64,000 nucleotides of DNA, taken from positions 2,232,001 through 2,296,000 of the forward strand of contig NZ_VIWU01000001.1 of the NCBI RefSeq assembly GCF_007994075.1, given 5' to 3'. A model generated the notes under the pieces. The model worked only from the letters and a program-made list of their open reading frames with translations, had not been told where the DNA came from and did no database searches. Below are positions 1-64,000 of this stretch, piece after piece. The DNA comes from Pseudonocardia hierapolitana. Lineage in GTDB: Bacteria; Actinomycetota; Actinomycetes; Mycobacteriales; Pseudonocardiaceae. Positions within the stretch are counted from its first letter, which is position 1. Every line of letters starts with the position of its first letter. A program made the translations under genes and the position numbers.

Positions 1-1
1 C

Positions 2-580
2 CGGATCGAGGAGCTGGCACGCGGCATCGACCCGTCCAACCCGGCGGCGATCGAGGAGGCCATGCGGTCGGGCATGTTCGAGCCCGAGACCACCCCGGAG
101 CAGAAGGCCGCACTGGCCCGGCTCGAGACGCTGCTCGCGCTGATCGAGGGCTGGGTGGACGCCGTCGTCGCCGAGGCGGTCGGCGAGCGGCTGCCGGGAG
201 CAGAAGCGCTGCGCGAGGCACTGCGCCGCCGCCGCGGCGCCGGTGGCCCCGCCGAGCAGGCGTTCGCCACCGTCGTGGGGCTCGAGCTGCGCCCCCGCCG
301 GCTGCGGGCCGCCGCCGAGCTCTGGCGGCTGCTCGGCGAGCAGCGCGGCACCGCTGGTCGCGACGCGCTCTGGGCCCACCCCGACCTCATCCCGACGGCA
401 GATGACCTCGACGACCCGGCCGCGTTCGTCGGGCGCACCGAGATGGGCGACCCGATCGCCGAGCTGGAGAAGCTGGCGGGCCAGAAGGCGCCGCAGGAGG
501 ACAGCCCCGGCAGCAAGCCCGACGGCGACACGGGGGGCGACGCGGACGGCGAGTCGGACGGCCCGGAGAAGACCGGCTGA
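2..580 (+). CDS. DUF2342 zinc-dependent metalloprotease-like protein, C-terminal part
   Basis: The reading frame is already open at base 2, so only the last 192 codons are present and the start lies outside the window. The visible part matches my recollection of the actinobacterial DUF2342/TIGR03624 family (often called zinc-dependent metalloprotease or putative hydrolase; Rv3195-like). It has the segment ending in ALIEGWVDAVV, then an arginine-rich linker and a stretch around LELRPRRLRAAAELWRLL. The zinc-binding HExxH would be upstream and cannot be checked. The tail after about residue 160 of the visible part is a Gly/Asp/Ser-rich low-complexity extension typical of disordered C-termini. 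It converges with the M48-like gene, whose stop is 15 bases downstream. The function of this family is not established; membership is the confident part. Confidence 0.8.
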   Translation, partial: RIEELARGIDPSNPAAIEEAMRSGMFEPETTPEQKAALARLETLLALIEGWVDAVVAEAVGERLPGAEALREALRRRRGAGGPAEQAFATVVGLELRPRRLRAAAELWRLLGEQRGTAGRDALWAHPDLIPTADDLDDPAAFVGRTEMGDPIAELEKLAGQKAPQEDSPGSKPDGDTGGDADGESDGPEKTG

Positions 581-594
581 CAGCGCCCGCCCGT

Positions 595-1179
595 CTACCC
601 CGTGGCGGAAGCGGGCTCCTCGGGCTCGGCGGTGTCGGGCTCTTCGCCGTCGATGCCCATGAGCCCGAGGCCTGCGGCCGCGGACAGCCCCTCCAGGTAT
701 CCCATCGCGCGCTCCGTGCGCGGGTAGCGGTTGACCCAGGCCCAGAAGCGGGCGTCGTGGCCGGGTTCGAGGAGGTGCGTGAGCTCGTGCACCAGCACGT
801 AGTCGACCACCCAGCCAGGCGCGTCGCGCAGCCGCTCGCTGATGCGGATGGTGCCGTCGGCCGGAGTGCAGGACGCCCAGCGCGTGCGCATCGGGGGCAC
901 CCACCGGACGCTGGTGGGCCGGGCCCTGCCCTCGAGGAAACGCCGTGACAGCTCCACCGACCGCCGCCGCAGCGCGTCGTCGCCCTTGCGGCCGGGTGAC
1001 CGGCGGCGGGCCTCGCTGCGTTCCAACCTGCGCACCATTTCGTCCACCCAACGCCGCTCCTCGGCGTCGCTCATCCAACCTGGGATGAAGACGATGACGG
1101 TGTCGCCTTCGCGCCGGGCACTGACCATGCGCCGGCGGCGGTCACTGCGCCGGACCTCCACGACCGCGGGCTGCGCCAT
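595..1179 (-). CDS. YgjP/SprT-like M48-type metallopeptidase
   Basis: This 194-residue protein carries the zinc motif HELTH in the C-terminal half, followed about 10 residues on by a further His (GHDARFWAWV). That layout is typical of the YgjP-like (DUF45) gluzincin family. Glu of HExxH would be the catalytic base. Homologues are small cytosolic putative proteases found beside DUF2342 genes; substrates are unknown. The ATG at 1179 is preceded by a TAGGCT -10 box (1186-1191) only six bases away, so the transcript is probably leaderless. It is divergent from the ThiF-like gene at 1303, and both promoters flank the palindrome at 1237-1266. The last 20 residues are Glu/Pro-rich and probably disordered. 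Confidence 0.85.
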   Translation of the reverse strand: MAQPAVVEVRRSDRRRRMVSARREGDTVIVFIPGWMSDAEERRWVDEMVRRLERSEARRRSPGRKGDDALRRRSVELSRRFLEGRARPTSVRWVPPMRTRWASCTPADGTIRISERLRDAPGWVVDYVLVHELTHLLEPGHDARFWAWVNRYPRTERAMGYLEGLSAAAGLGLMGIDGEEPDTAEPEEPASATG

Positions 1180-1236
1180 CAGGCCAGCCTAGTGCCACCT
1201 CGACCCGGACCCCGGCCGACGGGAGAGGCGGCACAC

Positions 1237-1266
1237 CGAGTTGTCCACAGGCCTGTGGACAACTCG
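1237..1266. promoter_or_regulatory. 30-bp perfect palindrome with two head-to-head DnaA-box-like 9-mers
   Basis: Bases 1237-1251 are the exact reverse complement of 1252-1266. Each arm contains TTGTCCACA (1241-1249 on +; its complement at 1254-1262), which equals the DnaA-box consensus reported for high-GC actinobacteria. The site lies midway in the 123-base divergent promoter region between the YgjP-like gene and the ThiF-like gene, 46 bases from the -10 box of the first and 25 from that of the second. It could be a DnaA titration or regulatory site, an operator for an unknown dimeric regulator, or a hairpin of a dispersed repeat. Confidence 0.6.
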
Positions 1267-1302
1267 GGGCAGGCGACAGCCGGGTGCGCGCACCATCGAG
1301 CC

Positions 1303-2271
1303 ATGACCCGGTCGGCACACCCATTGCCCCGATCCCTCCAGCTGGCGCGGCACCGATCCGTGCTGAAACTGGGGGCCGGATCCCGGATGCTCGGCCTCGA
1401 CCCGGCCGCCGCGATGGCCGTCGAGGACCTCCCGCCGCCGCTCGCCGAGATGCTCGACGAGCTCACCGGGGCGGTGCCCACGGCCCAGCTCGTCGATCGG
1501 GCGGCGGGACGCGGTGCCGATCGGGGCGAGGCGGAGCTGCTGCTCGCCGAGCTCGTCGCGAGCGGCGTGGTCGTCGATGCCGCCGACGTGCAGCGGCAGG
1601 AGCGCCGCCGCGCGGTGAGCACGGTGGTGGTGCACGGCTGTGGACCGCTCGCAGTCGGCGTGGTGCTGGGACTCGCCACGGCAGGCGTCGGCACGGTGCA
1701 CGTCGTCGCATCGGGCACTGTGCTCGAGGCCGACCTGGGCACCGGGCTCGTCGACGCCGACCGCGGCCGGGACCGCGGCTCCGCGACCGCGGCCGCGCTG
1801 GCCCGCTTGCATCCCCAGGCCAGCACCGGTCCGCCGCGCCAGCGCACCGTGCCCGACCTCGTCGTGCTCGCCGATGCGGGCACACCCGATCCGGTGCATG
1901 TCGCCGGGTTGCACGCGACGGGCACCTCCCACCTGGTGGTCCGCGTGCGGGACGGCGTCGGTGTCGTCGGGCCGCTCGTGCTCCCCGGGCGCACCACCTG
2001 CCTCGGCTGCATGGAGATCGAACGCTGCGCCCGCGAGCCTGCGTGGACCGCGGCGGCGGCCCAGCTCGTCGGTGTCCCGGGCCGCGCGGCCCCGGCCTGC
2101 GTCGCGGCGACGGCCGGCCTGGCCACGGCGCAGGCCCTCGTCGCGCTCGACGGTCCGGACAGCGCGAGCGGACCGCCCGTCCTGGACGCCACGCTCGAGC
2201 TCGACGTCGACGCGGGCACGATCGTCCGGCGCACCTGGGCGCCGCATCCCGACTGCCGCTGCGGGGCGTGA
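1303..2271 (+). CDS. ThiF/cyclodehydratase-like protein (Rv3196 position)
   Basis: The protein has 322 residues from ATG 1303. A CACCAT -10 box at 1291-1296 lies six bases upstream, suggesting a leaderless start; an in-frame GTG/ATG farther upstream would run through the palindrome. The N-terminal 90 residues resemble the leader-binding/winged-helix part of TOMM cyclodehydratase-type proteins. The middle is a Rossmann-like ThiF/E1 fold (VVVHGCGPLAVGVVLGLA), though the usual GxGxxG nucleotide motif is relaxed. Four cysteines (TTCLGCM and near the C-terminus PDCRCG) form a CxxC...CxC set that could hold zinc, as in E1-like enzymes. No precursor peptide or YcaO partner is nearby, so a RiPP role is doubtful. 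In mycobacteria the equivalent sits beside the ABC1 gene and whiB7. Function unknown. Confidence 0.7.
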   Translation: MTRSAHPLPRSLQLARHRSVLKLGAGSRMLGLDPAAAMAVEDLPPPLAEMLDELTGAVPTAQLVDRAAGRGADRGEAELLLAELVASGVVVDAADVQRQERRRAVSTVVVHGCGPLAVGVVLGLATAGVGTVHVVASGTVLEADLGTGLVDADRGRDRGSATAAALARLHPQASTGPPRQRTVPDLVVLADAGTPDPVHVAGLHATGTSHLVVRVRDGVGVVGPLVLPGRTTCLGCMEIERCAREPAWTAAAAQLVGVPGRAAPACVAATAGLATAQALVALDGPDSASGPPVLDATLELDVDAGTIVRRTWAPHPDCRCGA

Positions 2272-2383
2272 CGCGACTCACCCGGGCGTGAGCTGGTGAT
2301 ATGCGCGGACGGTCGTGCTCGGGAGACAATCAAGGAGTGGACGGATTCCCGCGCCCGGTCAGCACGCAGGCCGAGGTGACGAC

Positions 2384-3724
2384 GTGACCGATATCCCCCG
2401 TCGCACGGCAGCTCGCACCGCCAAGCTCGCGAGCCTCCCGCTCGGCGTGGCCGGTCGCGCAGCAGCCGGATGGGGCAGGCGGCTGGTGGGCGGCGACGGC
2501 GAGGAGATCTCCGCCCAGCTCATGGCCAAGAGCGCCGAGCAGCTGTTCGCCGTCCTCGGCGAGCTCAAGGGCGGCGCGATGAAGTTCGGCCAGGCCCTCA
2601 GCGTGTTCGAGGCCGCGATCCCCGACGAGTTCGCGGCACCGTTCCGCGAGTCGCTCGTGAAGCTGCAGTCCGCTGCGCCACCGATGTCCAGCGCGGACGT
2701 GCACCGGATGCTCGCCGAGCAGTTCGGCCGCGGCTGGCGTGAGCGCTTCCGGGAGTTCGACGAGACACCCGCCGCTGCGGCGAGCATCGGCCAGGTCCAT
2801 CGCGCGATCTGGCGCGACGGGCGGGAGGTCGCGGTCAAGGTGCAGTACCCCGGCGCCGAGGAGGCGCTGCGGTCGGACCTGCGGCAGCTGTCCCGGATGA
2901 GCCGGATCATCCAGCCGCTCGTGCCCGGCCTGGAGATCAAGCCGCTGATCGCCGAGCTGCGCGAGCGCATGGAGGAGGAGCTCGACTACCGCGACGAGGC
3001 GGCCAGCCAGCGCGTCTTCGCCGCCGCCTACGAGGGCGACCACATGGTCAAGGTGCCGCGCGTGGTGGCGTCCGCCCCACGGGCGATGGTCAGCGAGTGG
3101 GTCACGGGCCGGAGGCTGTCGGACGTCATCCGCAGTGGCACGCAGGCCGATCGTGACCGGGCCGCTGCCCTGCTCGCGGAGTTCCACTACTCGGCCCCCG
3201 CGCGGGTCGGGCTGTTGCACGCCGACCCGCATCCCGGCAACTTCCAGGTGCTCGACGACGGCCGGCTCATGGTGCTCGACTACGGCGCGGTCGCCCGGCT
3301 CCCCGACGGTCTGCCCCGACCATTGTCGATCATGGTGCGGCTCGCCCTCGAGAACAGGCCCGGAGACCTGCTGCAGCTCCTGCGCGACCACGGCTTCGTG
3401 CGGGAGGGATCACCGCTCGTGGCGGAGGAGGCGATCGAGTACCTCGCGCCGTTCACCGAACCCCTGCGCACCGATTCCTTCCGCTTCAACCGCAAGTGGC
3501 TGCAGCGGCAGGCCGAGCGGGTGGGCGACCTGCGACGTCCCGAGTTCCGCACGGGGCGCGAGCTCAACCTGCCGCCGCAGTACCTGCTGGTGCACCGCGT
3601 CACGATGGGCACGCTCGGCGTGCTCTGCCAGCTCGATGCCGACGTCCCCCTGCGCGGCATCGTCCAGCACTGGCAGCCGTGGATCTTCGACGCAGAGGAC
3701 GAGACGGCGGGCCGCCACGCCTGA
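2384..3724 (+). CDS. ABC1/UbiB/AarF atypical kinase family protein
   Basis: The 446-residue product is an ABC1 (UbiB-type) atypical kinase, occupying the Rv3197 position. Family marks are the KxGQ motif (GGAMKFGQALS), an Ala-rich nucleotide loop (AAAASIGQVH), the VAVKVQYPG lysine segment, the EELDYRDEA glutamate region, HADPHPGN as catalytic loop and LDYGAV as the metal-binding DFG equivalent. UbiB-type proteins bind ATP and influence isoprenoid-quinone or lipid metabolism; in mycobacteria the gene next to whiB7 has been linked to drug tolerance, which is context only. I chose GTG 2384 because the conserved part begins a few residues later; an in-frame ATG at 2315 would add an unconserved Arg/Gly stretch. 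It ends before the intergenic repeat cluster. Confidence 0.88.
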   Translation: MTDIPRRTAARTAKLASLPLGVAGRAAAGWGRRLVGGDGEEISAQLMAKSAEQLFAVLGELKGGAMKFGQALSVFEAAIPDEFAAPFRESLVKLQSAAPPMSSADVHRMLAEQFGRGWRERFREFDETPAAAASIGQVHRAIWRDGREVAVKVQYPGAEEALRSDLRQLSRMSRIIQPLVPGLEIKPLIAELRERMEEELDYRDEAASQRVFAAAYEGDHMVKVPRVVASAPRAMVSEWVTGRRLSDVIRSGTQADRDRAAALLAEFHYSAPARVGLLHADPHPGNFQVLDDGRLMVLDYGAVARLPDGLPRPLSIMVRLALENRPGDLLQLLRDHGFVREGSPLVAEEAIEYLAPFTEPLRTDSFRFNRKWLQRQAERVGDLRRPEFRTGRELNLPPQYLLVHRVTMGTLGVLCQLDADVPLRGIVQHWQPWIFDAEDETAGRHA

Positions 3725-3759
3725 CGTCCCGGCCGAGCCGAAACCCGGGCCTCACCGTG

Positions 3760-3939
3760 CCAAACGCCCGACTCGCCGTGCCCAAACGCCCGACTCGCCG
3801 TGCTCGAAGGCAAGACTCGCTCTCCGTGGGGCGAGTCCGACATCTCGACACGGCGAGTCCGACGTCCTGACACGGCGAGTCCGACATCTCGACACGGCGA
3901 GTCCGACACCTCGACTCGGCGAGTCCGGCATCTCGAATG
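3760..3939. repeat. 22-bp-period intergenic tandem repeat cluster
   Basis: Five direct 22-base units run from 3830 to 3939, each beginning ggcgagtccg (starts at 3830, 3852, 3874, 3896, 3918) and differing at 1-4 positions. Upstream (about 3760-3805) are two units of the same kind in opposite orientation (core cgactcgccgtg). Related two-unit copies occur at 25134, 33511 and 55969. There are no unique spacers, so this is not a CRISPR array. It fills most of the 335-base gap between the convergent ABC1 kinase gene and the small gene at 4060. Any open frames across it are by-products of the repeat. Confidence 0.85.
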
Positions 3940-3940
3940 T

Positions 3941-3977
3941 GACGGCGCCCCGGGGTGCCACGGCCCGGGGCGCCGTC
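3941..3977. terminator. Strong 14-bp hairpin after the ABC1 gene
   Basis: Arms 3941-3954 (gacggcgccccggg) and 3964-3977 are perfect complements around a 9-base loop. There is no T-run on either side, as is usual for actinobacterial terminators. It sits between convergent genes and can act on both strands. The stem core (gacggcgcccc) is shared with the hairpin at 60969-61010. Confidence 0.65.
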
Positions 3978-4023
3978 GGATGGGCGGCGTCGGACGGGCG
4001 GCGTCGCGGAGAGACGCCGCCCT

Positions 4024-4052
4024 GCGGACCGGCCGCGGGAGGACCGGTCCGC
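4024..4052. terminator. Second hairpin between convergent genes
   Basis: Arms 4024-4032 (gcggaccgg) and 4044-4052 form a perfect 9-bp stem with an 11-base loop, eight bases past the stop of the minus-strand gene at 4060. Likely terminator for that gene. Confidence 0.45.
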
Positions 4053-4059
4053 GTGGTGG

Positions 4060-4305
4060 CTACGCCACCCTCACCACCGCACGGGCGCGGGCGCGTGCGG
4101 CCTTCCGGGCGGCGTAGCCGGCGAGCGACGCCCACCTGCGGCCGGCAGTGAACTGCCGGACGAGCGCGTGCTGCCGGGCGGCCGCGAGGGCCTCTTGGTG
4201 TCGGCATCTCGCCAGTGCTTCATGGAGCAACATCGCGGTTCCTTCGCGGTCGCGCACGACAGGTCGCGTCTCGGCGGCGGTCTGCGGCGTCATGAGTTCG
4301 GTCAT
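4060..4305 (-). CDS. Small basic conserved hypothetical protein beside whiB7
   Basis: An 81-residue protein starting at ATG 4305, with a good ribosome-binding site (aggaga, 9-10 bases upstream). It is Ala/Arg-rich and predicted all-helical, with the recognisable stretch LHEALARCRHQEALAAARQH followed by AGRRWASLAGYAARKAARAR. I have the impression of similar short proteins of unknown role in other actinomycetes, but cannot name a family. It is encoded just downstream of whiB7 on the same strand (55-base gap), so it may be cotranscribed and antibiotic-induced. The basic C-terminus could bind nucleic acid or membrane phosphates; this is inference. Confidence 0.6.
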   Translation of the reverse strand: MTELMTPQTAAETRPVVRDREGTAMLLHEALARCRHQEALAAARQHALVRQFTAGRRWASLAGYAARKAARARARAVVRVA

Positions 4306-4360
4306 CGGTATCGGTCTCCTGTTGCTGGTCCTCGAAGGACCTACGGGTGGGGCGGTGCGA

Positions 4361-4738
4361 TCAGGCGGACATGGCCGCGGCGTACGCGCGGTCCCGGGCG
4401 AGGTCGGCCTTGCTCGGGCGGCCGCGAGGCCTCTTGCGCGGGATCACCGTGCCGCGCTCGAAGATCTCGCCGCCCCAGACGCCCCACGGCTCGGCGCGCT
4501 GCAGCGCGCCTGCGAGGCAGTCGGCCTTGATCGGGCAGGACGCGCAGAGCGCCTTGGCCCGCTCCAGCTCCGCGGGAGCCTCGGCGAACCACAGGTCCGC
4601 GTCGCCGGAACGACACGGCAGATCCAGCCCGGCGTGGGGTGCCGCGTCGAGCAGGGTCCCCAGCCCGGTGGCGCAGTCGCCGCCGAGCTGCTCCGGAGTG
4701 ATCGTTCCGCCGTCCAACGGAACTGATCGGACTAGCAC
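4361..4738 (-). CDS. whiB7: WhiB7-family iron-sulfur transcriptional regulator
   Basis: This 125-residue regulator has the WhiB cluster cysteines (C at about residue 42, then CASC and a fourth Cys in KADCLAG), the WGVWGGE turn that contacts the primary sigma factor, and a C-terminal AT-hook (RGRPSK) that defines the WhiB7 class. WhiB7 proteins bind [4Fe-4S] and SigA region 4 and activate intrinsic multidrug-resistance genes whose promoters have an AT-rich patch upstream of -35. GTG 4738 is chosen because AGGAGG lies five bases upstream and the protein length fits; the frame stays open farther upstream through the leader but that part is unconserved. It lies directly downstream of uvrD2 as in mycobacteria. 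Regulation is through the leader described at 4780-5110. Confidence 0.93.
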   Translation of the reverse strand: MLVRSVPLDGGTITPEQLGGDCATGLGTLLDAAPHAGLDLPCRSGDADLWFAEAPAELERAKALCASCPIKADCLAGALQRAEPWGVWGGEIFERGTVIPRKRPRGRPSKADLARDRAYAAAMSA

Positions 4739-4779
4739 TTCAACCTCCTGCGGTGAGTGGTCGTGCAGGACAAACAAAA

Positions 4780-4811
4780 AGGCCGCGGATCCCTGGTGGG
4801 GTCCGCGGCCT
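4780..4811 (-). terminator. Intrinsic terminator/attenuator in the whiB7 leader
   Basis: On the minus strand a 10-bp GC-rich stem (arms 4802-4811 and 4780-4789, core AGGCCGCGGA, with extra CCC/GGG pairing in the loop) is followed at once by TTTTTGTTTG. This is a textbook Rho-independent terminator, placed between the upstream ORF and the whiB7 start, 42 bases before the GTG. It matches the transcription-attenuation design known for whiB7 leaders. Confidence 0.85.
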
Positions 4812-4841
4812 CGGTCTTCTGGCCTGGGGCTCTGAAGGCGT

Positions 4842-5015
4842 CTATAGATGACGACGCTCCTCTGCGGACACACCTGTGCTGTTATCGGTCCCGAAGCCAC
4901 CGAGGATGACGCCGGACGGGCGCTGCTTCCACGCGCGCGCGTACGTCGGCACCACGGACTCCACACGCGGCAGGGCGCCGTGGACGGTGGCGACGGGAAG
5001 CGTCATCGTGATCAT
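4842..5015 (-). CDS. Upstream ORF (leader peptide) of whiB7
   Basis: A 57-codon frame from ATG 5015 to TAG 4842-4844, with a purine-rich GGGGG about eight bases before the start. It ends 31 bases before the attenuator stem. whiB7 leaders in other actinobacteria contain a short uORF whose translation normally lets the terminator form; ribosome stalling by antibiotics favours read-through. The peptide (beginning MITMTLPVATV) shows no recognisable domain and is expected to act in cis by being translated. A second ATG three codons on (5006) could serve instead. Its length is at the long end of what I remember for such uORFs. Confidence 0.65.
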   Translation of the reverse strand: MITMTLPVATVHGALPRVESVVPTYARAWKQRPSGVILGGFGTDNSTGVSAEERRHL

Positions 5016-5080
5016 CAGGGCACCCCCTTCACGGGTGAGGTCGTGGCAGATGACGGGCTGGTGAGGTCCGTCGAGCGAAG

Positions 5081-5110
5081 ACGTTAGCGACCTTGACGGA
5101 GGCCGCACAA
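5081..5110 (-). promoter_or_regulatory. Predicted whiB7 promoter with AT patch
   Basis: On the minus strand TTGTGC (5110-5105), an 18-base spacer and TAACGT (5086-5081) form a plausible SigA promoter. The bases just upstream of -35 (GTAAATGAG, 5111-5119) include the short AT-rich patch expected of WhiB7-activated promoters, suggesting autoregulation. Transcription would start near 5074, giving a leader of roughly 335 bases. Confidence 0.6.
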
Positions 5111-5134
5111 CTCATTTACGGGAAGTTTCTCCGA

Positions 5135-7189
5135 TCAACTACCCGACTCGGTCACCAGGGCGAGCACCGCCTCGCCGTACCGGTCGAGCTTCCGGGCACC
5201 GATCCCGGGAATCCGGACGAGGGCCGCGTTGTCGGCGGGCCGGTGCTCCGCGATGGCGGTGAGGGTGGCGTCCGTGAAGATCACATAGGCCGGGACCTGC
5301 TGTTCCTTGGCCTGGTCTGCCCGCCAGACCCGTAGCCGGTCGAGCAGCTCGACGTCCACATCGGACGGACAGTCGGCGCACCGGCGCAGCTTCATCGCGT
5401 CGGCGCCGATCAACGGCGAGCCGCAGACCCGGCAGCGCGGCTTCGGCGCGCCTCGGCCACCACCGCCGTTCGCCACGCGCGAAGCGGGGTGCTCGTCGGG
5501 GATGAGCCCGTAGAGGAAACGGCTCCGCCTGCGGCGCCGTGGCCCGCCGGGCTGCCGCGAGAGCGCCCACGACAGGGCGAGCCGCCGCCGCGCGCGGGTG
5601 ATGCCGACGTAGAGCAGGCGCCGCTCCTCCTCGATCGCCTCGTCGTCGCCCTCGGCGTGCTGGATCGGCAGCGTGCCGTCGACCAGTCCGACGAGGAACA
5701 CCACGTCCCACTCGAGGCCCTTCGCCGCGTGCAGGGACGCGAGCGTGACGCCCTGCACGGTGGGCGGGTGGGCGGCGTCGGCGCGGGTCTCCAGCTCGAC
5801 CGCGAACCGGGGCATGTCGGCGTCGGGCTCCACCGCCACCAGTTCCTCGGCCAGCTCGACGATCGCGAGCAGCGACTCCCACTGCGCGCGTTGCTGCGCA
5901 CCGGCGGGCGGGTCGGCGGTGAGCCCGACGGGGGTGAGCACGGCGCGCACCGCGTCGACCAGCGGCGCGCCGACGTCACCGGCGGCCCGGACGGCCATCA
6001 TCGCGCGGCGGACCTCCGGCCGGTTGAAGAACCGCTCCCCGCCGCGCACCTGGTACGGCACGCCGACGTCGGTGAGCGCCTGCTCGTACACCTCCGACTG
6101 CGCGTTGATCCGGAACAGCACGGCGATCTCGCCGGCCGGGGTGCCGTCGGCGATCAGACGGGCGATCCGCTTCGCGACGGCGGCGGCCTCCGCGGGCTCG
6201 TCGTCGTGCTCGCTGAAGTCGGGCTCGGGCCCCGGGGGCAGCTGGCCGACCAGCCGCAGCCTGGTGCCGGCCACGCGTCCACGCGCCGAGCCGATCAACG
6301 TGTTCGCCGCCGCCACCACCTGCGGCGTGGACCGGTAGTCGCGCTGCAGCCGCACGACCACGGCCTCGGGGAACCGGCGTGGGAACTCGAGCAGGTAGCG
6401 CGGGCTGGCACCGGCGAACGTGTAGATGGTCTGGTTGGCATCGCCCACCACGGTGAGGTCGTCGCGCTCGCCGAGCCACGCGTCGAGCACGCGCTGCTGC
6501 AGCGGCGTGACGTCCTGGTACTCGTCCACCACGAAGCAGCGGTAGCGGTCGCGGAACTCCTCCGCGACGCCCGCGTGCTCCTCGAGCGCGGCTGCCGTGT
6601 GCAGCAGCAGGTCGTCGAAGTCGAGCATCTCCGCGCGATTCTTGAGTGCCTCGTACCCGGCGTACACGGCGGCGACCTGCTCGGCGGGCCCCGGCGTCTC
6701 CCTCCGGAGCTTCGCGACGGCGGCCGGGTACTCGTCCGGCGTGACGAGCGTGGCCTTGGCCCACTCGATCTCCCCGGCGAAGTCCCGCAGCACGGCCGCG
6801 TCCGTGCCCGCCTTCACACGCACGGCCGCCTGCCCGACCAGGCGCAGCTTGCCGTCGAGCAGCTGCCACTGCTCACCGCCGACCACGCGCGGCCAGAAGT
6901 AGCGCAGCTGGCGCAGCGCCGCCGCGTGGAACGTCCGCGCCTGCACTCCCGACACCCCGAGCGCGCGCAACCGGGTGCGCATCTCCCCCGCCGCTCGCGC
7001 CGTGAACGTGACCGCGAGGACCTGGCCCGCCGCCACGTGGCCGGTGGCGACCAGGTGGGCGATCCGCCGGGTGATCGTGCGCGTCTTGCCCGTGCCCGCT
7101 CCCGCCAGCACGCACACCGGACCTCGGGGCGCGGTGACCGCCGCGAGCTGCTCGTCGTCCAGGCCGGCTTCGAGGGTGGGCGCAGTCAC
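5135..7189 (-). CDS. uvrD2: UvrD2-type SF1 DNA helicase with HRDC domain
   Basis: This 684-residue helicase has Walker A AGAGTGKT, motif II DEYQD, the GDANQTIY segment, the DYRST motif and a C-terminal motif V/VI region ([23 protein letters not shown]). After the motor comes a tetracysteine element (CRVC...CADC) and then an HRDC domain ending near [17 protein letters not shown], the layout described for mycobacterial UvrD2. It unwinds 3'-tailed DNA in repair and is essential in mycobacteria. GTG 7189 fits best: a CAGGAT -10 box (7196-7201) is six bases upstream (leaderless), whereas the ATG at 7246 would overlap the divergent mycoredoxin gene. Downstream is the whiB7 promoter. Confidence 0.93.
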
Positions 7190-7244
7190 CGGCCCATCCT
7201 GACAGCCGGGGAAGACAGGACCGGCGGGGGTGGTTGAAGGATGC

Positions 7245-7493
7245 ATGTCTCAGGTGACGATGTACTCGACGACGTGGTGCGGCTACTGCCGGCGGCTCAA
7301 GCTGCAGCTGGACCAGGCGGGCATCGCGTACGAGGAGATCGACATCGAGCGTGACCCCGAGGCCGCCGCGTACGTGGAGAAGGTGAACGGCGGGAACCAG
7401 ACGGTCCCGACGGTCCGTTTCGCGGATGGCACGGCCCTGACCAACCCACCCTTCGCGGTGGTGGCGGAGAAGGTCGCCGACCTGGCGGCCTGA
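7245..7493 (+). CDS. mrx1: Mycoredoxin-1-like glutaredoxin fold protein
   Basis: An 82-residue thioredoxin-fold protein with the active-site CGYC near residue 12 and the cis-proline TVP motif (NQTVPTV). Mycoredoxin-1 reduces mycothiol mixed disulfides in the cytosol of actinobacteria. The start is taken at ATG 7245, where the thioredoxin fold begins at once; an in-frame ATG at 7230 adds five residues. It is divergent from uvrD2, the same arrangement as Rv3198A/Rv3198c. Confidence 0.9.
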
Positions 7494-7567
7494 GCCTGGC
7501 CGTGCACATCTCGCGGCCACCCTGCACACGTTCTGCCGTCTGCACCGTGGCGTGATGGTGTGCACGG

Positions 7568-7945
7568 TCACCCGGTCAGTCGCGGAAGCCCGACGAAGGT
7601 GCCGTCGGCGCGCCGGACCTCCCACTGCAGGAGCGGGGCGGGCAGACCGGCCCTGGCGATCGCCACCCGGCCGCGGGACACCCCGACGCTCCCGCCGCCC
7701 CGGGCCGCGAAGCCGATCGCCCGGCGTGCCGCCGGGAGCCCTGGCCGGCGCGACCACCGGGCAAAGGCGGCTGCGAGGGCGGCCTCGTCGACGAGACCTG
7801 CCTCGAGTGCGGCATCGGCCACGACGACGGCCTGCTCGATGCCGACCGTGCGGGCGACGTCGACGATCGTGCGAGGCACCGAGGTGAGCGGCACACCCTC
7901 GACGAGCACGATCTCGTCGGCAGCGCGCCCCCGCGGTGTGCACGG
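7568..7945 (-). pseudogene. Remnant of an AbiEi/DUF559-type protein
   Basis: The open stretch encodes a segment (LTSVPRTIVDVARTVGIEQA ... LPAPLLQWEVR) that resembles the middle of actinobacterial AbiEi-antitoxin-like/DUF559 proteins. The N-terminal winged-helix part is missing upstream, where an in-frame stop follows the nudC end. The conserved C-terminal part that should follow the GTFVG motif is also gone, and the expected ESxxE-like segment is replaced by a Gly/Ser run. I read it as a decayed gene fragment lying in the nudC-mrx1 gap. A GTG at 7909 could start a 113-residue product, but nothing suggests it works. Confidence 0.55.
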
Positions 7946-8938
7946 TCAGTCGAGGGCGGCCCAGCTCTCCAGCATCGATCTCGCGATGCTCACCTTCCCG
8001 GGGAGCAGCAAGGGGCGCTCCCCCTGCGGCCTTGCGCCCCAGTCGCCCTCCTCCAGGGCTGCGCGCAGGTCGGCGCGGCTGACCCACATCGCCTCGGCTA
8101 TCTCGCCGTCGGCCGGGATCAGCGGAGCATCCGGGTCGGCACGGGCCTCGAAGCCGATCATCAGCGAGCGGGGGAACGGCCAGGCCTGGCTGCCCAGGTA
8201 CGACACGTCCTCGACCCGGACACCGACCTCCTCGTGGATCTCCCGCAGGACGCACGCTTCGAGGGACTCCCCCGCCTCGACGAACCCGGCGAGCACGGAG
8301 TACCGCCCCTCGGGCCACACCGGTTGGCGGGCGAGCAGGACGCGGGCCCCCTCGCCCGAGCCGCCGTCGTGCACCAGGCAGATGACGGCGGGGTCGGTGC
8401 GGGGGTACTCCTCGTGCCCGTTCGCCTCGCAGACCCGGTGCCAGCCCGCGTTGCGCGGGTGCATCGGCGAGCCGTCGCGCGCGCAGAACCGGGCGGCTGC
8501 GTGCCAGTTCAGCACCGCGACCGCGCCTGTGAGCAGGCCGGCGCCGAGTGCGTCGAGGGCGGCGCCCACGGTGCGCAGGTCGGCCCAGTCGGTGGGGTCC
8601 TCACCGGCGACGAGATCGACCTCGCCGCGTACGGCCCAGTAGGCGATGCCGTCGTGCTCGCCGAGCAGCACCGCCTCCTCGGGCGGCTCGTCGCCCGTGG
8701 TGGGCCGGGTGATCAGCCGGGCGCCCGAGCCGGAGATCATGTCCCAGCGGTCGCGGGGCCGTCGCACGTCCCCCCAGTCGACGGGCGTGCGCCCGCCCTC
8801 GTCGAGCACGACGAGCCGCGCCTTGGGCCAGCCGGTGAGCTGGCGCTCGCGGTCGGTGCGTATCGGCTCGTCGCGCATCACCACCGAGCGGGACAGGACC
8901 GGCGGGGCGTTCAGCCGGAACCGCAGCTCGTCGGTCAC
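7946..8938 (-). CDS. nudC: NudC-type NAD+/NADH pyrophosphatase (Nudix)
   Basis: The 330-residue protein has the Nudix box GFVEAGES...REIHEEVGV (GX5EX7REUXEEXGU) preceded by the NudC-like N-terminal domain, and the family marker SQAWPFPRS just after it (normally SQPWPFPxS, one substitution). It hydrolyses NAD(H) to NMN(H) and AMP and can remove NAD caps from RNA. The zinc ribbon is incomplete: only two cysteines (FCARDG, RVCEANG) remain where four are usual in E. coli-type NudC. The GTG start at 8938 overlaps the stop of the upstream M16 gene (GTGA), so the two are translationally coupled. Position equals Rv3199c. Confidence 0.9.
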   Translation of the reverse strand: MTDELRFRLNAPPVLSRSVVMRDEPIRTDRERQLTGWPKARLVVLDEGGRTPVDWGDVRRPRDRWDMISGSGARLITRPTTGDEPPEEAVLLGEHDGIAYWAVRGEVDLVAGEDPTDWADLRTVGAALDALGAGLLTGAVAVLNWHAAARFCARDGSPMHPRNAGWHRVCEANGHEEYPRTDPAVICLVHDGGSGEGARVLLARQPVWPEGRYSVLAGFVEAGESLEACVLREIHEEVGVRVEDVSYLGSQAWPFPRSLMIGFEARADPDAPLIPADGEIAEAMWVSRADLRAALEEGDWGARPQGERPLLLPGKVSIARSMLESWAALD

Positions 8939-10305
8939 GGGCCGGTGATCCCGCCCAGCGCACGCACCCGCGCACCGATCACGTCGGCGTCGCCGACGAC
9001 GACACCGGTGAACGCCGTGGGCGCGAAAAACTCCAGCGCCGCCTCGGCCACCTGTTCGACCGTGACCGACTCCAGCCGCCCGGGGTGGGCGCGCAGCCAG
9101 TCGATCCCGAGCCCGTCGGCGGCCAGTGCCGCCAGGGTGGACGCGAGCCCGCCCTGGTTGTCCAGCGAGATCAGCAGCGACCCGACGGCGTAGGCGCGGG
9201 CGGCGTCGACCTCGGCGGCGGTGGGCGGGACGGCGGTGAGCCGGCCCAGCTCGTAGCGGGTCTCGAGCAACGCGGCGGCGGTGACGTCGCTCGCCACGTC
9301 GGTCTCGACGCCCAGTACGGCGCCGCCGGGCACGAACTCGATGCCGGAGTGGGCTCCGTAGGTGTAGCCCTTGTCCTCGCGGACGTTCTCCATCCACCGG
9401 GAGGAGAAGTAGCCGCCGAACACGAGGTTGGCCAGCTGCAGCGCCGCGTAGCGCGGGTCGTGGCGGCGCAGGGCGGGCGCCGAGAGCCGCAGCTGCGACT
9501 GCACCGAGCCGGCGCGGTGCACCAGCTGCAGGTCCGACGGCGTGATCGGCGGCGGCGGGGACAGCTCCCGTGCCGGCGCGTCGGCCGTCCAGCCGCTGAC
9601 CGCCTTCTCGACCTGCGCGATCGCGGCGGCGGGGTCGATGTCGCCGACGACGACGAGGATGGACCCGCCGGGCACGAGCGCCGCGGTGTGCAGGGCTCGC
9701 ACCTGCTCGACCGTGACGGCGGCGACCTCCTCCCCCGTGGGCATCTCCCTGGTGATCGGGTGGTCACCGAAGCGCTTGCGCTGCAACGCCTCGCGGGCGA
9801 TCGTGCGCGGCTGTGCGCGGGCCACGCTGATCCGTTCGACGAGCCGGTCGCGCTCGCGCGCCACCTCGCCGTCGGGGTGGGTGGCCGATGTGAGCACGTC
9901 GGCGAGCACGGCGAGCAGGTCGGGCAGGCCGTCGGCGAGGCCGGAGCCGCCGATCTGCAGCCGCTCGGGGTCGACGTTCACCCCCAGGTCGGCGCCGACG
10001 GCGGCGAGCTCGTCGTCGATGCCGATCCGGTCGCGGGCGACGGTGCCGGTCAGCAGCGTGGACGACAGCAGCTCCGCGACGGCCGGGTGCTCCGGCGCGT
10101 CACCGGCGAACGGCACGCGCAGTCGCACCTCCACCATGGGTACGCCCGGCCGGTGCGCGGCGAGCACGCGCAGGCCGTTGGGGAGGATGCGCTCCTCGAC
10201 GTCGGGCAACGGGACGGCGCGGGTGGGCCCGAGCGGCGGCAGCGGGCGCGGCCCCAGCTCGGTGCGGCCGATCTCCTCCGCGCTGCGATGGGACGTGGTG
10301 CTCAC
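8935..10305 (-). CDS. M16 family peptidase homologue lacking the zinc motif
   Basis: A 456-residue M16-fold protein. At the place of the inverted zinc motif HxxEH it has an Ala/Glu/Leu sequence (HPAVAELLSS), so metal binding is lost. This is the usual inactive partner of a heterodimeric M16 peptidase, where it helps close the substrate chamber and carries the Arg/Tyr substrate contacts. The typical C-terminal element GGYFSSRWMENVREDKG is present. Its GTG start overlaps the stop of the catalytic partner (GTGA at 10305-10302), and its stop overlaps nudC, so all three are coupled. Confidence 0.88.
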   Translation of the reverse strand: MSTTSHRSAEEIGRTELGPRPLPPLGPTRAVPLPDVEERILPNGLRVLAAHRPGVPMVEVRLRVPFAGDAPEHPAVAELLSSTLLTGTVARDRIGIDDELAAVGADLGVNVDPERLQIGGSGLADGLPDLLAVLADVLTSATHPDGEVARERDRLVERISVARAQPRTIAREALQRKRFGDHPITREMPTGEEVAAVTVEQVRALHTAALVPGGSILVVVGDIDPAAAIAQVEKAVSGWTADAPARELSPPPPITPSDLQLVHRAGSVQSQLRLSAPALRRHDPRYAALQLANLVFGGYFSSRWMENVREDKGYTYGAHSGIEFVPGGAVLGVETDVASDVTAAALLETRYELGRLTAVPPTAAEVDAARAYAVGSLLISLDNQGGLASTLAALAADGLGIDWLRAHPGRLESVTVEQVAEAALEFFAPTAFTGVVVGDADVIGARVRALGGITGP

Positions 10306-11582
10306 TCGCTCTCCTTCGGCTCCACCAGCAGCACGCCGCGCCCGCCGGAGCGCAGCGCGGCCGCGGCGGCGCGCACCTGCTCGGGGGTGACGGCGGCGAG
10401 CCGGTCGGGCAGCTCCGCACTGATCTCGGCCCGCCCGTAGAGCAGCTCACGGGCGCCGAGGCCGAGCATCCGGTACATGACTCGGTCGTTCTCCTGGTGC
10501 AGGCCCGCCGACCAGCGCGCCACCTGGCGGGAGAGCTCGTCCTCGCTCGGTCCCTCCGCGGCGAGCTTGTCCAGCTCCTCGTCGACGGCGGCGAGCACGC
10601 GGTCCGGGTCGACCGCGGCCGGGTGCACGGCGGTGATCGTGAACGTGTCGGGGTCGCGCGCGTCGAGCGGGCCCATGAGCCCGGCGCTCGCGGAGATGTC
10701 GGTGACGAGCCCGTCGGTGTGCACGAGCCTGCGCTGCAGGCGCGCGGCCTCCCCGTCGCCGAGCACCGATCCGAGCAGCGCGTGGCCGAGGTATCCGTCG
10801 AGGTCGGCGCCCGGGTCGGGCATCCGGTAGCCCAGCGCGATGGCGGGCAGCGGGGCGTGCGCGTCCATGACGGACTGGCGCCGCTCGCCGGTGGACAGCG
10901 GCTCACCGAACGACGGACGCCGCGGCGCGGGGCGGGCCGGGATGTCCCCGAAGTGCCTCTCGACCAGCCGGAGCGTCTCCTCGACGTCCAGGTAGCCGGC
11001 GACGGTGACCTGCGCGTTGGCCGGCGAGTAGTAGGTGTCGAAGAACGCCGCGGCGTCGTCGAGCGACGCCTGCTCCAGCTCGGAGAAGTCCCCGTAGCCG
11101 TTGTGCGCATTGGGGAAGGTGTCGTAGAGCACCGGCGGCAGCAGGATCCAGGGGAACCCGCCGTACGGCCGGTTCAGGACGTTGAGCCGGATCTCCTCCT
11201 TCACCACGTCCACCTGGTTGCGCAGGTTCTCCTGCGTCAGCTTGGGCGCGCGCAGGCGGTCGGCCTCCAGGAACAGCGCGCGCTCCAACGCCGCGGCCGG
11301 GAGCACCTGGAAGTAGTCGGTGTAGTCCTGGTGCGTCGAACCGTTGAACACACCGCCGGAGCCCTGGACGTGCCGGAAGTGCGCGAGCTTCTCCAGGCTC
11401 TCGCTGCCCTGGAACATCAGGTGCTCGAACAGGTGCGCGAATCCGGTGCGCCCCTCCGGCTCGGAGCGGAAGCCCACGTCGACGTGCACGGCGACGCCGA
11501 CGACGGGGGTGACGGGGTCCGGGACGACGAGGACCCGCAGCCCGTTGGGCAACGTCGTCCGATGCAGTTCTGGCGCAGGCAC
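10302..11582 (-). CDS. M16 family zinc peptidase, catalytic partner
   Basis: This 426-residue insulinase-type peptidase has the inverted zinc motif HLFEH (about residue 46) within GFAHLFEHLMFQGS, and the downstream glutamate in ENLRNQVDVVKEEI for the third ligand. Products of this family (mitochondrial-processing-peptidase-like) degrade small proteins or peptides in the cytosol; no signal peptide is visible. It overlaps its inactive partner by four bases. The upstream aldoxime dehydratase gene ends 35 bases away on the same strand, so read-through from the nitrilase operon is possible. Confidence 0.9.
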   Translation of the reverse strand: MPAPELHRTTLPNGLRVLVVPDPVTPVVGVAVHVDVGFRSEPEGRTGFAHLFEHLMFQGSESLEKLAHFRHVQGSGGVFNGSTHQDYTDYFQVLPAAALERALFLEADRLRAPKLTQENLRNQVDVVKEEIRLNVLNRPYGGFPWILLPPVLYDTFPNAHNGYGDFSELEQASLDDAAAFFDTYYSPANAQVTVAGYLDVEETLRLVERHFGDIPARPAPRRPSFGEPLSTGERRQSVMDAHAPLPAIALGYRMPDPGADLDGYLGHALLGSVLGDGEAARLQRRLVHTDGLVTDISASAGLMGPLDARDPDTFTITAVHPAAVDPDRVLAAVDEELDKLAAEGPSEDELSRQVARWSAGLHQENDRVMYRMLGLGARELLYGRAEISAELPDRLAAVTPEQVRAAAAALRSGGRGVLLVEPKESE

Positions 11583-11617
11583 GCCGCCGAATGTATCCCG
11601 TTGCGGGGACCTGCCGC

Positions 11618-12634
11618 TTACCCCGGCAGCGCGCCGAGCAGGCCGGTGCCGGGCCGGCAGTCGACGTACTCGAACAACGCCTCGCCCTCGGCCACCACGG
11701 ACACCTCGTGGTAGAGCCGCAACCGCGCCGCCGGGCCGAGCGTCGACAGGTGACGCATCGCGGCCCCGAAGATCGCGACGTGCGTCGCGTGGGACTCGGC
11801 CCAGCGCTCCAGGTCAGCCACGCTGCGCCACCACCCCATGCCGAAGGTGCGATCCACCGGCCGCCCGTCCTGCACCACCGTGAGGTAGCGGTTGGCGTAG
11901 CAGCCGATCGCGCGGCCCTCGGTGGTGAGGAAGTCCATCCCGGCCCGCAGCACCGGCTCGACGTCGTTCAGGTACATCTCCCGTTCGGCGTCGCCGGTGT
12001 CGGTCCAGTCCTGGCCGGACCGGATCAGGCAGATGCCGCCGTGCGGCCGGATCCGCACCCGGCCCCCGTCCCGCTCGACGACCGGGGTGCCCACCGGCAC
12101 CAGCGGGTCGGTCTGCGACAGCGGGATGCGGTCGCGCATCCCGCCCCAGTAGGCGTGCTCGGCGATCTCGCCGCTCCACCCGGTGGCCAGCGCCGCAACA
12201 CCCTCCGGGCGGCCGAGGGACGAGAACAGCGTCTCGTGCTCTTGGACAGTGGGCCGCAGGACCTCGGCCCAGCGGCCGCAACCGTCTCCCGCACCGAGCC
12301 AGGACTCGCGGTGGGTGGCGGACCAGCGGTCGAACGCGGCAGGGTCGTCCCAGTAGGCGATCGCCACGACGTCGGTCGTCCCGTCCGGTGCGACCTCGCG
12401 CGCCCGGTCGTGGTGGCCGGGCCCGTCGGGGGCTGCGAAGGCGGCGTCGAGCACGCCGAGCGCTCCAGCGGGCGGCTCCCCGCGGAACTGCAGCCCGAAG
12501 TAGGCCATGACGACCCGGCGGACGGCGGGCTCCATCCGTGCCACGAAGGACGGGTACGGCGGGGTCCAGCCGTCCCTCATCCGGCCGGGGTGGGTGCGGG
12601 CGACGGTGAGGTGCTCCGGGATCGCCGACTCCAC
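11618..12634 (-). CDS. oxd: Heme-containing aldoxime dehydratase
   Basis: The 338-residue protein closely resembles phenylacetaldoxime/aliphatic aldoxime dehydratases: start near ESAIPEHL, then RTHPGRM, the aromatic WGGMRDRIPLSQTD segment, and the C-terminal FGMGWWRSV ... SHATHVAIFG ... LRLYHEVSV block that holds the heme-ligating and catalytic histidines. These enzymes dehydrate R-CH=NOH to R-CN using ferrous heme to which the substrate nitrogen binds directly. I cannot assign the proximal and distal His by number without an alignment. GTG 12634 starts one base after the stop of the nitrilase gene; the frame upstream of that is unconserved. It forms the first step of the aldoxime-nitrile pathway with its neighbour. 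Confidence 0.88.
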   Translation of the reverse strand: MESAIPEHLTVARTHPGRMRDGWTPPYPSFVARMEPAVRRVVMAYFGLQFRGEPPAGALGVLDAAFAAPDGPGHHDRAREVAPDGTTDVVAIAYWDDPAAFDRWSATHRESWLGAGDGCGRWAEVLRPTVQEHETLFSSLGRPEGVAALATGWSGEIAEHAYWGGMRDRIPLSQTDPLVPVGTPVVERDGGRVRIRPHGGICLIRSGQDWTDTGDAEREMYLNDVEPVLRAGMDFLTTEGRAIGCYANRYLTVVQDGRPVDRTFGMGWWRSVADLERWAESHATHVAIFGAAMRHLSTLGPAARLRLYHEVSVVAEGEALFEYVDCRPGTGLLGALPG

Positions 12635-12635
12635 G

Positions 12636-13652
12636 TCACACGTCCGCAGGGATGCGGGTCGGCGCGCCCGGCAGCTCGCCCTCGATCTCGACACCGGGCG
12701 TGGCGAAGGGCACGACGCGGTCGCCGGGGGTCTTGTTGAGCAGCAGCCGGGTGACGTCGGGACGGGCGTAGTGGCCCGCCGGGTCGGCGGCGGCCTTGGC
12801 GAGGGAGATCATGCCGAGGTCGAGGTCGGCGTAGACGATGCCCTCGGTGTCCGGCGCGAGCGGCTCGTGCAGGAGGCTCCCGTCGGGACCGAAGATCCGG
12901 GCGTGCCCGCCGCCGGGCTGCAGCAGGGTGCGCTTGGTGTCGTCGGTGCACATCAGCTCGACCATCTCCGACGAGACGGTGGCGCACGGCGCCACGACGA
13001 AGCAGCCGCCCTCGACGGCGTAGATCCGGCTCGCGGAGGTGTTCACCTCGGGGCCGAGGGCGTACGCGGCGCCCGAGTAGAGCGAGAAGCTCGGCCACGC
13101 GGCGACGTGCACCTGCTCGTTCTGCGCGTACATCGCGTACTTCGACAGCGGCTGCAGGTGTTCCCAGCAGCACAGCCCGCCGAGGCGGCCGAGCGGCGTG
13201 TCGTACACGGACAGGTCGCTGCCGTCGCCCTCGCCGAACACCGTGCGTTCGACGTGGGTGGGCTTGAGCTTGCGGCGCTGCGCGACCGTCTCCCCGTCCG
13301 GGCCGATGATCCACTGCGCGATGTAGAGGCTGCCGGCCTGCCGCTCCGAGAGCCCCATGACGACGGTGATCCCGTGCCGGCGCGCCGCGGCGGCGAGCCG
13401 CTCGGCCTGCGGCGAGCCGTAGACCAACGAGTTGTCGTGGTAGCGCGGGAAGAACTGCAGGCCCCACGCCGGCGCGTCCAGCCAGATGAACCACGGGTAG
13501 CCCGGCAGGAAGGTCTCCGGGAAGCCGATGAGCTGAGCGCCGTTCGCAGCCGCCTCGGCGATCAGGGCGATCGACTTCTCGACGCCCGCGTCGAGGTCGA
13601 GGAACTCGGGGGCGGCCTGCACGGCGGCGGCGCGGAAGCGGGGGTGCGTCAT
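12636..13652 (-). CDS. Nitrilase (C-N hydrolase family)
   Basis: A 338-residue nitrilase with the Glu-Lys-Cys triad in order: Glu in IGFPETFLPGYPW, Lys in RRKLKPTHVER, and Cys in GGLCCWEHLQPL. The CWEH context is characteristic of true nitrilases rather than amidases or cyanide hydratases. It converts nitriles to carboxylic acids and ammonia. Being first in a tight operon with aldoxime dehydratase, it would remove the nitrile made by that enzyme, so aldoximes become usable carbon and nitrogen. ATG 13652 gives the family's normal N-terminus (FRAAAVQAAP). It is divergent from an AraC-type regulator. Confidence 0.92.
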   Translation of the reverse strand: MTHPRFRAAAVQAAPEFLDLDAGVEKSIALIAEAAANGAQLIGFPETFLPGYPWFIWLDAPAWGLQFFPRYHDNSLVYGSPQAERLAAAARRHGITVVMGLSERQAGSLYIAQWIIGPDGETVAQRRKLKPTHVERTVFGEGDGSDLSVYDTPLGRLGGLCCWEHLQPLSKYAMYAQNEQVHVAAWPSFSLYSGAAYALGPEVNTSASRIYAVEGGCFVVAPCATVSSEMVELMCTDDTKRTLLQPGGGHARIFGPDGSLLHEPLAPDTEGIVYADLDLGMISLAKAAADPAGHYARPDVTRLLLNKTPGDRVVPFATPGVEIEGELPGAPTRIPADV

Positions 13653-13730
13653 GCTGGGGAAGCGTGGCCCGCGGATGGCTTCGGCGCTGGTCCGTGCGTG
13701 TCGGTTCGGTTGACTGTGCGACGCACTCCC

Positions 13731-13759
13731 TTGCCCCGGCCCGCCGCCCTCCCTACCGT
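13731..13759 (+). promoter_or_regulatory. Predicted promoter of the AraC-type regulator (leaderless)
   Basis: TTGCCC (13731-13736), a 17-base spacer and TACCGT (13754-13759) place the transcription start at or next to the ATG at 13766. The region 13653-13765 is shared with the nitrilase promoter on the other strand, a suitable place for the AraC-type protein to act. Confidence 0.5.
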
Positions 13760-13765
13760 CGGCGC

Positions 13766-14740
13766 ATGTCGCGCCTGCTCACCACTGACGTGGTGGAGGC
13801 GCGCGAGCGGCTCGCGTACTGGAACGAGGCCGTGTCCGACACCTACGTCCGGCTCGACACCACCGCGCCGGGCCGCGACGTCGTCGGGGAGATCCGCGCC
13901 GACTCCCTCGCCACTCTCGAGCTCTCCCGCGTCACGGCCACGGCGCAGCACGTCCGGCGCACGCCGTCCCTCATCGCCGCTGCCGCCGAGGACTACTTCC
14001 TCGTGAGCATCCAGACCCGCGGTGCGGGTGCCGTCGTGCAGGACGGGCGCGCCGCCGTGCTGGCGCCCGGCGACTTCGCCCTCTACGACTCGACCCGCCC
14101 CTACGAGCTGCGCTTCGACGGGGAGTTCCAGCAGTACGTGCTGATGCTCCCCGGCCCGACGCTGCGCTCCCAGCTGCGGCGCGCGCCGGAGCTCACCGCG
14201 CGGGCCGTGCACGGCTCCCGCGGTGCGGGGCACCTGATGATCGAGATGATCAGGACGCTCGCCGACGACATCGGCGTGCTCGAACCGGCCGCGGCGGCCG
14301 CCGTGGCGCAGAGCGTGGAGCACATCGTGGTCGCCGGGCTCAGCTCGCTGGCCCCGAGCGCACCCGTCCGCGAACCGGAGCTGGCCGCGCGCCGGGAGCA
14401 GATCAAGACCTGCGCCCGCGCCCGCCTGCGCGACCCGGGCCTCACGGTGGCCGCGATCGCCGCCGCGCTGCACACGTCGGTGAGCACGCTGCACCGGGCG
14501 TTCGCGGGCGAGCCGTGCTCGATCGCGGAGTGGGTCTGGGCTCAGCGCCTCGACGCGGTGCGGGCGGACCTGTGCGACCCGGCGCTGCGCCACCGGACGA
14601 TCAGCGACATCGCCTTCTCGTGGGGTTTCGTGGACGCGTCGCACTTCAGCCGGGCGTTCAAGGCCCGGTTCGGGTGCACCGCGCGCGAGGTGCGTCAGGC
14701 CGGGAGCACCACGAACTGGCGCAGCGACAGGTCGAGGTAG
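13766..14740 (+). CDS. AraC/XylS-type transcriptional regulator of the aldoxime-nitrile operon (probable)
   Basis: The 324-residue protein has an N-terminal AraC-binding-like domain (PF14525 type; VSIQTRGAGAVVQDG, then LAPGDFALYDSTRPYEL) and a C-terminal double HTH (LTVAAIAAALHTSVSTLHRAF; second helix pair ISDIAFSWGFVDASHFSRAFKARFG). ATG 13766 is taken because a TACCGT -10 box is six bases upstream. It is divergent from the nitrilase-oxd operon; regulators of this type control aldoxime dehydratase operons in other bacteria, so a role as activator responding to an aldoxime or nitrile is likely but inferred. Its last 46 bases overlap the end of proA on the opposite strand. Confidence 0.85.
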   Translation: MSRLLTTDVVEARERLAYWNEAVSDTYVRLDTTAPGRDVVGEIRADSLATLELSRVTATAQHVRRTPSLIAAAAEDYFLVSIQTRGAGAVVQDGRAAVLAPGDFALYDSTRPYELRFDGEFQQYVLMLPGPTLRSQLRRAPELTARAVHGSRGAGHLMIEMIRTLADDIGVLEPAAAAAVAQSVEHIVVAGLSSLAPSAPVREPELAARREQIKTCARARLRDPGLTVAAIAAALHTSVSTLHRAFAGEPCSIAEWVWAQRLDAVRADLCDPALRHRTISDIAFSWGFVDASHFSRAFKARFGCTAREVRQAGSTTNWRSDRSR

Positions 14741-15954
14741 GTCACGGGCCCGCGCGGCCCCGGGGTGCGATCGACGTTGATGCCGGTCTCGGGCAGGCCG
14801 AGCAGCTTGTAGCCGTCGAGCAGCCGGGTGGTGGTGTTCCAGAACACGCCGGTGCCGGTGTAGGCGTCGATGAACGCGGTGGCCGCCGCCTCGTCCGCGG
14901 CGCAGACGGTGGCCGCGAGCCCGGAGGTCTCCCGGATCGCCGTGGCCGCGGCGTCCACCGGTCCGTCCACGGGCGCGACGGTGACGTGCGCCTCGGCGCC
15001 GGAGTCGAGGGCCCACTCGTGGCCGAGCGGGTGGGTGTGCGGCGGCAGGCTCGGCGTGATCTCCCGCGCCCGCAGGGCCTGCTCGGCCACCGGCCACAAC
15101 CGGTCGTAGGCCGGACGGTCGATCAGCAACAGGTTGAGCCGGTTGCAGACGCCCAGCCGGTCGGTGCTCTCGGTGACCAGCCGGGTGACGTCGGCGGGAT
15201 CGGCGCTCGCGTCCAGGTAGAGCACGCCGCCGCCGTCGGCGTGGGCGAGGACCCGGGTGCCGGCCGTGGCTCCGAGCGCCGACAGCTTGCGCGTGACCTC
15301 ACCGCTGCCGCGCACCACCACCAGCGGGACCAGGTCGGGGAGCCCGACGAGCGCCTCGGCCCCGGCGTGGCCCGGCGTGGGAACCAGCTGCACGGCGCCG
15401 GCCGGCACGCCGTGGCGCTCCAGGGCGGGCGCGATCACGAGGTCGACGAGCGCGCGGGCCGAGCCGAGCGCCGCCGACCCGGTGCGCAGCACAGCGGCGC
15501 TGCGGGCCTTCAGCACCTGCGACGCGACGTCCACCGTGACGTTCGGACGGGCCTCGAACACCGCGCCGATCACGCCGACCGGCACCCGCCGCTCGTAGAC
15601 CCGCTCGCCGCTCGGCAGCGTGCGCACCTCGCGCTGAGCGGGCGGCTCGGGCGTGTCGGCGAGCACCTCGAGCTGGGTGGCCATGTCCGCGAGCCGTTCC
15701 GGCGACAGGCGCAGCCGGTCCAGCAGGCCGGGGGCCATCCCGGCCCGCTCGGCCGCCGCCACGTCGGCGGCGTTAGCGTCCAGCAGCTCGGCCTCCCGCT
15801 CCCGCAGCAGCCCGGCCGCGGTGCGCAGCGCGGCGTCGACCGCCGAGCCGCCGGCGGCCCGCACCCCCGGCGCGGCGGCCGCGGCACGCTGGGCGGCCTC
15901 CCGCACGGCGGTGGCCTCGGGGCTCTCGGTCGGGGTGGCGGTGCTGGTGCTCAC
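14695..15954 (-). CDS. proA: Gamma-glutamyl phosphate reductase
   Basis: The 419-residue ALDH-superfamily enzyme has ProA hallmarks: the VPVGVIGAVFEARPNVTVD segment, the Cys-containing TDRLGVCNRLNLLLI, HPLGHEWALDSG and EIGINVDR-like NINVDR (here ETGINVDR). It reduces gamma-glutamyl phosphate to glutamate-5-semialdehyde with NADPH in proline synthesis. proB is not in the window. Its start has an Ala/Ser/Thr-rich leader of about 15 residues, common in actinobacterial ProA. The 3' end overlaps the AraC-type gene by 46 bases in convergent orientation. Confidence 0.93.
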   Translation of the reverse strand: MSTSTATPTESPEATAVREAAQRAAAAAPGVRAAGGSAVDAALRTAAGLLREREAELLDANAADVAAAERAGMAPGLLDRLRLSPERLADMATQLEVLADTPEPPAQREVRTLPSGERVYERRVPVGVIGAVFEARPNVTVDVASQVLKARSAAVLRTGSAALGSARALVDLVIAPALERHGVPAGAVQLVPTPGHAGAEALVGLPDLVPLVVVRGSGEVTRKLSALGATAGTRVLAHADGGGVLYLDASADPADVTRLVTESTDRLGVCNRLNLLLIDRPAYDRLWPVAEQALRAREITPSLPPHTHPLGHEWALDSGAEAHVTVAPVDGPVDAAATAIRETSGLAATVCAADEAAATAFIDAYTGTGVFWNTTTRLLDGYKLLGLPETGINVDRTPGPRGPVTYLDLSLRQFVVLPA

Positions 15955-15994
15955 GCGGAAAGGTTGCCACGCGGCCGGTGGCCTCCGCGCGGAG

Positions 15995-16049
15995 GTTCAG
16001 GAAAGCCACATTCAGGGCCATGCAGTTCCTGAATGTGGCTTTCCTGAAC
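15995..16049. terminator. Perfect 22-bp inverted repeat (hairpin) between metE-like gene and proA
   Basis: Bases 15995-16016 (starting gttcaggaaagccac) are fully complementary to 16028-16049, with an 11-base loop. It begins 15 bases after the stop of the MetE-like gene (minus strand) and 40 bases before the proA start. It is therefore well placed to end the upstream transcript. No T-run follows. The AT-richer stem (gaatgtggctttcctgaa) differs from the local composition and resembles dispersed palindromes I recall from Amycolatopsis-type genomes. Confidence 0.65.
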
Positions 16050-16063
16050 GTGCCGGAGCCCGC

Positions 16064-17182
16064 TCAGGGCTTGGCCAGCTCGGCGCCTTCGGTGAGGCTG
16101 CGGAGCTTCGCCCATGCGATGCGCGGGTCGACGCCGTGCTCGTTCACGGCCAGGGTGGCCATGCCGCAGTCGGTGGAGGCGAGCACGCGGTCGGGGCCGA
16201 CGATCCGCGCGTAGTGCTCGATCCGCTGGGCCACCAGCTCCGGGTGCTCCACGTAGTTGGTGGTGCTGTCGATGACGCCGGGCATGAGGACGAGGTCGTC
16301 GGGCACGTCGGTGTCGGCGAACACCGTCCACTCGTGACCGTGCCGTGGGTTGGCGCCCTCGAAGGACAGCGTGCCGGCGCGCGCGGTGAGCAGGACGTCG
16401 AGGATGTCGCGCAACGGCACGTCGCGGTGGTGCGGGCCCTCGTAGTTGCCCCAGCAGACGTGCAGGCGCACGCGCTCGCGCGGGACGTCGCGCAGGGCCG
16501 TGTTCAGCGCGGCGACGTTCTCCGCCATGCGCTCGCGATGGGCGCGCAAGCCGTCGTCCCCGTCGGGGAAGGCCGCGCGGCCGGCCGCGAGGTCGGGGCA
16601 GTCGACCTGCAGCAGGAGGCCCGCACCGACGATCGCGTCGTACTCCTCCTTCATCGCATCGGCGAGCGCTCCGAGGTAGGCGGTGCGGTCGCCGTAGTGC
16701 TCGTCGTCGACGAACATCGCGATCACGCCCGGCGAGGCGGCTGTGAGGAACGCCTCTCCCGCCCCGGCGGCGTCGGCGGCGGAGCGGAGCGCGGCGATGT
16801 CGGCCTCGACGGCCGCGGTGTCCGGGTAGGTGACCGGGCCCCGGCAGACGGGGATGACGAAGTCGCGCGACACGCCCCGGCGGGCGAGCCGCTCCGCGTA
16901 CTCGGGGAAGCCCTCCAACGCGGTGTTGGGGCGGGGCTCGCGCTCGACGGCCTCCAGCCCGGTGATCCGCGACCGCACGTACGTGACGTAGCTGATCTTG
17001 CCGAGCTCGCCGTCGTTCACCACGTCGAGGCCCGTCTCCACCTGCCGGCGCACGCACCCGGCGACGGCGGCGCGAACGGCGGCCGGATCGAGCTCGGGCC
17101 CGCCGCGCTCCCGCTCGGCGATCGCCCCGAGCAGGTCGGACGGGCGCGGCAGGCTCCCGGTGTGCGTCGTTCTGATCGGCAT
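16064..17182 (-). CDS. MetE-like cobalamin-independent methyltransferase family protein
   Basis: This 372-residue protein matches the C-terminal catalytic half of cobalamin-independent methionine synthase: TTHTGSLPRP near the start, ELGKISYVTYV, the zinc His/Cys set in RLHVCWGNYEGPHH and ASTDCGMAT, and the FEGANPRHGHEW strand. It lacks the N-terminal half found in full MetE (about 760 residues). It belongs to the single-domain relatives that move methyl or alkyl groups between thiols, including epoxyalkane:CoM transferase-like enzymes; the true substrate is unknown. ATG 17182 has AAGGAG six bases upstream. It stands alone, divergent from an MFS gene, with a hairpin after its stop. Confidence 0.8.
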   Translation of the reverse strand: MPIRTTHTGSLPRPSDLLGAIAERERGGPELDPAAVRAAVAGCVRRQVETGLDVVNDGELGKISYVTYVRSRITGLEAVEREPRPNTALEGFPEYAERLARRGVSRDFVIPVCRGPVTYPDTAAVEADIAALRSAADAAGAGEAFLTAASPGVIAMFVDDEHYGDRTAYLGALADAMKEEYDAIVGAGLLLQVDCPDLAAGRAAFPDGDDGLRAHRERMAENVAALNTALRDVPRERVRLHVCWGNYEGPHHRDVPLRDILDVLLTARAGTLSFEGANPRHGHEWTVFADTDVPDDLVLMPGVIDSTTNYVEHPELVAQRIEHYARIVGPDRVLASTDCGMATLAVNEHGVDPRIAWAKLRSLTEGAELAKP

Positions 17183-17246
17183 GCGGAGCTCCTTCGCCAC
17201 GAACCGATTTGACCTGCACCCGTGTTCAGGTTGCACGATCGTCGGC

Positions 17247-18635
17247 GTGACCGCAGCGCAATCCCCCACCGCCGTCCGCGATGAGCTGTTCGGACCGAGC
17301 CGGCGTGCGACGACGATCGGCATCGTGCTCCTGATCAGCCTCATCGCGTTCGAGGCGATGGGGGTGAACACCGCGATGCCAGCGCTGGTCGCCGACCTCG
17401 GCGGCGTCGCGCTCTACGCGTGGCCGTTCGTGTCGTTCATGGCCGCGTCGGTGTTCGCCACCGTGCTCGGCGGCCGCTGGTGCGACCGGGCCGGGCCTGC
17501 GGTGCCGCTGGTGGTCTCGCCGTTGATGTTCGGCGTCGGCCTGCTGGTCGCCGGGACGGCGACGACCATGACCCAGCTGCTCGTGGGCCGGGTGCTGCAG
17601 GGCGCGGGGGCCGGGATGTCCAGCGTGGCGATCTTCGTGCTGATCGCCGCGGTGTACCCGGAGCGGGCCCGGCCCGCGGTGTTCGGCCTCATCTCCTCGG
17701 CGTGGGTGCTCCCCGCGCTGCTCGGGCCGCCGGTGTCCGGGCTGGTCACACAGGCCCTCTCCTGGCACTGGGTGTTCCTCGGACTGGTTCCCCTCGTGCT
17801 GGTCGCCACGGCGCTGGTGGTGCCCGCGGTGCGCACGCTCACGCCGCCGGAGCGGGGGGCCGGTGCAGGCCGCCGCGGCGTGGTGCCCGCGGCGTTCGCC
17901 GCCTCCGCCGGGGTCGCCGCACTGAGCTGGGCCTCGCAGCACGTGTCGGTGCTCGCCGCCGTCGTGGGGGCGGTGTCCGTCGCCGTGCTCGTCCCGGCGC
18001 TCCTGCGGCTCTTCCCGCGCGGGGTGTTCCGGCTGGGGCGCGGGATCCCCACGATCGTCGCATCGCGCGGGCTGCTCGCCGGCGTGTTCTTCACGATCAA
18101 CTCCTACCTGCCGCTCATGCTCGAGGCGACGCACGGCTGGTCGCTCGCCACGGCGGGGATCCCGCTGATCGTCGGGGCGCTGGCGTGGTCGGGCGCGTCG
18201 GCGTGGCAGGGCAAGCACCCGGACCTGCCGCGCGAGAGGCTGCTGCGCATCGGGTTCTGCGCGGTCACCGTCGGCGCCGCCGGCATGCTGCTGGTCGCCC
18301 CCACGTGGGGCGTCCCGTGGCTGGCCCTGCCGTTCTGGGCGATCGCCGGGCTCGGGATGGGGCTCGGGTTCTCGTCGGTGTCGTTCCTGCTGCTGCAGCA
18401 GTCCGAGCCGCACGAGACCGGCTTCCACACCTCGGCCGCCCAGATCGCCGACCAGCTCGGCACCGCCACCCTGATCGGCGCGGGCGGCGCGGTGCTCGCG
18501 CTGCTCGGCACACCCGCGGCGGCGCTGCCGGTGCTGATCGCGGTGCTCGTCGCGCTCGGGCTGGTCGGGGTGCTCGGCGCGCCGCGCACCGCCGGTCAGA
18601 CGGGGTCGGCGAACACCACGACGTTGTCGGAGTAG
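17247..18635 (+). CDS. MFS transporter (DHA2-like drug efflux)
   Basis: A 462-residue MFS protein with about 12-14 hydrophobic segments. The motif-A region is GGRWCDRAGP and motif C-like GPPVSGLVTQ follows in TM5, both marks of drug/H+ antiporters. GTG 17247 is preceded by a CACGAT -10 box seven bases away, so the mRNA is likely leaderless; longer upstream frames run through the MetE-like gene. Its 3' end overlaps the sortase gene by 40 bases, tail to tail. Substrate unknown. Confidence 0.82.
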   Translation: MTAAQSPTAVRDELFGPSRRATTIGIVLLISLIAFEAMGVNTAMPALVADLGGVALYAWPFVSFMAASVFATVLGGRWCDRAGPAVPLVVSPLMFGVGLLVAGTATTMTQLLVGRVLQGAGAGMSSVAIFVLIAAVYPERARPAVFGLISSAWVLPALLGPPVSGLVTQALSWHWVFLGLVPLVLVATALVVPAVRTLTPPERGAGAGRRGVVPAAFAASAGVAALSWASQHVSVLAAVVGAVSVAVLVPALLRLFPRGVFRLGRGIPTIVASRGLLAGVFFTINSYLPLMLEATHGWSLATAGIPLIVGALAWSGASAWQGKHPDLPRERLLRIGFCAVTVGAAGMLLVAPTWGVPWLALPFWAIAGLGMGLGFSSVSFLLLQQSEPHETGFHTSAAQIADQLGTATLIGAGGAVLALLGTPAAALPVLIAVLVALGLVGVLGAPRTAGQTGSANTTTLSE

Positions 18636-19288
18636 TGCCGGGTGCGGCGGTCGAACGCGCCGCCGCACGTGATCAGCACCAGGCGGGGCGGCCCGCCCGC
18701 GGCGAACACCTCGGGCGGCAGCTCCGCCTTCGCGTACTGGCGGCGGGTGGTCACGCGGTAGCCGACCGACCGGCCGTCGGCCCCGCGCAGGACGACCTCC
18801 TCGCCGTCGGCGACGTTCCGCAGCACCGCGAGCGCGCCGAGCCCGCCCGCGAGCGAGTCGACGTGCCCGGCGAGCACCGTCGGCCCGGCCGCGCCGCCCG
18901 CGAGCGCGCTCGGCGACCACCAGCCCACCGTGGACGGCGGCTCGGGCAGCACGAGCGCACCCTCCGGTCCCGTCGTCACGGCGACGACGGGGGCGTGCAG
19001 GTCCCGCGCGGGCAGGACGAGCTCCACGGGCGGCGTGCCCGCCCGAACCGGCGGCGTGGGCGCCTTTCCCGTGACGAGCTGCGCGAGAACCCCGTCGACG
19101 ACCGGTGCCGCAGGCGAGAACGGGTCCGGCACGGGGAGCGCCGGGTGCCCGACCGGCGCGTCCAGCGACGGCGCGATGGAGACCGGGGCCGGGCCGAGCA
19201 TCGTCAGGCCGCCCAGGAGGCACACCGCACCCGCGGCCATGAGCGCACGGACCGTGCGACGGCCGCGGGCGTCGAAGTTCGTCGCCAC
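18596..19288 (-). CDS. Class F sortase
   Basis: A 230-residue sortase with a single N-terminal membrane segment (ALMAAGAVCLLGGLTML). The catalytic His lies in TVLAGHVDS, the Cys in LVLITCGGAF and the downstream Arg in RRTRHYSDN, in the family order. Class F sortases are actinobacterial transpeptidases that join LPXTG-type proteins to the wall, often acting as housekeeping or accessory enzymes. GTG 19288 is the start used; ATG 19240 (inside the membrane segment's lead) is an alternative, and the longer frame upstream is Arg/Gly-rich and unconvincing. The DUF4142 lipoprotein gene is 122 bases upstream on the same strand and is the only nearby candidate partner. Confidence 0.82.
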   Translation of the reverse strand: MATNFDARGRRTVRALMAAGAVCLLGGLTMLGPAPVSIAPSLDAPVGHPALPVPDPFSPAAPVVDGVLAQLVTGKAPTPPVRAGTPPVELVLPARDLHAPVVAVTTGPEGALVLPEPPSTVGWWSPSALAGGAAGPTVLAGHVDSLAGGLGALAVLRNVADGEEVVLRGADGRSVGYRVTTRRQYAKAELPPEVFAAGGPPRLVLITCGGAFDRRTRHYSDNVVVFADPV

Positions 19289-19410
19289 CGTGCGGGTGCG
19301 GCCGGTGGTCAGGGCGCGATGGCGTCCTGAACCGGCGGCCGGGCCGCTCGCCGGAGCGACGGCGCCGGCCGGCTCGGCGAACCCCGGTGCGGCGCCGCCC
19401 CCGCGGGGCG

Positions 19411-20133
19411 TCAGGCCGCGCGGCGCTGCCACCACAGCGCGCCGGCGAGCAGCAGGGCCCCGATCCCGACCAGGACGACCGCTGCAGGCGTCACGTCGCC
19501 CGCGGCCTGCCCACCGCTCCCGGCGTCGACGGCCGAGGGGGTCGACGCGCCGGCCGGTGCCGCAGCCTGCCGGAGCCGTTCGGCGAGCGAGTCGAGGCGG
19601 TTCAGCGTCTCCTGCGCGGCGGCCTTCGCCTCGGCGGAGGCGTTCTCGTCGGCGAGCACGGCGTTCGCCGCGTCGCGCATCTGCTGCTGGAGCTGATCCG
19701 CTGCCCGCAGCCACCCCTGGTCGAACTGCTCACCGCTGCGGGCGCGCAGGTCGGCGAGGGTGGCCTGCTGCTCCGCGGTCGGCTCGGCGTCGAGGCCGCC
19801 TTCCGCGCCCGCCTTCAGCTGGTCGAGCAGCGCCTGCCCGTCGGTGGAGTACTGGGCGCCCAGGGTGCGCACGTTCTGCGCGTCGCCCTGCGCCTGGCCG
19901 AGACCGCCGAGGGCGGCGATGGCCGCCGCGGTGGACCCGGCCGCCCCGAGCGCGCCGTCCGCGCCCATCCCGAGCGCGGAGTCCAGCCCACCTGGCTGGC
20001 CGGTGGTGACCGGGGTGGGGAGCTGGGCCTGATCGGTCGATCCGCACGCCGTGACGGCGCCGAACACGATTCCGAGAACCGCGATCAGGGCGACCGCGTT
20101 GGCGGCGACCTGCCTGATGGGACGGGTGCGCAC
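19411..20133 (-). CDS. DUF4142 lipoprotein with an extra C-terminal membrane anchor
   Basis: The 240-residue product has an N-terminal signal ending in a lipobox-like VTAC (AVTACGS). A helical DUF4142-type domain follows (QQATLADLRARSGEQFDQGWL), then a Gly/Ala/Ser linker and a C-terminal hydrophobic helix with a basic tail (ALLLAGALWWQRRAA). That tail looks like a wall-sorting signal, but no LPXTG/LAXTG precedes it. DUF4142 proteins are secreted or lipid-anchored, ferritin-like in shape, of unknown role. GTG 20133 is selected because AGGAGG sits right upstream (AAGGAGGAGCC). It is probably cotranscribed with the class F sortase. Confidence 0.75.
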   Translation of the reverse strand: MRTRPIRQVAANAVALIAVLGIVFGAVTACGSTDQAQLPTPVTTGQPGGLDSALGMGADGALGAAGSTAAAIAALGGLGQAQGDAQNVRTLGAQYSTDGQALLDQLKAGAEGGLDAEPTAEQQATLADLRARSGEQFDQGWLRAADQLQQQMRDAANAVLADENASAEAKAAAQETLNRLDSLAERLRQAAAPAGASTPSAVDAGSGGQAAGDVTPAAVVLVGIGALLLAGALWWQRRAA

Positions 20134-20226
20134 GGCTCCTCCTTCGTCGGTGGACCCTCGAAACCGTTGCGCCATCCTGGTCGCCCCGCAGCCGGGACCG
20201 GCGAACTCCGCCCGGATGTGTGTCCC

Positions 20227-21597
20227 TCAGGCGGGTCCCGGGGCCGGGGCGAGGTGCACGACCTTCACCGCGGTCATCTCGTCCAGCAGCTCCGGCCCGA
20301 ACCCGAAGCCGGACCCGCTGGCGCCACGGGGCTGGGACGCCCCGCCGGGCGCGCCACCGAATACGTCGTTGACCTTGACCGTGCCGACGGGCAGCTCGCG
20401 CCACGCTCGCTGGGCGTGCGCCATGTCGGACGTGAGCACGGTGGCCGCGAGGCCGTAGCGGTCGGCGCCCGCCTCCTGCAGCGCGGTGGCGAAGTCGGGG
20501 ACGACCCGCACCGGGGCCACCGGGCCGAACGTCTCGTCCCTCATCACGGACATGTGCGGCACGCACCCGATCAGGACGGTCGGCGGGTAGAAGGCGCCCG
20601 GGCCGTCCGGGACGGCGCCGCCGGTCAGCGCTCGGGCGCCGCCGCCGAGAGCGGCCTCGACGTGCCCGTGGACGTGCCCGCGGTGCGCCCGGTCGACGAG
20701 GGGACCGATCCGCTCCCGCCACTGCTCCGCCTCCCGCACGAGCGCGTCCAGGAACGCGTCGGCCAGGCAGGCGTGCACGTAGATCCGCTCGACGGACACG
20801 CAGATCTGCCCGGCGTTCGCGAACGCGCCGAGCGCTGCCTGGGCGGCGGCCCACTCCGGGTCGATGTCGGCGTCGACGACCAACGCGTCGTTGCCACCGT
20901 TCTCCAGGAGGGCGCGGGCGCCGGTGCGGGCGCATGCCTCGGCGATGGCCCGACCGGTGGCGGTGCTGCCGACGTGCGCCACGACGTCCACCTCGGCCTC
21001 GGCGAGGCGGGCGCCGACCGCCCCGTCCCCGTCGACGATCTCGAGGACACCCGGTGGCAGGTGCGCGGCCACGAGCTCGGCGAACCGGCGGCCGGTCTGG
21101 GGGCAGCGCTCGCTGGGCTTGTGCACCACGGTGTTCCCCGTGGCGAGCGCCGCCCCGATCAGCCCGGCCGCGACGGCGACCGGGTCGTTCCACGGTGTCA
21201 GCACGGCCACGACGCCACGGGGCTCGGGCACCATCAGGTCGGTGGCGTCCCAGCCGCCGTGCAGGCTCCGGCCGCGGTGCACCGGCCCGAGCTCGGCGTA
21301 CTGCACGAGAGTGCCGATGCCCGCGTCGACACCGCCCCGGGCGTCGTCGACCGGCTTGCCCGTCTCCCGGGCATTCAGCGCGGCGAGCTCGTCGGCGGCG
21401 GCCCGGACGGCGGCCGCGGCGGCGTGCAGGGCCGCGCCGCGCTCCGCCGCCGGGGTGCGCGCCCAGCCGGCCGCGGCCCGCCGAGCGGACGACACGGCCT
21501 CGTCGCAGCGCTCGGGCGAGGCGATCGGGACGCGCCCGACGACCTCGTCGGTGCGCGGATCGAGAACGGTCAGCTCACGGTTCTCCAGCACGGTCAT
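20227..21597 (-). CDS. NAD(P)+-dependent aldehyde dehydrogenase
   Basis: This 456-residue ALDH has the cofactor segment LTPWNDPVAV, the TGNTVVHKPSE lysine region, the Gly motif VGSTATGRAIA, the general-base Glu in ALLENGGNDALVV and the nucleophilic Cys in ANAGQICVSVERI. FGPVAPV and the C-terminal VKVNDVFGGAPGG are standard. It oxidises an aldehyde to its acid; the substrate cannot be told from sequence. It is isolated: the upstream exonuclease gene ends 39 bases before its start on the same strand and the DUF4142 gene lies downstream. The catalytic Glu context (LENGGN instead of ELGGK) points to a divergent subgroup. Confidence 0.85.
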   Translation of the reverse strand: MTVLENRELTVLDPRTDEVVGRVPIASPERCDEAVSSARRAAAGWARTPAAERGAALHAAAAAVRAAADELAALNARETGKPVDDARGGVDAGIGTLVQYAELGPVHRGRSLHGGWDATDLMVPEPRGVVAVLTPWNDPVAVAAGLIGAALATGNTVVHKPSERCPQTGRRFAELVAAHLPPGVLEIVDGDGAVGARLAEAEVDVVAHVGSTATGRAIAEACARTGARALLENGGNDALVVDADIDPEWAAAQAALGAFANAGQICVSVERIYVHACLADAFLDALVREAEQWRERIGPLVDRAHRGHVHGHVEAALGGGARALTGGAVPDGPGAFYPPTVLIGCVPHMSVMRDETFGPVAPVRVVPDFATALQEAGADRYGLAATVLTSDMAHAQRAWRELPVGTVKVNDVFGGAPGGASQPRGASGSGFGFGPELLDEMTAVKVVHLAPAPGPA

Positions 21598-21636
21598 CGA
21601 GCAGCAGTACCCGCCCGGAGTTGGATCACGCCCCGA

Positions 21637-22491
21637 TCAGGGGCGGTGCGGCAGCTTCGCGGGCGTCGAGGGCGGGGGAACCACCGGCCCGGCGTCGCCG
21701 TCCGGCGCCGTGTCGAGGTCGACGATCACGGGCGCGTGGTCGCTCGGGCCGCTGCCCTTGCGTGCCTTGCGGTCCACCCACGCGGCCTGCACGCGCGTGG
21801 CCACGTCCGCGCCCGCGAGCACGAGGTCGATGCGCATGCCCAGGTCCTTGTGGAACCGCCCGGCCCGGTAGTCCCAGTACGTGAAGATCCGGTCGGCCGG
21901 CCAGCGTTCGCGCACGACGTCGTGCAGGCCGAGGCCCTTGATCTCGGCGAGCGCCTTGCGCTCGGCCGGGGTGACGTGCGTCGAGTTGACGAAGAGCGCC
22001 GGGTCCCACAGGTCCTCGTCGGTGGGGGCGATGTTCATGTCGCCCGCCACCACGGCCGTCACCGGGTCGGCCACCGACTCACGCAGCGCGGCGAGCCATT
22101 CGAGCTTGTAGAGGTAGTGCGGGTCGTCGGGGGTGCGGCCGTTTGGCACGTAGACGGACGTGACGCGCAGACCGCCGCACGTCGCCGTCACGGCGCGGGC
22201 CTCGGCGGGCGAGTCGGGCGTGGGGAACCGCGGCTCCCCCGGCAGGCCCCGCACGACGTCGTCGAGCCCCACGCGGGACAGCAGCGCCACACCGTTCCAG
22301 CGGCCCTCGCCGAAATGGGCGACGGCGTACCCGCGCTCGGCGAGCGGCGCGTCGAAGGTCTCGGCGAACGCCTCGTCCGTCAGCTTGGTCTCCTGGAGGC
22401 ACACCACGTCCGGGGCGCGCTCGTCGAGCCATGGCAACAGCCGGGGCAGGCGGGTGAGGGCCGAGTTCACGTTCCACGTAGCCAGACGCAC
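21637..22491 (-). CDS. xth: Exodeoxyribonuclease III / AP endonuclease
   Basis: A 284-residue EEP-superfamily nuclease: [13 protein letters not shown] (Asn), LQETKL (Glu metal ligand), VYVPNGRT (Tyr), AGDMNIAP (Asp/Asn) and the final [12 protein letters not shown] (Asp-His). It cleaves DNA 5' of abasic sites and has 3'-5' exonuclease activity in base excision repair. GTG 22491 begins exactly at the conserved RLATWN; GTG 22500 would add three residues. It is divergent from xylA, whose operator is 25 bases upstream. Confidence 0.9.
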
Positions 22492-22515
22492 CCGCAGCAC
22501 GCTACCGTTGCAGAG

Positions 22516-22536
22516 TTTGTACGATGGTCGAACAAA
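22516..22536. promoter_or_regulatory. Probable ROK/XylR operator in front of xylA
   Basis: TTTGTACGA (22516-22524), spacer tgg, TCGAACAAA (22528-22536): the arms match at 8 of 9 positions. The site overlaps a possible -10 (TACGAT, 22520-22525) and ends 11 bases before the xylA ATG at 22548. Sites of TTTGT...ACAAA form are known for XylR-type ROK repressors; the ROK gene is in the same operon at 25167. Confidence 0.7.
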
Positions 22537-22547
22537 GGGGTTTCCCA

Positions 22548-23732
22548 ATGCCGCAGCCCACCCGCGAGGACCGCTTCAGCTTCGGGCTCTGGACGGTCGG
22601 CTGGCCCGCGCGCGACCCGTTCGGGGACGCCACCCGGCCCGCGATCGACCCGGTCGAGTCGGTGCACCGGCTCGCCGAGCTCGGCGCGTGGGGCGTGAAC
22701 TTCCACGACGACGACCTCATCCCGTTCGGGACCGACGGCGCCGAGCGCGACCGGATCATCGCCCGGTTCAAGGCGGCCCTGGCCGAGACCGGGACGGTCG
22801 TCACGACGATGACCACCAACCTGTTCACCCACCCCGTCTTCAAGGACGGGGCGTTCACCAGCAACGACCGGGGCGTGCGCCGGTTCGCGCTGCGCAAGGT
22901 CATCCGCAACCTCGACCTCGCCGCCGAGCTCGGCGCCAAGACCTACGTGTTCTGGGGCGGCCGCGAGGGCGCCGAGGTCGACTCCGGCAAGGACATCGCG
23001 GCCGCCCTCGACCGCTACCGCGAGGGCATCGACCTGCTCGCCGCGTACGTCAAGGAGCAGGGCTACGACATCCGCTTCGCCATCGAGCCGAAGCCGAACG
23101 AGCCCCGCGGCGACATCCTGCTGCCCACCCTCGGCCACGCGCTCGCGTTCATCGCCGAGCTGGAGCACGGCGACATCGTCGGCGTCAACCCCGAGGTCGG
23201 CCACGAGCAGATGGCCGGGCTCAACTACACCGCGGGCATCGCCCAGGCGCTGTGGGCGGGCAAGCTCTTCCACATCGACCTGAACGGCCAGCGCGGCATC
23301 AAGTACGACCAGGACCTCGTGTTCGGTCACGGCGACCTGCTCAGCGCGTTCGCCACCGTCGACCTGCTGGAGAACGGCGCGCCCGGCGGCGGGCCGAAGT
23401 ACGACGGCCCCCTGCACTTCGACTACAAGCCGCTGCGCACCGAGGACCTCGACGGCGTCTGGGCATCGGCCGCGGCCAACATGAGCACCTACCTCATCCT
23501 CAAGGAGCGGGCCGCCGCGTTCCGCGCCGACCCGGAGGTGGCCGAGGCCCTCGCCGTGGCGGGGGTTGCCGAGCTGGCGAAGCCGACGCTGAACCCCGGC
23601 GAGACCGTGGCGGACCTGAAGGCCGACCGGTCCGCGTTCGAGGACTACGACGCCGTGAAGGCGGGTGAGCGCGGCTACGGCTACGTCCGGCTCAACCAGC
23701 TGGCGGTGGAGCACCTCTTGGGCGCCCGATGA
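22548..23732 (+). CDS. xylA: Xylose isomerase
   Basis: The 394-residue enzyme reads nearly through like Streptomyces class I xylose isomerase: [23 protein letters not shown] (catalytic His/Asp), the [12 protein letters not shown] loop, [10 protein letters not shown] (Lys and metal Glu), [11 protein letters not shown], and [11 protein letters not shown] with the metal-binding Asp/His. It interconverts xylose and xylulose (and glucose and fructose) with two divalent metals. ATG 22548 has AAAGGGG eight bases upstream; the ATG at 22524 lies inside the operator and lacks a site. Its stop overlaps the xylB start (ATGA), so the two are coupled. Confidence 0.96.
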
Positions 23733-25132
23733 CCCTCGTGGCCGGGGTCGACTCGTCGACCCAGTCGTGCACGGTGGTGATCCGGGACGCGGAGACCGGC
23801 GCGCTGGTCCGCTCGGGCAACGCGAAGCACCCGGACGGCACCGAGGTCCACCCCTCGGCCTGGTGGGAGGCGCTGCAGGCCGCGATCGCCGAGGCAGGCG
23901 GGCTCGAGGGCGTCGAGGCCATCGCCGTGGCGGGCCAGCAGCACGGCATGGTCTGCCTCGACGACGCGGGCGAGGTGGTGCGGCCCGCGCTGCTGTGGAA
24001 CGACACCCGCTCCGCGGGCGCGGCCGCCGACCTCGTCGCCGAGCTGGGTGCGAAGGTGTGGGCCGAGGCCACCGGCAGCGTCCCGGTCGCGTCGTTCACC
24101 GCCACGAAGCTGCGCTGGCTCGCCGAGCACGAGCCCGAGCACGCCGCCGCCACCGCGGCGGTGTGCCTGCCGCACGACTGGCTCACCTGGAAGCTGCTCG
24201 GCACCGGGTCGCTGGACGACCTCGTCACCGATCGCTCCGACGCCAGCGGCACGGGCTACTTCTCCGGCGTCAGCGGGGGGTACCGGCTCGACCTGCTGGA
24301 GCGCGCGTTCGGGCGGTCCGACGTCCGCCTCCCGCGGGTGCTCGGCCCGGCCGAGGCGGCCGGCCGCACCCCGGACGGGGTGCTGATCGGGCCCGGAGCC
24401 GGCGACAACGCGGGCGCCGCGCTCGGGCTCGGCGCCGCCGTCGGGGACGTCGTGATCTCGATCGGCACGTCCGGGGTGGTGTCCGCGATCAGCCCGACCC
24501 CGACGGCGGACGAGACCGGCATCATCGCCGGCTTCGCGTCGGCGTCCGGAGAGCACCTGCCGCTGGTGTGCACGCTGAACGCCGCCCGCGTGCTCGACGC
24601 GGCGGCGCGGATGCTCGGCGTCGACCACGAGGCGCTGTCCCGGCTCGCGCTGTCGGCCCCGCCCGGGTCCGACGGGCTCGTGCTGGTGCCGTACCTGGAG
24701 GGCGAGCGCACGCCGAACCGGCCGGACGCCACCGGCGCCCTGCACGGGCTCACCCTCGCGAGCTCCACACCCGCGCACCTGGCGCGCGCGGCGGTCGAGG
24801 GCCTGCTGTGCGGGCTCGCCGACGCGCTCGACGCGTTCCTCGCGGCCGACGTGCCGCTGGAGCGGGCGTTCCTGGTGGGCGGCGGTGCGCGCTCGGAGGC
24901 CCTCGCCCGGATCGCCCCGGCGGTGCTCGGGCGTCCCGTGCTGCGGCCCACGCCGGGCGAGTACGTGGCCGACGGCGCCGCCCGGCAGGCGGCATGGGTG
25001 CTGGCGGGCGGCGACGCCCCGCCGGCGTGGGATGCGGCCGACACGGAGACGTTCGAGGCCGACCCCACTCCCGCGGTCCGCGAGCGCTACGCGCAGGTAC
25101 GCGAGCTGACGGCGCCGCGCCTCGGCTCGTGA
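23729..25132 (+). CDS. xylB: Xylulokinase
   Basis: A 467-residue FGGY kinase: the N-terminal [11 protein letters not shown] phosphate loop, [10 protein letters not shown], the catalytic-Asp region LLWNDTRS and [15 protein letters not shown], then [10 protein letters not shown] and C-terminal [16 protein letters not shown]. It phosphorylates D-xylulose to xylulose 5-phosphate for the pentose phosphate pathway. It overlaps xylA by four bases. Length is close to the family norm (about 480). Confidence 0.94.
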
Positions 25133-25133
25133 A

Positions 25134-25165
25134 CGCGAGTCGCTGGATGAGCGCGGGCGAGTCGG
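25134..25165. repeat. Two-unit copy of the 22-bp-period repeat between xylB and the ROK gene
   Basis: gcgagtc occurs at 25135 and 25157, exactly 22 bases apart, in the 34-base gap. The second copy overlaps the area just upstream of the ROK start codon. It belongs to the family described at 3760-3939. Confidence 0.5.
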
Positions 25166-25166
25166 G

Positions 25167-26303
25167 GTGAGCGTTCCCGCGGGGCAGCACACGGTCCGGC
25201 GGCACAACCTGGCGCTCGTGCTGGGGGAGGTCGCCGGGCCGGAGCCGCTGTCCCGGGCCGGGGTGGCGGCACGGACCGGGCTCACGCGCGGCACCGTGTC
25301 GTCCCTGGTGGAGGAGCTGATCGCGGCCGGGCTCGTCACGGAGCTCGCGGCCGCGCGCGGCGGTCCGGGCCGGCCGGCGAGCCCGCTGCGGCTGGACCCG
25401 CGCGGGCCGGCCGGGCTCGGTCTCGAGGTCGGTGTCGACACGGTCGGCGCCTGCGTCGTCGACCTCGGTGGCACGGTGCGCGTGCAACGCACCGCGCCGT
25501 CGGACCACCGCGAGGACGCACCGGACGCCGCGCTCGGCCGCCTCGCGGCGCTCGCCGCCGACGTCGTGGCCGAGGCCGGGCTCCCGATCGCCGGCGCGAC
25601 GGTGGCCCTGCCGGGCGTCGTCGGGCCGGACGGGGTGCTGGAGCGCGCCCCCAACCTCCCGCGCTGGGTCGACGTGGCCGTCGGCGCCGCGCTCAGCACG
25701 CAGCTACGCGGCCTGCCCGTGCGCGCGGGCAACGAGGCCGACCTCGCCGCGCTCGCGGAGCGGTGGGCGGGTGGGCCGGCCGACGCGGTCGTCGTCTCCG
25801 GGGGGATCGGCGTGGGCGCCGGGATCCTGCTGGACGGCGCGCTGTTCGCGGGAGCGGGCGGGCGCGCGGGCGAGATCGGGCACGTCGTCGTCGAGCCCGA
25901 CGGGCGGACCTGCCACTGCGGCGGCCGGGGCTGTCTGGAGACCGTCGCCGGGCTGGAGGCCCTGACCGGTCCCGACGCCGTCCGAGCGGCCGGTCGGGCG
26001 CTCGGCATCGCCCTGACCGGCGCCGTGCACCTGCTCGACGTCCCGGCCGTCGTGCTGGGCGGCGGCTATCCGGGCGTCGGCCCCCTCCTGCTCGACGCCG
26101 TGCGCGCCGAGCTGGCCGCCCGGGCCTTCTCGCGGGCAGGCGTCGAGGTCCGCTACTCGGCACTCGGCGCCGACGCCGCCCTGCGGGGGGCTGCCACCAC
26201 GGTCGTGCAGGACGTGCTGGCCGATCCGGGTGCGGTGATCGGCGCGCAGGGTCAGGTGAGGAAGGAGAGGAGCGCCTCCGTCAGCTCGCCGGGGACCCAG
26301 TGA
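25167..26303 (+). CDS. xylR: ROK-family transcriptional repressor (XylR-like)
   Basis: The 378-residue protein starts with a winged HTH (LSRAGVAARTGLTRGTVSSLVEELI) and continues with a ROK sugar-kinase-like domain. The domain has the NEADLAALAE segment and the zinc/structural motif CHCGGRGCLET. Members of this type bind an operator in the absence of xylose. Located third in the xylAB operon (GTG 25167, 34 bases after xylB), it is the obvious candidate to bind 22516-22536. The C-terminal VRKERSASVSS tail is unconserved. Confidence 0.88.
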   Translation: MSVPAGQHTVRRHNLALVLGEVAGPEPLSRAGVAARTGLTRGTVSSLVEELIAAGLVTELAAARGGPGRPASPLRLDPRGPAGLGLEVGVDTVGACVVDLGGTVRVQRTAPSDHREDAPDAALGRLAALAADVVAEAGLPIAGATVALPGVVGPDGVLERAPNLPRWVDVAVGAALSTQLRGLPVRAGNEADLAALAERWAGGPADAVVVSGGIGVGAGILLDGALFAGAGGRAGEIGHVVVEPDGRTCHCGGRGCLETVAGLEALTGPDAVRAAGRALGIALTGAVHLLDVPAVVLGGGYPGVGPLLLDAVRAELAARAFSRAGVEVRYSALGADAALRGAATTVVQDVLADPGAVIGAQGQVRKERSASVSSPGTQ

Positions 26304-26356
26304 ACCGGCCAGACTGATCGGCGAGGTGGTGGACCGGTTGAAGGCGGAGGGTGGAA

Positions 26357-27106
26357 GTGGACCTGGGACTGCGCGACACGGCGGCACTCGTGACCGGCGG
26401 CAGCCGCGGCATCGGCCTCGCCGTGGCCGCGGCGCTGGCGGCGGAGGGTGCCCGGGTCGCTCTGCTCGGGCGGGACACCGCAGCGTTGGCGGCAGCAGCG
26501 GAGGTGGTCGGCCCGGGCACCGTGACGGTGCGCGCCGACACCACCGCCGACGCCGAGGTGCGCGCGGCGGTGGACGAGTCGGTCGCCGAGCTGGGCCGCC
26601 TCGACGCCCTGGTCAACTGCGCTGCTCCGCGTGCTGAGCCGGGGAGGCCCTCAGGGCTCTCCGGCCTCGACGACGAGGACTTCCTCCGCCAGGTCGACAC
26701 CAAGGCGCTCGGCTACGCCCGCGTCGTGCGCGCCGCCGTGCCCCACCTCCTCGCCGCAAGGGGCGGACGGGTGGTCAACATCAGCGGGATGAACGCCCGC
26801 AGGACCGGCTCGATCACCGGGTCGGTGCGCAACATCGCCGTCGTCGCGCTGACGAAGAACCTCGCCGACGAGCTGGGGCGGAGCGGGATCACCGTCACCT
26901 GCGTCCATCCCGGCCTGACCCTCACCGAGCGGGTTCAGCAGGACCCCGCGTTCCGCGAGGCGGCCTCGAACAACGGCCTCGGCCGGCCCGTGACCGCCGA
27001 GGAGGTCGCTGCCGTCGTCACATTCCTGGCGTCCCCCCGGGCCACTGCCGCCAACGGCGCCGTCATCACCGTCGACGGCGGCACCCCCGGACCGATCTGG
27101 ACGTGA
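26357..27106 (+). CDS. SDR-fold protein lacking the catalytic Tyr/Lys pair
   Basis: A 249-residue Rossmann protein of the classical SDR family: cofactor motif TGGSRGIG, Asn-Cys-Ala-Ala in place of NNAG, and the usual C-terminal GAVITVDGG. The serine (VVNISGMNARRTGS) is present. Where YxxxK should be, the aligned residues before AVVALTK are Gly and Asn (GSVRNIAVV). Without Tyr and Lys normal hydride-transfer catalysis is unlikely. I recall a subgroup of actinobacterial SDRs sharing the SVRN segment, so this looks inherited rather than a new defect. GTG 26357 has GGAGG six bases upstream (GTG 26351 would sit against the site). No partner gene is evident; the ROK gene ends 53 bases before. Confidence 0.82.
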   Translation: MDLGLRDTAALVTGGSRGIGLAVAAALAAEGARVALLGRDTAALAAAAEVVGPGTVTVRADTTADAEVRAAVDESVAELGRLDALVNCAAPRAEPGRPSGLSGLDDEDFLRQVDTKALGYARVVRAAVPHLLAARGGRVVNISGMNARRTGSITGSVRNIAVVALTKNLADELGRSGITVTCVHPGLTLTERVQQDPAFREAASNNGLGRPVTAEEVAAVVTFLASPRATAANGAVITVDGGTPGPIWT

Positions 27107-27234
27107 GCAGCCGACTGCTCGGCGCGGGGATGAGCCGGGCGACGCTGCGGGGCCGGCCCGGTGCGGCCGTGTACGTCCACGTACGCCCGGGCGAACCTCG
27201 ACTCGACGGGCCCGTGCTCACCGCGCACGAGCGG

Positions 27235-27302
27235 CATGATCCGAACCGGCGGTTGTCCATTGCTGCAGCGACAGCAATGGACAACCGACACAGCGGATCA
27301 TG
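27235..27302. repeat. Long two-part hairpin between convergent genes
   Basis: An inner perfect 16-bp stem (27250-27265 with 27272-27287, six-base loop, core ttgtccattgctg) is enclosed by an outer perfect 9-bp stem (27235-27243 catgatccg with 27294-27302). The parts are separated by short unpaired bases (six each side). It lies 128 bases after the SDR stop and 15 before the DUF5666 stop, so it can serve as a bidirectional terminator. Its regular two-tier shape also fits a palindromic mobile repeat. The remainder of 27107-27234 shows nothing I recognise. Confidence 0.65.
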
Positions 27303-27317
27303 GGCGCGGTCGGGTCG

Positions 27318-28052
27318 TCACGAGGCCTTGGGCAGCACCCGGATCCCGTCGGCGCGGATCGTCCCGGCGTCCGCGGTGCCGGTGAGCACCACGACGTCGC
27401 CGACAACCGGCTTCTGGGTCAGCGCCGTGGTGTTCACGGTGACGGGCAGGCCGTCCACCGAGGTGACGGTGGCGGTCTCGCCGCTGACCGCGGTGACCGT
27501 GCCGCTGACGCTCGCCTGCGGCACCCAGATCGACTCGGCGGTCGCGGCGTCACCGGTGCCCTCGACCCCGACCACCACGCGCTCACCGACCTGCAGGTCG
27601 CCCAGCCCGCTGTTCGACGAGCCGCGCACCCGCGTGTCGCTGTCGGTGCGGATGGTGCGCTGACCTGCGCCGTCGACGTTCACGACGATCGAGCCGCCCG
27701 CCACCGATGCGACGGTGCCGGTGACCACCGGTTCGTCAGCGAGGCCGAACGGGCGACCACCAGGTCCGCGGCCTTCGAAGTCGTCCTCGTCGAAGTCGTC
27801 GCGGTCGTGGGGGCCCCATCCGCCGTGGCGGCCGCCCTCCCACGGCCCCTGGCCCGACCAGCCGGCCCGGTCGAAGCCGGGACCGAAGCGGTCGCGGTCG
27901 TGGTCGGGCAGCAGGAGGGCGGCCGTGACGCCGCCGATCACGACCAGCGCCGCGACCACCGCGGTGATCACGACGCCGCGGCTGCGCAGCCGGGGCCGCC
28001 AGGACCGGCGCGGCTCCTCGATCTTGCTCGTGGGTGGTTCGGTGGTGCTCAT
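27318..28052 (-). CDS. DUF5666-domain membrane-anchored exported protein
   Basis: The 244-residue protein has a short cytoplasmic tail, one membrane helix (VVITAVVAALVVIGGVTAALLL) and an exported part. The latter starts with a Asp/Gly/Trp/His-rich segment and continues with two DUF5666-like beta units (VTGTVASVAGGSIVVNVDGA; VSGTVTAVSGETATVTSVDG). Such proteins have OB-like small barrels; function unknown. ATG 28052 has GGGGAG about seven bases upstream. It is divergent from a two-component system, and an OmpR-type direct-repeat site lies between them, so it is the likely target of that system. Confidence 0.8.
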   Translation of the reverse strand: MSTTEPPTSKIEEPRRSWRPRLRSRGVVITAVVAALVVIGGVTAALLLPDHDRDRFGPGFDRAGWSGQGPWEGGRHGGWGPHDRDDFDEDDFEGRGPGGRPFGLADEPVVTGTVASVAGGSIVVNVDGAGQRTIRTDSDTRVRGSSNSGLGDLQVGERVVVGVEGTGDAATAESIWVPQASVSGTVTAVSGETATVTSVDGLPVTVNTTALTQKPVVGDVVVLTGTADAGTIRADGIRVLPKAS

Positions 28053-28106
28053 CTCGGTTCTCCCCTCGGGACGTTGCTGAACTCCCCACTGACGCTTCCG
28101 CCCGTT

Positions 28107-28153
28107 CCTGAAGGCGGCCTGAAGTCCGCCCACACCTTCAGCCGATCTTCAGG
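28107..28153. promoter_or_regulatory. Paired 11-bp-spaced direct repeats: likely response-regulator operator
   Basis: CCTGAAG at 28107-28113 and 28118-28124 (11 bases apart) faces CTTCAG at 28136-28141 and 28147-28152 (11 apart) on the other strand. Together they make two tandem-repeat half-operators in inverted order, separated by 11 bases. OmpR/PhoB-class regulators bind head-to-tail dimers on 11-bp direct repeats. The site lies between the DUF5666 gene and the response-regulator gene; the near half ends just upstream of the latter's -10 (GAGAAT, 28174-28179). Confidence 0.75.
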
Positions 28154-28186
28154 CTGTCCGGGGCGGGCGTCGGGAGAATGGGCGTC

Positions 28187-28861
28187 GTGACCGCGCGCGT
28201 GCTGGTGGTGGAGGACGCCGAGGCGATCCGCACCGCCGTGGTCGCCGGCCTCGGCGAGGCCGGGTTCGGCGCCACCGGCCGCCCCGACGGGCGGAGTCTC
28301 GAGGACGACCTGGCCACGTTCCGCCCCGACCTGGTGGTCCTCGACGTCATGCTGCCCGGCCGCGACGGCTTCGCCCTGCTCGACGTCGTGCGTCGCCACA
28401 GCGACGCGGGCGTGGTGATGCTGACCGCGCGCGACGCCGTGGACGACCGGTTGCGCGGCCTGCACGGCGGCGCCGACGACTACGTGGTGAAGCCGTTCGC
28501 GCTGGCCGAGCTGGTCGCGCGGGTCACGGCGGTGCTGCGCCGGATGGGCCGGACGCCCACCACGGTGGAGGTGGGCGACCTCGTGATCGACGCCGCCGCC
28601 GGCACCGTGCTGCGTCGCGGCGAGCCGGTCGAGCTCACCGCCACGGAGCTGCGGCTGCTCGACTACCTCGCCGCGCAACGCGGCCGCGTCGTCAGCAAGG
28701 GGCAGATCCTCACCCGGGTGTGGGGCTACACCGACTACGACCCCAACCTCGTCGAGGTCCACGTCTCCGCGCTGCGCCGCAAACTCGGCGAGCCGCGGCT
28801 GGTGCACACCGTGCGCGGGCTCGGCTACGTCCTGCGCTCCGATGGGGAGGCGGAGACATGA
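28187..28861 (+). CDS. OmpR/PhoB-class response regulator
   Basis: The 224-residue regulator has a receiver domain (VLVVEDAEAIR; phosphoacceptor Asp in LVVLDVMLPGRDG; Lys in VVKPFALAEL) and a winged-helix output domain (LTATELRLLDYLA ... VEVHVSALRRKLG ... VRGLGYVLR). GTG 28187 is favoured over ATG 28178: a GAGAAT -10 box is seven bases upstream of the GTG, giving a leaderless start, while the ATG lies inside that box. Its stop overlaps the kinase start (ATGA). It probably binds 28107-28153 and controls itself and the divergent DUF5666 gene. Confidence 0.92.
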   Translation: MTARVLVVEDAEAIRTAVVAGLGEAGFGATGRPDGRSLEDDLATFRPDLVVLDVMLPGRDGFALLDVVRRHSDAGVVMLTARDAVDDRLRGLHGGADDYVVKPFALAELVARVTAVLRRMGRTPTTVEVGDLVIDAAAGTVLRRGEPVELTATELRLLDYLAAQRGRVVSKGQILTRVWGYTDYDPNLVEVHVSALRRKLGEPRLVHTVRGLGYVLRSDGEAET

Positions 28862-30255
28862 CGGGCCCGCTGCGTACCGTCTCACTGCGGCGCCGCGTCA
28901 CGGCGCTCAGCCTCACCGTGCTCGCGGCCGTGCTGCTGGTGGTCGGCGTCCTGACCGACGTCGTGTTCAGCGCCCAGATCCGCTCCGAGCTGCGCCAGCA
29001 GCTGAACGTGCGCGCCACGCTCGCCGGGCAGCTCGTCGCGCAGGGCGTCCCCGCCGACGAGGTGGCGCGGCGGGTGGAGGCACCGGGGATCCGGGCGGAG
29101 CTCGTCGCCGCCGACGGCCGGGTGTACGCCGGGGACCCCGACGACGACGAGCGCTGGATGCCGCCCCCGTGGCGGGGCGGGCCGCCGGACCGCGATCACC
29201 GCGGCTGGTGGGACGACGACGGCGGCGACGACGGCGACTGGGGCAACCCGCAGGTACTGGAGCAACCGCTGGCCGACGGTTCGCGGCTCACGCTCGTGGC
29301 GAGCGGCGGGCCCGTGAGCGGCGCGCAGACGTTGCTGCGCCGCACGCTGATCGTGCTCAGCCTCGCGGCACTGGCCGTGGCCGGCATCGTCATGCTGCTC
29401 ACCACGCGCGTCGCGCTGGCGCCGCTCGACGCGATGACGGCGGTGGCGCGCTCGATCACCGGCGGGGACCGCGGCCGGCGCCTCGCGCCCGCGCGCACCG
29501 ACACCGAGCTCGGCCGCACCGCGGCGGCGTTCGACGCGATGCTCGACGAGCTGGAGGGGGCGGAGGCGGCCGCGCGGGCGTCGGAGGCGAGGACGCGCCG
29601 GTTCGTCGCCGATGCCGCGCACGAGCTGCGCACCCCGATCGCCGGGGTGCAGGCCGTCGCCGAGGCGGCGCTCGCGCCCGACATGGCGCCCGAGGACCGG
29701 GAGCGGCTGCACCTGCTGATGCTGCGCGAGAGCCGCCGAGCCGGCCGGCTCGTCGACGACCTGCTGGTGCTCGCCCGTCTCGACGCGGGCCTCGAGCTGC
29801 GCCGCGAGCCGGTCGACCTGCTGGAGCTGGCCCGCACCGAGGCCGAACGGGCGCAGCTCGTGGCGCCGGACCAGCGGGTCGAGGTTCGCGGCGAGCCCGT
29901 CACCGTGACCGGCGACGCCTCCCGGCTCGCCCAGGTGCTGGGCAACCTGCTCGACAACGCCCGCCGTCACGCGGGCCCCGGCGTGGTGACCGTCACGGTG
30001 TCCGGCGGCGACCGGGCGACCCTGCTCGTCACCGACGACGGACCGGGCGTCGCCCCCGCCGACCGGGAGCGGATCTTCGACCGGCTCGTCCGGCTGGACG
30101 AGGCCCGCGGCGAGGACGGCGGCGCCGGGCTGGGACTCGCGATCGCCAGGGGCATCGCGCGTGTCCACGGGGGCGACCTGCGGTGCGTCGACCCGCCGTC
30201 CGACCGCGGTGCGGCCTTCGAGCTGGTGCTGCCTACTCCTCGTCGGGCAGCGTGA
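28858..30255 (+). CDS. Sensor histidine kinase with acidic/aromatic extracytoplasmic domain
   Basis: The 465-residue kinase has TM1 (residues about 15-37), an extracytoplasmic loop to about residue 160, TM2 (LIVLSLAALAVAGIVMLL), HAMP, the H-box DAAHELRTPI, N-box NLLDNARRH, and G boxes DDGPGVAP and GAGLGLAIA. The loop contains a striking Asp/Trp/Gly/His-rich stretch (DDDERWMPPPW, then WWDDDGGDDGDWG). This could bind divalent cations or cationic peptides and echoes the same kind of sequence in the DUF5666 protein encoded next door. It overlaps the regulator gene by four bases and the K+ channel gene by 23 bases at the 3' end (convergent). Confidence 0.92.
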   Translation: MTGPLRTVSLRRRVTALSLTVLAAVLLVVGVLTDVVFSAQIRSELRQQLNVRATLAGQLVAQGVPADEVARRVEAPGIRAELVAADGRVYAGDPDDDERWMPPPWRGGPPDRDHRGWWDDDGGDDGDWGNPQVLEQPLADGSRLTLVASGGPVSGAQTLLRRTLIVLSLAALAVAGIVMLLTTRVALAPLDAMTAVARSITGGDRGRRLAPARTDTELGRTAAAFDAMLDELEGAEAAARASEARTRRFVADAAHELRTPIAGVQAVAEAALAPDMAPEDRERLHLLMLRESRRAGRLVDDLLVLARLDAGLELRREPVDLLELARTEAERAQLVAPDQRVEVRGEPVTVTGDASRLAQVLGNLLDNARRHAGPGVVTVTVSGGDRATLLVTDDGPGVAPADRERIFDRLVRLDEARGEDGGAGLGLAIARGIARVHGGDLRCVDPPSDRGAAFELVLPTPRRAA

Positions 30256-31300
30256 CCTTCTTGATGTAGAGCAGCCGGTCCCCGCGCTCGAGTGCGTCGA
30301 CGGCGGCGGCGTCCACGCGGTACAGGTCATCGCCCCGCACGACGCCGAGCACGATGTCGGCCAGGTGCCGCGGCGAACCGCCCACCTCCGACTCCTCCAC
30401 CACCCGCTCGCTGATCGCGAAGCCCGCCTCGGGGGTGAGCAGGTCCTCGACCACCTCGACGACGCTCGGCGTGGTGGTGGCCATGCCGAGCAGCCGGCCC
30501 GCCGTCTCCGCGGACACGATCACCGAGTTGGCCCCGGACTGCCGCAGCAGGTGCACGTTCTCCGACTCCCGCACCGACGCGACGATCCGCACGTCCGGGG
30601 CGAGCTCGCGGGCCGTGAGCGTGACGAGCACCGCGGTGTCGTCGCGGTTGGTGGCGACGATGATCGCGCTGGCCTGCTGGAGGCCGGCGATCCGCAGCAC
30701 GCTGGAGCGGGTGGCGTTGCCGGTGACGGTCACCAGGCCGAGCGCGGACGCGGCGTCCAGCTGCGCGCGGTCGGTGTCGACCACGACGATGTCGGAGGGT
30801 TCGGCACCGTCGCCGAGCAGCGTCTCGACGGCAGCACGTCCCTTGGTGCCGTAGCCGACGACGACGGTGTGGTTGCGCACGCGGGACCTCCAGCGCTCGA
30901 TGCGAACGGCCTGCCGGGAGCGCTCGGTGAGCAGTTCCACCGTGGTGCCGACCAGCACGATGAGGAACAACAGCCGCAGCGGCGTGATGACGACGGTGGT
31001 CAGCAGCCGCGCCTCGGGGGTGACGGGCACGATGTCGCCGTACCCGGTGGTGGAGAGCGAGACCGTGGCGTAGTAGAACGCATCACCGAGCGAGATCGGG
31101 GTGTCGCTGTTGTTGTCGACGTACCCGTCGCCGCCGAAGTAGACGACGAGCGCGGCGGCCACCAGGGCACCGAGCGCGATCATCAGGCGGCGCAGCAGCG
31201 CCACCGCGGGGCTCCCGCCCGTCTCGGGCATGCGGATGAGACCGACCAGCGACGGGTCGGCGAACGGCCGGCGATGGTTCGTCCGACGCAGATCCGTCAC
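30233..31300 (-). CDS. Two-TM potassium channel with RCK domain
   Basis: This 355-residue protein has two membrane helices flanking a pore helix and the selectivity filter TTGYGD, followed by RCK-N (VVVGYGTKGRAAVETLL; VVVDTDRAQLDAA) and RCK-C domains. It is a MthK-type K+ channel gated by a cytosolic ligand ring. Length and position equal the mycobacterial Rv3200c. GTG 31300 is chosen (GTG 31303 is next to it). Upstream on the same strand is the saccharopine-dehydrogenase-like gene, 64 bases away. Confidence 0.9.
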   Translation of the reverse strand: MTDLRRTNHRRPFADPSLVGLIRMPETGGSPAVALLRRLMIALGALVAAALVVYFGGDGYVDNNSDTPISLGDAFYYATVSLSTTGYGDIVPVTPEARLLTTVVITPLRLLFLIVLVGTTVELLTERSRQAVRIERWRSRVRNHTVVVGYGTKGRAAVETLLGDGAEPSDIVVVDTDRAQLDAASALGLVTVTGNATRSSVLRIAGLQQASAIIVATNRDDTAVLVTLTARELAPDVRIVASVRESENVHLLRQSGANSVIVSAETAGRLLGMATTTPSVVEVVEDLLTPEAGFAISERVVEESEVGGSPRHLADIVLGVVRGDDLYRVDAAAVDALERGDRLLYIKKVTLPDEE

Positions 31301-31364
31301 CACGCGCGGAGAGTAACCGTCGAGCCCGGAACCCGCGCAGCGACCGGCCCGTGTGCCGCGAAGA

Positions 31365-32480
31365 TCACCGAGGATCGTCTCCGGGAGATGCGACGATCCC
31401 GGCCTCCGCGGCACCTTCCACCAGCTCGTCCAGCCCGAACGCGGCCACCGCGTCGAGCGCCCCGCTGCCGCGCACGCCGTGCTCCGCCGCCCGCCCCGCG
31501 CCCCATGCGAGCAGGTCGGCCGTGATCGCGTACGGCTCGGGTGCGGTGAGCCGGGTGCGGGCGAGCAGCGTGCCGGTGACGTCGAAGACCTCTGCGACGA
31601 AGTGCGACCGAGCCGCCGCCAGCGCCTCTGCGGCGGGGTCGGCCGGGACCCGGCGGGTGAGCACGTCGGCCACGGTCGCCACCGCCCGCGACGGCACGCG
31701 GGACAGCAGCGGAGCGGCCCGCGCGCCCGCGTGCACGGCCCCGCTGGCCCGGCCGAACCAGCCGAGGTACACGTCCACCGTGCGCAGGCCCGGCGCGATC
31801 CGCGGCAGCGCGAACTGCTCGCTCGCCCCGATCGTGACGCCGGCGCGCGGGCGGCCCGCCACGTCGAACGTGCGCATCCGCGCACCGGCAGGCTCGGTGC
31901 GCAGGGCGCCGTCGCGCCACGCGTAGAGCGGCTGGGTGGCGATCCCGGCCAGCGAGCGAAGGGTGCCCCGGGAGAACGGCCGCCCCTTGCCGAGCCCGCT
32001 GATGAAGTAGCCGATGTCCACGCGATCGGCGCCCTCCCCCGCCGCGCGCAGGGCGAGCGCCCCGGCGAGCACGCCGGGCACGTAGTCGTTGCCGAACGCG
32101 GTGAGCAGCGCGGCGCCGGTCCGCTCGGCGGCGGGGCCCCAGCGCTCGTACACCGCGCGGATGAACGGCGGCTCGCCGGTGGAGTCGAGGTACACCGCGC
32201 CCGCCCCGGCCGCCGCCGCGACCGCGGGCGTCCCGAGCTCGGTGAACGGCCCCACCGTGCTGACCAGCACGTCACCGCGGCCGACGAGCGCGGCCACCGA
32301 CGCCTCGTCCGTGACCTGCGCGACCGCGGTCTCCAGCCCACCCAGCCGCTGCGCGAGCGCCGCCAGCCGCTGCGGGTCCCGCCCCGCCAGAACGGGCCGC
32401 AGGCCCCTGCCGACCATGGCCTCGGCCGTGCGGGCGCCGGTGTACCCGGTGGCCCCGAACAGCACGATCCGCGCGCCCAT
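31365..32480 (-). CDS. Saccharopine dehydrogenase-like / trans-acting enoyl reductase family protein
   Basis: The 371-residue protein begins with a Rossmann motif (IVLFGATGYTGARTAEAM), and continues with VLVSTVGPFTELGTPAV, YLDSTGEPPFIRAVYE and TAFGNDYVPGVLAG. That pattern is typical of the saccharopine dehydrogenase-like family that includes mycobacterial trans-acting enoyl reductases. Substrate unknown. ATG 32480 is preceded by a TAGGGT -10 box seven bases away (32488-32493), so a leaderless start is likely. Divergent from the GNAT gene. Confidence 0.85.
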   Translation of the reverse strand: MGARIVLFGATGYTGARTAEAMVGRGLRPVLAGRDPQRLAALAQRLGGLETAVAQVTDEASVAALVGRGDVLVSTVGPFTELGTPAVAAAAGAGAVYLDSTGEPPFIRAVYERWGPAAERTGAALLTAFGNDYVPGVLAGALALRAAGEGADRVDIGYFISGLGKGRPFSRGTLRSLAGIATQPLYAWRDGALRTEPAGARMRTFDVAGRPRAGVTIGASEQFALPRIAPGLRTVDVYLGWFGRASGAVHAGARAAPLLSRVPSRAVATVADVLTRRVPADPAAEALAAARSHFVAEVFDVTGTLLARTRLTAPEPYAITADLLAWGAGRAAEHGVRGSGALDAVAAFGLDELVEGAAEAGIVASPGDDPR

Positions 32481-32565
32481 GGCGCCGACCCTATGCCGAG
32501 ATCGGGTAGCCTCGCCCGCGTACCGCACCGGTGGCGGCGTCCTTTCCTCCGACCCGGGATCCGCC

Positions 32566-33474
32566 GTGCCTCCGATCGAGATCCGCCCCTTCCGCCGCAG
32601 CGACCGCGACCAGCTCACCGAGCTCGTCAACGCCCACGTCGAGGCCGTGCTGCCGGGCGTGTCCGTCTCCCCGAACGCGGTGCTGAGCCAGCTGGAACGC
32701 GAGCCCGACGAGATCGTCGTGGACCCCTGGGTGACCACGCGACACACGCTCGTCGCGATCCAGCGCGACCGGCTCGTCGCCGCCGCGCACCTGCGGACCT
32801 TCGCCGACGAGGAACGCGTCGCGCCGGACTACCGGGGCGCAGGCGAGTTCCTCTGGCTGCTCTGCTGGCCGAGCAGCACCTACGAGGAGGCCGCCGACGC
32901 GCTCGCGGCATCGGCCATCGCCGCACTGGAGCGGGCGGGCGTCCGGCGGATCCACGGGGACGGCTCGCTCCCGGCACCCGCCACGTACGGCATACCGGAC
33001 GTGTGGCCGCACGTCGCCGCGGCGCTGGAACGCGCCGGGTTCTCGCCGGGCGCACGCATCGAGGTGATCCTCGTCGCGGACGTCGCGGATCTTCCGCGCC
33101 CCGGCGACCCACCCGTGCCCGGCCTGGGGCTGCGGACCGCGCTCGGTGGCCGCGGCACCCGGCTGACGGCCGTGCTGGACGGGCAGGTCGTGGGCATCCA
33201 CGAGGTGCAGACCGACCTGACCGCGGGCGGCACCCGCTCGCGGCTCGCCGGGTGGGCCGAGGTCTGGGAGCTGGACGTCGACGCCGCACACCGCCGCCGC
33301 GGCATCGGCACCTGGCTGGTCGGGCACGCCGCGGACCGGCTCCGGCTGGCCCGCGCCGACCGCCTGCTCACCTACGCCGTGCCCGACGAGGACGACGGCG
33401 AGCTGCCGTTCCTGCAGGCGGTGGGCTTCCGCGAGCTCACCCGCACCCGCCGCGGCTGGTTGCGCGAGCCCTGA
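32566..33474 (+). CDS. GNAT N-acetyltransferase
   Basis: A 302-residue protein with an N-terminal GNAT-like part (IEIRPFRRSDRDQLTELVNAHV) and a C-terminal GNAT core whose acetyl-CoA loop is HRRRGIGTWLVGHA. The two-lobed length suggests a duplicated or tandem GNAT fold in which only the second lobe has the Q/RxxGxG/A motif. GTG 32566 is the start where conservation begins; no clear ribosome-binding site is present. The substrate cannot be inferred. Confidence 0.8.
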   Translation: MPPIEIRPFRRSDRDQLTELVNAHVEAVLPGVSVSPNAVLSQLEREPDEIVVDPWVTTRHTLVAIQRDRLVAAAHLRTFADEERVAPDYRGAGEFLWLLCWPSSTYEEAADALAASAIAALERAGVRRIHGDGSLPAPATYGIPDVWPHVAAALERAGFSPGARIEVILVADVADLPRPGDPPVPGLGLRTALGGRGTRLTAVLDGQVVGIHEVQTDLTAGGTRSRLAGWAEVWELDVDAAHRRRGIGTWLVGHAADRLRLARADRLLTYAVPDEDDGELPFLQAVGFRELTRTRRGWLREP

Positions 33475-33510
33475 TCGTGCGCGCCCCGTGTCGACACGTC
33501 GGACGCACCG

Positions 33511-33552
33511 CGAGTCGGGCATCCCGACGCGGGAGTCGGGCGGCCCGGCGCG
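33511..33552. repeat. Diverged two-unit copy of the intergenic repeat
   Basis: Between the GNAT and DUF1697 genes, gagtcgggc occurs at 33512 and 33533 (21 bases apart) with matching flanks (cgcgagtcgggcatcccg / cgggagtcgggcggcccg). It is related to the family at 3760-3939. Confidence 0.45.
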
Positions 33553-33567
33553 CGTACGCTGCGCGGC

Positions 33568-34101
33568 GTGCCCCGCTTCGCCGTGCTCCTGCGCGGGATC
33601 AACCTCGGTCGCGCGAAGCGCGTCGCCATGGCCGACCTGCGCGCGCTGCTGGAGGACGCCGGGTACACGGACGTCCGTACGCACCTCAACAGCGGCAACG
33701 TGGTGCTGACCGGCGAGGACGCCGATCCGGCCGAGCATGCCGAGAGGATCGAGAACGCCATCCGCGAGCGGCTGGGCATACAGGTGCGCTGCGCCGTCCT
33801 CACCGCCGACGAGCTGCGGACGGTCGTCGACGACCATCCCTTCGCAGGCGTCGCCGACAACGGCTCGCGAATGATGGCCCACGTCTTCCTGCGCCCGGTC
33901 GACCCGGCGCTGGTGGCCGGGCACCCGCCGGTGCCACAGGACCCGGAGCGCGCCCGCGTGGGCGACCGGGCGGTCTACCAGTGGTGCCCGGACGGCCTGA
34001 TGGCCGCGCCGGACATCGGCCCGTACGTCCAACAGCGCCTGCGCGTCGACGTCACGGCGCGGAACTGGAACACGATCACGAAGCTCAGCGAGCTGATCTA
34101 G
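33568..34101 (+). CDS. DUF1697 family protein
   Basis: The 177-residue protein has the full DUF1697 pattern: FAVLLRGINLGRAKRVAMADLR at the N-terminus, THLNSGNVVLTG, and a C-terminal DVTARNWNTITKLSEL. The family is widespread and of unknown function. GTG 33568 has a TACGCT -10 box seven bases upstream (33555-33560), so the mRNA is probably leaderless. The last 17 bases overlap the MerR-type gene on the other strand. Confidence 0.9.
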   Translation: MPRFAVLLRGINLGRAKRVAMADLRALLEDAGYTDVRTHLNSGNVVLTGEDADPAEHAERIENAIRERLGIQVRCAVLTADELRTVVDDHPFAGVADNGSRMMAHVFLRPVDPALVAGHPPVPQDPERARVGDRAVYQWCPDGLMAAPDIGPYVQQRLRVDVTARNWNTITKLSELI

Positions 34102-34492
34102 TCTCCCCCGCGCCCCGCCGGTCCATGTTCTCCCGGCGGGCATCGCGCAGCTCGGCGCGGGTGCGCCGCAGCTCGGCGTCGCGGTCGCGCAGGTCGGCCC
34201 GAGCGTCCTCGAGTGCGTCGTCGGTGGTGCGCAGGCGATCCTCGAGCCCGCTGATGGCGCGGGCGGACGCGAGGGGGTGCCCGTCGTCGAGCAGCTCCCG
34301 CAGCCGGGCGGCGATGGCGAGCTGACGGCGGGAGTAGCGGCGGTGCCCGCCGCCGGTGCGGTGCGGTTGCAGCACCCCCGCGTTGTCGAGGCTGCGCAGG
34401 AAGGCGGGCTGGACGCCGAGCAGCTCCGCGGCCTGCCCCATGGCGACCGAGGGGTAGTCCTCGTCGTCCAGCCTGCCCAGGTTGTTCGTCAC
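34085..34492 (-). CDS. MerR-type transcriptional regulator
   Basis: A 135-residue protein with a MerR winged HTH (SVAMGQAAELLGVQPAFLRSLDNAGVLQPHRTGGGHRRYSR; HRRYS is the wing signature) and a C-terminal coiled-coil rich in Arg/Asp/Glu for dimerisation. There is no effector domain or Cys, so it is of the small HspR/MlrA-like kind. GTG 34492 starts the conserved region. It is 147 bases downstream of the unknown gene at 34640 on the same strand; that gap shows no other feature. Confidence 0.85.
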   Translation of the reverse strand: MTNNLGRLDDEDYPSVAMGQAAELLGVQPAFLRSLDNAGVLQPHRTGGGHRRYSRRQLAIAARLRELLDDGHPLASARAISGLEDRLRTTDDALEDARADLRDRDAELRRTRAELRDARRENMDRRGAGETRSAR

Positions 34493-34639
34493 CGATATCT
34501 TCCGTTCAGTTCGTCGTCGAGTGGAGTCCGGTCATCTGCCTCCCGCGGTCGTGCCGTGTGCGGTGGTGGTCCTCGGCCTCCCGGTGCCTGACGGGCGGAC
34601 CGGTCGGCCGGTATCGGCGGAGGCCGCGCAGCGGGCCGC

Positions 34640-35119
34640 TCAGCGCGCGCCGCTGGAAGCCGTTTCCCGGGAGGTCAGCTCCCGCAGATCGCTCGGTCCA
34701 CCGCCGTCGACGAGGGTCGGTACCGACGCTGCGCCTGCGCCGGTGAAGGCGGTGAACCCGAAGTGGACCTCACCTGCCGCCACCGTGCGCTCCGGGTGCG
34801 GGGCGGCGTTCACGCGGGAGACGTCCGCGCGCATGATGCCAGCCGCGTCGACGGCGTCGAGCTGGGCGAGCAGCCGAGCCAGCGCGGCCGGGGCCTCGCG
34901 CGGACAACGGCTGGTCTGGGTGAGGGTGCGGTGCAGCGGGCCGGTGCGCCAGCCGCTCGGGTCGCCGCTGCCGACCGGAACGGCCACGGCGACGTCGAGC
35001 AGCCACCGCGAGGGCTTCCCGGCGATCTCGGGCGTCTGGTGCACGGTGATCTCGGTGACCTGGTCGGCGCGGACCAGGCTGCCGTCGAGCAGCTGCAGCC
35101 ACACGTTCGCAAGGCTCAA
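34640..35119 (-). CDS. Conserved hypothetical protein with TTG start
   Basis: A 159-residue protein. TTG 35119 is selected because GAGGAG lies six bases upstream and the conserved-looking sequence (SLANVWLQLLDGSLVRADQV) begins there; the open frame continues upstream into adnB only by chance. It has a short basic/aromatic region (GKPSRWLLDVAVAVPVG), then a Leu/Ala-rich helix (REAPAALARLLAQLDAVDAA). I have the impression of similar proteins in Pseudonocardia- and Amycolatopsis-like genomes but know no function. It follows adnB, with its own promoter at 35184-35212 and a small upstream ORF ending on its start codon. Confidence 0.65.
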   Translation of the reverse strand: MSLANVWLQLLDGSLVRADQVTEITVHQTPEIAGKPSRWLLDVAVAVPVGSGDPSGWRTGPLHRTLTQTSRCPREAPAALARLLAQLDAVDAAGIMRADVSRVNAAPHPERTVAAGEVHFGFTAFTGAGAASVPTLVDGGGPSDLRELTSRETASSGAR

Positions 35120-35163
35120 GTCGATCTCCTCGAAGCTACTACCTCCAGCTGGGATATCTCCAT
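35116..35163 (-). CDS. Possible 15-codon leader ORF coupled to the TTG start
   Basis: ATG 35163 opens a frame MEISQLEVVASRRST whose TGA (35118-35116) overlaps the TTG start of the next gene (TTGA). It begins about 14 bases after the predicted transcription start. The layout would allow translational coupling. No ribosome-binding site precedes the ATG, so translation is uncertain. Confidence 0.3.
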   Translation of the reverse strand: MEISQLEVVASRRST

Positions 35164-35183
35164 TGTGCGCTGCAGTTTGGCGA

Positions 35184-35212
35184 AGTACAAGGCGCAGTAT
35201 CGCCGCGGTCAA
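35184..35212 (-). promoter_or_regulatory. Predicted promoter at the end of adnB
   Basis: On the minus strand TTGACC (35212-35207), a 17-base spacer and TGTACT (35189-35184) form a good SigA-like promoter for the gene at 34640. The -35 box overlaps the adnB stop. Confidence 0.5.
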
Positions 35213-38200
35213 CCGGCGAGCGGCACCGAGGCCAGCAGGGCGCGGAGGCCCGCGGCGTCGAGCAGATCCGCAGGGCGCAGGGTGACGTCCTGGCGCACGA
35301 AGTGGAACGCCGCGCGCACGCGCTCCGGCTCGCAGCCGGCGAGTGCCGCCCAGGCCAGGCGGTAGGCGGCGAGCTGCACCGTGAGCGCCGGGATCCGCTC
35401 GGTCTCGGGTAGGGCGCCGGTCTTCCAGTCGACCACGGTCCAACCGCCGTCCGGGTCGGCGAACACGGCGTCCATCCGGCCGCGCACACCCACCCCGGCG
35501 ATCACCGTCTCGAACGGCACCTCCACCTCGACCGGGCGCCGGTCGGCCCACCCGCTCGCGAGGAACGCCGCCTGCAGCTCCTCCAGGGCGTCGTCGGACG
35601 CGGCACCCTCGTCGGCGGCGCCCGGCAGCTCGTCCAGGTCGAGCAGCTGGGCGGCGCCGAAGCGCTGCTCCAGCCAGGCGTGGAACGCCGTGCCGCGGCG
35701 GGCGTGCGGGCTGGGGGGCAGCGGCAGCGGGCGGCGCAGCCGGGTGGCCAGCGCGGCGGGATCGGCCGCCAGCTCCACGAGCTGGCTCACCGACAGCTGC
35801 GCCGGCAGCGCCACCGCAGGCCGCGCCCTGGCCGCGGCGCGCTCGGCGAGCAGCACGTCGACGTCGGCCGCCCACCCCTCCGGGTCGTCGGACTCCGGAT
35901 CCTCCTCGGGCGGTTCCGGCACGAGCAGCTCCATCTGCCCGCCCGGCTCGGCTGCGGCCTCGGCCTGCGCCGCACGCCGCTCCGCGAGATCGCGCAGCGC
36001 CGCACGGACGAGCTCCGCGCCGGCCCGAACGTGCTCGGATCGCTCGCCCAGCGGATCAACCGGCCAGAGCGCGGTGGGCTGATCCAGGATGGCCGGGTTC
36101 ACGTCGTCCGGGCCGGGTTCCTCTGCCCACTGCTCGGCGCCGTGCACGGCCGCGATCTCGACCAGGAAGTCCGAGGGCTGCTTCGGCCGCTCCCCCGCCG
36201 GACCCCACCGGTGCCCGGACACGAGCAGGACGTGCTCGGCCCGGGTGAGCGCCACGTAGAACAGGCGGCGTTCCTCGGCGAGCCGCCGCTCGTCGAGTGC
36301 CTCGGAATGGGCCTTGACGGCGTCCTCGAGCTGCTTGCGGTCGGGTGAGTCCGACGGCAGGTCCAGAACGGGCAGGTCGTCGGCGTCACCGCGCAGCGCC
36401 ACGGGCAGCTCGGCGGGGTTGGTGAGCCAGGTCCCGCTGAGCTTGCGGCCCGGGAACACCTGCGCCACCAGGTGCGGGACGGCCACGACCTCCCATTCGA
36501 GGCCCTTCGCGGCGTGCACCGTGAGCACCTGCACCCGGTCGGGCGCCACCTCCACCTCGCCGGGCGTGAGCCCGTCCTCGGCCCGCTCGGCGGTTTCCAG
36601 GAAATCCAGCAGCGCAGGGAGCGTGGCCACCTCGGCGCCCGCCGCGAAGTCGGCCACGACGTCGGCGAACGCGTCGAGGTGGGCCCGCCCGACCGGGCCG
36701 GGACGGGCCGCGGTCTCGGCGTCCAGCAGCAGCACGCGCTCCGCGTCGGCCACCAGGTCGGTGAGCGGCGCTGACGCGCGCGACCGGAGCCACCCCAGCT
36801 CCCTGGCCAGCCGCGCGATGCGCGCGTAGCCCTGGGGCGAGTAGTTCTCCGGCTCGCCGGGGTCGTCGAGGGCGTCGACGAGCCCGGCCTGCTCGGCCTG
36901 CTCACCCGGGAGTGCGCCGTGGGCCAGCTCCGCGGGGGACAGCGGGCCCGGCCGCGGCGGGAGTGCGGGCACGATCTCGCGGGCGCGCTGCCACAGCGCG
37001 GCGAGGTCGGCGACGCCGAGCCGCCAGCGCGCGCCGGTGAGCAGCCGGACGGCGGCCGGGCCGGCCAGCGGGTCGGCCACCAGCCGCAACGCGCTGACGA
37101 GGTCGCGCACCTCTGGTGTGTCGAGCAGGCCGCCGAGCCCGACGACCTCCACCGGCAGGCCGCGGGCGCGCAGCGCGGTGGCGATCGGGTCCATGTCGGC
37201 GCGGCGGCGCACCAGCACGGCCGACGTGGGCGGCTCGTCCCCGCTGATGCGCTCTCCGCTGTCGCTGCGCGCGGCGGCGTGCCAGCGCTCCGCGATCGCG
37301 TCGGCCATCCACGCGATCTCGGTCGCGACGTCCGGCAGCAGCGCCACGCGGACGTCGCCGGTGCGGGCGCCGGGCCCGGCCTTCAGCTCGTCGACGCCCA
37401 CCGCGCCCGGCGCGCCCCGCAGCGGGGCCGAGGCCGCGTTGGCGAGCGCCAGCACCTCCGGTGGGTTGCGGAAGCTCGTGAGCAGCCCGTACTCCGGCGC
37501 CGGGCGGCCGTCGGACGAGGGGAAGTCGGTGCGGAAGCGGGCCAGGTTGCCCGCGCTGGCCCCGCGCCACCCGTAGATCGACTGGTTCGGGTCGCCCACC
37601 GCGGTGACGGTGGGGTCGTCGGGCCGCACCGGTTCCCCCGGCGGCGTCCCGAAGAGCGACCTCAGCAGCACCCGCTGCGCGTGCCCGGTGTCCTGGTACT
37701 CGTCGAGCAGCACCGCCCGGTACGTGGCGCGCTCGGTGGCACCGACCTCGGGGTGCTCGGCGGCCACCCGCGCCGCGATCGTCAGCTGGTCGCCGAAGTC
37801 GACGGCCCGCTCCGCCCGCTTGCGCGCCGCGAACGCCTCGACGAGCGGCAGCAGCGCCTGCCGCTGGCGCTGGGCGTCCATCCACCGCTTGTAGGTCTGC
37901 GACGGCTCCGCGCGCTGCCGCTTGCCGGGCGGGGCCGCGGCGAGCACGGCGACCAGCGCGTCGGCGTGGCGGCGCACCGCCTCGGGGTCGACGAGGTGCT
38001 CGCCCAGCTCGCCTGCCAGCGCGAGCAGCCGCTCGGTGACCGTGGCCGGCACGAGGTCGACGTCCAGGTCATCGGCCCACGTGGTGACGACGCGGTGGGC
38101 GAGCTGCCACGACGCCGTCTGCCCCAGCAGCCGCGCCGCGGGCTCGGCCGGGAGCCGCAACGCGTGCTCGCCGACAAGGCGTCCCGCGTAGGCGTGGTAG

Positions 38201-38547
38201 GTCGCGATCGTGGGCTCCCCGGCGAGCACCGCCACGCGGCGCTCGCCGCTCGGGTCCAGATCGTCGAGGAGCCGCGTGCCGGCCAGACGGCGCAGCCGCG
38301 CCCGCACCCGGGCCCCGAGCTGCTGAGCAGCCTTGCGCGTGAACGTCAGGCCGAGCACCTGCTCGGGCAGCACCTGCCCGGTGGCGACGAGCCACACCAC
38401 CCGGGCGGCCATCGTCTCGGTCTTGCCCGCCCCTGCCCCGGCCACGACGAGCGCCGGTCCGGGCGGCGCGGCGATCACCGCTGCCTGCTCGTCGGTGGGG
38501 CGCGGCAGGCCGAGAGCGGTGGCCAGCGCCGCCGGGGTGAGCTCCAC
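35209..38547 (-). CDS. adnB: AdnB-type helicase-nuclease subunit
   Basis: This 1112-residue protein joins an SF1A UvrD-like motor to a RecB-family nuclease. Motor motifs: AGAGAGKTETMAAR (Walker A), LLDEYQDTGHAQ (motif II), [25 protein letters not shown] and FYVALTRAEH. The nuclease has VRGRMDAVFADPDGG and VVDWKTGA with the GDxDAV/DxKTG metal residues, then QLAAYRLAW. AdnAB is the mycobacterial end-resecting motor-nuclease that replaces RecBCD/AddAB; AdnB has the dominant motor. GTG 38547 begins a normal N-terminus. The adnA gene is upstream but separated by a GH16 gene. Confidence 0.92.
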   Translation of the reverse strand: MELTPAALATALGLPRPTDEQAAVIAAPPGPALVVAGAGAGKTETMAARVVWLVATGQVLPEQVLGLTFTRKAAQQLGARVRARLRRLAGTRLLDDLDPSGERRVAVLAGEPTIATYHAYAGRLVGEHALRLPAEPAARLLGQTASWQLAHRVVTTWADDLDVDLVPATVTERLLALAGELGEHLVDPEAVRRHADALVAVLAAAPPGKRQRAEPSQTYKRWMDAQRQRQALLPLVEAFAARKRAERAVDFGDQLTIAARVAAEHPEVGATERATYRAVLLDEYQDTGHAQRVLLRSLFGTPPGEPVRPDDPTVTAVGDPNQSIYGWRGASAGNLARFRTDFPSSDGRPAPEYGLLTSFRNPPEVLALANAASAPLRGAPGAVGVDELKAGPGARTGDVRVALLPDVATEIAWMADAIAERWHAAARSDSGERISGDEPPTSAVLVRRRADMDPIATALRARGLPVEVVGLGGLLDTPEVRDLVSALRLVADPLAGPAAVRLLTGARWRLGVADLAALWQRAREIVPALPPRPGPLSPAELAHGALPGEQAEQAGLVDALDDPGEPENYSPQGYARIARLARELGWLRSRASAPLTDLVADAERVLLLDAETAARPGPVGRAHLDAFADVVADFAAGAEVATLPALLDFLETAERAEDGLTPGEVEVAPDRVQVLTVHAAKGLEWEVVAVPHLVAQVFPGRKLSGTWLTNPAELPVALRGDADDLPVLDLPSDSPDRKQLEDAVKAHSEALDERRLAEERRLFYVALTRAEHVLLVSGHRWGPAGERPKQPSDFLVEIAAVHGAEQWAEEPGPDDVNPAILDQPTALWPVDPLGERSEHVRAGAELVRAALRDLAERRAAQAEAAAEPGGQMELLVPEPPEEDPESDDPEGWAADVDVLLAERAAARARPAVALPAQLSVSQLVELAADPAALATRLRRPLPLPPSPHARRGTAFHAWLEQRFGAAQLLDLDELPGAADEGAASDDALEELQAAFLASGWADRRPVEVEVPFETVIAGVGVRGRMDAVFADPDGGWTVVDWKTGALPETERIPALTVQLAAYRLAWAALAGCEPERVRAAFHFVRQDVTLRPADLLDAAGLRALLASVPLAG

Positions 38548-38583
38548 CTCGAACTTTCTACCCGACGCTGCCCGGCGGGGAGG

Positions 38584-39435
38584 TCAGCCCCGCGCCTCCC
38601 GCGGAGCGGCGAAGATCTTCACCCAGTCCACCCACAGGCTGACCTCGGCGGGCGTGGTGGCGTCCGCCGCCGGGATCCATTCCCGGTAGGGACCCATGTC
38701 GAGCTGGATCGTCATGTGCATCGGGACCTTCGGGATCACGTTCTTGTCGACGGTCTCGAACTGCTTGACCCCGTCGACGTACCAGGTGATCCGATTGGGC
38801 AGCCAATCCATGGCGAACGTGTGCCACTGGCTGAAGTCGCCGCTGACCTTGCTGCCGGCCTGCTTGTTCTGGGCCGAGAAGTGGATGACGAAGTGGGCCT
38901 CGGAGCGGTCCTCCTTCGGCACCTCCATCATGTCCAGCTCGCCGTCGTCCTTGGTCTCGGTCTTGGGCCAGAGCAGGATGGCGGCGCCGCGACCGCGCCC
39001 CTTCTCGGTGCGGGCGCGGAACTCCCAGCGCCCGTACATCTGGTCGACCTCGTGCCCCATGCCGCCGGAGACGTTGCCGCGCGCGGTGATCTTCAGCATG
39101 CCGTTCTCGACGGTGATCGCGGACGGGCGGCGGAAGCCGTTGCCGAAGCCGCCGACGCTGTTGTAGCGGTTCCAGACCTTGGGGTCGAGCGCCCTGTCGA
39201 AGTCGAAGCTGTGGACCGGCCTCCAGCTGACGCCCGAGGCGTCCCGGCCCGTGTTGTTCACACCGGACGAACGCCCGGGCGGCGGGGTGGGCACCGCCGT
39301 GGGTGCCGGTGACGGCTCGGGCAGCGCCTGCAAGAGGTCCGGCTCGGCGGAACCCGTCGCGCCGGCGCAGCCCGCGGACACCAACAGCGCGGCGCAGACC
39401 AGCAGCGATCGCAGCCGCCCCGCACTCCGGGACAT
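38584..39435 (-). CDS. GH16 family beta-glucanase-like lipoprotein
   Basis: The 283-residue protein has a signal with lipobox LVSAGC (Cys at about residue 23), a Pro/Ser linker and a GH16 jelly-roll. The catalytic motif is GELDMMEVP (ExDxxE), flanked by YGRWEFRARTEKGRG and WHTFAMDWLPNRITWYVDG. GH16 enzymes cut beta-1,3/1,4-glucans or galactans by retention. It would be anchored outside the membrane. ATG 39435 has GAGGAGG upstream. It lies between adnA and adnB on the same strand, with a promoter-like TTCTGT-N18-TACCGT just upstream (about 39503-39532), so it is probably expressed alone. Confidence 0.88.
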   Translation of the reverse strand: MSRSAGRLRSLLVCAALLVSAGCAGATGSAEPDLLQALPEPSPAPTAVPTPPPGRSSGVNNTGRDASGVSWRPVHSFDFDRALDPKVWNRYNSVGGFGNGFRRPSAITVENGMLKITARGNVSGGMGHEVDQMYGRWEFRARTEKGRGRGAAILLWPKTETKDDGELDMMEVPKEDRSEAHFVIHFSAQNKQAGSKVSGDFSQWHTFAMDWLPNRITWYVDGVKQFETVDKNVIPKVPMHMTIQLDMGPYREWIPAADATTPAEVSLWVDWVKIFAAPREARG

Positions 39436-39604
39436 GTCCGCCTCCTCGACCTGCACACCGGTGGGGAAGCAGCCTGGGGAGCGCCGGTGTACGGACATCA
39501 CGGTACCGCGTACTCAGAACCGGACAGAACGACCTCCCCCGGATCACAGTCGCCTGATCTGGGGATCCACCGCGCACTCCCGGTGGGACCGCGCCGAGCG
39601 CGTG

Positions 39605-42600
39605 TCACGCGTCCGTGACCGGCCGTCCCGAGGCGCTGAGCGGGCAGCTGGTGCGTACCGGGCAGCGGTCGCAGTCGGGTCCGACCCTGGCGATGAAGTG
39701 GGCGTCGGACGTGTCCTCGGCGCACTGCCGCACGACCTTCTCCCACTCCGCCAGCTCGGCGTCGTCGAGCGGGGGCTGAGTCGGCTCCTTCGCCTGCCCG
39801 CCCGTCTTCTGGTCCGCCACGTACACGAGCCGCGCGCCGCCGGGCTTCACCCCGGGCTCGAGGAGCTTGCCGAACGCCCCGAGCGCCGCGGCGAGCTGGT
39901 AGACGGCCAGCTGCGGGTGCTCGGCCGCCGCCCGGGCGCTGATCGCGGTCTTGCCGGTCTTGATGTCGATCACGACGGGCCGGCCCTCCGCGTCGACCTC
40001 CAGCCGGTCGACGCGCCCGCGCACCCGCAGCCACGGACCACCGGAACGGCCGGCGCGCTCCCCCAGCTCCCCCGGTGCGTCGCCCGCGAGGTCGAGCTGC
40101 ACGGGCTGCTCGACGGCCACCAGCCGCAGCCCGTCGGCCCGGCTGCTGCGCACCCAGCCCTCGAACGCGGCCAGCATCCCCCGCACGCGTTCCAGCTCAC
40201 GGCGGCCGTACCACGGCGCGCCCGCGTCGAGCCGCGACCACGCTGAACGCAGCGCCCCCTCCAGCTCCGCCTCGTCGGCGCCCGCCGCGCCCGCCTGCAC
40301 CAGCGCGTGCACCAGCGAGCCGGTGACGGCCGCGAGCGCGCCCACCTCGGCACCGCCGTGGCGCTCCAGCACCCAGCGCAACGGGCAGCGGACAATCTTC
40401 TCCACGTCCGATGGCGATACCGGGACGACCTCACCCGGCGCCCGCAGCGGGGCGTGGCTGGACAGGGGAGCGAGCCCGTACCAGTCGTCGGGGTGGGCGC
40501 CCGGGACGCCCGCCTCGGCCAGCCGCGCCAGCTGCACCGCGGCGCGGCGCCTGTGCTCCTCCGCGGCCGGGTCGTCGGCGGGGGTGCACACGGCCCGCCG
40601 CAGCTCCCCGACCAGCTCGGCGAGCACGAGCGAGCGCCCTGGCCGGTGGACCGGGCGGTCGGCGCTGGTGGCGGGCACGGGGTCGAGCTCGTCGAGGAAG
40701 CGGGACGGCTGCTCGTCCTCGCCCTGCACGGCGCTCACGAGCAGCGTGTGCCGGGCCCGGGAGCACGCCACGTAGAACAGCCGCCGCTCCTCCGCGAGCA
40801 GCGGGGCGATCCGCGACACGGTGGGCTCGACCACCCCCGCGACGAGGTCGACGAGCCGCTCGTTGCCCAGCAGACTGCCACGCAGCCGCAGGTCGGGCCA
40901 GCTGCCCTCCTGCACCGCGGGCACGGCCACGACGTCCCACTCGCGGCCCCGCGCCGCGTGCGCGGTGAGCAGCGAGACCGCGTCACCCTGAGGGGCGCGC
41001 GGGGCGAGCGAGTCGCCCGGCAGCTGCTGGTCGGCGAGGTACTCGATGAAGCTCGCGACGGCCGCGCCGGGCAAGCGGTCGGCATAGCGCGCCGCCGCGT
41101 CGAACAGTGCGAGGACGGCGTCGAGGTCGCGGTCGGCGGCGGCGCCCACCGGGCCGCCGCGCCCGCTCGCGTCCCGCAGCCGCGGGCCGAGCCCGCTGGC
41201 CTGCCACACCCGCCAGAGCACCTCCTCTGCGCTCTCGCCGTCGCGGGCGGCGTCGCCTGCGATCGCGAGCAGTGTGGCGACCCGGCGCAGCGGCGCCGTC
41301 TCCTGCGGGGGCAGCGCGACGAGCGGATCCGGGCGGCCGAGCGCGGCGGCTCGCAGCGCCTTGACCAGCAGCGGATCGCTGCCCGCGCGCTCGGCCTCCT
41401 CCGGCTCACGGGCCGGGGGTGTGCCTGCGTGCAGCCGCAGCAGTCCGCGGCGCAGCCGGCGCATGCGCATCGGGTCGGCCGATCCGAGCGGTGACGTGAG
41501 CAGCGCGGCCGCGGCGTCGGCGTCGATGTCGTCGGGCCGGGTGGCGCAGCGCAGCACCAGCAGCAGCGGGACGACCGCGGGCTGGCGGGCGAGCGGCAGC
41601 TCGTCGGGCGGCGCAGCGATGGGCACGCCCGCGGCCAGCAGGGCGCGCCGCAGCGTGGGCAGCGTGCGACGGGTGGAGCGGGCCAGCACCGCCATCCGCG
41701 ACCACGGCACGCCCCGCTCGAGGTGGGCGCGCCGCAGCCGGTCGGCGATCCACCCGGCCTCCTGCGCCGCGGAGCCGAACACCTTCACCTGCACATCGCC
41801 TGCGGCCTCCGCCTCGCCGGGCGGCGCCGCGCGCTCCCGGCCCGGCCCGGTGCCGGGCAGCCGGGCGGCGAGCCGGGCGACGGCCTCCCGGACGACGGGC
41901 GTGCCCCGGTGGTCCACCGGCAGCACGACCGTGGGGGCCTCCACGGCCCGCAGACCCTCCGGGTCGGCGCCCCGGAAGTTCAGGACGGCCTGGTCGGGGT
42001 CGCCTGCGAGCAGCACGGTCTGCGCCGTGGCGCCGAGCACGCGGACCAGCTCCATCTGCTGCGGGTCGAGGTCCTGCGCGTCGTCGACGACGAGGTGCCG
42101 CACCCGTTCCCGCTCGGCCGCGAGCAGATCGCGGTCGGCCGCCAGTGCGTCGAGCGCGGCGGCCACGAGCTCGGCGGCGTCCAGGGCGGGCGCGGTGGCC
42201 TGCGGTGCGCCCCGCCCCGCGGCGCCGCGCAGCAGGATGACGTGCTCGTACGTGCGGAAGAACCGGCCGGACGCCACCCACGCGGGCACGTCGTGGCGCC
42301 GGCCGAGCTCGGCGAGCTCGTCGGGCCCCAGCCCGCGCTCCGCCGCGCGCAGGAGCAGCTCCCGAAGCTCGGCGGCGAACCCGGGCAGCCCCAGCGCCGG
42401 TCGCAACCGCTCCCCCCAGCCCGAGTCGGGCACCCCGCCACGCTCCGGCCCCGCGAGCTCCCCGCCCAGCAGGTCGCGCACCACGGCGTCCTGCTCGGCG
42501 CTGGCGAGCAGCCGCGGCGGCGGGTCGCCGTGGCGTGCTGCGTGCAGCCGCAGCACCCCGAACGCGTAGGAGTGGACGGTGCGCACCAGCGGTTCGCGGG

Positions 42601-42916
42601 TGGTGCGCTCGGAGTGCGGCTCGTGGGCCAGGTCGACGATCCGCTCCCGCAGCTCACCCGCCGCGCGCCTGCTGCCGACCAGCACGAGGGTGCGCTCCGG
42701 GTCGTCCCCCGCCCGGATGCGCCGGGCCACGGCGGTGAGCAGCACGGTGGTCTTGCCCGTGCCGGGCCCGCCGACCACTCGCAGGGGCCCGGCGGTGTGC
42801 TCCAGCACCCGGCGCGCGGCGGCGTCCCACTCGGGCTCGGTGGCCGCCGTCCGCACGCGCCGCACCAACCCGGGCGCGAGCACTGCGCGGTCGGGACGAG
42901 CGTCGGAGCGGAGCAC
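39605..42916 (-). CDS. adnA: AdnA-type helicase-nuclease subunit with Fe-S staple
   Basis: The roughly 1103-residue protein has a UvrD-like motor (GGPGTGKTTVLL; motif II reads VVDDAQDLD, with Asp replacing the usual Glu; YVACSRARH) and a RecB nuclease (RVDRLEVDAEGR; VIDIKTGKT). The iron-sulfur cysteines wrap the nuclease: one in VRCPLRWVLE and three in CDRCPVRTSC near the C-terminus. AdnA is the partner of AdnB; its ATPase is of minor importance in mycobacteria, consistent with an altered motif II. GTG 42916 is chosen as a likely start; GTG 42883 or the upstream ATG/GTG near 43000 (overlapping the lipV start) are alternatives. Confidence 0.9.
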   Translation of the reverse strand: MLRSDARPDRAVLAPGLVRRVRTAATEPEWDAAARRVLEHTAGPLRVVGGPGTGKTTVLLTAVARRIRAGDDPERTLVLVGSRRAAGELRERIVDLAHEPHSERTTREPLVRTVHSYAFGVLRLHAARHGDPPPRLLASAEQDAVVRDLLGGELAGPERGGVPDSGWGERLRPALGLPGFAAELRELLLRAAERGLGPDELAELGRRHDVPAWVASGRFFRTYEHVILLRGAAGRGAPQATAPALDAAELVAAALDALAADRDLLAAERERVRHLVVDDAQDLDPQQMELVRVLGATAQTVLLAGDPDQAVLNFRGADPEGLRAVEAPTVVLPVDHRGTPVVREAVARLAARLPGTGPGRERAAPPGEAEAAGDVQVKVFGSAAQEAGWIADRLRRAHLERGVPWSRMAVLARSTRRTLPTLRRALLAAGVPIAAPPDELPLARQPAVVPLLLVLRCATRPDDIDADAAAALLTSPLGSADPMRMRRLRRGLLRLHAGTPPAREPEEAERAGSDPLLVKALRAAALGRPDPLVALPPQETAPLRRVATLLAIAGDAARDGESAEEVLWRVWQASGLGPRLRDASGRGGPVGAAADRDLDAVLALFDAAARYADRLPGAAVASFIEYLADQQLPGDSLAPRAPQGDAVSLLTAHAARGREWDVVAVPAVQEGSWPDLRLRGSLLGNERLVDLVAGVVEPTVSRIAPLLAEERRLFYVACSRARHTLLVSAVQGEDEQPSRFLDELDPVPATSADRPVHRPGRSLVLAELVGELRRAVCTPADDPAAEEHRRRAAVQLARLAEAGVPGAHPDDWYGLAPLSSHAPLRAPGEVVPVSPSDVEKIVRCPLRWVLERHGGAEVGALAAVTGSLVHALVQAGAAGADEAELEGALRSAWSRLDAGAPWYGRRELERVRGMLAAFEGWVRSSRADGLRLVAVEQPVQLDLAGDAPGELGERAGRSGGPWLRVRGRVDRLEVDAEGRPVVIDIKTGKTAISARAAAEHPQLAVYQLAAALGAFGKLLEPGVKPGGARLVYVADQKTGGQAKEPTQPPLDDAELAEWEKVVRQCAEDTSDAHFIARVGPDCDRCPVRTSCPLSASGRPVTDA

Positions 42917-42984
42917 GGGCCGATGCAACCACGCCGGGCCGACATCACAGCGGCCGGCACCCGTGCCGCTGGCAGGATCGGGGC

Positions 42985-43758
42985 GTGACCGAGCTCCCAC
43001 TCCACGTCCACACGTTCGGGCCGGCCGACGGGCGGCCGGTGCTGGCCATGCACGGCGTCACGGGGCACGGGGCGCGCTACCGGGTGCTCGCCGACGAGCT
43101 GCCCGGCGTCCGGGTGCACGCCGTGGACCTGCGCGGCCACGGCCGCTCCCCGTGGGTCCCGCCGTGGCGGATCGAGCAGCACGTCGCGGACGTCCTCGGC
43201 GTGCTGGACGGGCTCGGCCTCGACCGCGTGCCGGTGATCGGGCACTCGTTCGGCGGCGCGATCGCCGTGCACCTCGCCCGCACCGCGCCCGAGCGGGTGG
43301 AGCGGCTGGTGCTGCTCGACCCGGCACTCGGGCTCGACGCCCAGCGCATGCAGGAGCAGGCCGAGGCGACGCGGGCCGACGAGTCCTTCCCCGACCTCGA
43401 CACCGCCCGCGCCGACCGCGCGCAGCGCTGGGAGGGCCTGCCCGCCGACCGCGTCGACGCCGAGCTGGCCGAGCACCTCGTCGCCGACGGCGACCGCCTG
43501 CGCTACCGCTACTGCCAGCCGGCCGCCGTCGTCGCGTGGAGCGAGATGGCCCGCCCCGCGGTGGCCCCGCCGGCACGCACCCGCACGCTGCTGCTGCCTG
43601 CCACCAAGGCCGACTTCGTCGACGCCGCGTGGGTTGCGGCCTGCCGCGCCGAGCTCGGCGACGCGCTCACCGTCACCGAGGTCGACGCGGGGCACATGCT
43701 CTTCCTGGAGCGGACGCCCGAGGTCGCGCAGCTGGTGCGGGCGTTCCTCGCGAGCTGA
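42985..43758 (+). CDS. Alpha/beta hydrolase (LipV-like)
   Basis: A 257-residue alpha/beta hydrolase: oxyanion HGVTGHG, nucleophile GHSFGG (Ser about 94), acid in the C-terminal half and final His in DAGHMLFLE. It holds the position of lipV (Rv3203) next to adnA. The substrate is unknown, probably an ester. GTG 42985 has a CAGGAT -10 box six bases upstream (42973-42978): leaderless. The ATL gene follows 14 bases after its stop. Confidence 0.87.
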   Translation: MTELPLHVHTFGPADGRPVLAMHGVTGHGARYRVLADELPGVRVHAVDLRGHGRSPWVPPWRIEQHVADVLGVLDGLGLDRVPVIGHSFGGAIAVHLARTAPERVERLVLLDPALGLDAQRMQEQAEATRADESFPDLDTARADRAQRWEGLPADRVDAELAEHLVADGDRLRYRYCQPAAVVAWSEMARPAVAPPARTRTLLLPATKADFVDAAWVAACRAELGDALTVTEVDAGHMLFLERTPEVAQLVRAFLAS

Positions 43759-43772
43759 GCAGGAGGCCGGGG

Positions 43773-44054
43773 ATGGACGAGGAGACCGTCGAGCGGGTGC
43801 GGGCCGCCGTCCGCGCGATCCCGCCCGGGGAGACCGCGAGCTACGGCGAGATCGCCGAGCGGTGCGGGCTGCGGTCGGCCCGGCTGGTGGGCCGGATCCT
43901 CGCCGAGGACGGCCACGACCTGCCCTGGCACCGCGTGCTGCGCGCCGACGGCTCGTGCGCCCCGCACCTGGCGCAGGAGCAGAGCGCACGCCTGAGGGCG
44001 GAGGGAGTCCTGATGGTGGACGGTCGACTCCCCCGCGAGCTGCGCGCACGCTGA
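43773..44054 (+). CDS. Alkyltransferase-like protein (ATL)
   Basis: A 93-residue homologue of the C-terminal domain of O6-alkylguanine-DNA alkyltransferase. It keeps the helix-turn-helix (ETASYGEIAERCG) and arginine finger (SARLVGRIL), but the active-site PCHRV has Trp for Cys (LPWHRVL). It therefore cannot accept alkyl groups; ATLs bind O6-alkylguanine and hand it to nucleotide excision repair. ATG 43773 has AGGAGG six bases upstream. It is cotranscribed with the LipV-like gene, as in Rv3203-Rv3204. Confidence 0.92.
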   Translation: MDEETVERVRAAVRAIPPGETASYGEIAERCGLRSARLVGRILAEDGHDLPWHRVLRADGSCAPHLAQEQSARLRAEGVLMVDGRLPRELRAR

Positions 44055-44073
44055 GCAGGCCCCGGCGAGTGCC

Positions 44074-44781
44074 TCAGGCGAGGAGGCGGAGAGACCGCTG
44101 CGCGGACCGGTAGCGGGACGCCAGCACGTCCAGGACCGCCTCGTGGTCCGACAGCGGCGCGGCCACCACGTCGGCGCCGCAGCGTTCCAGGTTGCGCTGG
44201 AACAGGCCGGGCGCCAGCAGCCACGACGCCACGGCCACGCGGTTCGCCCCTTCGGAGCGCAGCCTCGCCACCACGTCGGCAACGCCCGGCCGGCGCTGGG
44301 CCGCGGACCCGCCGCCGAGCACGATGGGGGCGAGCGTGACGGGCCTGCCGAGCAGCCGTCCGAGCCGCCGGGCGGCCCGGGCACCGTCGGCCTTCGCGTG
44401 CGGGTCGCTCGACGCGGCGACCGCGAGCACCACCACGTCGTCGGGCCGGGCGCCCGCCTCGGTGAGCCGCTCGGCCGCGGCGGCGACGAGCACGGGGTCG
44501 GGGCCGAACGCGTCGGCGAGCACGACGTCGGAGCGGCCGGTGGCCCGCAGCTGCTCGGGGACGTCCGCGCGGACGTGGTAGCCGGCCGCGAGGAACGCGG
44601 GCACCGCGACCGCCGGGCCGCCGACCTCGGCAAGGACGTCGGCCGGGGTGGGCCCGCGGACGTCCGCGTAGCAGGCGTGCACCGGCACCCCCAGCCGCAG
44701 CCGGGCGCGCTCGGCGACCCGATCGGTGACGACGGCTCCTGCCGGGTCCCGCGTGCCGTGCGCGATGAGGAGCAGGTTCAC
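44074..44781 (-). CDS. CbiX/SirB-type chelatase family protein
   Basis: The 235-residue protein has two tandem CbiX-like halves, the first starting LLLIAHGTRDPAG (metal-binding His), the second with VAVASWLLAPGLFQRNL. Enzymes of this type insert Fe2+ or Co2+ into sirohydrochlorin. Last in the nitrite-reductase operon (GTG 44781 overlapping the stop of nnaR by four bases), it plausibly makes siroheme for NirB, although the second half lacks an obvious His at the expected place and ferrochelatase-type activity is inferred. Confidence 0.85.
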   Translation of the reverse strand: MNLLLIAHGTRDPAGAVVTDRVAERARLRLGVPVHACYADVRGPTPADVLAEVGGPAVAVPAFLAAGYHVRADVPEQLRATGRSDVVLADAFGPDPVLVAAAAERLTEAGARPDDVVVLAVAASSDPHAKADGARAARRLGRLLGRPVTLAPIVLGGGSAAQRRPGVADVVARLRSEGANRVAVASWLLAPGLFQRNLERCGADVVAAPLSDHEAVLDVLASRYRSAQRSLRLLA

Positions 44782-45968
44782 CGCACCGACCCGTGCACGC
44801 AGTGGCCGCCCACCGTGCCCGGTCCCGCACCCGGATCGAGGGCGAGCCGGTAGCCGCGCTTGACGACGGTCTGCACGAGCTTCGGCCGCCCCAGCGCGCC
44901 GCGCAGCCGGGCCATGGCGGTCTCGACGGCGTGCTCGTCACCGCTGCCGCCGGGCAGGGCCTTCAACAGCTCGGCACGCGAGACGACCCGCCCGGGACGG
45001 CGCGCCAGCACCCGCAGCAGCGCCATCCCGGCGGGGGGCACCGTGCGCAGCTCGCCGTCGACGAGCACGGCGTACCCGCGCAGCTCCAGGACGTGCCCGG
45101 CGACCGGCAGCCTGCGGGCGCGGGCCGGCAGCTCGGCCTCCAGCTGCCGCACCATCGCGCCGAGCCGGGAACGCTGCGGCTGCACGGTCGGCACGTCCAC
45201 GGCCTCGAGGGGTGCCGCGGTGACCGGCCCGACGCACAGCGCGAGCACCGGCCCGCGCAGCGCGTCCAGCAGCAGCTCGCGCATGCCACGCTCGGTGGCC
45301 CGGGCCAGCAGGCTCGCCGCGGCGGGCGCGCTGGTGAACGCGAGCACGTCGATCCCGCCGCAGAGGACGGTGTCGATCAACCGGTCCAGCGGGCCGAGGT
45401 CGGCGGGCGGCAGCCAGCGGTACACCGGCAGCTCGACGACCTCCGCACCGGCCATCCGCAGCGCGTCCACGACGTCGGGCAGCGGCTCGCCGTGCAGCTG
45501 CACGGCGATGCGCAGACCGTCGACCCCCATGTCCAGCAGGTGGTCGAGGACCTCGGCCGATGACTCCGACGGCGGCGACCAGGCGTCGACGAGACCGGAA
45601 GCCCGGATCGCGCCGCGCGCCTTCGGGCCGCGGGCGAGCAGCTTGCCGGAGCCCAGCGCGGCGAGCAGGTCCTCCCCGATCCCCCAGCCGTCGGCGGCCT
45701 CGACCCACCCGCGGAACCCGATGCCGGTGGTGGCCACCGTGATGTCCGGCGGGCGGGCGATGAGCGCGCGCGTGGCGTCGGCGAGCTCGGTGTCGTCGGC
45801 CACCGGGACGATCCGCAGCGCGGCTCCCTGCTGCACGACGGCGCCGCGCCGCTCCAGCATCGTGGCGAGCTCCTCGGCGCGGCGCGCGGCGGTGACACCG
45901 ACGGTGAACCCGGCCAGGGGCGGCACCGCGGCGACGGTGGCTCCGGAGGAGGTCACGGCAGCCGTCAC
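44778..45968 (-). CDS. nnaR: NnaR-type regulator: HemD-like domain fused to a winged helix
   Basis: The 396-residue protein has an uroporphyrinogen-III synthase (HemD)-like domain (FTVGVTAARRAEELATMLERRG; DVLAFTSAPAA) in its first 260 residues and an OmpR-type winged-helix domain at the C-terminus (ELRTVPPAGMALLRVLARRPGRVVSRAELL). This fusion is the NnaR type, a co-activator with GlnR of nitrate/nitrite assimilation genes in Streptomyces and mycobacteria. Whether the HemD part still has enzymatic activity is unclear. GTG 45968 overlaps the nirD stop (GTGA), giving a tight nirB-nirD-nnaR-cbiX operon. Confidence 0.88.
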   Translation of the reverse strand: MTAAVTSSGATVAAVPPLAGFTVGVTAARRAEELATMLERRGAVVQQGAALRIVPVADDTELADATRALIARPPDITVATTGIGFRGWVEAADGWGIGEDLLAALGSGKLLARGPKARGAIRASGLVDAWSPPSESSAEVLDHLLDMGVDGLRIAVQLHGEPLPDVVDALRMAGAEVVELPVYRWLPPADLGPLDRLIDTVLCGGIDVLAFTSAPAAASLLARATERGMRELLLDALRGPVLALCVGPVTAAPLEAVDVPTVQPQRSRLGAMVRQLEAELPARARRLPVAGHVLELRGYAVLVDGELRTVPPAGMALLRVLARRPGRVVSRAELLKALPGGSGDEHAVETAMARLRGALGRPKLVQTVVKRGYRLALDPGAGPGTVGGHCVHGSVR

Positions 45969-46384
45969 GGTAGCCCGACCTGCAGCCATCCGTCGGCGAC
46001 CCGCACCGGGTACACCGGCACGCGGACGCCCGGGTCGTCCAGGCACTCGCCCGTGACCAGGCTGAACACCTGCTTGTAGACCGGCGATGCGACGGTGGGC
46101 ACACCCCCGCGATCTCCCACGATCCCGCGCGAGAGCACCGCCGCCCCGGAGAAGGGGTCGACATTGCCGATCGCGTGCACCCCGTCGCTCCCGCCCTCCG
46201 CGTCGTCGGCCAGCCGGAACAGCGCCACCTGCACCGGCTCGCCGCCGGCCGCGAGCAGCGCGGCGGCCCCCCGCTCGGGCAGCAGGCGGTCGACCAGGCA
46301 GACGGTCTCCCACCGGAGACCGACCCTCGCTGTGTCGATCGTCTCGGTGTTGATCGTTTCGGTGTTGATCGTTTCGGCTGTCAT
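45965..46384 (-). CDS. nirD: Assimilatory nitrite reductase small subunit
   Basis: A 139-residue NirD with the Rieske-like fold (VALFRLADD ... VHAIGNVDPFSGAAVLSRGI; SPVYKQVFSLVTGECLDDP). As is usual for NirD, the cluster-binding Cys/His are absent. It partners NirB in reducing nitrite to ammonia. The N-terminus carries three copies of a five-residue unit (ETINT-like) from a 15-bp tandem repeat at 46332-46376. ATG 46384 overlaps the nirB stop (ATGA). Confidence 0.9.
   Translation of the reverse strand: MTAETINTETINTETIDTARVGLRWETVCLVDRLLPERGAAALLAAGGEPVQVALFRLADDAEGGSDGVHAIGNVDPFSGAAVLSRGIVGDRGGVPTVASPVYKQVFSLVTGECLDDPGVRVPVYPVRVADGWLQVGLP
46332..46376. repeat. Three-copy 15-bp tandem repeat in nirD 5' coding region
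   Basis: Units at 46332-46346, 46347-46361 and 46362-46376 (gtgttgatcgtttcg; first copy with three changes) lie in frame within codons 3-17 of nirD. Slippage would change the length of the N-terminal tail by five residues per unit without a frameshift. Confidence 0.8.
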
Positions 46385-48885
46385 GCGCGCACCCCCGGGA
46401 GGCCGAGCGTGACGGGCACCGGCTGGCCCCGTTCGCTGACGAACGTGATCGTCGGGTCGGGGGCGTCGGGCGCGTTGACGAAGGACACGAACCGCTCCAG
46501 CTTCTCGGGGTCCTCGAGCACGCCCCGCCACTCGTCGGCGTAGCCGGCGACGTGCGACTCCATGGCTGCCTCGAGGTCGGCGCAGATGCCGAGCGAGTCG
46601 TCGACGATCACGGCACGGAGGTGGTCGAGCCCGCCGTCCATGGCCTCGATCCAGGCGGCGGTGCGCTGCAGCCGGTCGGCGGTGCGGATGTAGAACATGA
46701 GGAACCGGTCGATGAGTGCGATCAGCGTGTCGGTGTCTACGTCGGAGGCGAGCAGCTCGGCGTGCCGCGGTGTGAAGCCGCCGTTGCCGCCGACGTAGAG
46801 GTTCCAGCCGGTCTCGGTGGCGATCAGCCCGAAGTCCTTGGACCGGGCCTCCGCGCACTCGCGGGCGCAGCCGGACACCCCGGACTTGATCTTGTGCGGG
46901 GCCCGCAGGCCGCGGTAGCGCAGCTCCAGCGCGACGGCCAGGCCCACCGAGTCCTGCTGGCCGTAGCGGCACCACGTGGTGCCGACGCACGACTTCACGG
47001 TGCGCAGCGCCTTGCCGTACGCGTGACCCGACTCGAAGCCTGCATCGACCAGCCGGCGCCAGATCGCCGGAAGCTGCTCGACCCGGGCGCCGAAGAGGTC
47101 GATCCGCTGCCCGCCCGTGATCTTCGTGTAGAGCCCGAAGTCGCGGGCCACCTCGCCGATCACGATCAGGCCCTCCGGCGTGATCTCGCCGCCGGGGATC
47201 CGCGGCACCACCGAATACGTGCCGTTGCGCTGCAGGTTGGCCAGGAAGTGGTCGTTGGTGTCCTGCAGCGCCGCCTGCTCGCCGGACAGGACGTGCCCGG
47301 TGCCGAGCGAAGCGAGGATCGAGGCGACCGCGGGCTTGCAGATGTCGCAGCCGCGGCCGGTGCCGTACTGGGCGATGAGCGCGGAGAACGTGCGTATCCC
47401 GGTGCCCGCGACGATCTCGAAGAGCTCGGCGCGGGACACGGCGAAGTGCTCGCACAGCGCCTTCGAGACCTCGACGCCCTCCTGGGCGAGCAGCGTCTTG
47501 AGCATCGGGACACAAGATCCGCAGCTGGTCCCGGCGCGGGTGCACGCCTTGAGCGCCGGCACGTCGTGCGCGCCACCGCAGATCGCCTCCCGCAGGGCGC
47601 CCTTCGTCACGGCGTTGCAGGAACAGATCTGGGCGGAGTCGGGGAGTGCGTCGGCGCCGAGCTCCACACCGCCGGGAGCGATCATCGCGACCGGGTCCGC
47701 CGGGAGCGGCGACCCGACGAGGGGCCGCAGCGTCGCGTACTTGGACGCGTCGCCGACCAGCACGCCGCCGAGCAGCGTCTTCGCGTCGTCGCTCACGACG
47801 AGCTTGGCGTAGGTGCCTGCGACGGGGTCGTTGACGACGACCTCCAGCGCGCCCGGTGTCCGGGCGAGCGCGTCGCCGAAGCTCGCGACGTCGACGCCGA
47901 GCATCTTCAGCTGCGTCGACATGTCCAGCTCGGCCGGCGTCATCGTGGCCTCGCCGCCGAGCAGCCGGTCGGCCACCACCTCGGCCATCGCGTACCCGGG
48001 CGCGACGAGCCCGTACGTGCGGCCCTCGAGGGCGGCGACCTCGCCGACGGCCCAGATGTGCGGGTCGGGCGTGCGGCACGCGGTGTTGACCAGCACGCCC
48101 CCGCGTTCACCGAGCGGCAGCCCGGCGCCGCGGGCCAGCCCGTCGGCGGGGCGGATGCCCGCGGAGAAGACGACGAGGTCCGCGTCCAGCTCGACCCCGT
48201 CGGAGAGCTCGGCGATCAGGCGACCCCGGTCCTCGCTGATCCCGGTGACCGACACCCCGCAGCGGACCTGCAGGTCCTCGGACTCCACGAGCCGCCGCAG
48301 CACCGCGCCGCCGCCCTCGTCGACCTGCACGGGCATGAGCCTCGGCGCGATCTCGACGACCTGCGGGGACAGGCCGAGCAGCCGCAGCGCCCGTGCGGCC
48401 TCCAGGCCGAGCAGCCCGCCGCCGACCACCACGGCCGAGCGCCGTCCCGCCCGGGGCGCCGACACGGCCCGCTCGGCGGCGCCCATGATCGCGTCGAGGT
48501 CGTCGAGGGTGCGGTAGACGAAGCAGCCCGGGAGATCGCGGCCGGGTACCGGTGGCACGAACGGCACCGACCCGGTGGCGAGCACGAGCGCGTCGTAGGG
48601 CAGCTCACGCCCGGCCGCGGTGCGCACCACGCGTGCGTCCCGGTCGAGCGCGACGGCCGCGTCGCCCAGGTGCAGCTGCACCAGCGGGTCTGCGACCTCG
48701 GGCAGCGTCAGTTCCTCGGCGGACTTGCCGTCGACGTAGGACGAGAGGGCGACGCGGTCGTAGGCGGGGCGGGACTCCTGCCCCAGCACCGTGATCCGCC
48801 ACGCGCCTGCGGTATCGCGGTCGCGCATGGCCTGCACCAGCCGGTGCCCGACCATGCCGTTTCCGACGACGACGAGCTCCTTCAC
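46381..48885 (-). CDS. nirB: Assimilatory nitrite reductase large subunit
   Basis: The 834-residue flavo-iron-sulfur-siroheme enzyme starts with an FAD/NAD-binding half (VVVGNGMVGHRLVQAM; VVVGGGLLGLEAARAL). It continues with a BFD-like [2Fe-2S] element (CSCNAVTKGAL ... CTRAGTSCGSC), and ends with the sulfite/nitrite reductase domains, where CVGTTWC and GCAREC supply the [4Fe-4S]-siroheme ligands. It reduces nitrite to ammonia with NAD(P)H. GTG 48885 has AGGAGG upstream and overlaps the stop of nasC (GTGA). Confidence 0.95.
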   Translation of the reverse strand: MKELVVVGNGMVGHRLVQAMRDRDTAGAWRITVLGQESRPAYDRVALSSYVDGKSAEELTLPEVADPLVQLHLGDAAVALDRDARVVRTAAGRELPYDALVLATGSVPFVPPVPGRDLPGCFVYRTLDDLDAIMGAAERAVSAPRAGRRSAVVVGGGLLGLEAARALRLLGLSPQVVEIAPRLMPVQVDEGGGAVLRRLVESEDLQVRCGVSVTGISEDRGRLIAELSDGVELDADLVVFSAGIRPADGLARGAGLPLGERGGVLVNTACRTPDPHIWAVGEVAALEGRTYGLVAPGYAMAEVVADRLLGGEATMTPAELDMSTQLKMLGVDVASFGDALARTPGALEVVVNDPVAGTYAKLVVSDDAKTLLGGVLVGDASKYATLRPLVGSPLPADPVAMIAPGGVELGADALPDSAQICSCNAVTKGALREAICGGAHDVPALKACTRAGTSCGSCVPMLKTLLAQEGVEVSKALCEHFAVSRAELFEIVAGTGIRTFSALIAQYGTGRGCDICKPAVASILASLGTGHVLSGEQAALQDTNDHFLANLQRNGTYSVVPRIPGGEITPEGLIVIGEVARDFGLYTKITGGQRIDLFGARVEQLPAIWRRLVDAGFESGHAYGKALRTVKSCVGTTWCRYGQQDSVGLAVALELRYRGLRAPHKIKSGVSGCARECAEARSKDFGLIATETGWNLYVGGNGGFTPRHAELLASDVDTDTLIALIDRFLMFYIRTADRLQRTAAWIEAMDGGLDHLRAVIVDDSLGICADLEAAMESHVAGYADEWRGVLEDPEKLERFVSFVNAPDAPDPTITFVSERGQPVPVTLGLPGVRA

Positions 48886-50372
48886 GCGGCTCCCTCCTCG
48901 GGGACGGGGGTCAGCGCTGTCTGTTCGCTCCGCAGAGCTCCGCTCAGCGTCGGGGGGTCGCTCTCGGCGAGCCACGCGCAGATGCCGCGCACCGCGTCGC
49001 CGCAGCCGCCGCAGCCCGTGCCTGCGCGGGTGGCGCGGCTCAGGGCGGCGACGTCGGTGTGCCCGTCCCGCCACGCGGCGACGAGGGCACCCTTCGTGAC
49101 GGTGTTGCAGCGGCAGACGACAGCGGACGCAGGCAGGCGGCCCGGGTCGGCCGTCTCGGGGGCGCCGGGCAGCGCACGGCCGAACAGCAGCCCGAGCCGG
49201 TCGCTGGGGGCGGGCTGCCCCGTGTCGTAGTACTGGATCATGGAGGCGGCGGCCTGGGGCAGGCCGATCATGGCGCCGCCGACGACGCGATCGCCCCGCA
49301 GCGCGAGGGTGGCGTACCGGCCGCCCGACGGGTCGGCGAACCGCAGCACCTCCGCACCGGCCTCGGCCAGCACCGCGGGGTCGCCGACCGTGGCGAGGTC
49401 CACGTCGCGCGCCTTCAGCCGGGTGACGGCGCGGGTGCCCCCGTAGCGGGCGGCCGGGTTCGTGCCGGTGATCAGGTCGGCGAGCACAGCGGCCTGCTCC
49501 CAGCCCGGCTGCACGAGCCCCGCAGGCGTGCCCGGGTGCTGGGCGCAGTCGCCGATGGCGTGCACCCGCCCGTCGGAGGTGGCGAGCCGGTCGTCGACCA
49601 GAACGCCGCGGTCGACCGCGATCCCGGCGTCGGAGGCGAGGCCGGTCTCGGCCCGCACCCCGGCCGCGACGACCAGGGCGTCGGCCGCGACGAGCTCTCC
49701 GTCGGCGCCGCGCAGCCCGGCGTCGGGCTCCCACGCCGCCGCCCGGAAACCGAGCCGGACATCGACGCCCAGGCGCGTCATCGTGGCGGCGAGCACCTCG
49801 CCGGCGGCCGCGTCGAGCTGGCGCTCCATGAGGTGGGACATCGGGTGCACGACCGTCACGCGCACCCCGCGGCCCGCCAGCCCGCGGGCGGCCTCGCAGC
49901 CCAGCAACCCACCACCGAGCACGGCGAAGCGCGCGCCGGGTCGGGCCATCTCCAGGATCCGCTCGCAGTCGTCCAGGTCGCGGAACGGGACGACGTTCTT
50001 GTCGGCGAGCCCTTCGACCGGCGGCAGCCACGCCCGGCTGCCGGTGGCGAGCACCAGCTCGTCGTAGCGCTCCACCGCGCCGTCCGAGCAGTGCACGACC
50101 CGCTCCGCGCGGTCGACCGACTTCACGGTGACACCGACGCGCAGGTCCACGCGCTGCCGGGCGGCCCAGCCCGTGGGGTGCAGCTGCACCGCCTGCGCCG
50201 ACAGGCCTCCGCCCAGCACGGTGGACAGCAGCACCCGGTTGTAGGCCGGACGTGGCTCGGCACCGAGAACGGTCAGGCGCACGAGTCTGCCGTTCGGGTC
50301 CCGGCGCCGCACCTCCTCGACGAACCGGGCACCCACCATCCCGTGCCCCACGACCACGACCCGTCTGCTCAC
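48882..50372 (-). CDS. nasC: NasC-like FAD oxidoreductase with BFD domain
   Basis: A 496-residue protein similar to the N-terminal half of NirB: FAD motif VVVVGHGMVGARFVEEV, NAD motif FAVLGGGLLGCEAARGL, FAD-binding VHAIGDCAQHPG, then a BFD-like [2Fe-2S] segment (CRCNTVTKGAL ... CGGCGDAV). It lacks the siroheme part. Such proteins are electron-transfer subunits that pass NADH electrons to the assimilatory nitrate reductase, so NasC is the likely role. It leads the nirBD operon; GTG 50372 starts at the conserved motif. A GlnR-like box lies 25-60 bases upstream. Confidence 0.85.
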   Translation of the reverse strand: MSRRVVVVGHGMVGARFVEEVRRRDPNGRLVRLTVLGAEPRPAYNRVLLSTVLGGGLSAQAVQLHPTGWAARQRVDLRVGVTVKSVDRAERVVHCSDGAVERYDELVLATGSRAWLPPVEGLADKNVVPFRDLDDCERILEMARPGARFAVLGGGLLGCEAARGLAGRGVRVTVVHPMSHLMERQLDAAAGEVLAATMTRLGVDVRLGFRAAAWEPDAGLRGADGELVAADALVVAAGVRAETGLASDAGIAVDRGVLVDDRLATSDGRVHAIGDCAQHPGTPAGLVQPGWEQAAVLADLITGTNPAARYGGTRAVTRLKARDVDLATVGDPAVLAEAGAEVLRFADPSGGRYATLALRGDRVVGGAMIGLPQAAASMIQYYDTGQPAPSDRLGLLFGRALPGAPETADPGRLPASAVVCRCNTVTKGALVAAWRDGHTDVAALSRATRAGTGCGGCGDAVRGICAWLAESDPPTLSGALRSEQTALTPVPEEGAA

Positions 50373-50396
50373 GGCGACCGACGGTATGTAGCGGGA

Positions 50397-50433
50397 GTTA
50401 CGACGGTGGGGCGATAGGTGACGGGGACGTAAC
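50397..50433 (+). promoter_or_regulatory. GlnR-like box upstream of nasC-nirBD
   Basis: GTGAC (50418-50422), six bases, GTAAC (50429-50433) fits the GlnR consensus gTnAc-n6-GaAAc at nine of ten scored positions. Another GTTAC (50397-50401) lies 21 bases upstream. The site is in the 170-base gap before nasC, 25-61 bases from its start. Confidence 0.6.
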
Positions 50434-50542
50434 GCCGCTCGCACATCGGCGGACCGCACCCGTGAGCGGCGGTCGGCCGGGGGACCTCAGCGGCCGGGCG
50501 CCGGGCGGCGTAGGCCTGCCTCCCCGCGTCGCGCCGGACCCG

Positions 50543-51772
50543 TCACCGGGTCGCGACGGCCCCGTCCGGCCCGGGGACGTCCGCGGCCGCGGGCCCGCGC
50601 AGCCGGCGGGTGGCGACGGCGACCGCGACCGCGACCACGGCGATGCCGGCTCCGGTCAGCGTGGTCGCGGCGATGGAGAGGTTGCCGATCGTGGCGCCAC
50701 CGGCGAGCGAGCCGAGCGCGACGCCGATGTTCGCCGCGGACGCGGGCAGCGACTGCGCGAGCGTGCCGCCCGGGCCTGCCAGTTCCACGACGCGGTACTG
50801 CAGCGACGGCACCATGCCCGTGGCCACCAGGCCCAATGCGGCCAGCACGACGGCGACGACGGCCGGGCTCCCACCCACGAGCCGCAGGGCGAGCAGGCAG
50901 ACCGTCATACCTGCGGTCGCGACGATGAGCGTCCGCGCGGCGTCGTGGTCGGCGAACCGGCCGCCACCGATCGAGCCGACCGCCGTGGCGGCGCCGTGGA
51001 CGAGCAGGAACAGGCTGACGAAGGCCCCGGAGACACCGGTGACCGTTTCGAGGAACGGCACGACGTAGGTGAGCACCGAGTACAGGGCCGCGAACACGAG
51101 GAGCAGCAGGGTCAGCACGGCCAGGACGCGGGGGGCGAACGCGTGCCGCGCCTGGTCCGCCACCCCGGCCCGGGTTCCGGGAACGGACGGGACCAGCGTG
51201 AGGACGGCGGCGAGCGCCACCACGGCGACGGCGACGACGGCGAAGAACGCGCCGCGCCAGCCGACGACCTGCCCGAGGAGCGTGCCCAGCGGCACGCCCA
51301 GTGCGGTCGAGACGGCGAACCCGGAGAACACCACGGAGATCGCGCGGCCGGTGCGGGCCGGCTCGGCGACCGACGTGCCGACCGCGAACGCGACGGCGAT
51401 GAACAGCCCGGTGAGCGCGCCGGTGAGCACCCGGGCCACCACGAAGAGCGGGTAGCTCCCGACGACGACGGGCAGCAGGACGCCCACGACCACCAGGGCC
51501 AACGCGCAGACCAGCACCACGCGCCGGTCCAGCCGGATCGTCAGCGCGGTCAGGAGCGGCCCCCCGACCGCGAGCCCGAGCGCGAAGGCGGTGACCAGCC
51601 CCCCGGCCGCGGGAACGGACACGCCGAGGTCCGCCGCGATGAGGTTGAGCACGCCGACGACGAGCATCTCGGTGGTGCCGAGCACGAACGTGCCCAGGAA
51701 CAGCGCGGCCAGCACGCGGTCCGCCCGCCCCGCGCGGGTGCGCGTCTCGCCGTCCGGTCTCCCGATGGTCAT
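50543..51772 (-). CDS. MFS transporter (DHA1/AraJ-like efflux)
   Basis: This 409-residue protein has twelve hydrophobic segments. The features TTEMLVVGVLNLIAADLGVS (TM1), GGPLLTALTIRLDRR (motif A) and AVSTALGVPLGTLLGQVVGWR are typical of sugar- or drug-efflux DHA1 members such as AraJ/YdhP. Start ATG 51772. It is divergent from an HxlR regulator, a common efflux pairing. It interrupts the nitrate genes and probably has nothing to do with them. Confidence 0.85.
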   Translation of the reverse strand: MTIGRPDGETRTRAGRADRVLAALFLGTFVLGTTEMLVVGVLNLIAADLGVSVPAAGGLVTAFALGLAVGGPLLTALTIRLDRRVVLVCALALVVVGVLLPVVVGSYPLFVVARVLTGALTGLFIAVAFAVGTSVAEPARTGRAISVVFSGFAVSTALGVPLGTLLGQVVGWRGAFFAVVAVAVVALAAVLTLVPSVPGTRAGVADQARHAFAPRVLAVLTLLLLVFAALYSVLTYVVPFLETVTGVSGAFVSLFLLVHGAATAVGSIGGGRFADHDAARTLIVATAGMTVCLLALRLVGGSPAVVAVVLAALGLVATGMVPSLQYRVVELAGPGGTLAQSLPASAANIGVALGSLAGGATIGNLSIAATTLTGAGIAVVAVAVAVATRRLRGPAAADVPGPDGAVATR

Positions 51773-51860
51773 CGCAACCCCTCGACTGCTCCTGTTTTGC
51801 AAGCGCAGTGACCGTACGGCAGACTGATGGCATAACGCAACTGGTGCAGAGGTGGTTGCA

Positions 51861-52370
51861 GTGCGGAAGGACGTCCGGTCGGGCTGCCCGATCAACCAGT
51901 CGCTGGAGATCTTCGGCGACCGTTGGACGCTGCTGGTGCTGCGCGACATCATCTTCGCCGGCGCACGGCACTTCCGTGAGCTGCTGGCCGGCCCCGAGCG
52001 GATCTCGTCGAACATCCTGAGCGACCGGCTCTCCCGGCTCGTCGAGCACGGGCTGCTCACGCGCGCGGGCGACCCCGCACACCAGCAGAAGGTCGTCTAC
52101 AGCCTCACCGAGCAGGCGATCGAGCTCGTCCCCGTGCTCGCCCAGATCAGCTCGTGGGGCACACGGCACCTGCCGGCCGACGACGAGCTGTGCGTGGCTC
52201 GCGCGCGGGTGCTCGACGAGGGCGGGCCGCCGCTGTGGGAGGCCTACATGGACGAGCTCCGCGAGATCCACCTCGGCCCGGGAGCGCGCCGCACGCCGGC
52301 GCCGGAGGGTCCGACGGCCGGCGAGCGGATGCAGGCGGCGTACGAGGCGGTGCTGCGGGCGGGCGCCTGA
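51861..52370 (+). CDS. HxlR-family transcriptional regulator
   Basis: A 169-residue winged-helix protein of the HxlR type: SGCPINQSLEIFGDRWTLLVLRDIIF at the N-terminus and FRELLAGPERISSNILSDRLSRL as recognition part. The N-terminal Cys (about residue 10) is the one used for redox or electrophile sensing in several HxlR proteins. GTG 51861 has AGAGG eight bases upstream; GTG 51852 is an alternative. It likely controls the divergent MFS gene: overlapping promoters (GTGACC-N17-CATAAC on + and TTGCGT-N18-TACGGT on -) share 51808-51840. Confidence 0.85.
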   Translation: MRKDVRSGCPINQSLEIFGDRWTLLVLRDIIFAGARHFRELLAGPERISSNILSDRLSRLVEHGLLTRAGDPAHQQKVVYSLTEQAIELVPVLAQISSWGTRHLPADDELCVARARVLDEGGPPLWEAYMDELREIHLGPGARRTPAPEGPTAGERMQAAYEAVLRAGA

Positions 52371-52380
52371 CCGGCCGGCG

Positions 52381-54453
52381 TCAGGCCGGCTCGAGCCGGA
52401 CCGCGCACACCTTGAACTCGGGCATGCGGCTGATCGGGTCCAGCGCCGGGTTGGTGACGAGGTTGGCCGCCTGCTCGGCGCCGAAGTGGAACGGCAGGAA
52501 CACCGTGTCCGGCCGCAGGCTCGGCACGCACCGCACGCGTGCCTCCGCCGTGCCACGCCGGGAGACCACCCGCGCCCGGTCGCCGTCGGCGAGGCCGGCT
52601 CGCGCAGCGGTGTCCGGATGGACCTCCACGAACGACTCCGGCGCGACACCGGAGAGATCGGCGACCCGGCGGGTCTGCGCACCCGACTGGTAGTGCACCA
52701 GCACCCGCCCGGTGGTGGCCCGCAGCGGGTGGTCGGCGTCGGGCAGCTCGGCCGACGGCGTGTGGTCGACCGCGATCAACCGGGCGCGCCCGTCGGGGTG
52801 GGCGAACCGCTCGGTGAACAACCGCGGCGTGCCGGGGTGGCCGGGCGCGGGGCACGGCCAGTGCAGCGCCTCGCCCGCGTCCAGCCGGTCGTAGCTGATG
52901 CCGGAGTAGTCGGCGATCCCGCCCGCCGAAGCGGCCCGCAGCTCGTCGAACACCACCCGCGGCTCGCTGGGGAACCCGGCGGCGCCGAGCCGCTCGGCGA
53001 GCCCCGACACCACCTCCAGGTCGGTGCGCACCCCGTCCGGCGGACGCATCGCGCGTCGCCTGCGCAGCACCCGGCCCTCGAGGTTGGTCATCGTGCCCTC
53101 CTCCTCGGCCCACTGGGCGACGGGAAGCACGACGTCGGCGGCCATCGCCGTCTCGCCCGGCAGGATGTCGGCGACGACCAGCAGGTCCAGCGCCGCGAGC
53201 CGATCGGCCACGGCGTTCGCGTGCGGCGCGGAGACGAGCACGTTCGAGCCGAAGACGAGCAGCGCCTTCGGGCCGTCGCGGCGGCCGAGTGCGGCGAGCA
53301 GCTCGGTGGCGCTGCGACCCGGCCCCGGCAGGCTGTCCGGGTCCACGCCCCATACGCCCGCGACGTGCGCGCGGGCGGCGGGATCGCTGATCGAGCGGTA
53401 GCCCGGCAGCTGGTCGGACTTCTGCCCGTGCTCGCGCCCACCCTGCCCGTTGCCCTGCCCGGTGATCGTGCCGAAGCCCGAGCCGGGCCGGCCCGGCAGC
53501 CCCAGCGCGAGGGCGAGGTTGATCCAGGAGGTGACCGTGTCGACGCCGTGGGCGTGCTGCTCGGCGCCGCGCGCGGTGAGCACGTAGCGCCGCGCCGCCC
53601 CGGCGAGCCAGCCGACGGCGGTGCGCATGTCGGAGGCAGGCACCCCGCACACCCGCTCCGCGCGCTCGGGCCACCACTGCCCGGCGACCCGCCAGGCGTC
53701 GTCGAAGCCGGTGGTGCGCTCGGCCAGGTAGTCGGCGTCGAGGTGCCCGTCGGTCACGGCGGCGTGCAACATCCCCAGCGCCAGCACGAGGTCGGTGCCC
53801 GGCACGGGCTGCAGGTGCAGCCCGCCCGACGCCAGCGCCCGCTCCGCCGTCGGCGTCCGCCGTGGATCCACCACCACGAGCCGGGCAGCGGCGAGGTGCC
53901 CCATCAGCGGTGGCATCGTCTCCGCGACGTTCGCGCCCGCGAGCAGCACGACCTCCGCCTCGTCGAGATCGGTGACGGGGAACGGCAGCCCGCGGTCGAT
54001 CCCGAACGCCCGGTTGCCGGCGGCGGCCGCCGACGACATGCAGAACCGGCCGTTGTAGTCGATCTGCGAGGTGCCGAGCGCGACGCGGGCGAACTTGCCC
54101 AGCAGGTAGGCCTTCTCGTTCGTGAGCCCGCCCGCGCCGAAGACGGCGACGGCATCCGGGCCGTGCTCGGCCTGCAGCTCGCACAGCCGGCCCGCGACGT
54201 GCCCCAGTGCCGCGTCCCAGCTCACCGGGTCGAACGGGGCCGAACGCGACGCGCGCACCAGCGGGGTGGTCAACCGCTCGGGATGGGCGAGCAGGCTGCC
54301 CGAGGTCCAGCCCTTCTGGCACAGCCCGCCGCGGTTGGTGGGGAACTCCCGGCCGTCGACGTCCCCGCGGCCGTCGACCCACTGGCCGCACTGCAGCGCG
54401 CAGTACGGGCAGTGGGTGGCGACTCTCGTCGTCGGGGTGACCGCGAGCGTCAT
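52381..54453 (-). CDS. nasA: Assimilatory nitrate reductase catalytic subunit
   Basis: The 690-residue molybdopterin enzyme has an N-terminal [4Fe-4S] motif (CPYCALQC ... GLCQKG), the Mo-ligand region NGRFCMSSAAAAGNRAFG, bis-MGD contacts (GQGNGQGGREHGQK) and a C-terminal dinucleotide-binding beta barrel. It reduces nitrate to nitrite in the cytosol; no Tat signal is seen, as expected for an assimilatory enzyme. ATG 54453 overlaps the narK stop (ATGA). The gene order narK-nasA gives uptake and reduction in one transcript. The product ends 10 bases from the HxlR stop (convergent). Confidence 0.93.
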   Translation of the reverse strand: MTLAVTPTTRVATHCPYCALQCGQWVDGRGDVDGREFPTNRGGLCQKGWTSGSLLAHPERLTTPLVRASRSAPFDPVSWDAALGHVAGRLCELQAEHGPDAVAVFGAGGLTNEKAYLLGKFARVALGTSQIDYNGRFCMSSAAAAGNRAFGIDRGLPFPVTDLDEAEVVLLAGANVAETMPPLMGHLAAARLVVVDPRRTPTAERALASGGLHLQPVPGTDLVLALGMLHAAVTDGHLDADYLAERTTGFDDAWRVAGQWWPERAERVCGVPASDMRTAVGWLAGAARRYVLTARGAEQHAHGVDTVTSWINLALALGLPGRPGSGFGTITGQGNGQGGREHGQKSDQLPGYRSISDPAARAHVAGVWGVDPDSLPGPGRSATELLAALGRRDGPKALLVFGSNVLVSAPHANAVADRLAALDLLVVADILPGETAMAADVVLPVAQWAEEEGTMTNLEGRVLRRRRAMRPPDGVRTDLEVVSGLAERLGAAGFPSEPRVVFDELRAASAGGIADYSGISYDRLDAGEALHWPCPAPGHPGTPRLFTERFAHPDGRARLIAVDHTPSAELPDADHPLRATTGRVLVHYQSGAQTRRVADLSGVAPESFVEVHPDTAARAGLADGDRARVVSRRGTAEARVRCVPSLRPDTVFLPFHFGAEQAANLVTNPALDPISRMPEFKVCAVRLEPA

Positions 54454-55835
54454 ACGTGCGCGTACGCCACGCGCGGGTGCGTGGCCTCGGCCGGTACCGG
54501 ACGCAGGTAGACCACGTAGGTCACCGCGATGCACACCACGTAGAAGGCGAGGAAGGACCAGAACGCCGGGTCGCCGGACTGCGCGGTCATGAACGACTGC
54601 CGGAACGCCAGGTTGATGAACAGGCCGCCGAGCGCCCCGATCGCGCCCGCGATGCCGATGACCGCGCCCGACAGGCGCCGCGCCCGCAGGTACGCGGGAC
54701 CGGGCTCGGCACCGGCGGTCTCGATCGCGACGCGCGCCTGGCCCCGGAAGATCGCCGGGATCATCTTGTAGGTGGAGCCGTTGCCGACGCCGCTGAACAC
54801 GAACAGCAGCACGAAGCCGATCGTGTACAGCGTCAGCGAGTCCATGGCCGATGCCGCGAGCACCACGAGGGCCGAGACACCCATCGCGATGAAGTTGTAG
54901 AACGTGACCTTCGCGCCGCCGTACTTGTCGGCGAACCACCCGCCCACGGGCCGGATCAGCGAGCCGAGGAGCGGGCCGATGAACGTCACCGCCGCGGCCT
55001 GCAGCGGGGTGCGGCCGAACTGGTTCTGCAGCACGAGCCCGAACGCGAAGCTGTAGCCGATGAACGACCCGAACGTGCCGATGTAGAGGAACGACATCAC
55101 CCAGGTCTGCGGCTCCCGGTACGCCTCCTTGAAGGCCCCGGTGTCGTTGCGCATGGAGGTGAGGTTGTCCATCTTCAGCGCGGCGAAGGTGGCGGCGACC
55201 ACGATCAGCGGGATGTAGACGCCGAGCAGGATCCGCGGCGCGCCCGCTCCCGCCGTCGCGATGATCAGCAGGCCGACCAGCTGGATGACCGGCACGCCGA
55301 TGTTCCCCCCGCCGGCGTTCAGTCCCAGTGCCCAGCCCTTCTTCGCCTCCGGGTAGAAGGCGTTGATGTTCGCCATGGACGAGGCGAAGTTCCCGCCGCC
55401 GAGCCCACCGACGGCGGCGACGAGTACGAACACCCAGTACGGCGTGCCGGGCTGCATCACGATCGCGGCGAGGATCGTCGGGATCAGCAGCAGGGCCGCG
55501 CTCACGATCGTCCAGTTGCGGCCGCCGAAGCGCGCCGGGGCCATCGTGTAGGGCAGCCGGAGGATCGAGCCCACCAGCGTCGGCACGGCGACCAGGAAGA
55601 ACTTCCCCGCCGCGTCGATGCCGTACTCCGGGCCCATGAAGAGCACGAGGACCGACCACATCGTCCAGATCGAGAAGCCGATGTGCTCGGAGAGGATCGA
55701 GAACCACAGGTTGCGGTTCGCCACCTTCGCGCCGGTGCGCTCCCAGAACCCGCCGTCCTCGGGGTCCCAGTGGTCGATCCAACGCCCGCGGAGCAGGGAA
55801 CGCGCGGGGGGTGCGTCTGGTGCCGTCGTCGTCAC
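54450..55835 (-). CDS. narK: NarK-type nitrate/nitrite transporter
   Basis: The 461-residue MFS protein has twelve segments and the nitrate signatures in TM5 (GLGGGNFASSMANINAFYP) and TM11 (GVGNGSTYKMIPAIF), plus arginines at RLPYTMAPARFGGR. It imports nitrate (or exchanges it with nitrite). GTG 55835 has CCAGGAGGACCGGC directly upstream. A GlnR-like box lies 50-87 bases upstream, consistent with control by nitrogen supply. Confidence 0.93.
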   Translation of the reverse strand: MTTTAPDAPPARSLLRGRWIDHWDPEDGGFWERTGAKVANRNLWFSILSEHIGFSIWTMWSVLVLFMGPEYGIDAAGKFFLVAVPTLVGSILRLPYTMAPARFGGRNWTIVSAALLLIPTILAAIVMQPGTPYWVFVLVAAVGGLGGGNFASSMANINAFYPEAKKGWALGLNAGGGNIGVPVIQLVGLLIIATAGAGAPRILLGVYIPLIVVAATFAALKMDNLTSMRNDTGAFKEAYREPQTWVMSFLYIGTFGSFIGYSFAFGLVLQNQFGRTPLQAAAVTFIGPLLGSLIRPVGGWFADKYGGAKVTFYNFIAMGVSALVVLAASAMDSLTLYTIGFVLLFVFSGVGNGSTYKMIPAIFRGQARVAIETAGAEPGPAYLRARRLSGAVIGIAGAIGALGGLFINLAFRQSFMTAQSGDPAFWSFLAFYVVCIAVTYVVYLRPVPAEATHPRVAYAHV

Positions 55836-55884
55836 GCCGGTCCTCCTGGGTTCGTCGGTCAGGGCGCGACGCTATGCACGGCCC

Positions 55885-55922
55885 GTTACCGGCCCGTCGG
55901 TTCGATGTGACAGGAACGCAAA
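55885..55922 (+). promoter_or_regulatory. GlnR-like box upstream of narK-nasA
   Basis: Pentamers spaced by six bases: GTTAC (55885-55889), GTCGG (55896-55900), GTGAC (55907-55911), GCAAA (55918-55922). The first and third match gTnAc exactly; the GaAAc-type partners are weaker. The 11-base register is that of GlnR a/b half-sites. Confidence 0.55.
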
Positions 55923-55968
55923 GCCGGCCTCACCGCAGGGGGCCGCGAGGGGTGAGGGCACGCTCGTC

Positions 55969-56012
55969 CGCGAGTCGCGGTCTCAGTGCGCGCGAGTCGG
56001 GGTCGCTGCCCG
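55969..56012. repeat. Two-unit copy of the 22-bp-period repeat downstream of TIGR02569 gene
   Basis: cgcgagtc at 55969 and 55991 (22 bases apart) with similar flanks, in the gap between narK and the TIGR02569-type gene. Member of the family at 3760-3939. Confidence 0.5.
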
Positions 56013-56020
56013 TGCCGCCG

Positions 56021-56842
56021 TTACAGGAGGGGGCCGATCGCGCCCGCCGCACGCTGCAGGCCGGCCAGCGTCCGCGGGGAGGCGTCGGGGTGCTGCGCGT
56101 GCAGCGCGACGCGGTGCAGCAGGGCCCGCAGCAGCATCTGCGGCCACTCCTCGAGGTGCGTCCACCGCTGGGGCAGCTCCTCGTCGGCACCGCCCCAGGC
56201 CAGCGCGTCGACGACGATGACGGCGGCGGCCCACTGCGCCGGGCGCCAGCACGGGACGAGGTCGATGACCGCCGGCACGCCCCGCTCGTCGAACAGGACG
56301 GCACCGAAGAGCTCGGGGTGCACCAGCTGAGGCGTGAGCTGGACGGGCTTGCGGAACTCGGCGAGCTGCGAGTAGAGCTCACCGCCGGTGGACGGGTCGA
56401 GGGTGAGCCGCCGCTCGCCGAACGCTCCGGCGGCGGACCGGGCGACCAGGTCGTCGCGGTCGTCGAGGAGCCGCGGCCGGGAGACGCTCGCGGTGGCGGC
56501 GTGCAGCCGGATGGACGTCTCGACGACCTCGTCGTAACGGGGTTCGACGTAGCCGGGGATGTAGCGGCACGCGGCCCAGCCGCCGACCACCCACCGCCCG
56601 TCGGAGGAACGCAGCGGGCGGGCGATGCGCACGCCGTCGACCTGGAGCCCGTCGAGGACCGCCGCGGACCAGGCGGCCACGACGTTGTCCGGCACCGGGC
56701 GGACGAGGACGTCGCCGCAATGCCATGCCCGCCTACCTGCCCAGACCACCGGACGTGGCTCGACATCGTTCACGCCGAAAGCGGTGCGAACGTGCGCGGG
56801 AAGGGTGGTCCCGGCGGGCGGCAGGACAGGCGCAGCGGTCAC
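56021..56842 (-). CDS. TIGR02569 family protein (Rv3205c position)
   Basis: A 273-residue protein with a phosphotransferase-like pattern (PVVWAGRRAWHCGDVLVRPVPD; LVHPELFGAVLFDERGVPAVIDLVPCWRPAQW) resembling an aminoglycoside-phosphotransferase/kinase fold in which the catalytic HxDxxxxN loop reads HPELFGAVL. Actinobacterial TIGR02569 proteins have no known function. GTG 56842 precedes the conserved PVLPPAGTTLP; the frame upstream is unconserved. Confidence 0.8.
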   Translation of the reverse strand: MTAAPVLPPAGTTLPAHVRTAFGVNDVEPRPVVWAGRRAWHCGDVLVRPVPDNVVAAWSAAVLDGLQVDGVRIARPLRSSDGRWVVGGWAACRYIPGYVEPRYDEVVETSIRLHAATASVSRPRLLDDRDDLVARSAAGAFGERRLTLDPSTGGELYSQLAEFRKPVQLTPQLVHPELFGAVLFDERGVPAVIDLVPCWRPAQWAAAVIVVDALAWGGADEELPQRWTHLEEWPQMLLRALLHRVALHAQHPDASPRTLAGLQRAAGAIGPLL

Positions 56843-56956
56843 GGCATCGCACGCTACCTGCGCACCGCGGGCGTTCCGGGGTGCCACGCGGGGCGCGTCG
56901 CCGCGCCCCGCGATCGGGCGGCGCGGGCGGTTGGATGATCACTCGCCGTCGTCGCC

Positions 56957-59900
56957 TCAGTCGTCGTCCCCGCCGTCGCCGCCGTCATCGCCGCCGCCGT
57001 CACCGCCGTCGTCGGAGTCCCCGCCGTCGTCCCCGCCGTCGTCGTCACCGCTGTCGGAATCGCCGCGGTCGTCATCCCCGCCGTCCTCGGAATCACGATC
57101 GCGGGAATCGCGATCGTCGGAATCGCCGGATTCCTCGTCCGAGTCCTTGTCCGAATCCTTGTCCGAATCCTTGTCGGAGTCCTTGCCGGAGTCCTTGTCG
57201 GAGTCCTTGTCGGAGTCACGGTCCGAGTCGTCGTCGGACTTCCGATCCGACTTTTCGTCCGAATCCCGGTCGGACTCGTTGTCGGAGTCCCGCTCGGAGT
57301 CCGAGTTCCGGTCGGTGTCGCGGTCTGCGTCGCGGTTGTCGTCGCGGTTGTCCTCGCGGTTGTCGTCGCGGTCCTCGTCGCGGGCCGATTCGCCGTCGGT
57401 GTCGCGCTCGGAGTCCGAGTCGCGGTCGGACCTGCTCTCGGTTTCCCGTTCCGAGTCCTGGTCGGCTTCCTCGCCCGAGCGGTTGTCGGACTCCCGGTTC
57501 GCCGAGTCCTCCTCCGACCGATCGTCGGACTCCCGCTCGGATTTCCGCTCCGATCCCCCGTCGCGCTCGGCGTCCTCGTCCGGGTCCCGTTCCGATGAGT
57601 CGCGTTCCGACCAGCTCTCGGAACCCTCGGTGTCCGAGTCCCGATCGGAGTCCTCGGAGTCACGGTCGGAAGAGGCGCGGTACGCGGAGTCCTCGTCGGA
57701 GGAGCCCTCCTCCGACAGTGCCTCCCAGACGGCCGCCTCGAGCTCGTCCTCGTCCCAGCCGCTCAGGTCGTCCGACCCGGAATCCCGGTCGGACGATTCA
57801 CCCGACGAGTCGTCTTCCCCGGATTCCCGATCCGGAGCGTCACCATCCGACCCGCGTTCGGATCCGCGGTCAGCGTCCCGGTCCGAGTCCCGGTCCGAGT
57901 CGCCGTCCGAGGAGTCGCCGTCCGAGGAGTCGTCCGCCTCGGCCGCAGCCGCCAGCAGGGACCCGAGTCCGGAGGCACCGAGCGCCTCGAGCACCCTTCC
58001 GGCGCGTTCGACGTCCTCCGAGCTCTCGGAGCCCGACGAGTCGTCCGAGTCCTGCCTCCCCCGGTCGCGCTCGCCGTCCGATCGGCCGGCGCGGTCGCCG
58101 TCCGATTCCTCGCCGGACCGGTCGGTCTCGCGGGCGGGGCCACGGTCGGGGCCGCGGTCGGTGTCGGCCCGCTCGCCCGCGTCGTCGCGCCCACGGTCGG
58201 GCCCACGGTCGGCCCCGCCGCCACCGCGGTCGTCCTCCCGGTCGTCGTCGCCGGTCAGCGCGCCGCCGACGGCCTCGACGACCCCCGTGACCTCGCGCTC
58301 GGGCCCGGACGAGCCCGAGTCGTCGCCGTCGTCCCCGTCGCTGCCGCCACGGTCGGCGCCGCCGCCGCTCGGCTTGCTGTCGGACGCGCCGCCCCGGTCG
58401 CTGCGGCCGTCCCCGTCGTCGCCGTCGTCCGAGTCGTCCCGGTCGTCGCCACCGCCGAGAAGACCGCGGAGCGGCCCGGCGGTGTCACCGCCGCCGGAAC
58501 CGCCGGAGCTGCCGCCAGGGCTGCCGGCGGAGTCACCGTCGGAGTCGCCGCCGGAACCGCCGCCGGAGTCGTCGCCGGAACCGCCGCCGCCTTCCCGTGC
58601 ACCGTCGTCATGGCCCTCGTCAGACCGACCGCCGCCCCCGAGGAGGTCGCCGACGGATCCCAGGATCCCGCCCGGGGACCGACCGCCGCCCGACTCCGGG
58701 CCTGCGGCGCCGTCGCCGCCCGGCCCCGCCCCATCCGGGGCGCCGCCCGGCGTGCCCCCGCCCGCGCGGTCGCCCGGCTCGGCGGCGCCGGGACGCTCGC
58801 GCTCCCCGCCGTCGCCGGTGTCCGAGTCACCCGGGCCGCTGTCGCCACCCAGCGCCTCGCCGACGGACCCGAGTGCATCACCGATGGGGCCACCGGGCCC
58901 TCGATCGCCCGGGCCCTCGTTCTTCTCCTCGCCCGGGTCGCCCGGGGCTCCTCCCCGGTCGCCGGAGCCGCCCGGAGCATCGCCTTCGGGGCCGCCCGGG
59001 CCCTGGGCACGGGGTCCTTCCCGCTCGTCGGCGTCGTTGTCCCGGTCACCCGTCCCCGGTGGCCCGTTCCGGCCTTCGGCGTCTTCCGTCCGACCGTCGC
59101 CGTCAGCGCCGCCGAGCGCCTCGCCCAACGAGTCGAGCGCCTCGCCTACAGGCCCGCCCGGCTGCTGGCGATCCCCGCCATCACCTTCACCGGTCTCCCG
59201 GCGGTCGCCCGGATCCCGATCCGCGCCGCCCGGCGTCCCGGGCGCGTCACCGGCCGGCGCACGCCCACCCGGGCTCTCCCCGCCTCCGGCCGGGGAACGC
59301 GCCTCGTCGCCGGGCTCGTCGCCGCCGGGCCTGTCACCCTGCTCGTCACCGCCGAGCGCCCCGCCCAGCGAGTCCAACGCGTCCGCGATCGGCCCGCGCT
59401 GCTGGCCACCGCCGTCCGCCCGGACGTCGGGCTCGTCCTCGTCGGACGGCGCTTCGGGGTCGTCGTCGTGCTCCGCGGACTCGTCGCCGGGGCCGCGCGG
59501 GTCCGGCGGCGCCCCGTTGGACGTGTCCTGCCGCTCCTTGTCGTCGTGCTCGTCGCGCGGAGCGACCACGTCAGGGAGGTCGGGCAGGACGTCTCCCTCG
59601 TCCTTGCGCTCGTCGGACTCGTCGCGGTCCGATTCGTCGGACTCGTCGCCGTCCGCCTCGGCGCCGTCCTGGTCGTCTCCTTCGGCGTCCTCCGAGTTCT
59701 CGCCCGGCTCCTCGTCGGAGCCACCACGTTCGACAACGTCGAGGACGCGCTCCCGCACGTCCTCGGTCTCCTCGTCGTCGTCGGGCAGCGGCGCCCGAAC
59801 GGCGTTGTCGACGCCCCGCTCGAGCTCCTCCAGCTCGTCGCGCTTGGCCTCCCGCTGCCGCAACCGCAGGTCGCGCTGCTCCTCGAGCGCGGCGAGCTCG

Positions 59901-60679
59901 GAGGACTGTTCGGGGCCCCGCCGGCCGGTCGGTGCGGCCGCGCGCGCCTGCTCGACCGCCTGCAGGTGGCGCTCGGTGCTCTGGAGGTCGGCCCTGGCGC
60001 GGTCGAGCGAGCGGTAGGTGTCGATCTGCGACTGCAGGGTGGCCTTCCGCCGTTCGAGGAGGGCCTTGCGCGCCTGCAGGTCCTTCACCTCGGGCGGTGT
60101 GATCGTGCGCCGCTCCGGCGGGAGGCTGATCCACGCCCGCTCGGTCTGCGCGATCGTGTCGAGCTGGCTGTCGAGCGAGGTGAGGGTGATCTGGGCGTGC
60201 GCGATCCACTCAGCGCGTGGGTCCACCCCGGGCGGGAGCGGGGCGGCGGCCTGCGGCGGGGCGATCGGTTCGGACGCGGTGAAGACGTAGGTGGCGGCGA
60301 GGATGCCGGCGGCGCCGAACACCGCGACGGTGCGCCGCCTGCGCGCGGTCGCGCCGGCGGCGGCCCTGGCGCGGGTGGAGGCGGCCTCCGCGGCCCGCTC
60401 CACGCGGCGCGCCTCGACGAGAGCCCGCTGCTCCCGCACGCCGTGCGGGACGGGCGGCGCGTCCGGTTCGTCCTGGGGCTCGAGCAGCCAGGGAAGGGCG
60501 GCTGCGAGGCGCGCGTCGTGGCCCGCCTGCGCAGCGGCCCTGCGGGCCTGCCGGGCGGCGGCCCGGTGCGCTGCCGTGCAGTAGCGACGAGGCGGACGAC
60601 CGGGGATGTCCTCGATCACCTCGTTGCACCCCGGGAGGGCACAACGTCTCGCAGTGTCGTCCACCAGTGCGACCCCCAT
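56957..60679 (-). CDS. Giant acidic Ser/Asp-repeat membrane protein with N-terminal zinc finger
   Basis: The 1240-residue product has four parts. Residues about 13-38 form a C-x4-C-x15-C-x3-H zinc-finger-like motif (CALPGC ... RYCTAAHR) before a basic helix. Residues 117-134 are a single membrane helix after RRRR (VAVFGAAGILAATYVFTA). Residues about 165-290 form a coiled-coil (DLQARKALLERRKATLQSQ). From about 300 to the end it is disordered and extremely acidic (Asp, Ser, Gly, Glu, Arg). Eight short hydrophobic islands interrupt it about every 60-100 residues: GPIADALDSLGGALGG (about 429), GGPVGEALDSLGEALGG (508), GGPIGDALGSVGEALGG (594), GGILGSVGDLLGG (669), GPLRGLLGGG (735), VTGVVEAVGGALTG (796), RVLEALGASGLGSLL (895), ELEAAVWEALSEEG (about 980). 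The last 250 residues are SD/DSDK/RDS repeats. Orientation by the positive-inside rule puts the finger in the cytosol and the acidic tail outside. I do not recognise the family. ATG 60679 precedes the finger closely. Confidence 0.75.
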   Translation of the reverse strand: MGVALVDDTARRCALPGCNEVIEDIPGRPPRRYCTAAHRAAARQARRAAAQAGHDARLAAALPWLLEPQDEPDAPPVPHGVREQRALVEARRVERAAEAASTRARAAAGATARRRRTVAVFGAAGILAATYVFTASEPIAPPQAAAPLPPGVDPRAEWIAHAQITLTSLDSQLDTIAQTERAWISLPPERRTITPPEVKDLQARKALLERRKATLQSQIDTYRSLDRARADLQSTERHLQAVEQARAAAPTGRRGPEQSSELAALEEQRDLRLRQREAKRDELEELERGVDNAVRAPLPDDDEETEDVRERVLDVVERGGSDEEPGENSEDAEGDDQDGAEADGDESDESDRDESDERKDEGDVLPDLPDVVAPRDEHDDKERQDTSNGAPPDPRGPGDESAEHDDDPEAPSDEDEPDVRADGGGQQRGPIADALDSLGGALGGDEQGDRPGGDEPGDEARSPAGGGESPGGRAPAGDAPGTPGGADRDPGDRRETGEGDGGDRQQPGGPVGEALDSLGEALGGADGDGRTEDAEGRNGPPGTGDRDNDADEREGPRAQGPGGPEGDAPGGSGDRGGAPGDPGEEKNEGPGDRGPGGPIGDALGSVGEALGGDSGPGDSDTGDGGERERPGAAEPGDRAGGGTPGGAPDGAGPGGDGAAGPESGGGRSPGGILGSVGDLLGGGGRSDEGHDDGAREGGGGSGDDSGGGSGGDSDGDSAGSPGGSSGGSGGGDTAGPLRGLLGGGDDRDDSDDGDDGDGRSDRGGASDSKPSGGGADRGGSDGDDGDDSGSSGPEREVTGVVEAVGGALTGDDDREDDRGGGGADRGPDRGRDDAGERADTDRGPDRGPARETDRSGEESDGDRAGRSDGERDRGRQDSDDSSGSESSEDVERAGRVLEALGASGLGSLLAAAAEADDSSDGDSSDGDSDRDSDRDADRGSERGSDGDAPDRESGEDDSSGESSDRDSGSDDLSGWDEDELEAAVWEALSEEGSSDEDSAYRASSDRDSEDSDRDSDTEGSESWSERDSSERDPDEDAERDGGSERKSERESDDRSEEDSANRESDNRSGEEADQDSERETESRSDRDSDSERDTDGESARDEDRDDNREDNRDDNRDADRDTDRNSDSERDSDNESDRDSDEKSDRKSDDDSDRDSDKDSDKDSGKDSDKDSDKDSDKDSDEESGDSDDRDSRDRDSEDGGDDDRGDSDSGDDDGGDDGGDSDDGGDGGGDDGGDGGDDD
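57137..57220 (-). repeat. 12-bp tandem repeat (seven units) within the Ser/Asp gene
   Basis: Units of the form gtccgagtcctt (+ strand) at 57137, 57149, 57161, 57173, 57185, 57197 and 57209 encode the DSDK-type tetrapeptide on the minus strand. Differences are confined to one to three bases. This in-frame array can change in length without loss of frame. Confidence 0.85.
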
Positions 60680-60968
60680 CGCCGGGTGACGGAAGGCATG
60701 CCAGAACTCGGGACGCTCCGTCAGGCCACCGTTGCTGTGCGCCGCGGCGCACCCCGACAGCACGGGTGCCGCAGATCCGTCTTGATCTTCCGGCTCCGGA
60801 ACGCTACCCGGCACTCGACCGGGTGTCACTGCTCCGTTCGACGAACACAACGGCACGAAGACGATCACTTTGGGTGATCATGACTGGTCCGATTGGGCCA
60901 TTCGAGGACTTCTCCCGTGCCTGCGCCATTCGTTCTTGCATCGGCACATGCACCGGGCGCAGAAACGA
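60680..60968. other. Intergenic region with a gatcac/gtgatc palindrome
   Basis: This gap separates moeZ from the Ser/Asp gene. It contains a six-base inverted repeat gatcac-tttgg-gtgatc (60863-60879) followed by tgatca (60875-60880) and a moderately AT-rich stretch to 60955. It must carry the promoter for the Ser/Asp gene; I can see no clear -35/-10 pair. No convincing gene is present. Confidence 0.4.
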
Positions 60969-61010
60969 CGACGGCGCCCCTCCGACCAGGTGCCGGACGG
61001 GGCGCCGTCG
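60969..61010. terminator. Hairpin after moeZ
   Basis: Arms 60969-60980 (cgacggcgcccc) and 60999-61010 are perfect 12-bp complements; further pairing (tccg/cgga) extends the stem with a one-base bulge. It starts 19 bases after the moeZ stop on the minus strand and has no T-run. The core equals that of the hairpin at 3941-3977. Confidence 0.65.
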
Positions 61011-61029
61011 CGCGGGCCCGAGGTTGCGC

Positions 61030-62202
61030 TCAGTACACGGGCTGGGAGGGGTCGACCTGCTTGATCCAGGCCAGCACGCCGCCGCCGACGTGCACGGCGT
61101 CCTTGAAGCCTGCGCGGTGCAGCACCGCAAGGGCCTCTGCCGAACGCACCCCTGACTTGCAGTGCAGCACGACGGGCTTGTCCTGTGGGATCTCGGCGAG
61201 GGCCTCGCCGGACAGGATGCGGTCCTTCGGGATCAGCGTCGCGCCCGGGATGCTGACGATCTCGTACTCGTTCTGCTCGCGGACGTCGATCAGCGCGAAG
61301 TCCTTGCCCGCGTCGATCATCTCCTTGAGCTCGAGCGCCGTGATCGTGCTCCCGACGGCCGCCTGCTGCGCGTCCTCGGACACCACACCGCAGAACGCCT
61401 CGTAGTCGATGAGCTCGGTGATCTTCGGCGTGTTGGGGTCCTTGCGGATCTTGATCGTGCGGTAGCTCATCTCGAGGGCGTCGTACACCATCAGCCTGCC
61501 CAGGAGCGGCTCACCGATGCCGGTGATCAGCTTGATGGCCTCGTTGACCATGATCGAGCCGATCGACGCGCACAGCACGCCCAGCACGCCACCCTCGGCG
61601 CAGGACGGAACCATCCCGGGCGGCGGCGGCTCGGGGTAGAGGTCGCGGTAGTTGAGGCCCTTGCCGTTCGGGGCGTCCTCCCAGAACACCGACGCCTGGC
61701 CCTCGAACCGGAAGATCGAGCCCCACACGTACGGCTTGCCGAGCAGGACCGCCGCGTCGTTCACCAGGTAGCGCGTGGCGAAGTTGTCGGTGCCGTCGAG
61801 GATGAGGTCGTAGTCGCGGAAGACGTCGAGGACGTTCGAGGAGTCGAGCCGCGTCTCGTGCAGCCGGACCTCGACGAACGGGTTGATCTCCTTGATGGAG
61901 TCGCGCGCCGATTCCGCCTTCGACCGGCCGACGTCGGACTGCCCGTGGATGATCTGCCGCTGCAGGTTGGACTCGTCGACCACGTCGAACTCGACGATGC
62001 CGAGCGTGCCGACGCCCGCGGCGGCGAGGTAGAGCAGCGCCGGGCTCCCGAGCCCGCCCGCGCCGACCACCAGCACCTTCGCGTTCTTCAGCCGCTTCTG
62101 CCCCGCCATGCCGACGTCCGGGATGATGAGGTGGCGGCTGTAGCGCTCGACCTCCTCCTTGGACAGCTCGGCGGCCGGCTCCACGAGCGGCGGTAGCGCC
62201 AT
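61030..62202 (-). CDS. moeZ: MoeZ: adenylyltransferase/sulfurtransferase
   Basis: The 390-residue protein joins an E1-like MoeB domain (VLVVGAGGLGSPALLYLAAAG; catalytic Asp in LDGTDNFATRYLVND) to a C-terminal rhodanese domain whose active-site loop is HCKSGVRS. MoeZ adenylates and then sulfurylates small sulfur carriers (MoaD, CysO, ThiS types), supporting molybdenum-cofactor, cysteine and thiamine/2-thioribothymidine chemistry. It links to the molybdoenzyme NasA in this window. ATG 62202 has GAGGAG upstream. It matches the Rv3206c position. Confidence 0.94.
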   Translation of the reverse strand: MALPPLVEPAAELSKEEVERYSRHLIIPDVGMAGQKRLKNAKVLVVGAGGLGSPALLYLAAAGVGTLGIVEFDVVDESNLQRQIIHGQSDVGRSKAESARDSIKEINPFVEVRLHETRLDSSNVLDVFRDYDLILDGTDNFATRYLVNDAAVLLGKPYVWGSIFRFEGQASVFWEDAPNGKGLNYRDLYPEPPPPGMVPSCAEGGVLGVLCASIGSIMVNEAIKLITGIGEPLLGRLMVYDALEMSYRTIKIRKDPNTPKITELIDYEAFCGVVSEDAQQAAVGSTITALELKEMIDAGKDFALIDVREQNEYEIVSIPGATLIPKDRILSGEALAEIPQDKPVVLHCKSGVRSAEALAVLHRAGFKDAVHVGGGVLAWIKQVDPSQPVY

Positions 62203-62252
62203 GATCAAGCTCCTCGCATCGACGTACTGACTCCGTGTGCGCAACGTCGTGG

Positions 62253-63278
62253 TCACCCGGGTTCTTCCCAGGTCCCCGCGTCGACCGCATCCCACATGCC
62301 CGCGACGGCGCGCGCCACCGTCTCGGGCGCCTCGAGCTGAGCGACGTGGCCCACACCGGGCAGCACCAGCAGCCGGGAGTGCCGCAGCGCCGCCGCGGTG
62401 CGTCCGGCCAGGCGCGGCGCGACGAGCCGGTCGCGTTCGCCCCAGACCACCAGGGTAGGCGCCTGTACGCGGGCCGCCACCGACCAGAGCGACTCCCCGC
62501 GCAACCAGCCCGCGACCATCGCCTTCCCGGTGCGCTCGGCGGCCTCCTGTGCCCATGCCAGGCGGGCCCGCGCCGCGAGCTCGGCGGCGGCCTCGGCCAT
62601 CCGGTGCTCCGCGGCGATCGTCGGATCGCCGAAGCAGAGCCGCACGATCTGCTCGGCGCGCGTGCGCGGGTCCATCGCGGCGAGCTCGGCACGGGCCCGC
62701 TTCCCGATCAGGGGCAACAGCGCGAGCAGCAGCCTCGGGTCGGACACGCGGCGCGGGTCCGGGCGCAGGTCGGGCATCGCGGGCGACACCAACGTGAGCG
62801 TGCGCACCAGCTCGGGCCTGCGGGCGGCCACGGTCAGCGCAACGGCCCCACCGAACGAGTTCCCCAGCAGGTGCACCGGACGGCCGCGACCGGCGAGGAA
62901 GCACAGCAGGGCGTCGGCGTGCCCGGCGGGCGTGTAGTCCTGCGACGCGAGCGGCCGGGAGAGGCCGAACCCGGGCAGGTCGACCGCGGTGCCCGCGGCC
63001 CGGGTGGCGAGCAGCGCAGCGAGGTCCGTCCAGTTCGTGGCCGAGCCGGACAGGCCGTGGACGTAGACGGCCGGGGTGTCCTGCGGGCCGGGCGTCTCGC
63101 GCACGTGCAGCGTGACGCCGCCGGAGGTCACCTCGCCACCCGGCCACGCGGCACGGTGCGGATCGTGGGCCGGGAGCGTCGCCGGGTCCGCCAGTGGCGG
63201 CGGGCCCGCCGGCACCGACTGAGGCCTTCGTGCACGCGTCAGCAGCGGTCGGACGAACGGCAGCGCGACGGTACTCAC
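62253..63278 (-). CDS. Alpha/beta hydrolase
   Basis: The 341-residue hydrolase has an oxyanion HGLSGSATNW, nucleophile GNSFGG, acid in VVWGERDRLV and His in LPGVGHVAQLE. The first 50 residues contain a basic/proline-rich segment (RARRPQSVPAGPPPLADP), perhaps a membrane-proximal tail. GTG 63278 has a CATCCT -10 box six bases upstream (63285-63290), supporting a leaderless start; no ribosome-binding site at usable spacing exists. It ends 50 bases before moeZ. Substrate unknown. Confidence 0.83.
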   Translation of the reverse strand: MSTVALPFVRPLLTRARRPQSVPAGPPPLADPATLPAHDPHRAAWPGGEVTSGGVTLHVRETPGPQDTPAVYVHGLSGSATNWTDLAALLATRAAGTAVDLPGFGLSRPLASQDYTPAGHADALLCFLAGRGRPVHLLGNSFGGAVALTVAARRPELVRTLTLVSPAMPDLRPDPRRVSDPRLLLALLPLIGKRARAELAAMDPRTRAEQIVRLCFGDPTIAAEHRMAEAAAELAARARLAWAQEAAERTGKAMVAGWLRGESLWSVAARVQAPTLVVWGERDRLVAPRLAGRTAAALRHSRLLVLPGVGHVAQLEAPETVARAVAGMWDAVDAGTWEEPG

Positions 63279-63394
63279 CCTCCGAGGATGACCCGGCCGC
63301 GCCGCGCCGGCCACCCGCCGTGACGGGACTCGCGCCTGTGGGGGACGTCATCGCCGCCGGTCACGGCCGTTGTACCGCTGAGAGGAGGCGGACA

Positions 63395-64000
63395 TTGGCC
63401 GGGGCGAGCCAGCTGGAGAGCGGGGCCGCAGCTCTGACGGGCACGGCAGCACTGGTGGTGCTCGCGTACCGGCTGGGCAGCGGGCAACCGGCCGCGGTGG
63501 CCCTCGGCGCCGCGTTCGCGGTGCTCCTCGTCGCGGTGCCCGCCGCCCTGCGCCTGGCCACCGGGCTGCCGCGCCTGGTCGGCACGGAACGCGCGAACCG
63601 GCTCGGGGTCCTGGTCTCCGGCCCCGACGCGTTCGCGGCAGCGCGGCAGATCCGCACCGTCGTCATCGCGGGAAGCGACTTGGTCACCGGGGGCGAGCTG
63701 GGGGTGCACGCCGTGCACGCCGTCGACGGCGCATCGCACGCCGACGTGCTGCGCATCGCCGGTGCCGTGGCCCGGGAGTCCGGCCGGCCGGTCGATCGGG
63801 CGATCGCCGCGGCGACACCGCGGCTGCCCGGCGTCTCCGACTTCGACCCGGTGGCGGATCTGGGCGCGCGCGGCGTCGTGGCCGAGGTCGTCGGCGCCTC
63901 CGGCGAGGAGCAGCGCGTGATCGCCCACGCCGTGCTCGTCGGCGACGCGGAGCTCCTCGCCGCGCACGACATCGACCTGCCCGCCGTACCCGCGACGGCC
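63395..64000 (+). CDS. P-type-ATPase-like protein lacking the phosphorylation site, N-terminal part
   Basis: An open frame without stop runs to the window edge (202 codons). TTG 63395 has AGGAGG exactly six bases upstream. The protein starts with two membrane helices (AALTGTAALVVLAYRL; ALGAAFAVLLVAVPAALRLA) that align with the last helices before the P-domain of P1B-type ATPases. Continuing, RANRLGVLVSGPDAFAAAR and the segment AGAVARESGRPVDRAIAAA match the region around the phosphorylation site and the HP-type N-domain motif (SEHPLxxAI). Where DKTGTLT should be, IAGSDLVTGG stands: Asp, Lys and the second Thr are lost, and the CPC ion motif reads VPA. It is therefore a pseudoenzyme or a decayed copy; the remainder lies outside the window. 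Confidence 0.6.
   Translation, partial: MAGASQLESGAAALTGTAALVVLAYRLGSGQPAAVALGAAFAVLLVAVPAALRLATGLPRLVGTERANRLGVLVSGPDAFAAARQIRTVVIAGSDLVTGGELGVHAVHAVDGASHADVLRIAGAVARESGRPVDRAIAAATPRLPGVSDFDPVADLGARGVVAEVVGASGEEQRVIAHAVLVGDAELLAAHDIDLPAVPATA

Follow-up and report, generated by a model that had tools for sequence, protein, structure and literature searches.

The staphylococcal Sdr proteins combine an LPxTG wall anchor with a Ser-Asp repeat region, ZAS anti-sigma factors carry an H-x3-C-x2-C motif and adjoin a sigma gene, and ToxR-type regulators work as one-component transmembrane regulators. Disordered proteins of the sticker-and-spacer type have, to our knowledge, been studied mostly inside cells. 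Two further systems are close to the protein analyzed here. The CGNR zinc finger is proposed to bind DNA (PMC2954205), and clustering of the mycobacterial PacL needs a GXXG motif in its membrane span (PMC13043812). The window, i.e., the whole stretch of 64,000 nucleotides of Pseudonocardia hierapolitana that was analyzed, contains a gene whose product shares features with several of these systems.

Finger, span, and topology

The gene lies on the minus strand, running from 60679 to its stop at 56957, and the protein consists, in this order, of finger, span, coil, PPDPRGP motif, and tail:

61030..62205, minus strand: moeZ, upstream neighbor (NCBIfam NF005902, 783.6 bits, cut-off 647)
56957..60679, minus strand: whole gene, 1240 residues (ATG at 60679, stop at 56957-56959)
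60497..60652, minus strand: finger at residues 10-61, CGNR-like and putatively of treble-clef fold (C13, C18, C34, and H38 as ligands; basic helix 36-61)
60275..60331, minus strand: predicted membrane span, residues 117-135 (RRRR before, G122-A-A-G125 within)
59726..60220, minus strand: predicted extracytoplasmic helical coiled coil, residues 154-318 (AlphaFold helices)
59489..59509, minus strand: PPDPRGP motif, residues 391-397 (loose form common in moeZ-locus rows)
56960..59488, minus strand: low-complexity tail, residues 398-1240 (Asp/Ser-rich towards its end)
56021..56887, minus strand: TIGR02569 gene, downstream neighbor (NCBIfam TIGR02569, 231.2 bits, cut-off 136.75)

The start codon is uncertain, because no obvious ribosome site was seen 5′ of the ATG at 60679 and the related protein P0002 begins 10 residues before the corresponding position in the alignment; possible in-frame starts lie further upstream, out to 60868. 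The layout given in the preliminary description (a C-x4-C-x15-C-x3-H finger, one transmembrane segment, a coiled coil, and a long tail) is confirmed by the sequence, the coiled coil being predicted by a structure model covering residues up to 363. The same description held the architecture to be unlike any named family. This stands insofar as a Pfam and NCBIfam scan gave nothing above any family's cut-off, but not for the finger, whose ligands are spaced as in the CGNR treble clef. The open-licence literature yielded no paper on the Pseudonocardia finger/span/tail family, a search for related loci with the gene returned one locus, and a PDB sequence search with the N-terminal profile gave weak coiled-coil matches (best E 0.0094). 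This Pseudonocardia family of zinc-finger membrane proteins with long tails is undescribed.

The finger ligands (C13-x4-C18-x15-C34-x3-H38) include all cysteines of the protein, and together with R39, R43, R46, and R47 they are unchanged in 29/29 aligned rows. The model has a hairpin (10-12/21-23) and a helix (36-61), with a mean pLDDT of 80.7, and its top Foldseek match is the zf-CGNR structure Jann_2411 (PDB 3h0n). The zf-CGNR profile (PF11706) stays below threshold, at 14.1 bits for the whole protein and 15.4 for residues 1-300 against a Pfam gathering score of 24, and H-R-A-A stands where the C-G-N-R signature would be. A survey of 43 rows, three of which have cut or shifted N-ends and no finger, gave a His as last ligand (Cys in zf-CGNR) in all 40 finger-bearing rows, with a middle gap of x15 in 26, x16 in 12, and x19 in two. 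With a ligand spacing already known from the CGNR treble clef, the finger is new only in part. The hallmarks of ZAS anti-sigma factors are missing: there is no H-x3-C-x2-C, and the direct neighbors are moeZ and TIGR02569, not a sigma gene. No operon partner at the locus hints at the target of the finger.

The protein might be a one-component transmembrane regulator, in which tail and coil would sense the state of the wall or of its ions and a DNA-binding finger would respond. Such a regulator would fit the single span with its predicted coil, the four arginines invariant in 29/29 rows, and a ligand spacing matching that of the finger proposed to bind DNA (PMC2954205). It is nevertheless unlikely: unlike CGNR, the finger has no Asn-Arg after its last ligand, no conserved target operon was seen, and the finger is swapped for another module in the related genus g59.

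The span has a mean Kyte-Doolittle value of 1.74, whereas all 19-mers more than 25 residues away are at or below 1.27. Its N-terminal flank carries a charge of +6 and its C-terminal flank of −1, and the N-terminal flank is the more positive one in 41/41 rows, which places the tail outside the cell. A GXXG is found in the span of 17/28 moeZ-locus rows and of 9/13 paralogue rows (a chosen subset of the paralogue matches); a GXXG or GxxxG occurs in only 19/28 moeZ-locus rows. AlphaFold gives the span region (108-145) a pLDDT below 50, and the coil helices (154-184, 196-247, 256-295, and 302-318) between 80 and 98 per block of ten. A BAR domain, i.e., a curved dimeric three-helix coil, is not claimed, the matches being helical-bundle noise.

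Relatives in genus g59 keep span and coil, with another module in place of the N-terminal finger. P0022 has that module at its N-terminus as well (49% identity across 15% of the query) and continues with a hydrophobic segment, then a transglycosylase-like domain (PF06737, E 5.5e-35). This joining of a swapped cytosolic module to a wall domain of Rpf type is consistent with an outside tail. No finger-Rpf fusion was found in 30 Pseudonocardia PF06737 loci (part of those listed) read to 1.5-kb flanks, nor in 15 chosen Pseudonocardia stretches. Thus the earlier claim of an inside finger and an outside tail is supported by the flank charges in all 41 rows and by the Rpf fusion, and the protein is probably single-pass, N-in/C-out.

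Distribution and neighbors

A copy of the family is present in 60/62 Pseudonocardia genomes, including 40/40 of the better ones. In the two genomes without a match (G006 and G199), contig ends interrupt moeZ, and these genomes therefore decide nothing. The gene adjoins moeZ/TIGR02569 in 33 of the 37 genomes of the genus that were inspected, these being 31 loci picked because the neighbor was seen and six genomes whose best match lay elsewhere or was cut. In G015 and G021 it lies beside moeZ at a contig end, and in G010, G012, G028, and G032 moeZ and TIGR02569 are kept and the gene is absent. In 40 moeZ loci from other genera, a relative of the gene was never found next to moeZ, and the two neighbors occur together in 36 of them. 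Since the pair is found without the gene in these 36 loci and in four Pseudonocardia genomes, the functional tie suggested by co-occurrence is unsupported; gene order indicates that moeZ and TIGR02569 are old neighbors outside the finger/tail system. Synteny gives no support to a link with nitrate genes, and an anti-phage role was set aside as there was no PADLOC match.

Paralogues occupy other conserved loci, one of them among MinD-like ATPases and a SepIVA-like gene. The tree separates moeZ-locus from paralogue rows with a support of 88/92, which is under the strict mark. Outside the genus, a missing match is only provisional: in the genome searches with the N-terminal part, no more than 39, 19, 38, and 10 first-look candidates per genome, a portion of the total, were scored.

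The tail and its islands

After PPDPRGP the tail has 843 residues, and low complexity spans residues 319-1240 (922 residues), which from their composition are probably disordered. The part beyond residue 300 contains 220 D, 196 G, 114 S, and 99 E, and its final ~240 residues are Asp/Ser-rich. A relaxed version of PPDPRGP, PP[DEA][PS].?[GS][PS], is found in 25/29 other moeZ-locus rows, cut rows included; rows without it contribute to no tail count.

In a GC-rich repeat such a tail might be an out-of-frame or antisense artefact, as had been raised as a refutation. The plus strand over the gene indeed contains long overlapping open reading frames (up to 1130 residues), and one antisense frame of the tail also has a low dN/dS (0.42). 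Yet the ratio is lowest in the annotated frame (0.31; the remaining sense frames give 1.58 and 1.83), which has no stops in aligned blocks and is also the one used by related tails. An artefact is hardly conceivable, and substitution patterns indicate that the tail is translated in its frame.

Tail length ranges from 172 to 857 residues (a contig end cuts one of the shortest tails), and composition also varies greatly among relatives. Only 8/23 tails are acidic (net charge of −0.15 per residue or lower; L067, L056, and L035 left out), and this lack of conservation counts against a calcium role or one like that of Sdr proteins. The cation-capturing surface protein of the preliminary description, modeled on Sdr proteins, is thus very unlikely, even with an Asp/Ser-rich end here and an Asp/His-rich end in a few tails: the window protein has no LPxTG, and three paralogue rows have chance-like LPxT forms.

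The islands were defined by at least four of VILMFWY in 12 residues after PPDPRGP:

59345..59389, minus strand: island 1, residues 431-445, IADALDSLGGALGGD, passes the test
59105..59149, minus strand: island 2, residues 511-525, VGEALDSLGEALGGA, passes the test
58841..58885, minus strand: island 3, residues 599-613, IGDALGSVGEALGGD, passes the test
58628..58678, minus strand: island 4, residues 668-684, SPGGILGSVGDLLGGGG, passes the test
58451..58480, minus strand: weak eighth island AGPLRGLLGG, residues 734-743, fails the test, not amphipathic
58247..58303, minus strand: island, residues 793-811, passes the test
57947..58015, minus strand: island, residues 889-911, passes the test
57707..57760, minus strand: island with two Trp, residues 974-991, passes the test

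The eight islands noticed earlier are recovered as seven by this test plus a short, weak one (GPLRGLLGG at 735), with the three near-copies beginning at residues 429, 509, and 597. Shuffles of the same tail have a mean of 0.41 islands and a maximum of three (1000 shuffles). Spacing is, as claimed, regular, more even than random with islands kept apart (CV 0.19, P 0.001). The word "amphipathic" fits three of the eight, as helices at p<0.05, but not the other five.

The strict island motif is present in 11/25 tails of relatives, and even spacing is significant in 7/14 tails (the frame-shifted tails of L067 and L056 excluded). The island-and-spacer plan is thus seen in many relatives, and absence of the island spacing in homologs, the other refutation named at the outset, does not hold, as islands recur in relatives, although not in all.

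These data bear on another possibility, that only the first 320 residues matter and that the tail is a brush selected for length and hydration, with weakly constrained islands. This would fit the variable length and composition described above, and a tail dN/dS (0.31) above that of the N-terminal part (0.16); moreover, 11/25 tails are not clearly above shuffles in island number. However, 14/25 are (at most 5 of 500 shuffles), and islands are more identical than spacers in 7/7 chosen pairs, making a mere brush unlikely.

Proposed role and related systems

The reading we prefer, if tentatively, is that of an envelope-spanning, self-clustering tether that would join a cytosolic partner to the wall. 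Most likely, a long floppy tail with sticky patches reaches into the cell wall. The putative treble-clef finger and its basic helix would hold the partner, nucleic acid or protein, and the span (GXXG or GxxxG) and coiled coil would gather several copies. Long, hydrated, poorly conserved spacers would bear the sticky islands into the peptidoglycan, where these may link neighboring tails with each other or with a wall partner, fixing the cytosolic site to a wall patch. Spacer chemistry (acidic, Gly/Ser, or Ala-rich) would change freely, the islands less so. The tether is favored by the flank charges, the P0022 fusion, the breadth of the family, the dN/dS of 0.16 in the N-terminal part, island conservation, the GXXG of PacL, and the module swap. 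It is weakened by the span pLDDT below 50, by GXXG or GxxxG in only 19/28 rows, by island signals in only part of the tails, by the 4/37 inspected genomes without a moeZ-locus copy, and by the lack of an operon partner for the finger.

A bolder version is decidedly unlikely: a trans-envelope condensate scaffold in which GXXG span and coil would cluster, tails would lie in the wall, and fingers would gather nucleic acid, coupling a wall patch to a chromosomal or RNA site. If it were true, the paralogues at other loci would mean that many strains carry several scaffolds. The family apparently combines a cytosolic finger with a sticker-and-spacer part located in the wall, which would make wall-side clustering testable in culturable actinobacteria. 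The minimum outcome is a family found in 60/62 genomes of its genus, with a window member that has no Pfam or NCBIfam model.

The family resembles P0022 in having an N-terminal module, a hydrophobic segment, and a wall-side domain, but P0022 has a module other than the finger, and an enzyme domain in place of coil and tail. With zf-CGNR (PF11706) the window finger shares the C-x4-C-x15-C-x3- spacing, an aromatic residue before the third ligand, and a basic helix; it differs in its last ligand (His instead of Cys) and in H-R-A-A instead of C-G-N-R. Staphylococcal Sdr proteins have a similar Asp/Ser-rich low-complexity stretch, whereas the window protein lacks LPxTG, belongs to a family in which acidity is not conserved, and has an N-terminal finger ahead of the span. 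DUF1490 (PacL) has no Pfam or NCBIfam match in the window protein. PacL shares the single span with GXXG and a repeat-bearing soluble part (PMC13043812), but that part is cytosolic and has a metal-binding C-terminal motif, whereas here the finger would be inside and the tail outside.

Anatomy and reading frame

The preliminary description of this protein as a finger, a membrane span, a coiled coil, and a tail is correct, and its elements are the following.

60679 to 56957, minus strand: gene of the 1240-residue protein
Residues 117–135 of the protein: hydrophobic span
Residues 391–397 of the protein: PPDPRGP motif, after which the 843-residue tail starts

The only cysteines are C13, C18, and C34, and H38 takes the fourth position of the finger. 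The tail contains 23% Asp, 22% Gly, 13% Ser, 10% Glu, and 10% Arg. A simple density test finds seven islands (short hydrophobic patches) in it, against a mean of 0.41 and a maximum of 3 in 1,000 shuffles; the short GPLRGLLGG is an eighth, beyond those passing the test. The three near-copy islands start at residues 429, 509, and 597. Anatomy, like reading frame, distribution, and conservation, is shown here by sequence.

In a codon comparison with the close relative of genome G022, dN/dS is 0.16 for the N-terminal part and 0.31 for the tail in its true frame. The suspicion that the tail is an out-of-frame artefact is contradicted by these values, as the other sense frames give 1.58 and 1.83. 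The antisense frames give 0.42, 1.61, and 1.65, the low ratio of 0.42 being put down to shared third positions. Because dN/dS is lowest in the true frame, the tail is most likely translated as read. An overlapping Ser/Pro-rich open frame of 1130 residues on the opposite strand (56625..60017, plus strand) is most likely an artefact of GC-rich DNA. The tails of relatives L035, L056, and L067 change frame within low-complexity DNA, which may be assembly error or real variation.

Islands and spacers among relatives

Islands are more conserved than the low-complexity spacers between them in all seven chosen pairs, two of which include the window protein (island/spacer identities of 0.81/0.64, 0.81/0.53, 0.74/0.47, 0.72/0.62, 0.69/0.41, 0.49/0.45, and 0.55/0.47). 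A strict island pattern, G-[PGSN]-[VIL]-x2-[VAIL]-[VIL]-x2-[VLAI]-x2-[VLIA], is present in the tails of 11 of 25 relatives and absent from 14; in each of the 11, none of 500 shuffles reaches the observed count. By hydrophobic density, island number exceeds that of at least 495 of 500 shuffles in 14 of 25 tails and does not in 11. Of the 14 tails with at least five islands, the window's among them, 7 have their islands spaced more evenly than expected by chance (P up to 0.015); being akin, the tails do not count as independent cases. Islands take the form GPVGGVIDAVGGLLGG in L036 and GPVETVVDTVEDVVDGP in L047.

Spacer chemistry is variable, with a net charge per residue between −0.28 and +0.04 among 23 tails; eight of these are acidic, spread over two clades. 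Such a pattern is what one would expect if islands were the working parts and spacers filled space, and it argues against a dedicated calcium role; the cation capture once proposed for the tail is not borne out. A tail serving as a passive brush is a rival reading that we consider unlikely. The C-termini of L053, L054, and L064 carry Asp/His-rich runs that could bind metal.

Distribution and loci

The family is nearly constant in Pseudonocardia. The window genome is a single contig of 8.86 Mb, and the one named related locus found is in Pseudonocardia sp. CNS-004 (78% identity); of ten database proteins, the two whose records give an organism are also from Pseudonocardia. Of 62 Pseudonocardia genomes, 60 carry some copy, including all 40 with at least 90% completeness and at most 5% contamination. 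In a sample of 120 genomes of the bacterial family, seven match (five Pseudonocardia and two of the related genus g59); a query taken from g59 matches 13 of 200 (11 Pseudonocardia and the same two); and in a set from outside the genus, 1 of 24 has a weak match, with two stops. These searches scored only part of the candidates, so absences are not firm. No paper on the family was found in the open-licence literature searched.

The place next to moeZ is common and not universal. Of 31 genus genomes selected for having a recognized neighbour, 26 have the order moeZ, family gene, TIGR02569; the other five are cut by contig ends and retain one neighbour. Adding the window, G021 (a contig end with the gene beside moeZ), and four genomes in which the gene is missing brings the moeZ-locus copy to 33 of 37 genomes inspected. 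The four are as follows.

L225, L226, L227, and L228 (genomes G010, G032, G028, and G012): moeZ and TIGR02569 pair without the family gene

Their gaps, of 55 to ~3,800 bases, hold no match; in G012 and G010, frames of unrelated multi-span proteins, read by eye, lie there on the opposite strand. These absences have no bearing on mechanism. No relative turned up beside moeZ in 40 loci from other genera of the same bacterial family; TIGR02569 lies 24 to 1550 bases from moeZ in 36 of them and was not found nearby in four. The gene was thus acquired either inside Pseudonocardia or on the branch leading to it, and a few lineages lost it or never received it. Co-occurrence with moeZ and TIGR02569, proposed as a check, says little about function, since the pair adjoins without the gene in other genera.

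Paralogues fall in other clades of the tree, at other recurrent loci. One (L060–L062) is near proteasomal ATPase and PD-(D/E)XK nuclease genes, and three of the four genomes above, G010, G012, and G028, have a paralogue there. Another (L072, L088, L095) is near nitrite-reductase-like and uroporphyrinogen-like genes, recognized by eye. In the third, a SepIVA-like gene is followed by two MinD-like ATPases, then by a paralogue on the opposite strand and convergent to these ATPases, a GntR regulator, and a further two MinD-like ATPases (L091:1285-12286). The SepIVA-like gene has weak DivIVA-type matches. The string is whole in L068, L073, L091, L097, and L098, partial in L070, L071, L086, L087, L092, and L099, and its paralogue is also found in the window's own genome. 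In L152 and L153 (minus strand), short open frames, measuring 123 and 125 aa between stops, encode the finger without coil or tail. Within the window, 44778..55835 looks like a nitrate assimilation run. It includes proteins that are NarK-like and NasC-like by their best NCBIfam matches, neither of which reaches the curated cut-off, and frames that resemble nitrite reductase and uroporphyrinogen synthase when read by eye.

Topology and a possible tether

The reading we favor, tentatively, is an envelope-spanning tether, in which the finger would hold a cytosolic partner, the span and coiled coil would cluster copies, and the tail would carry its sticky islands as far as the wall; the parts we infer are the partner, the clustering, and the contact with the wall. 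That the protein is instead a transmembrane regulator comes second and seems unlikely. Of the span's two flanks, the N-terminal one is the more positive in 41 of 41 rows, so the finger should lie inside the cell. The predicted structure models the span poorly (pLDDT below 50 for residues 108–145).

Relatives outside Pseudonocardia retain span and coil and have the finger swapped for a module of ~95 residues. In one protein, P0022, this module, which has no covering Pfam match at E up to 0.1, precedes a hydrophobic segment and a transglycosylase-like PF06737 domain. The fusion and the swap lend further support to the predicted topology. In Rpf proteins, the PF06737-type domain acts on peptidoglycan.
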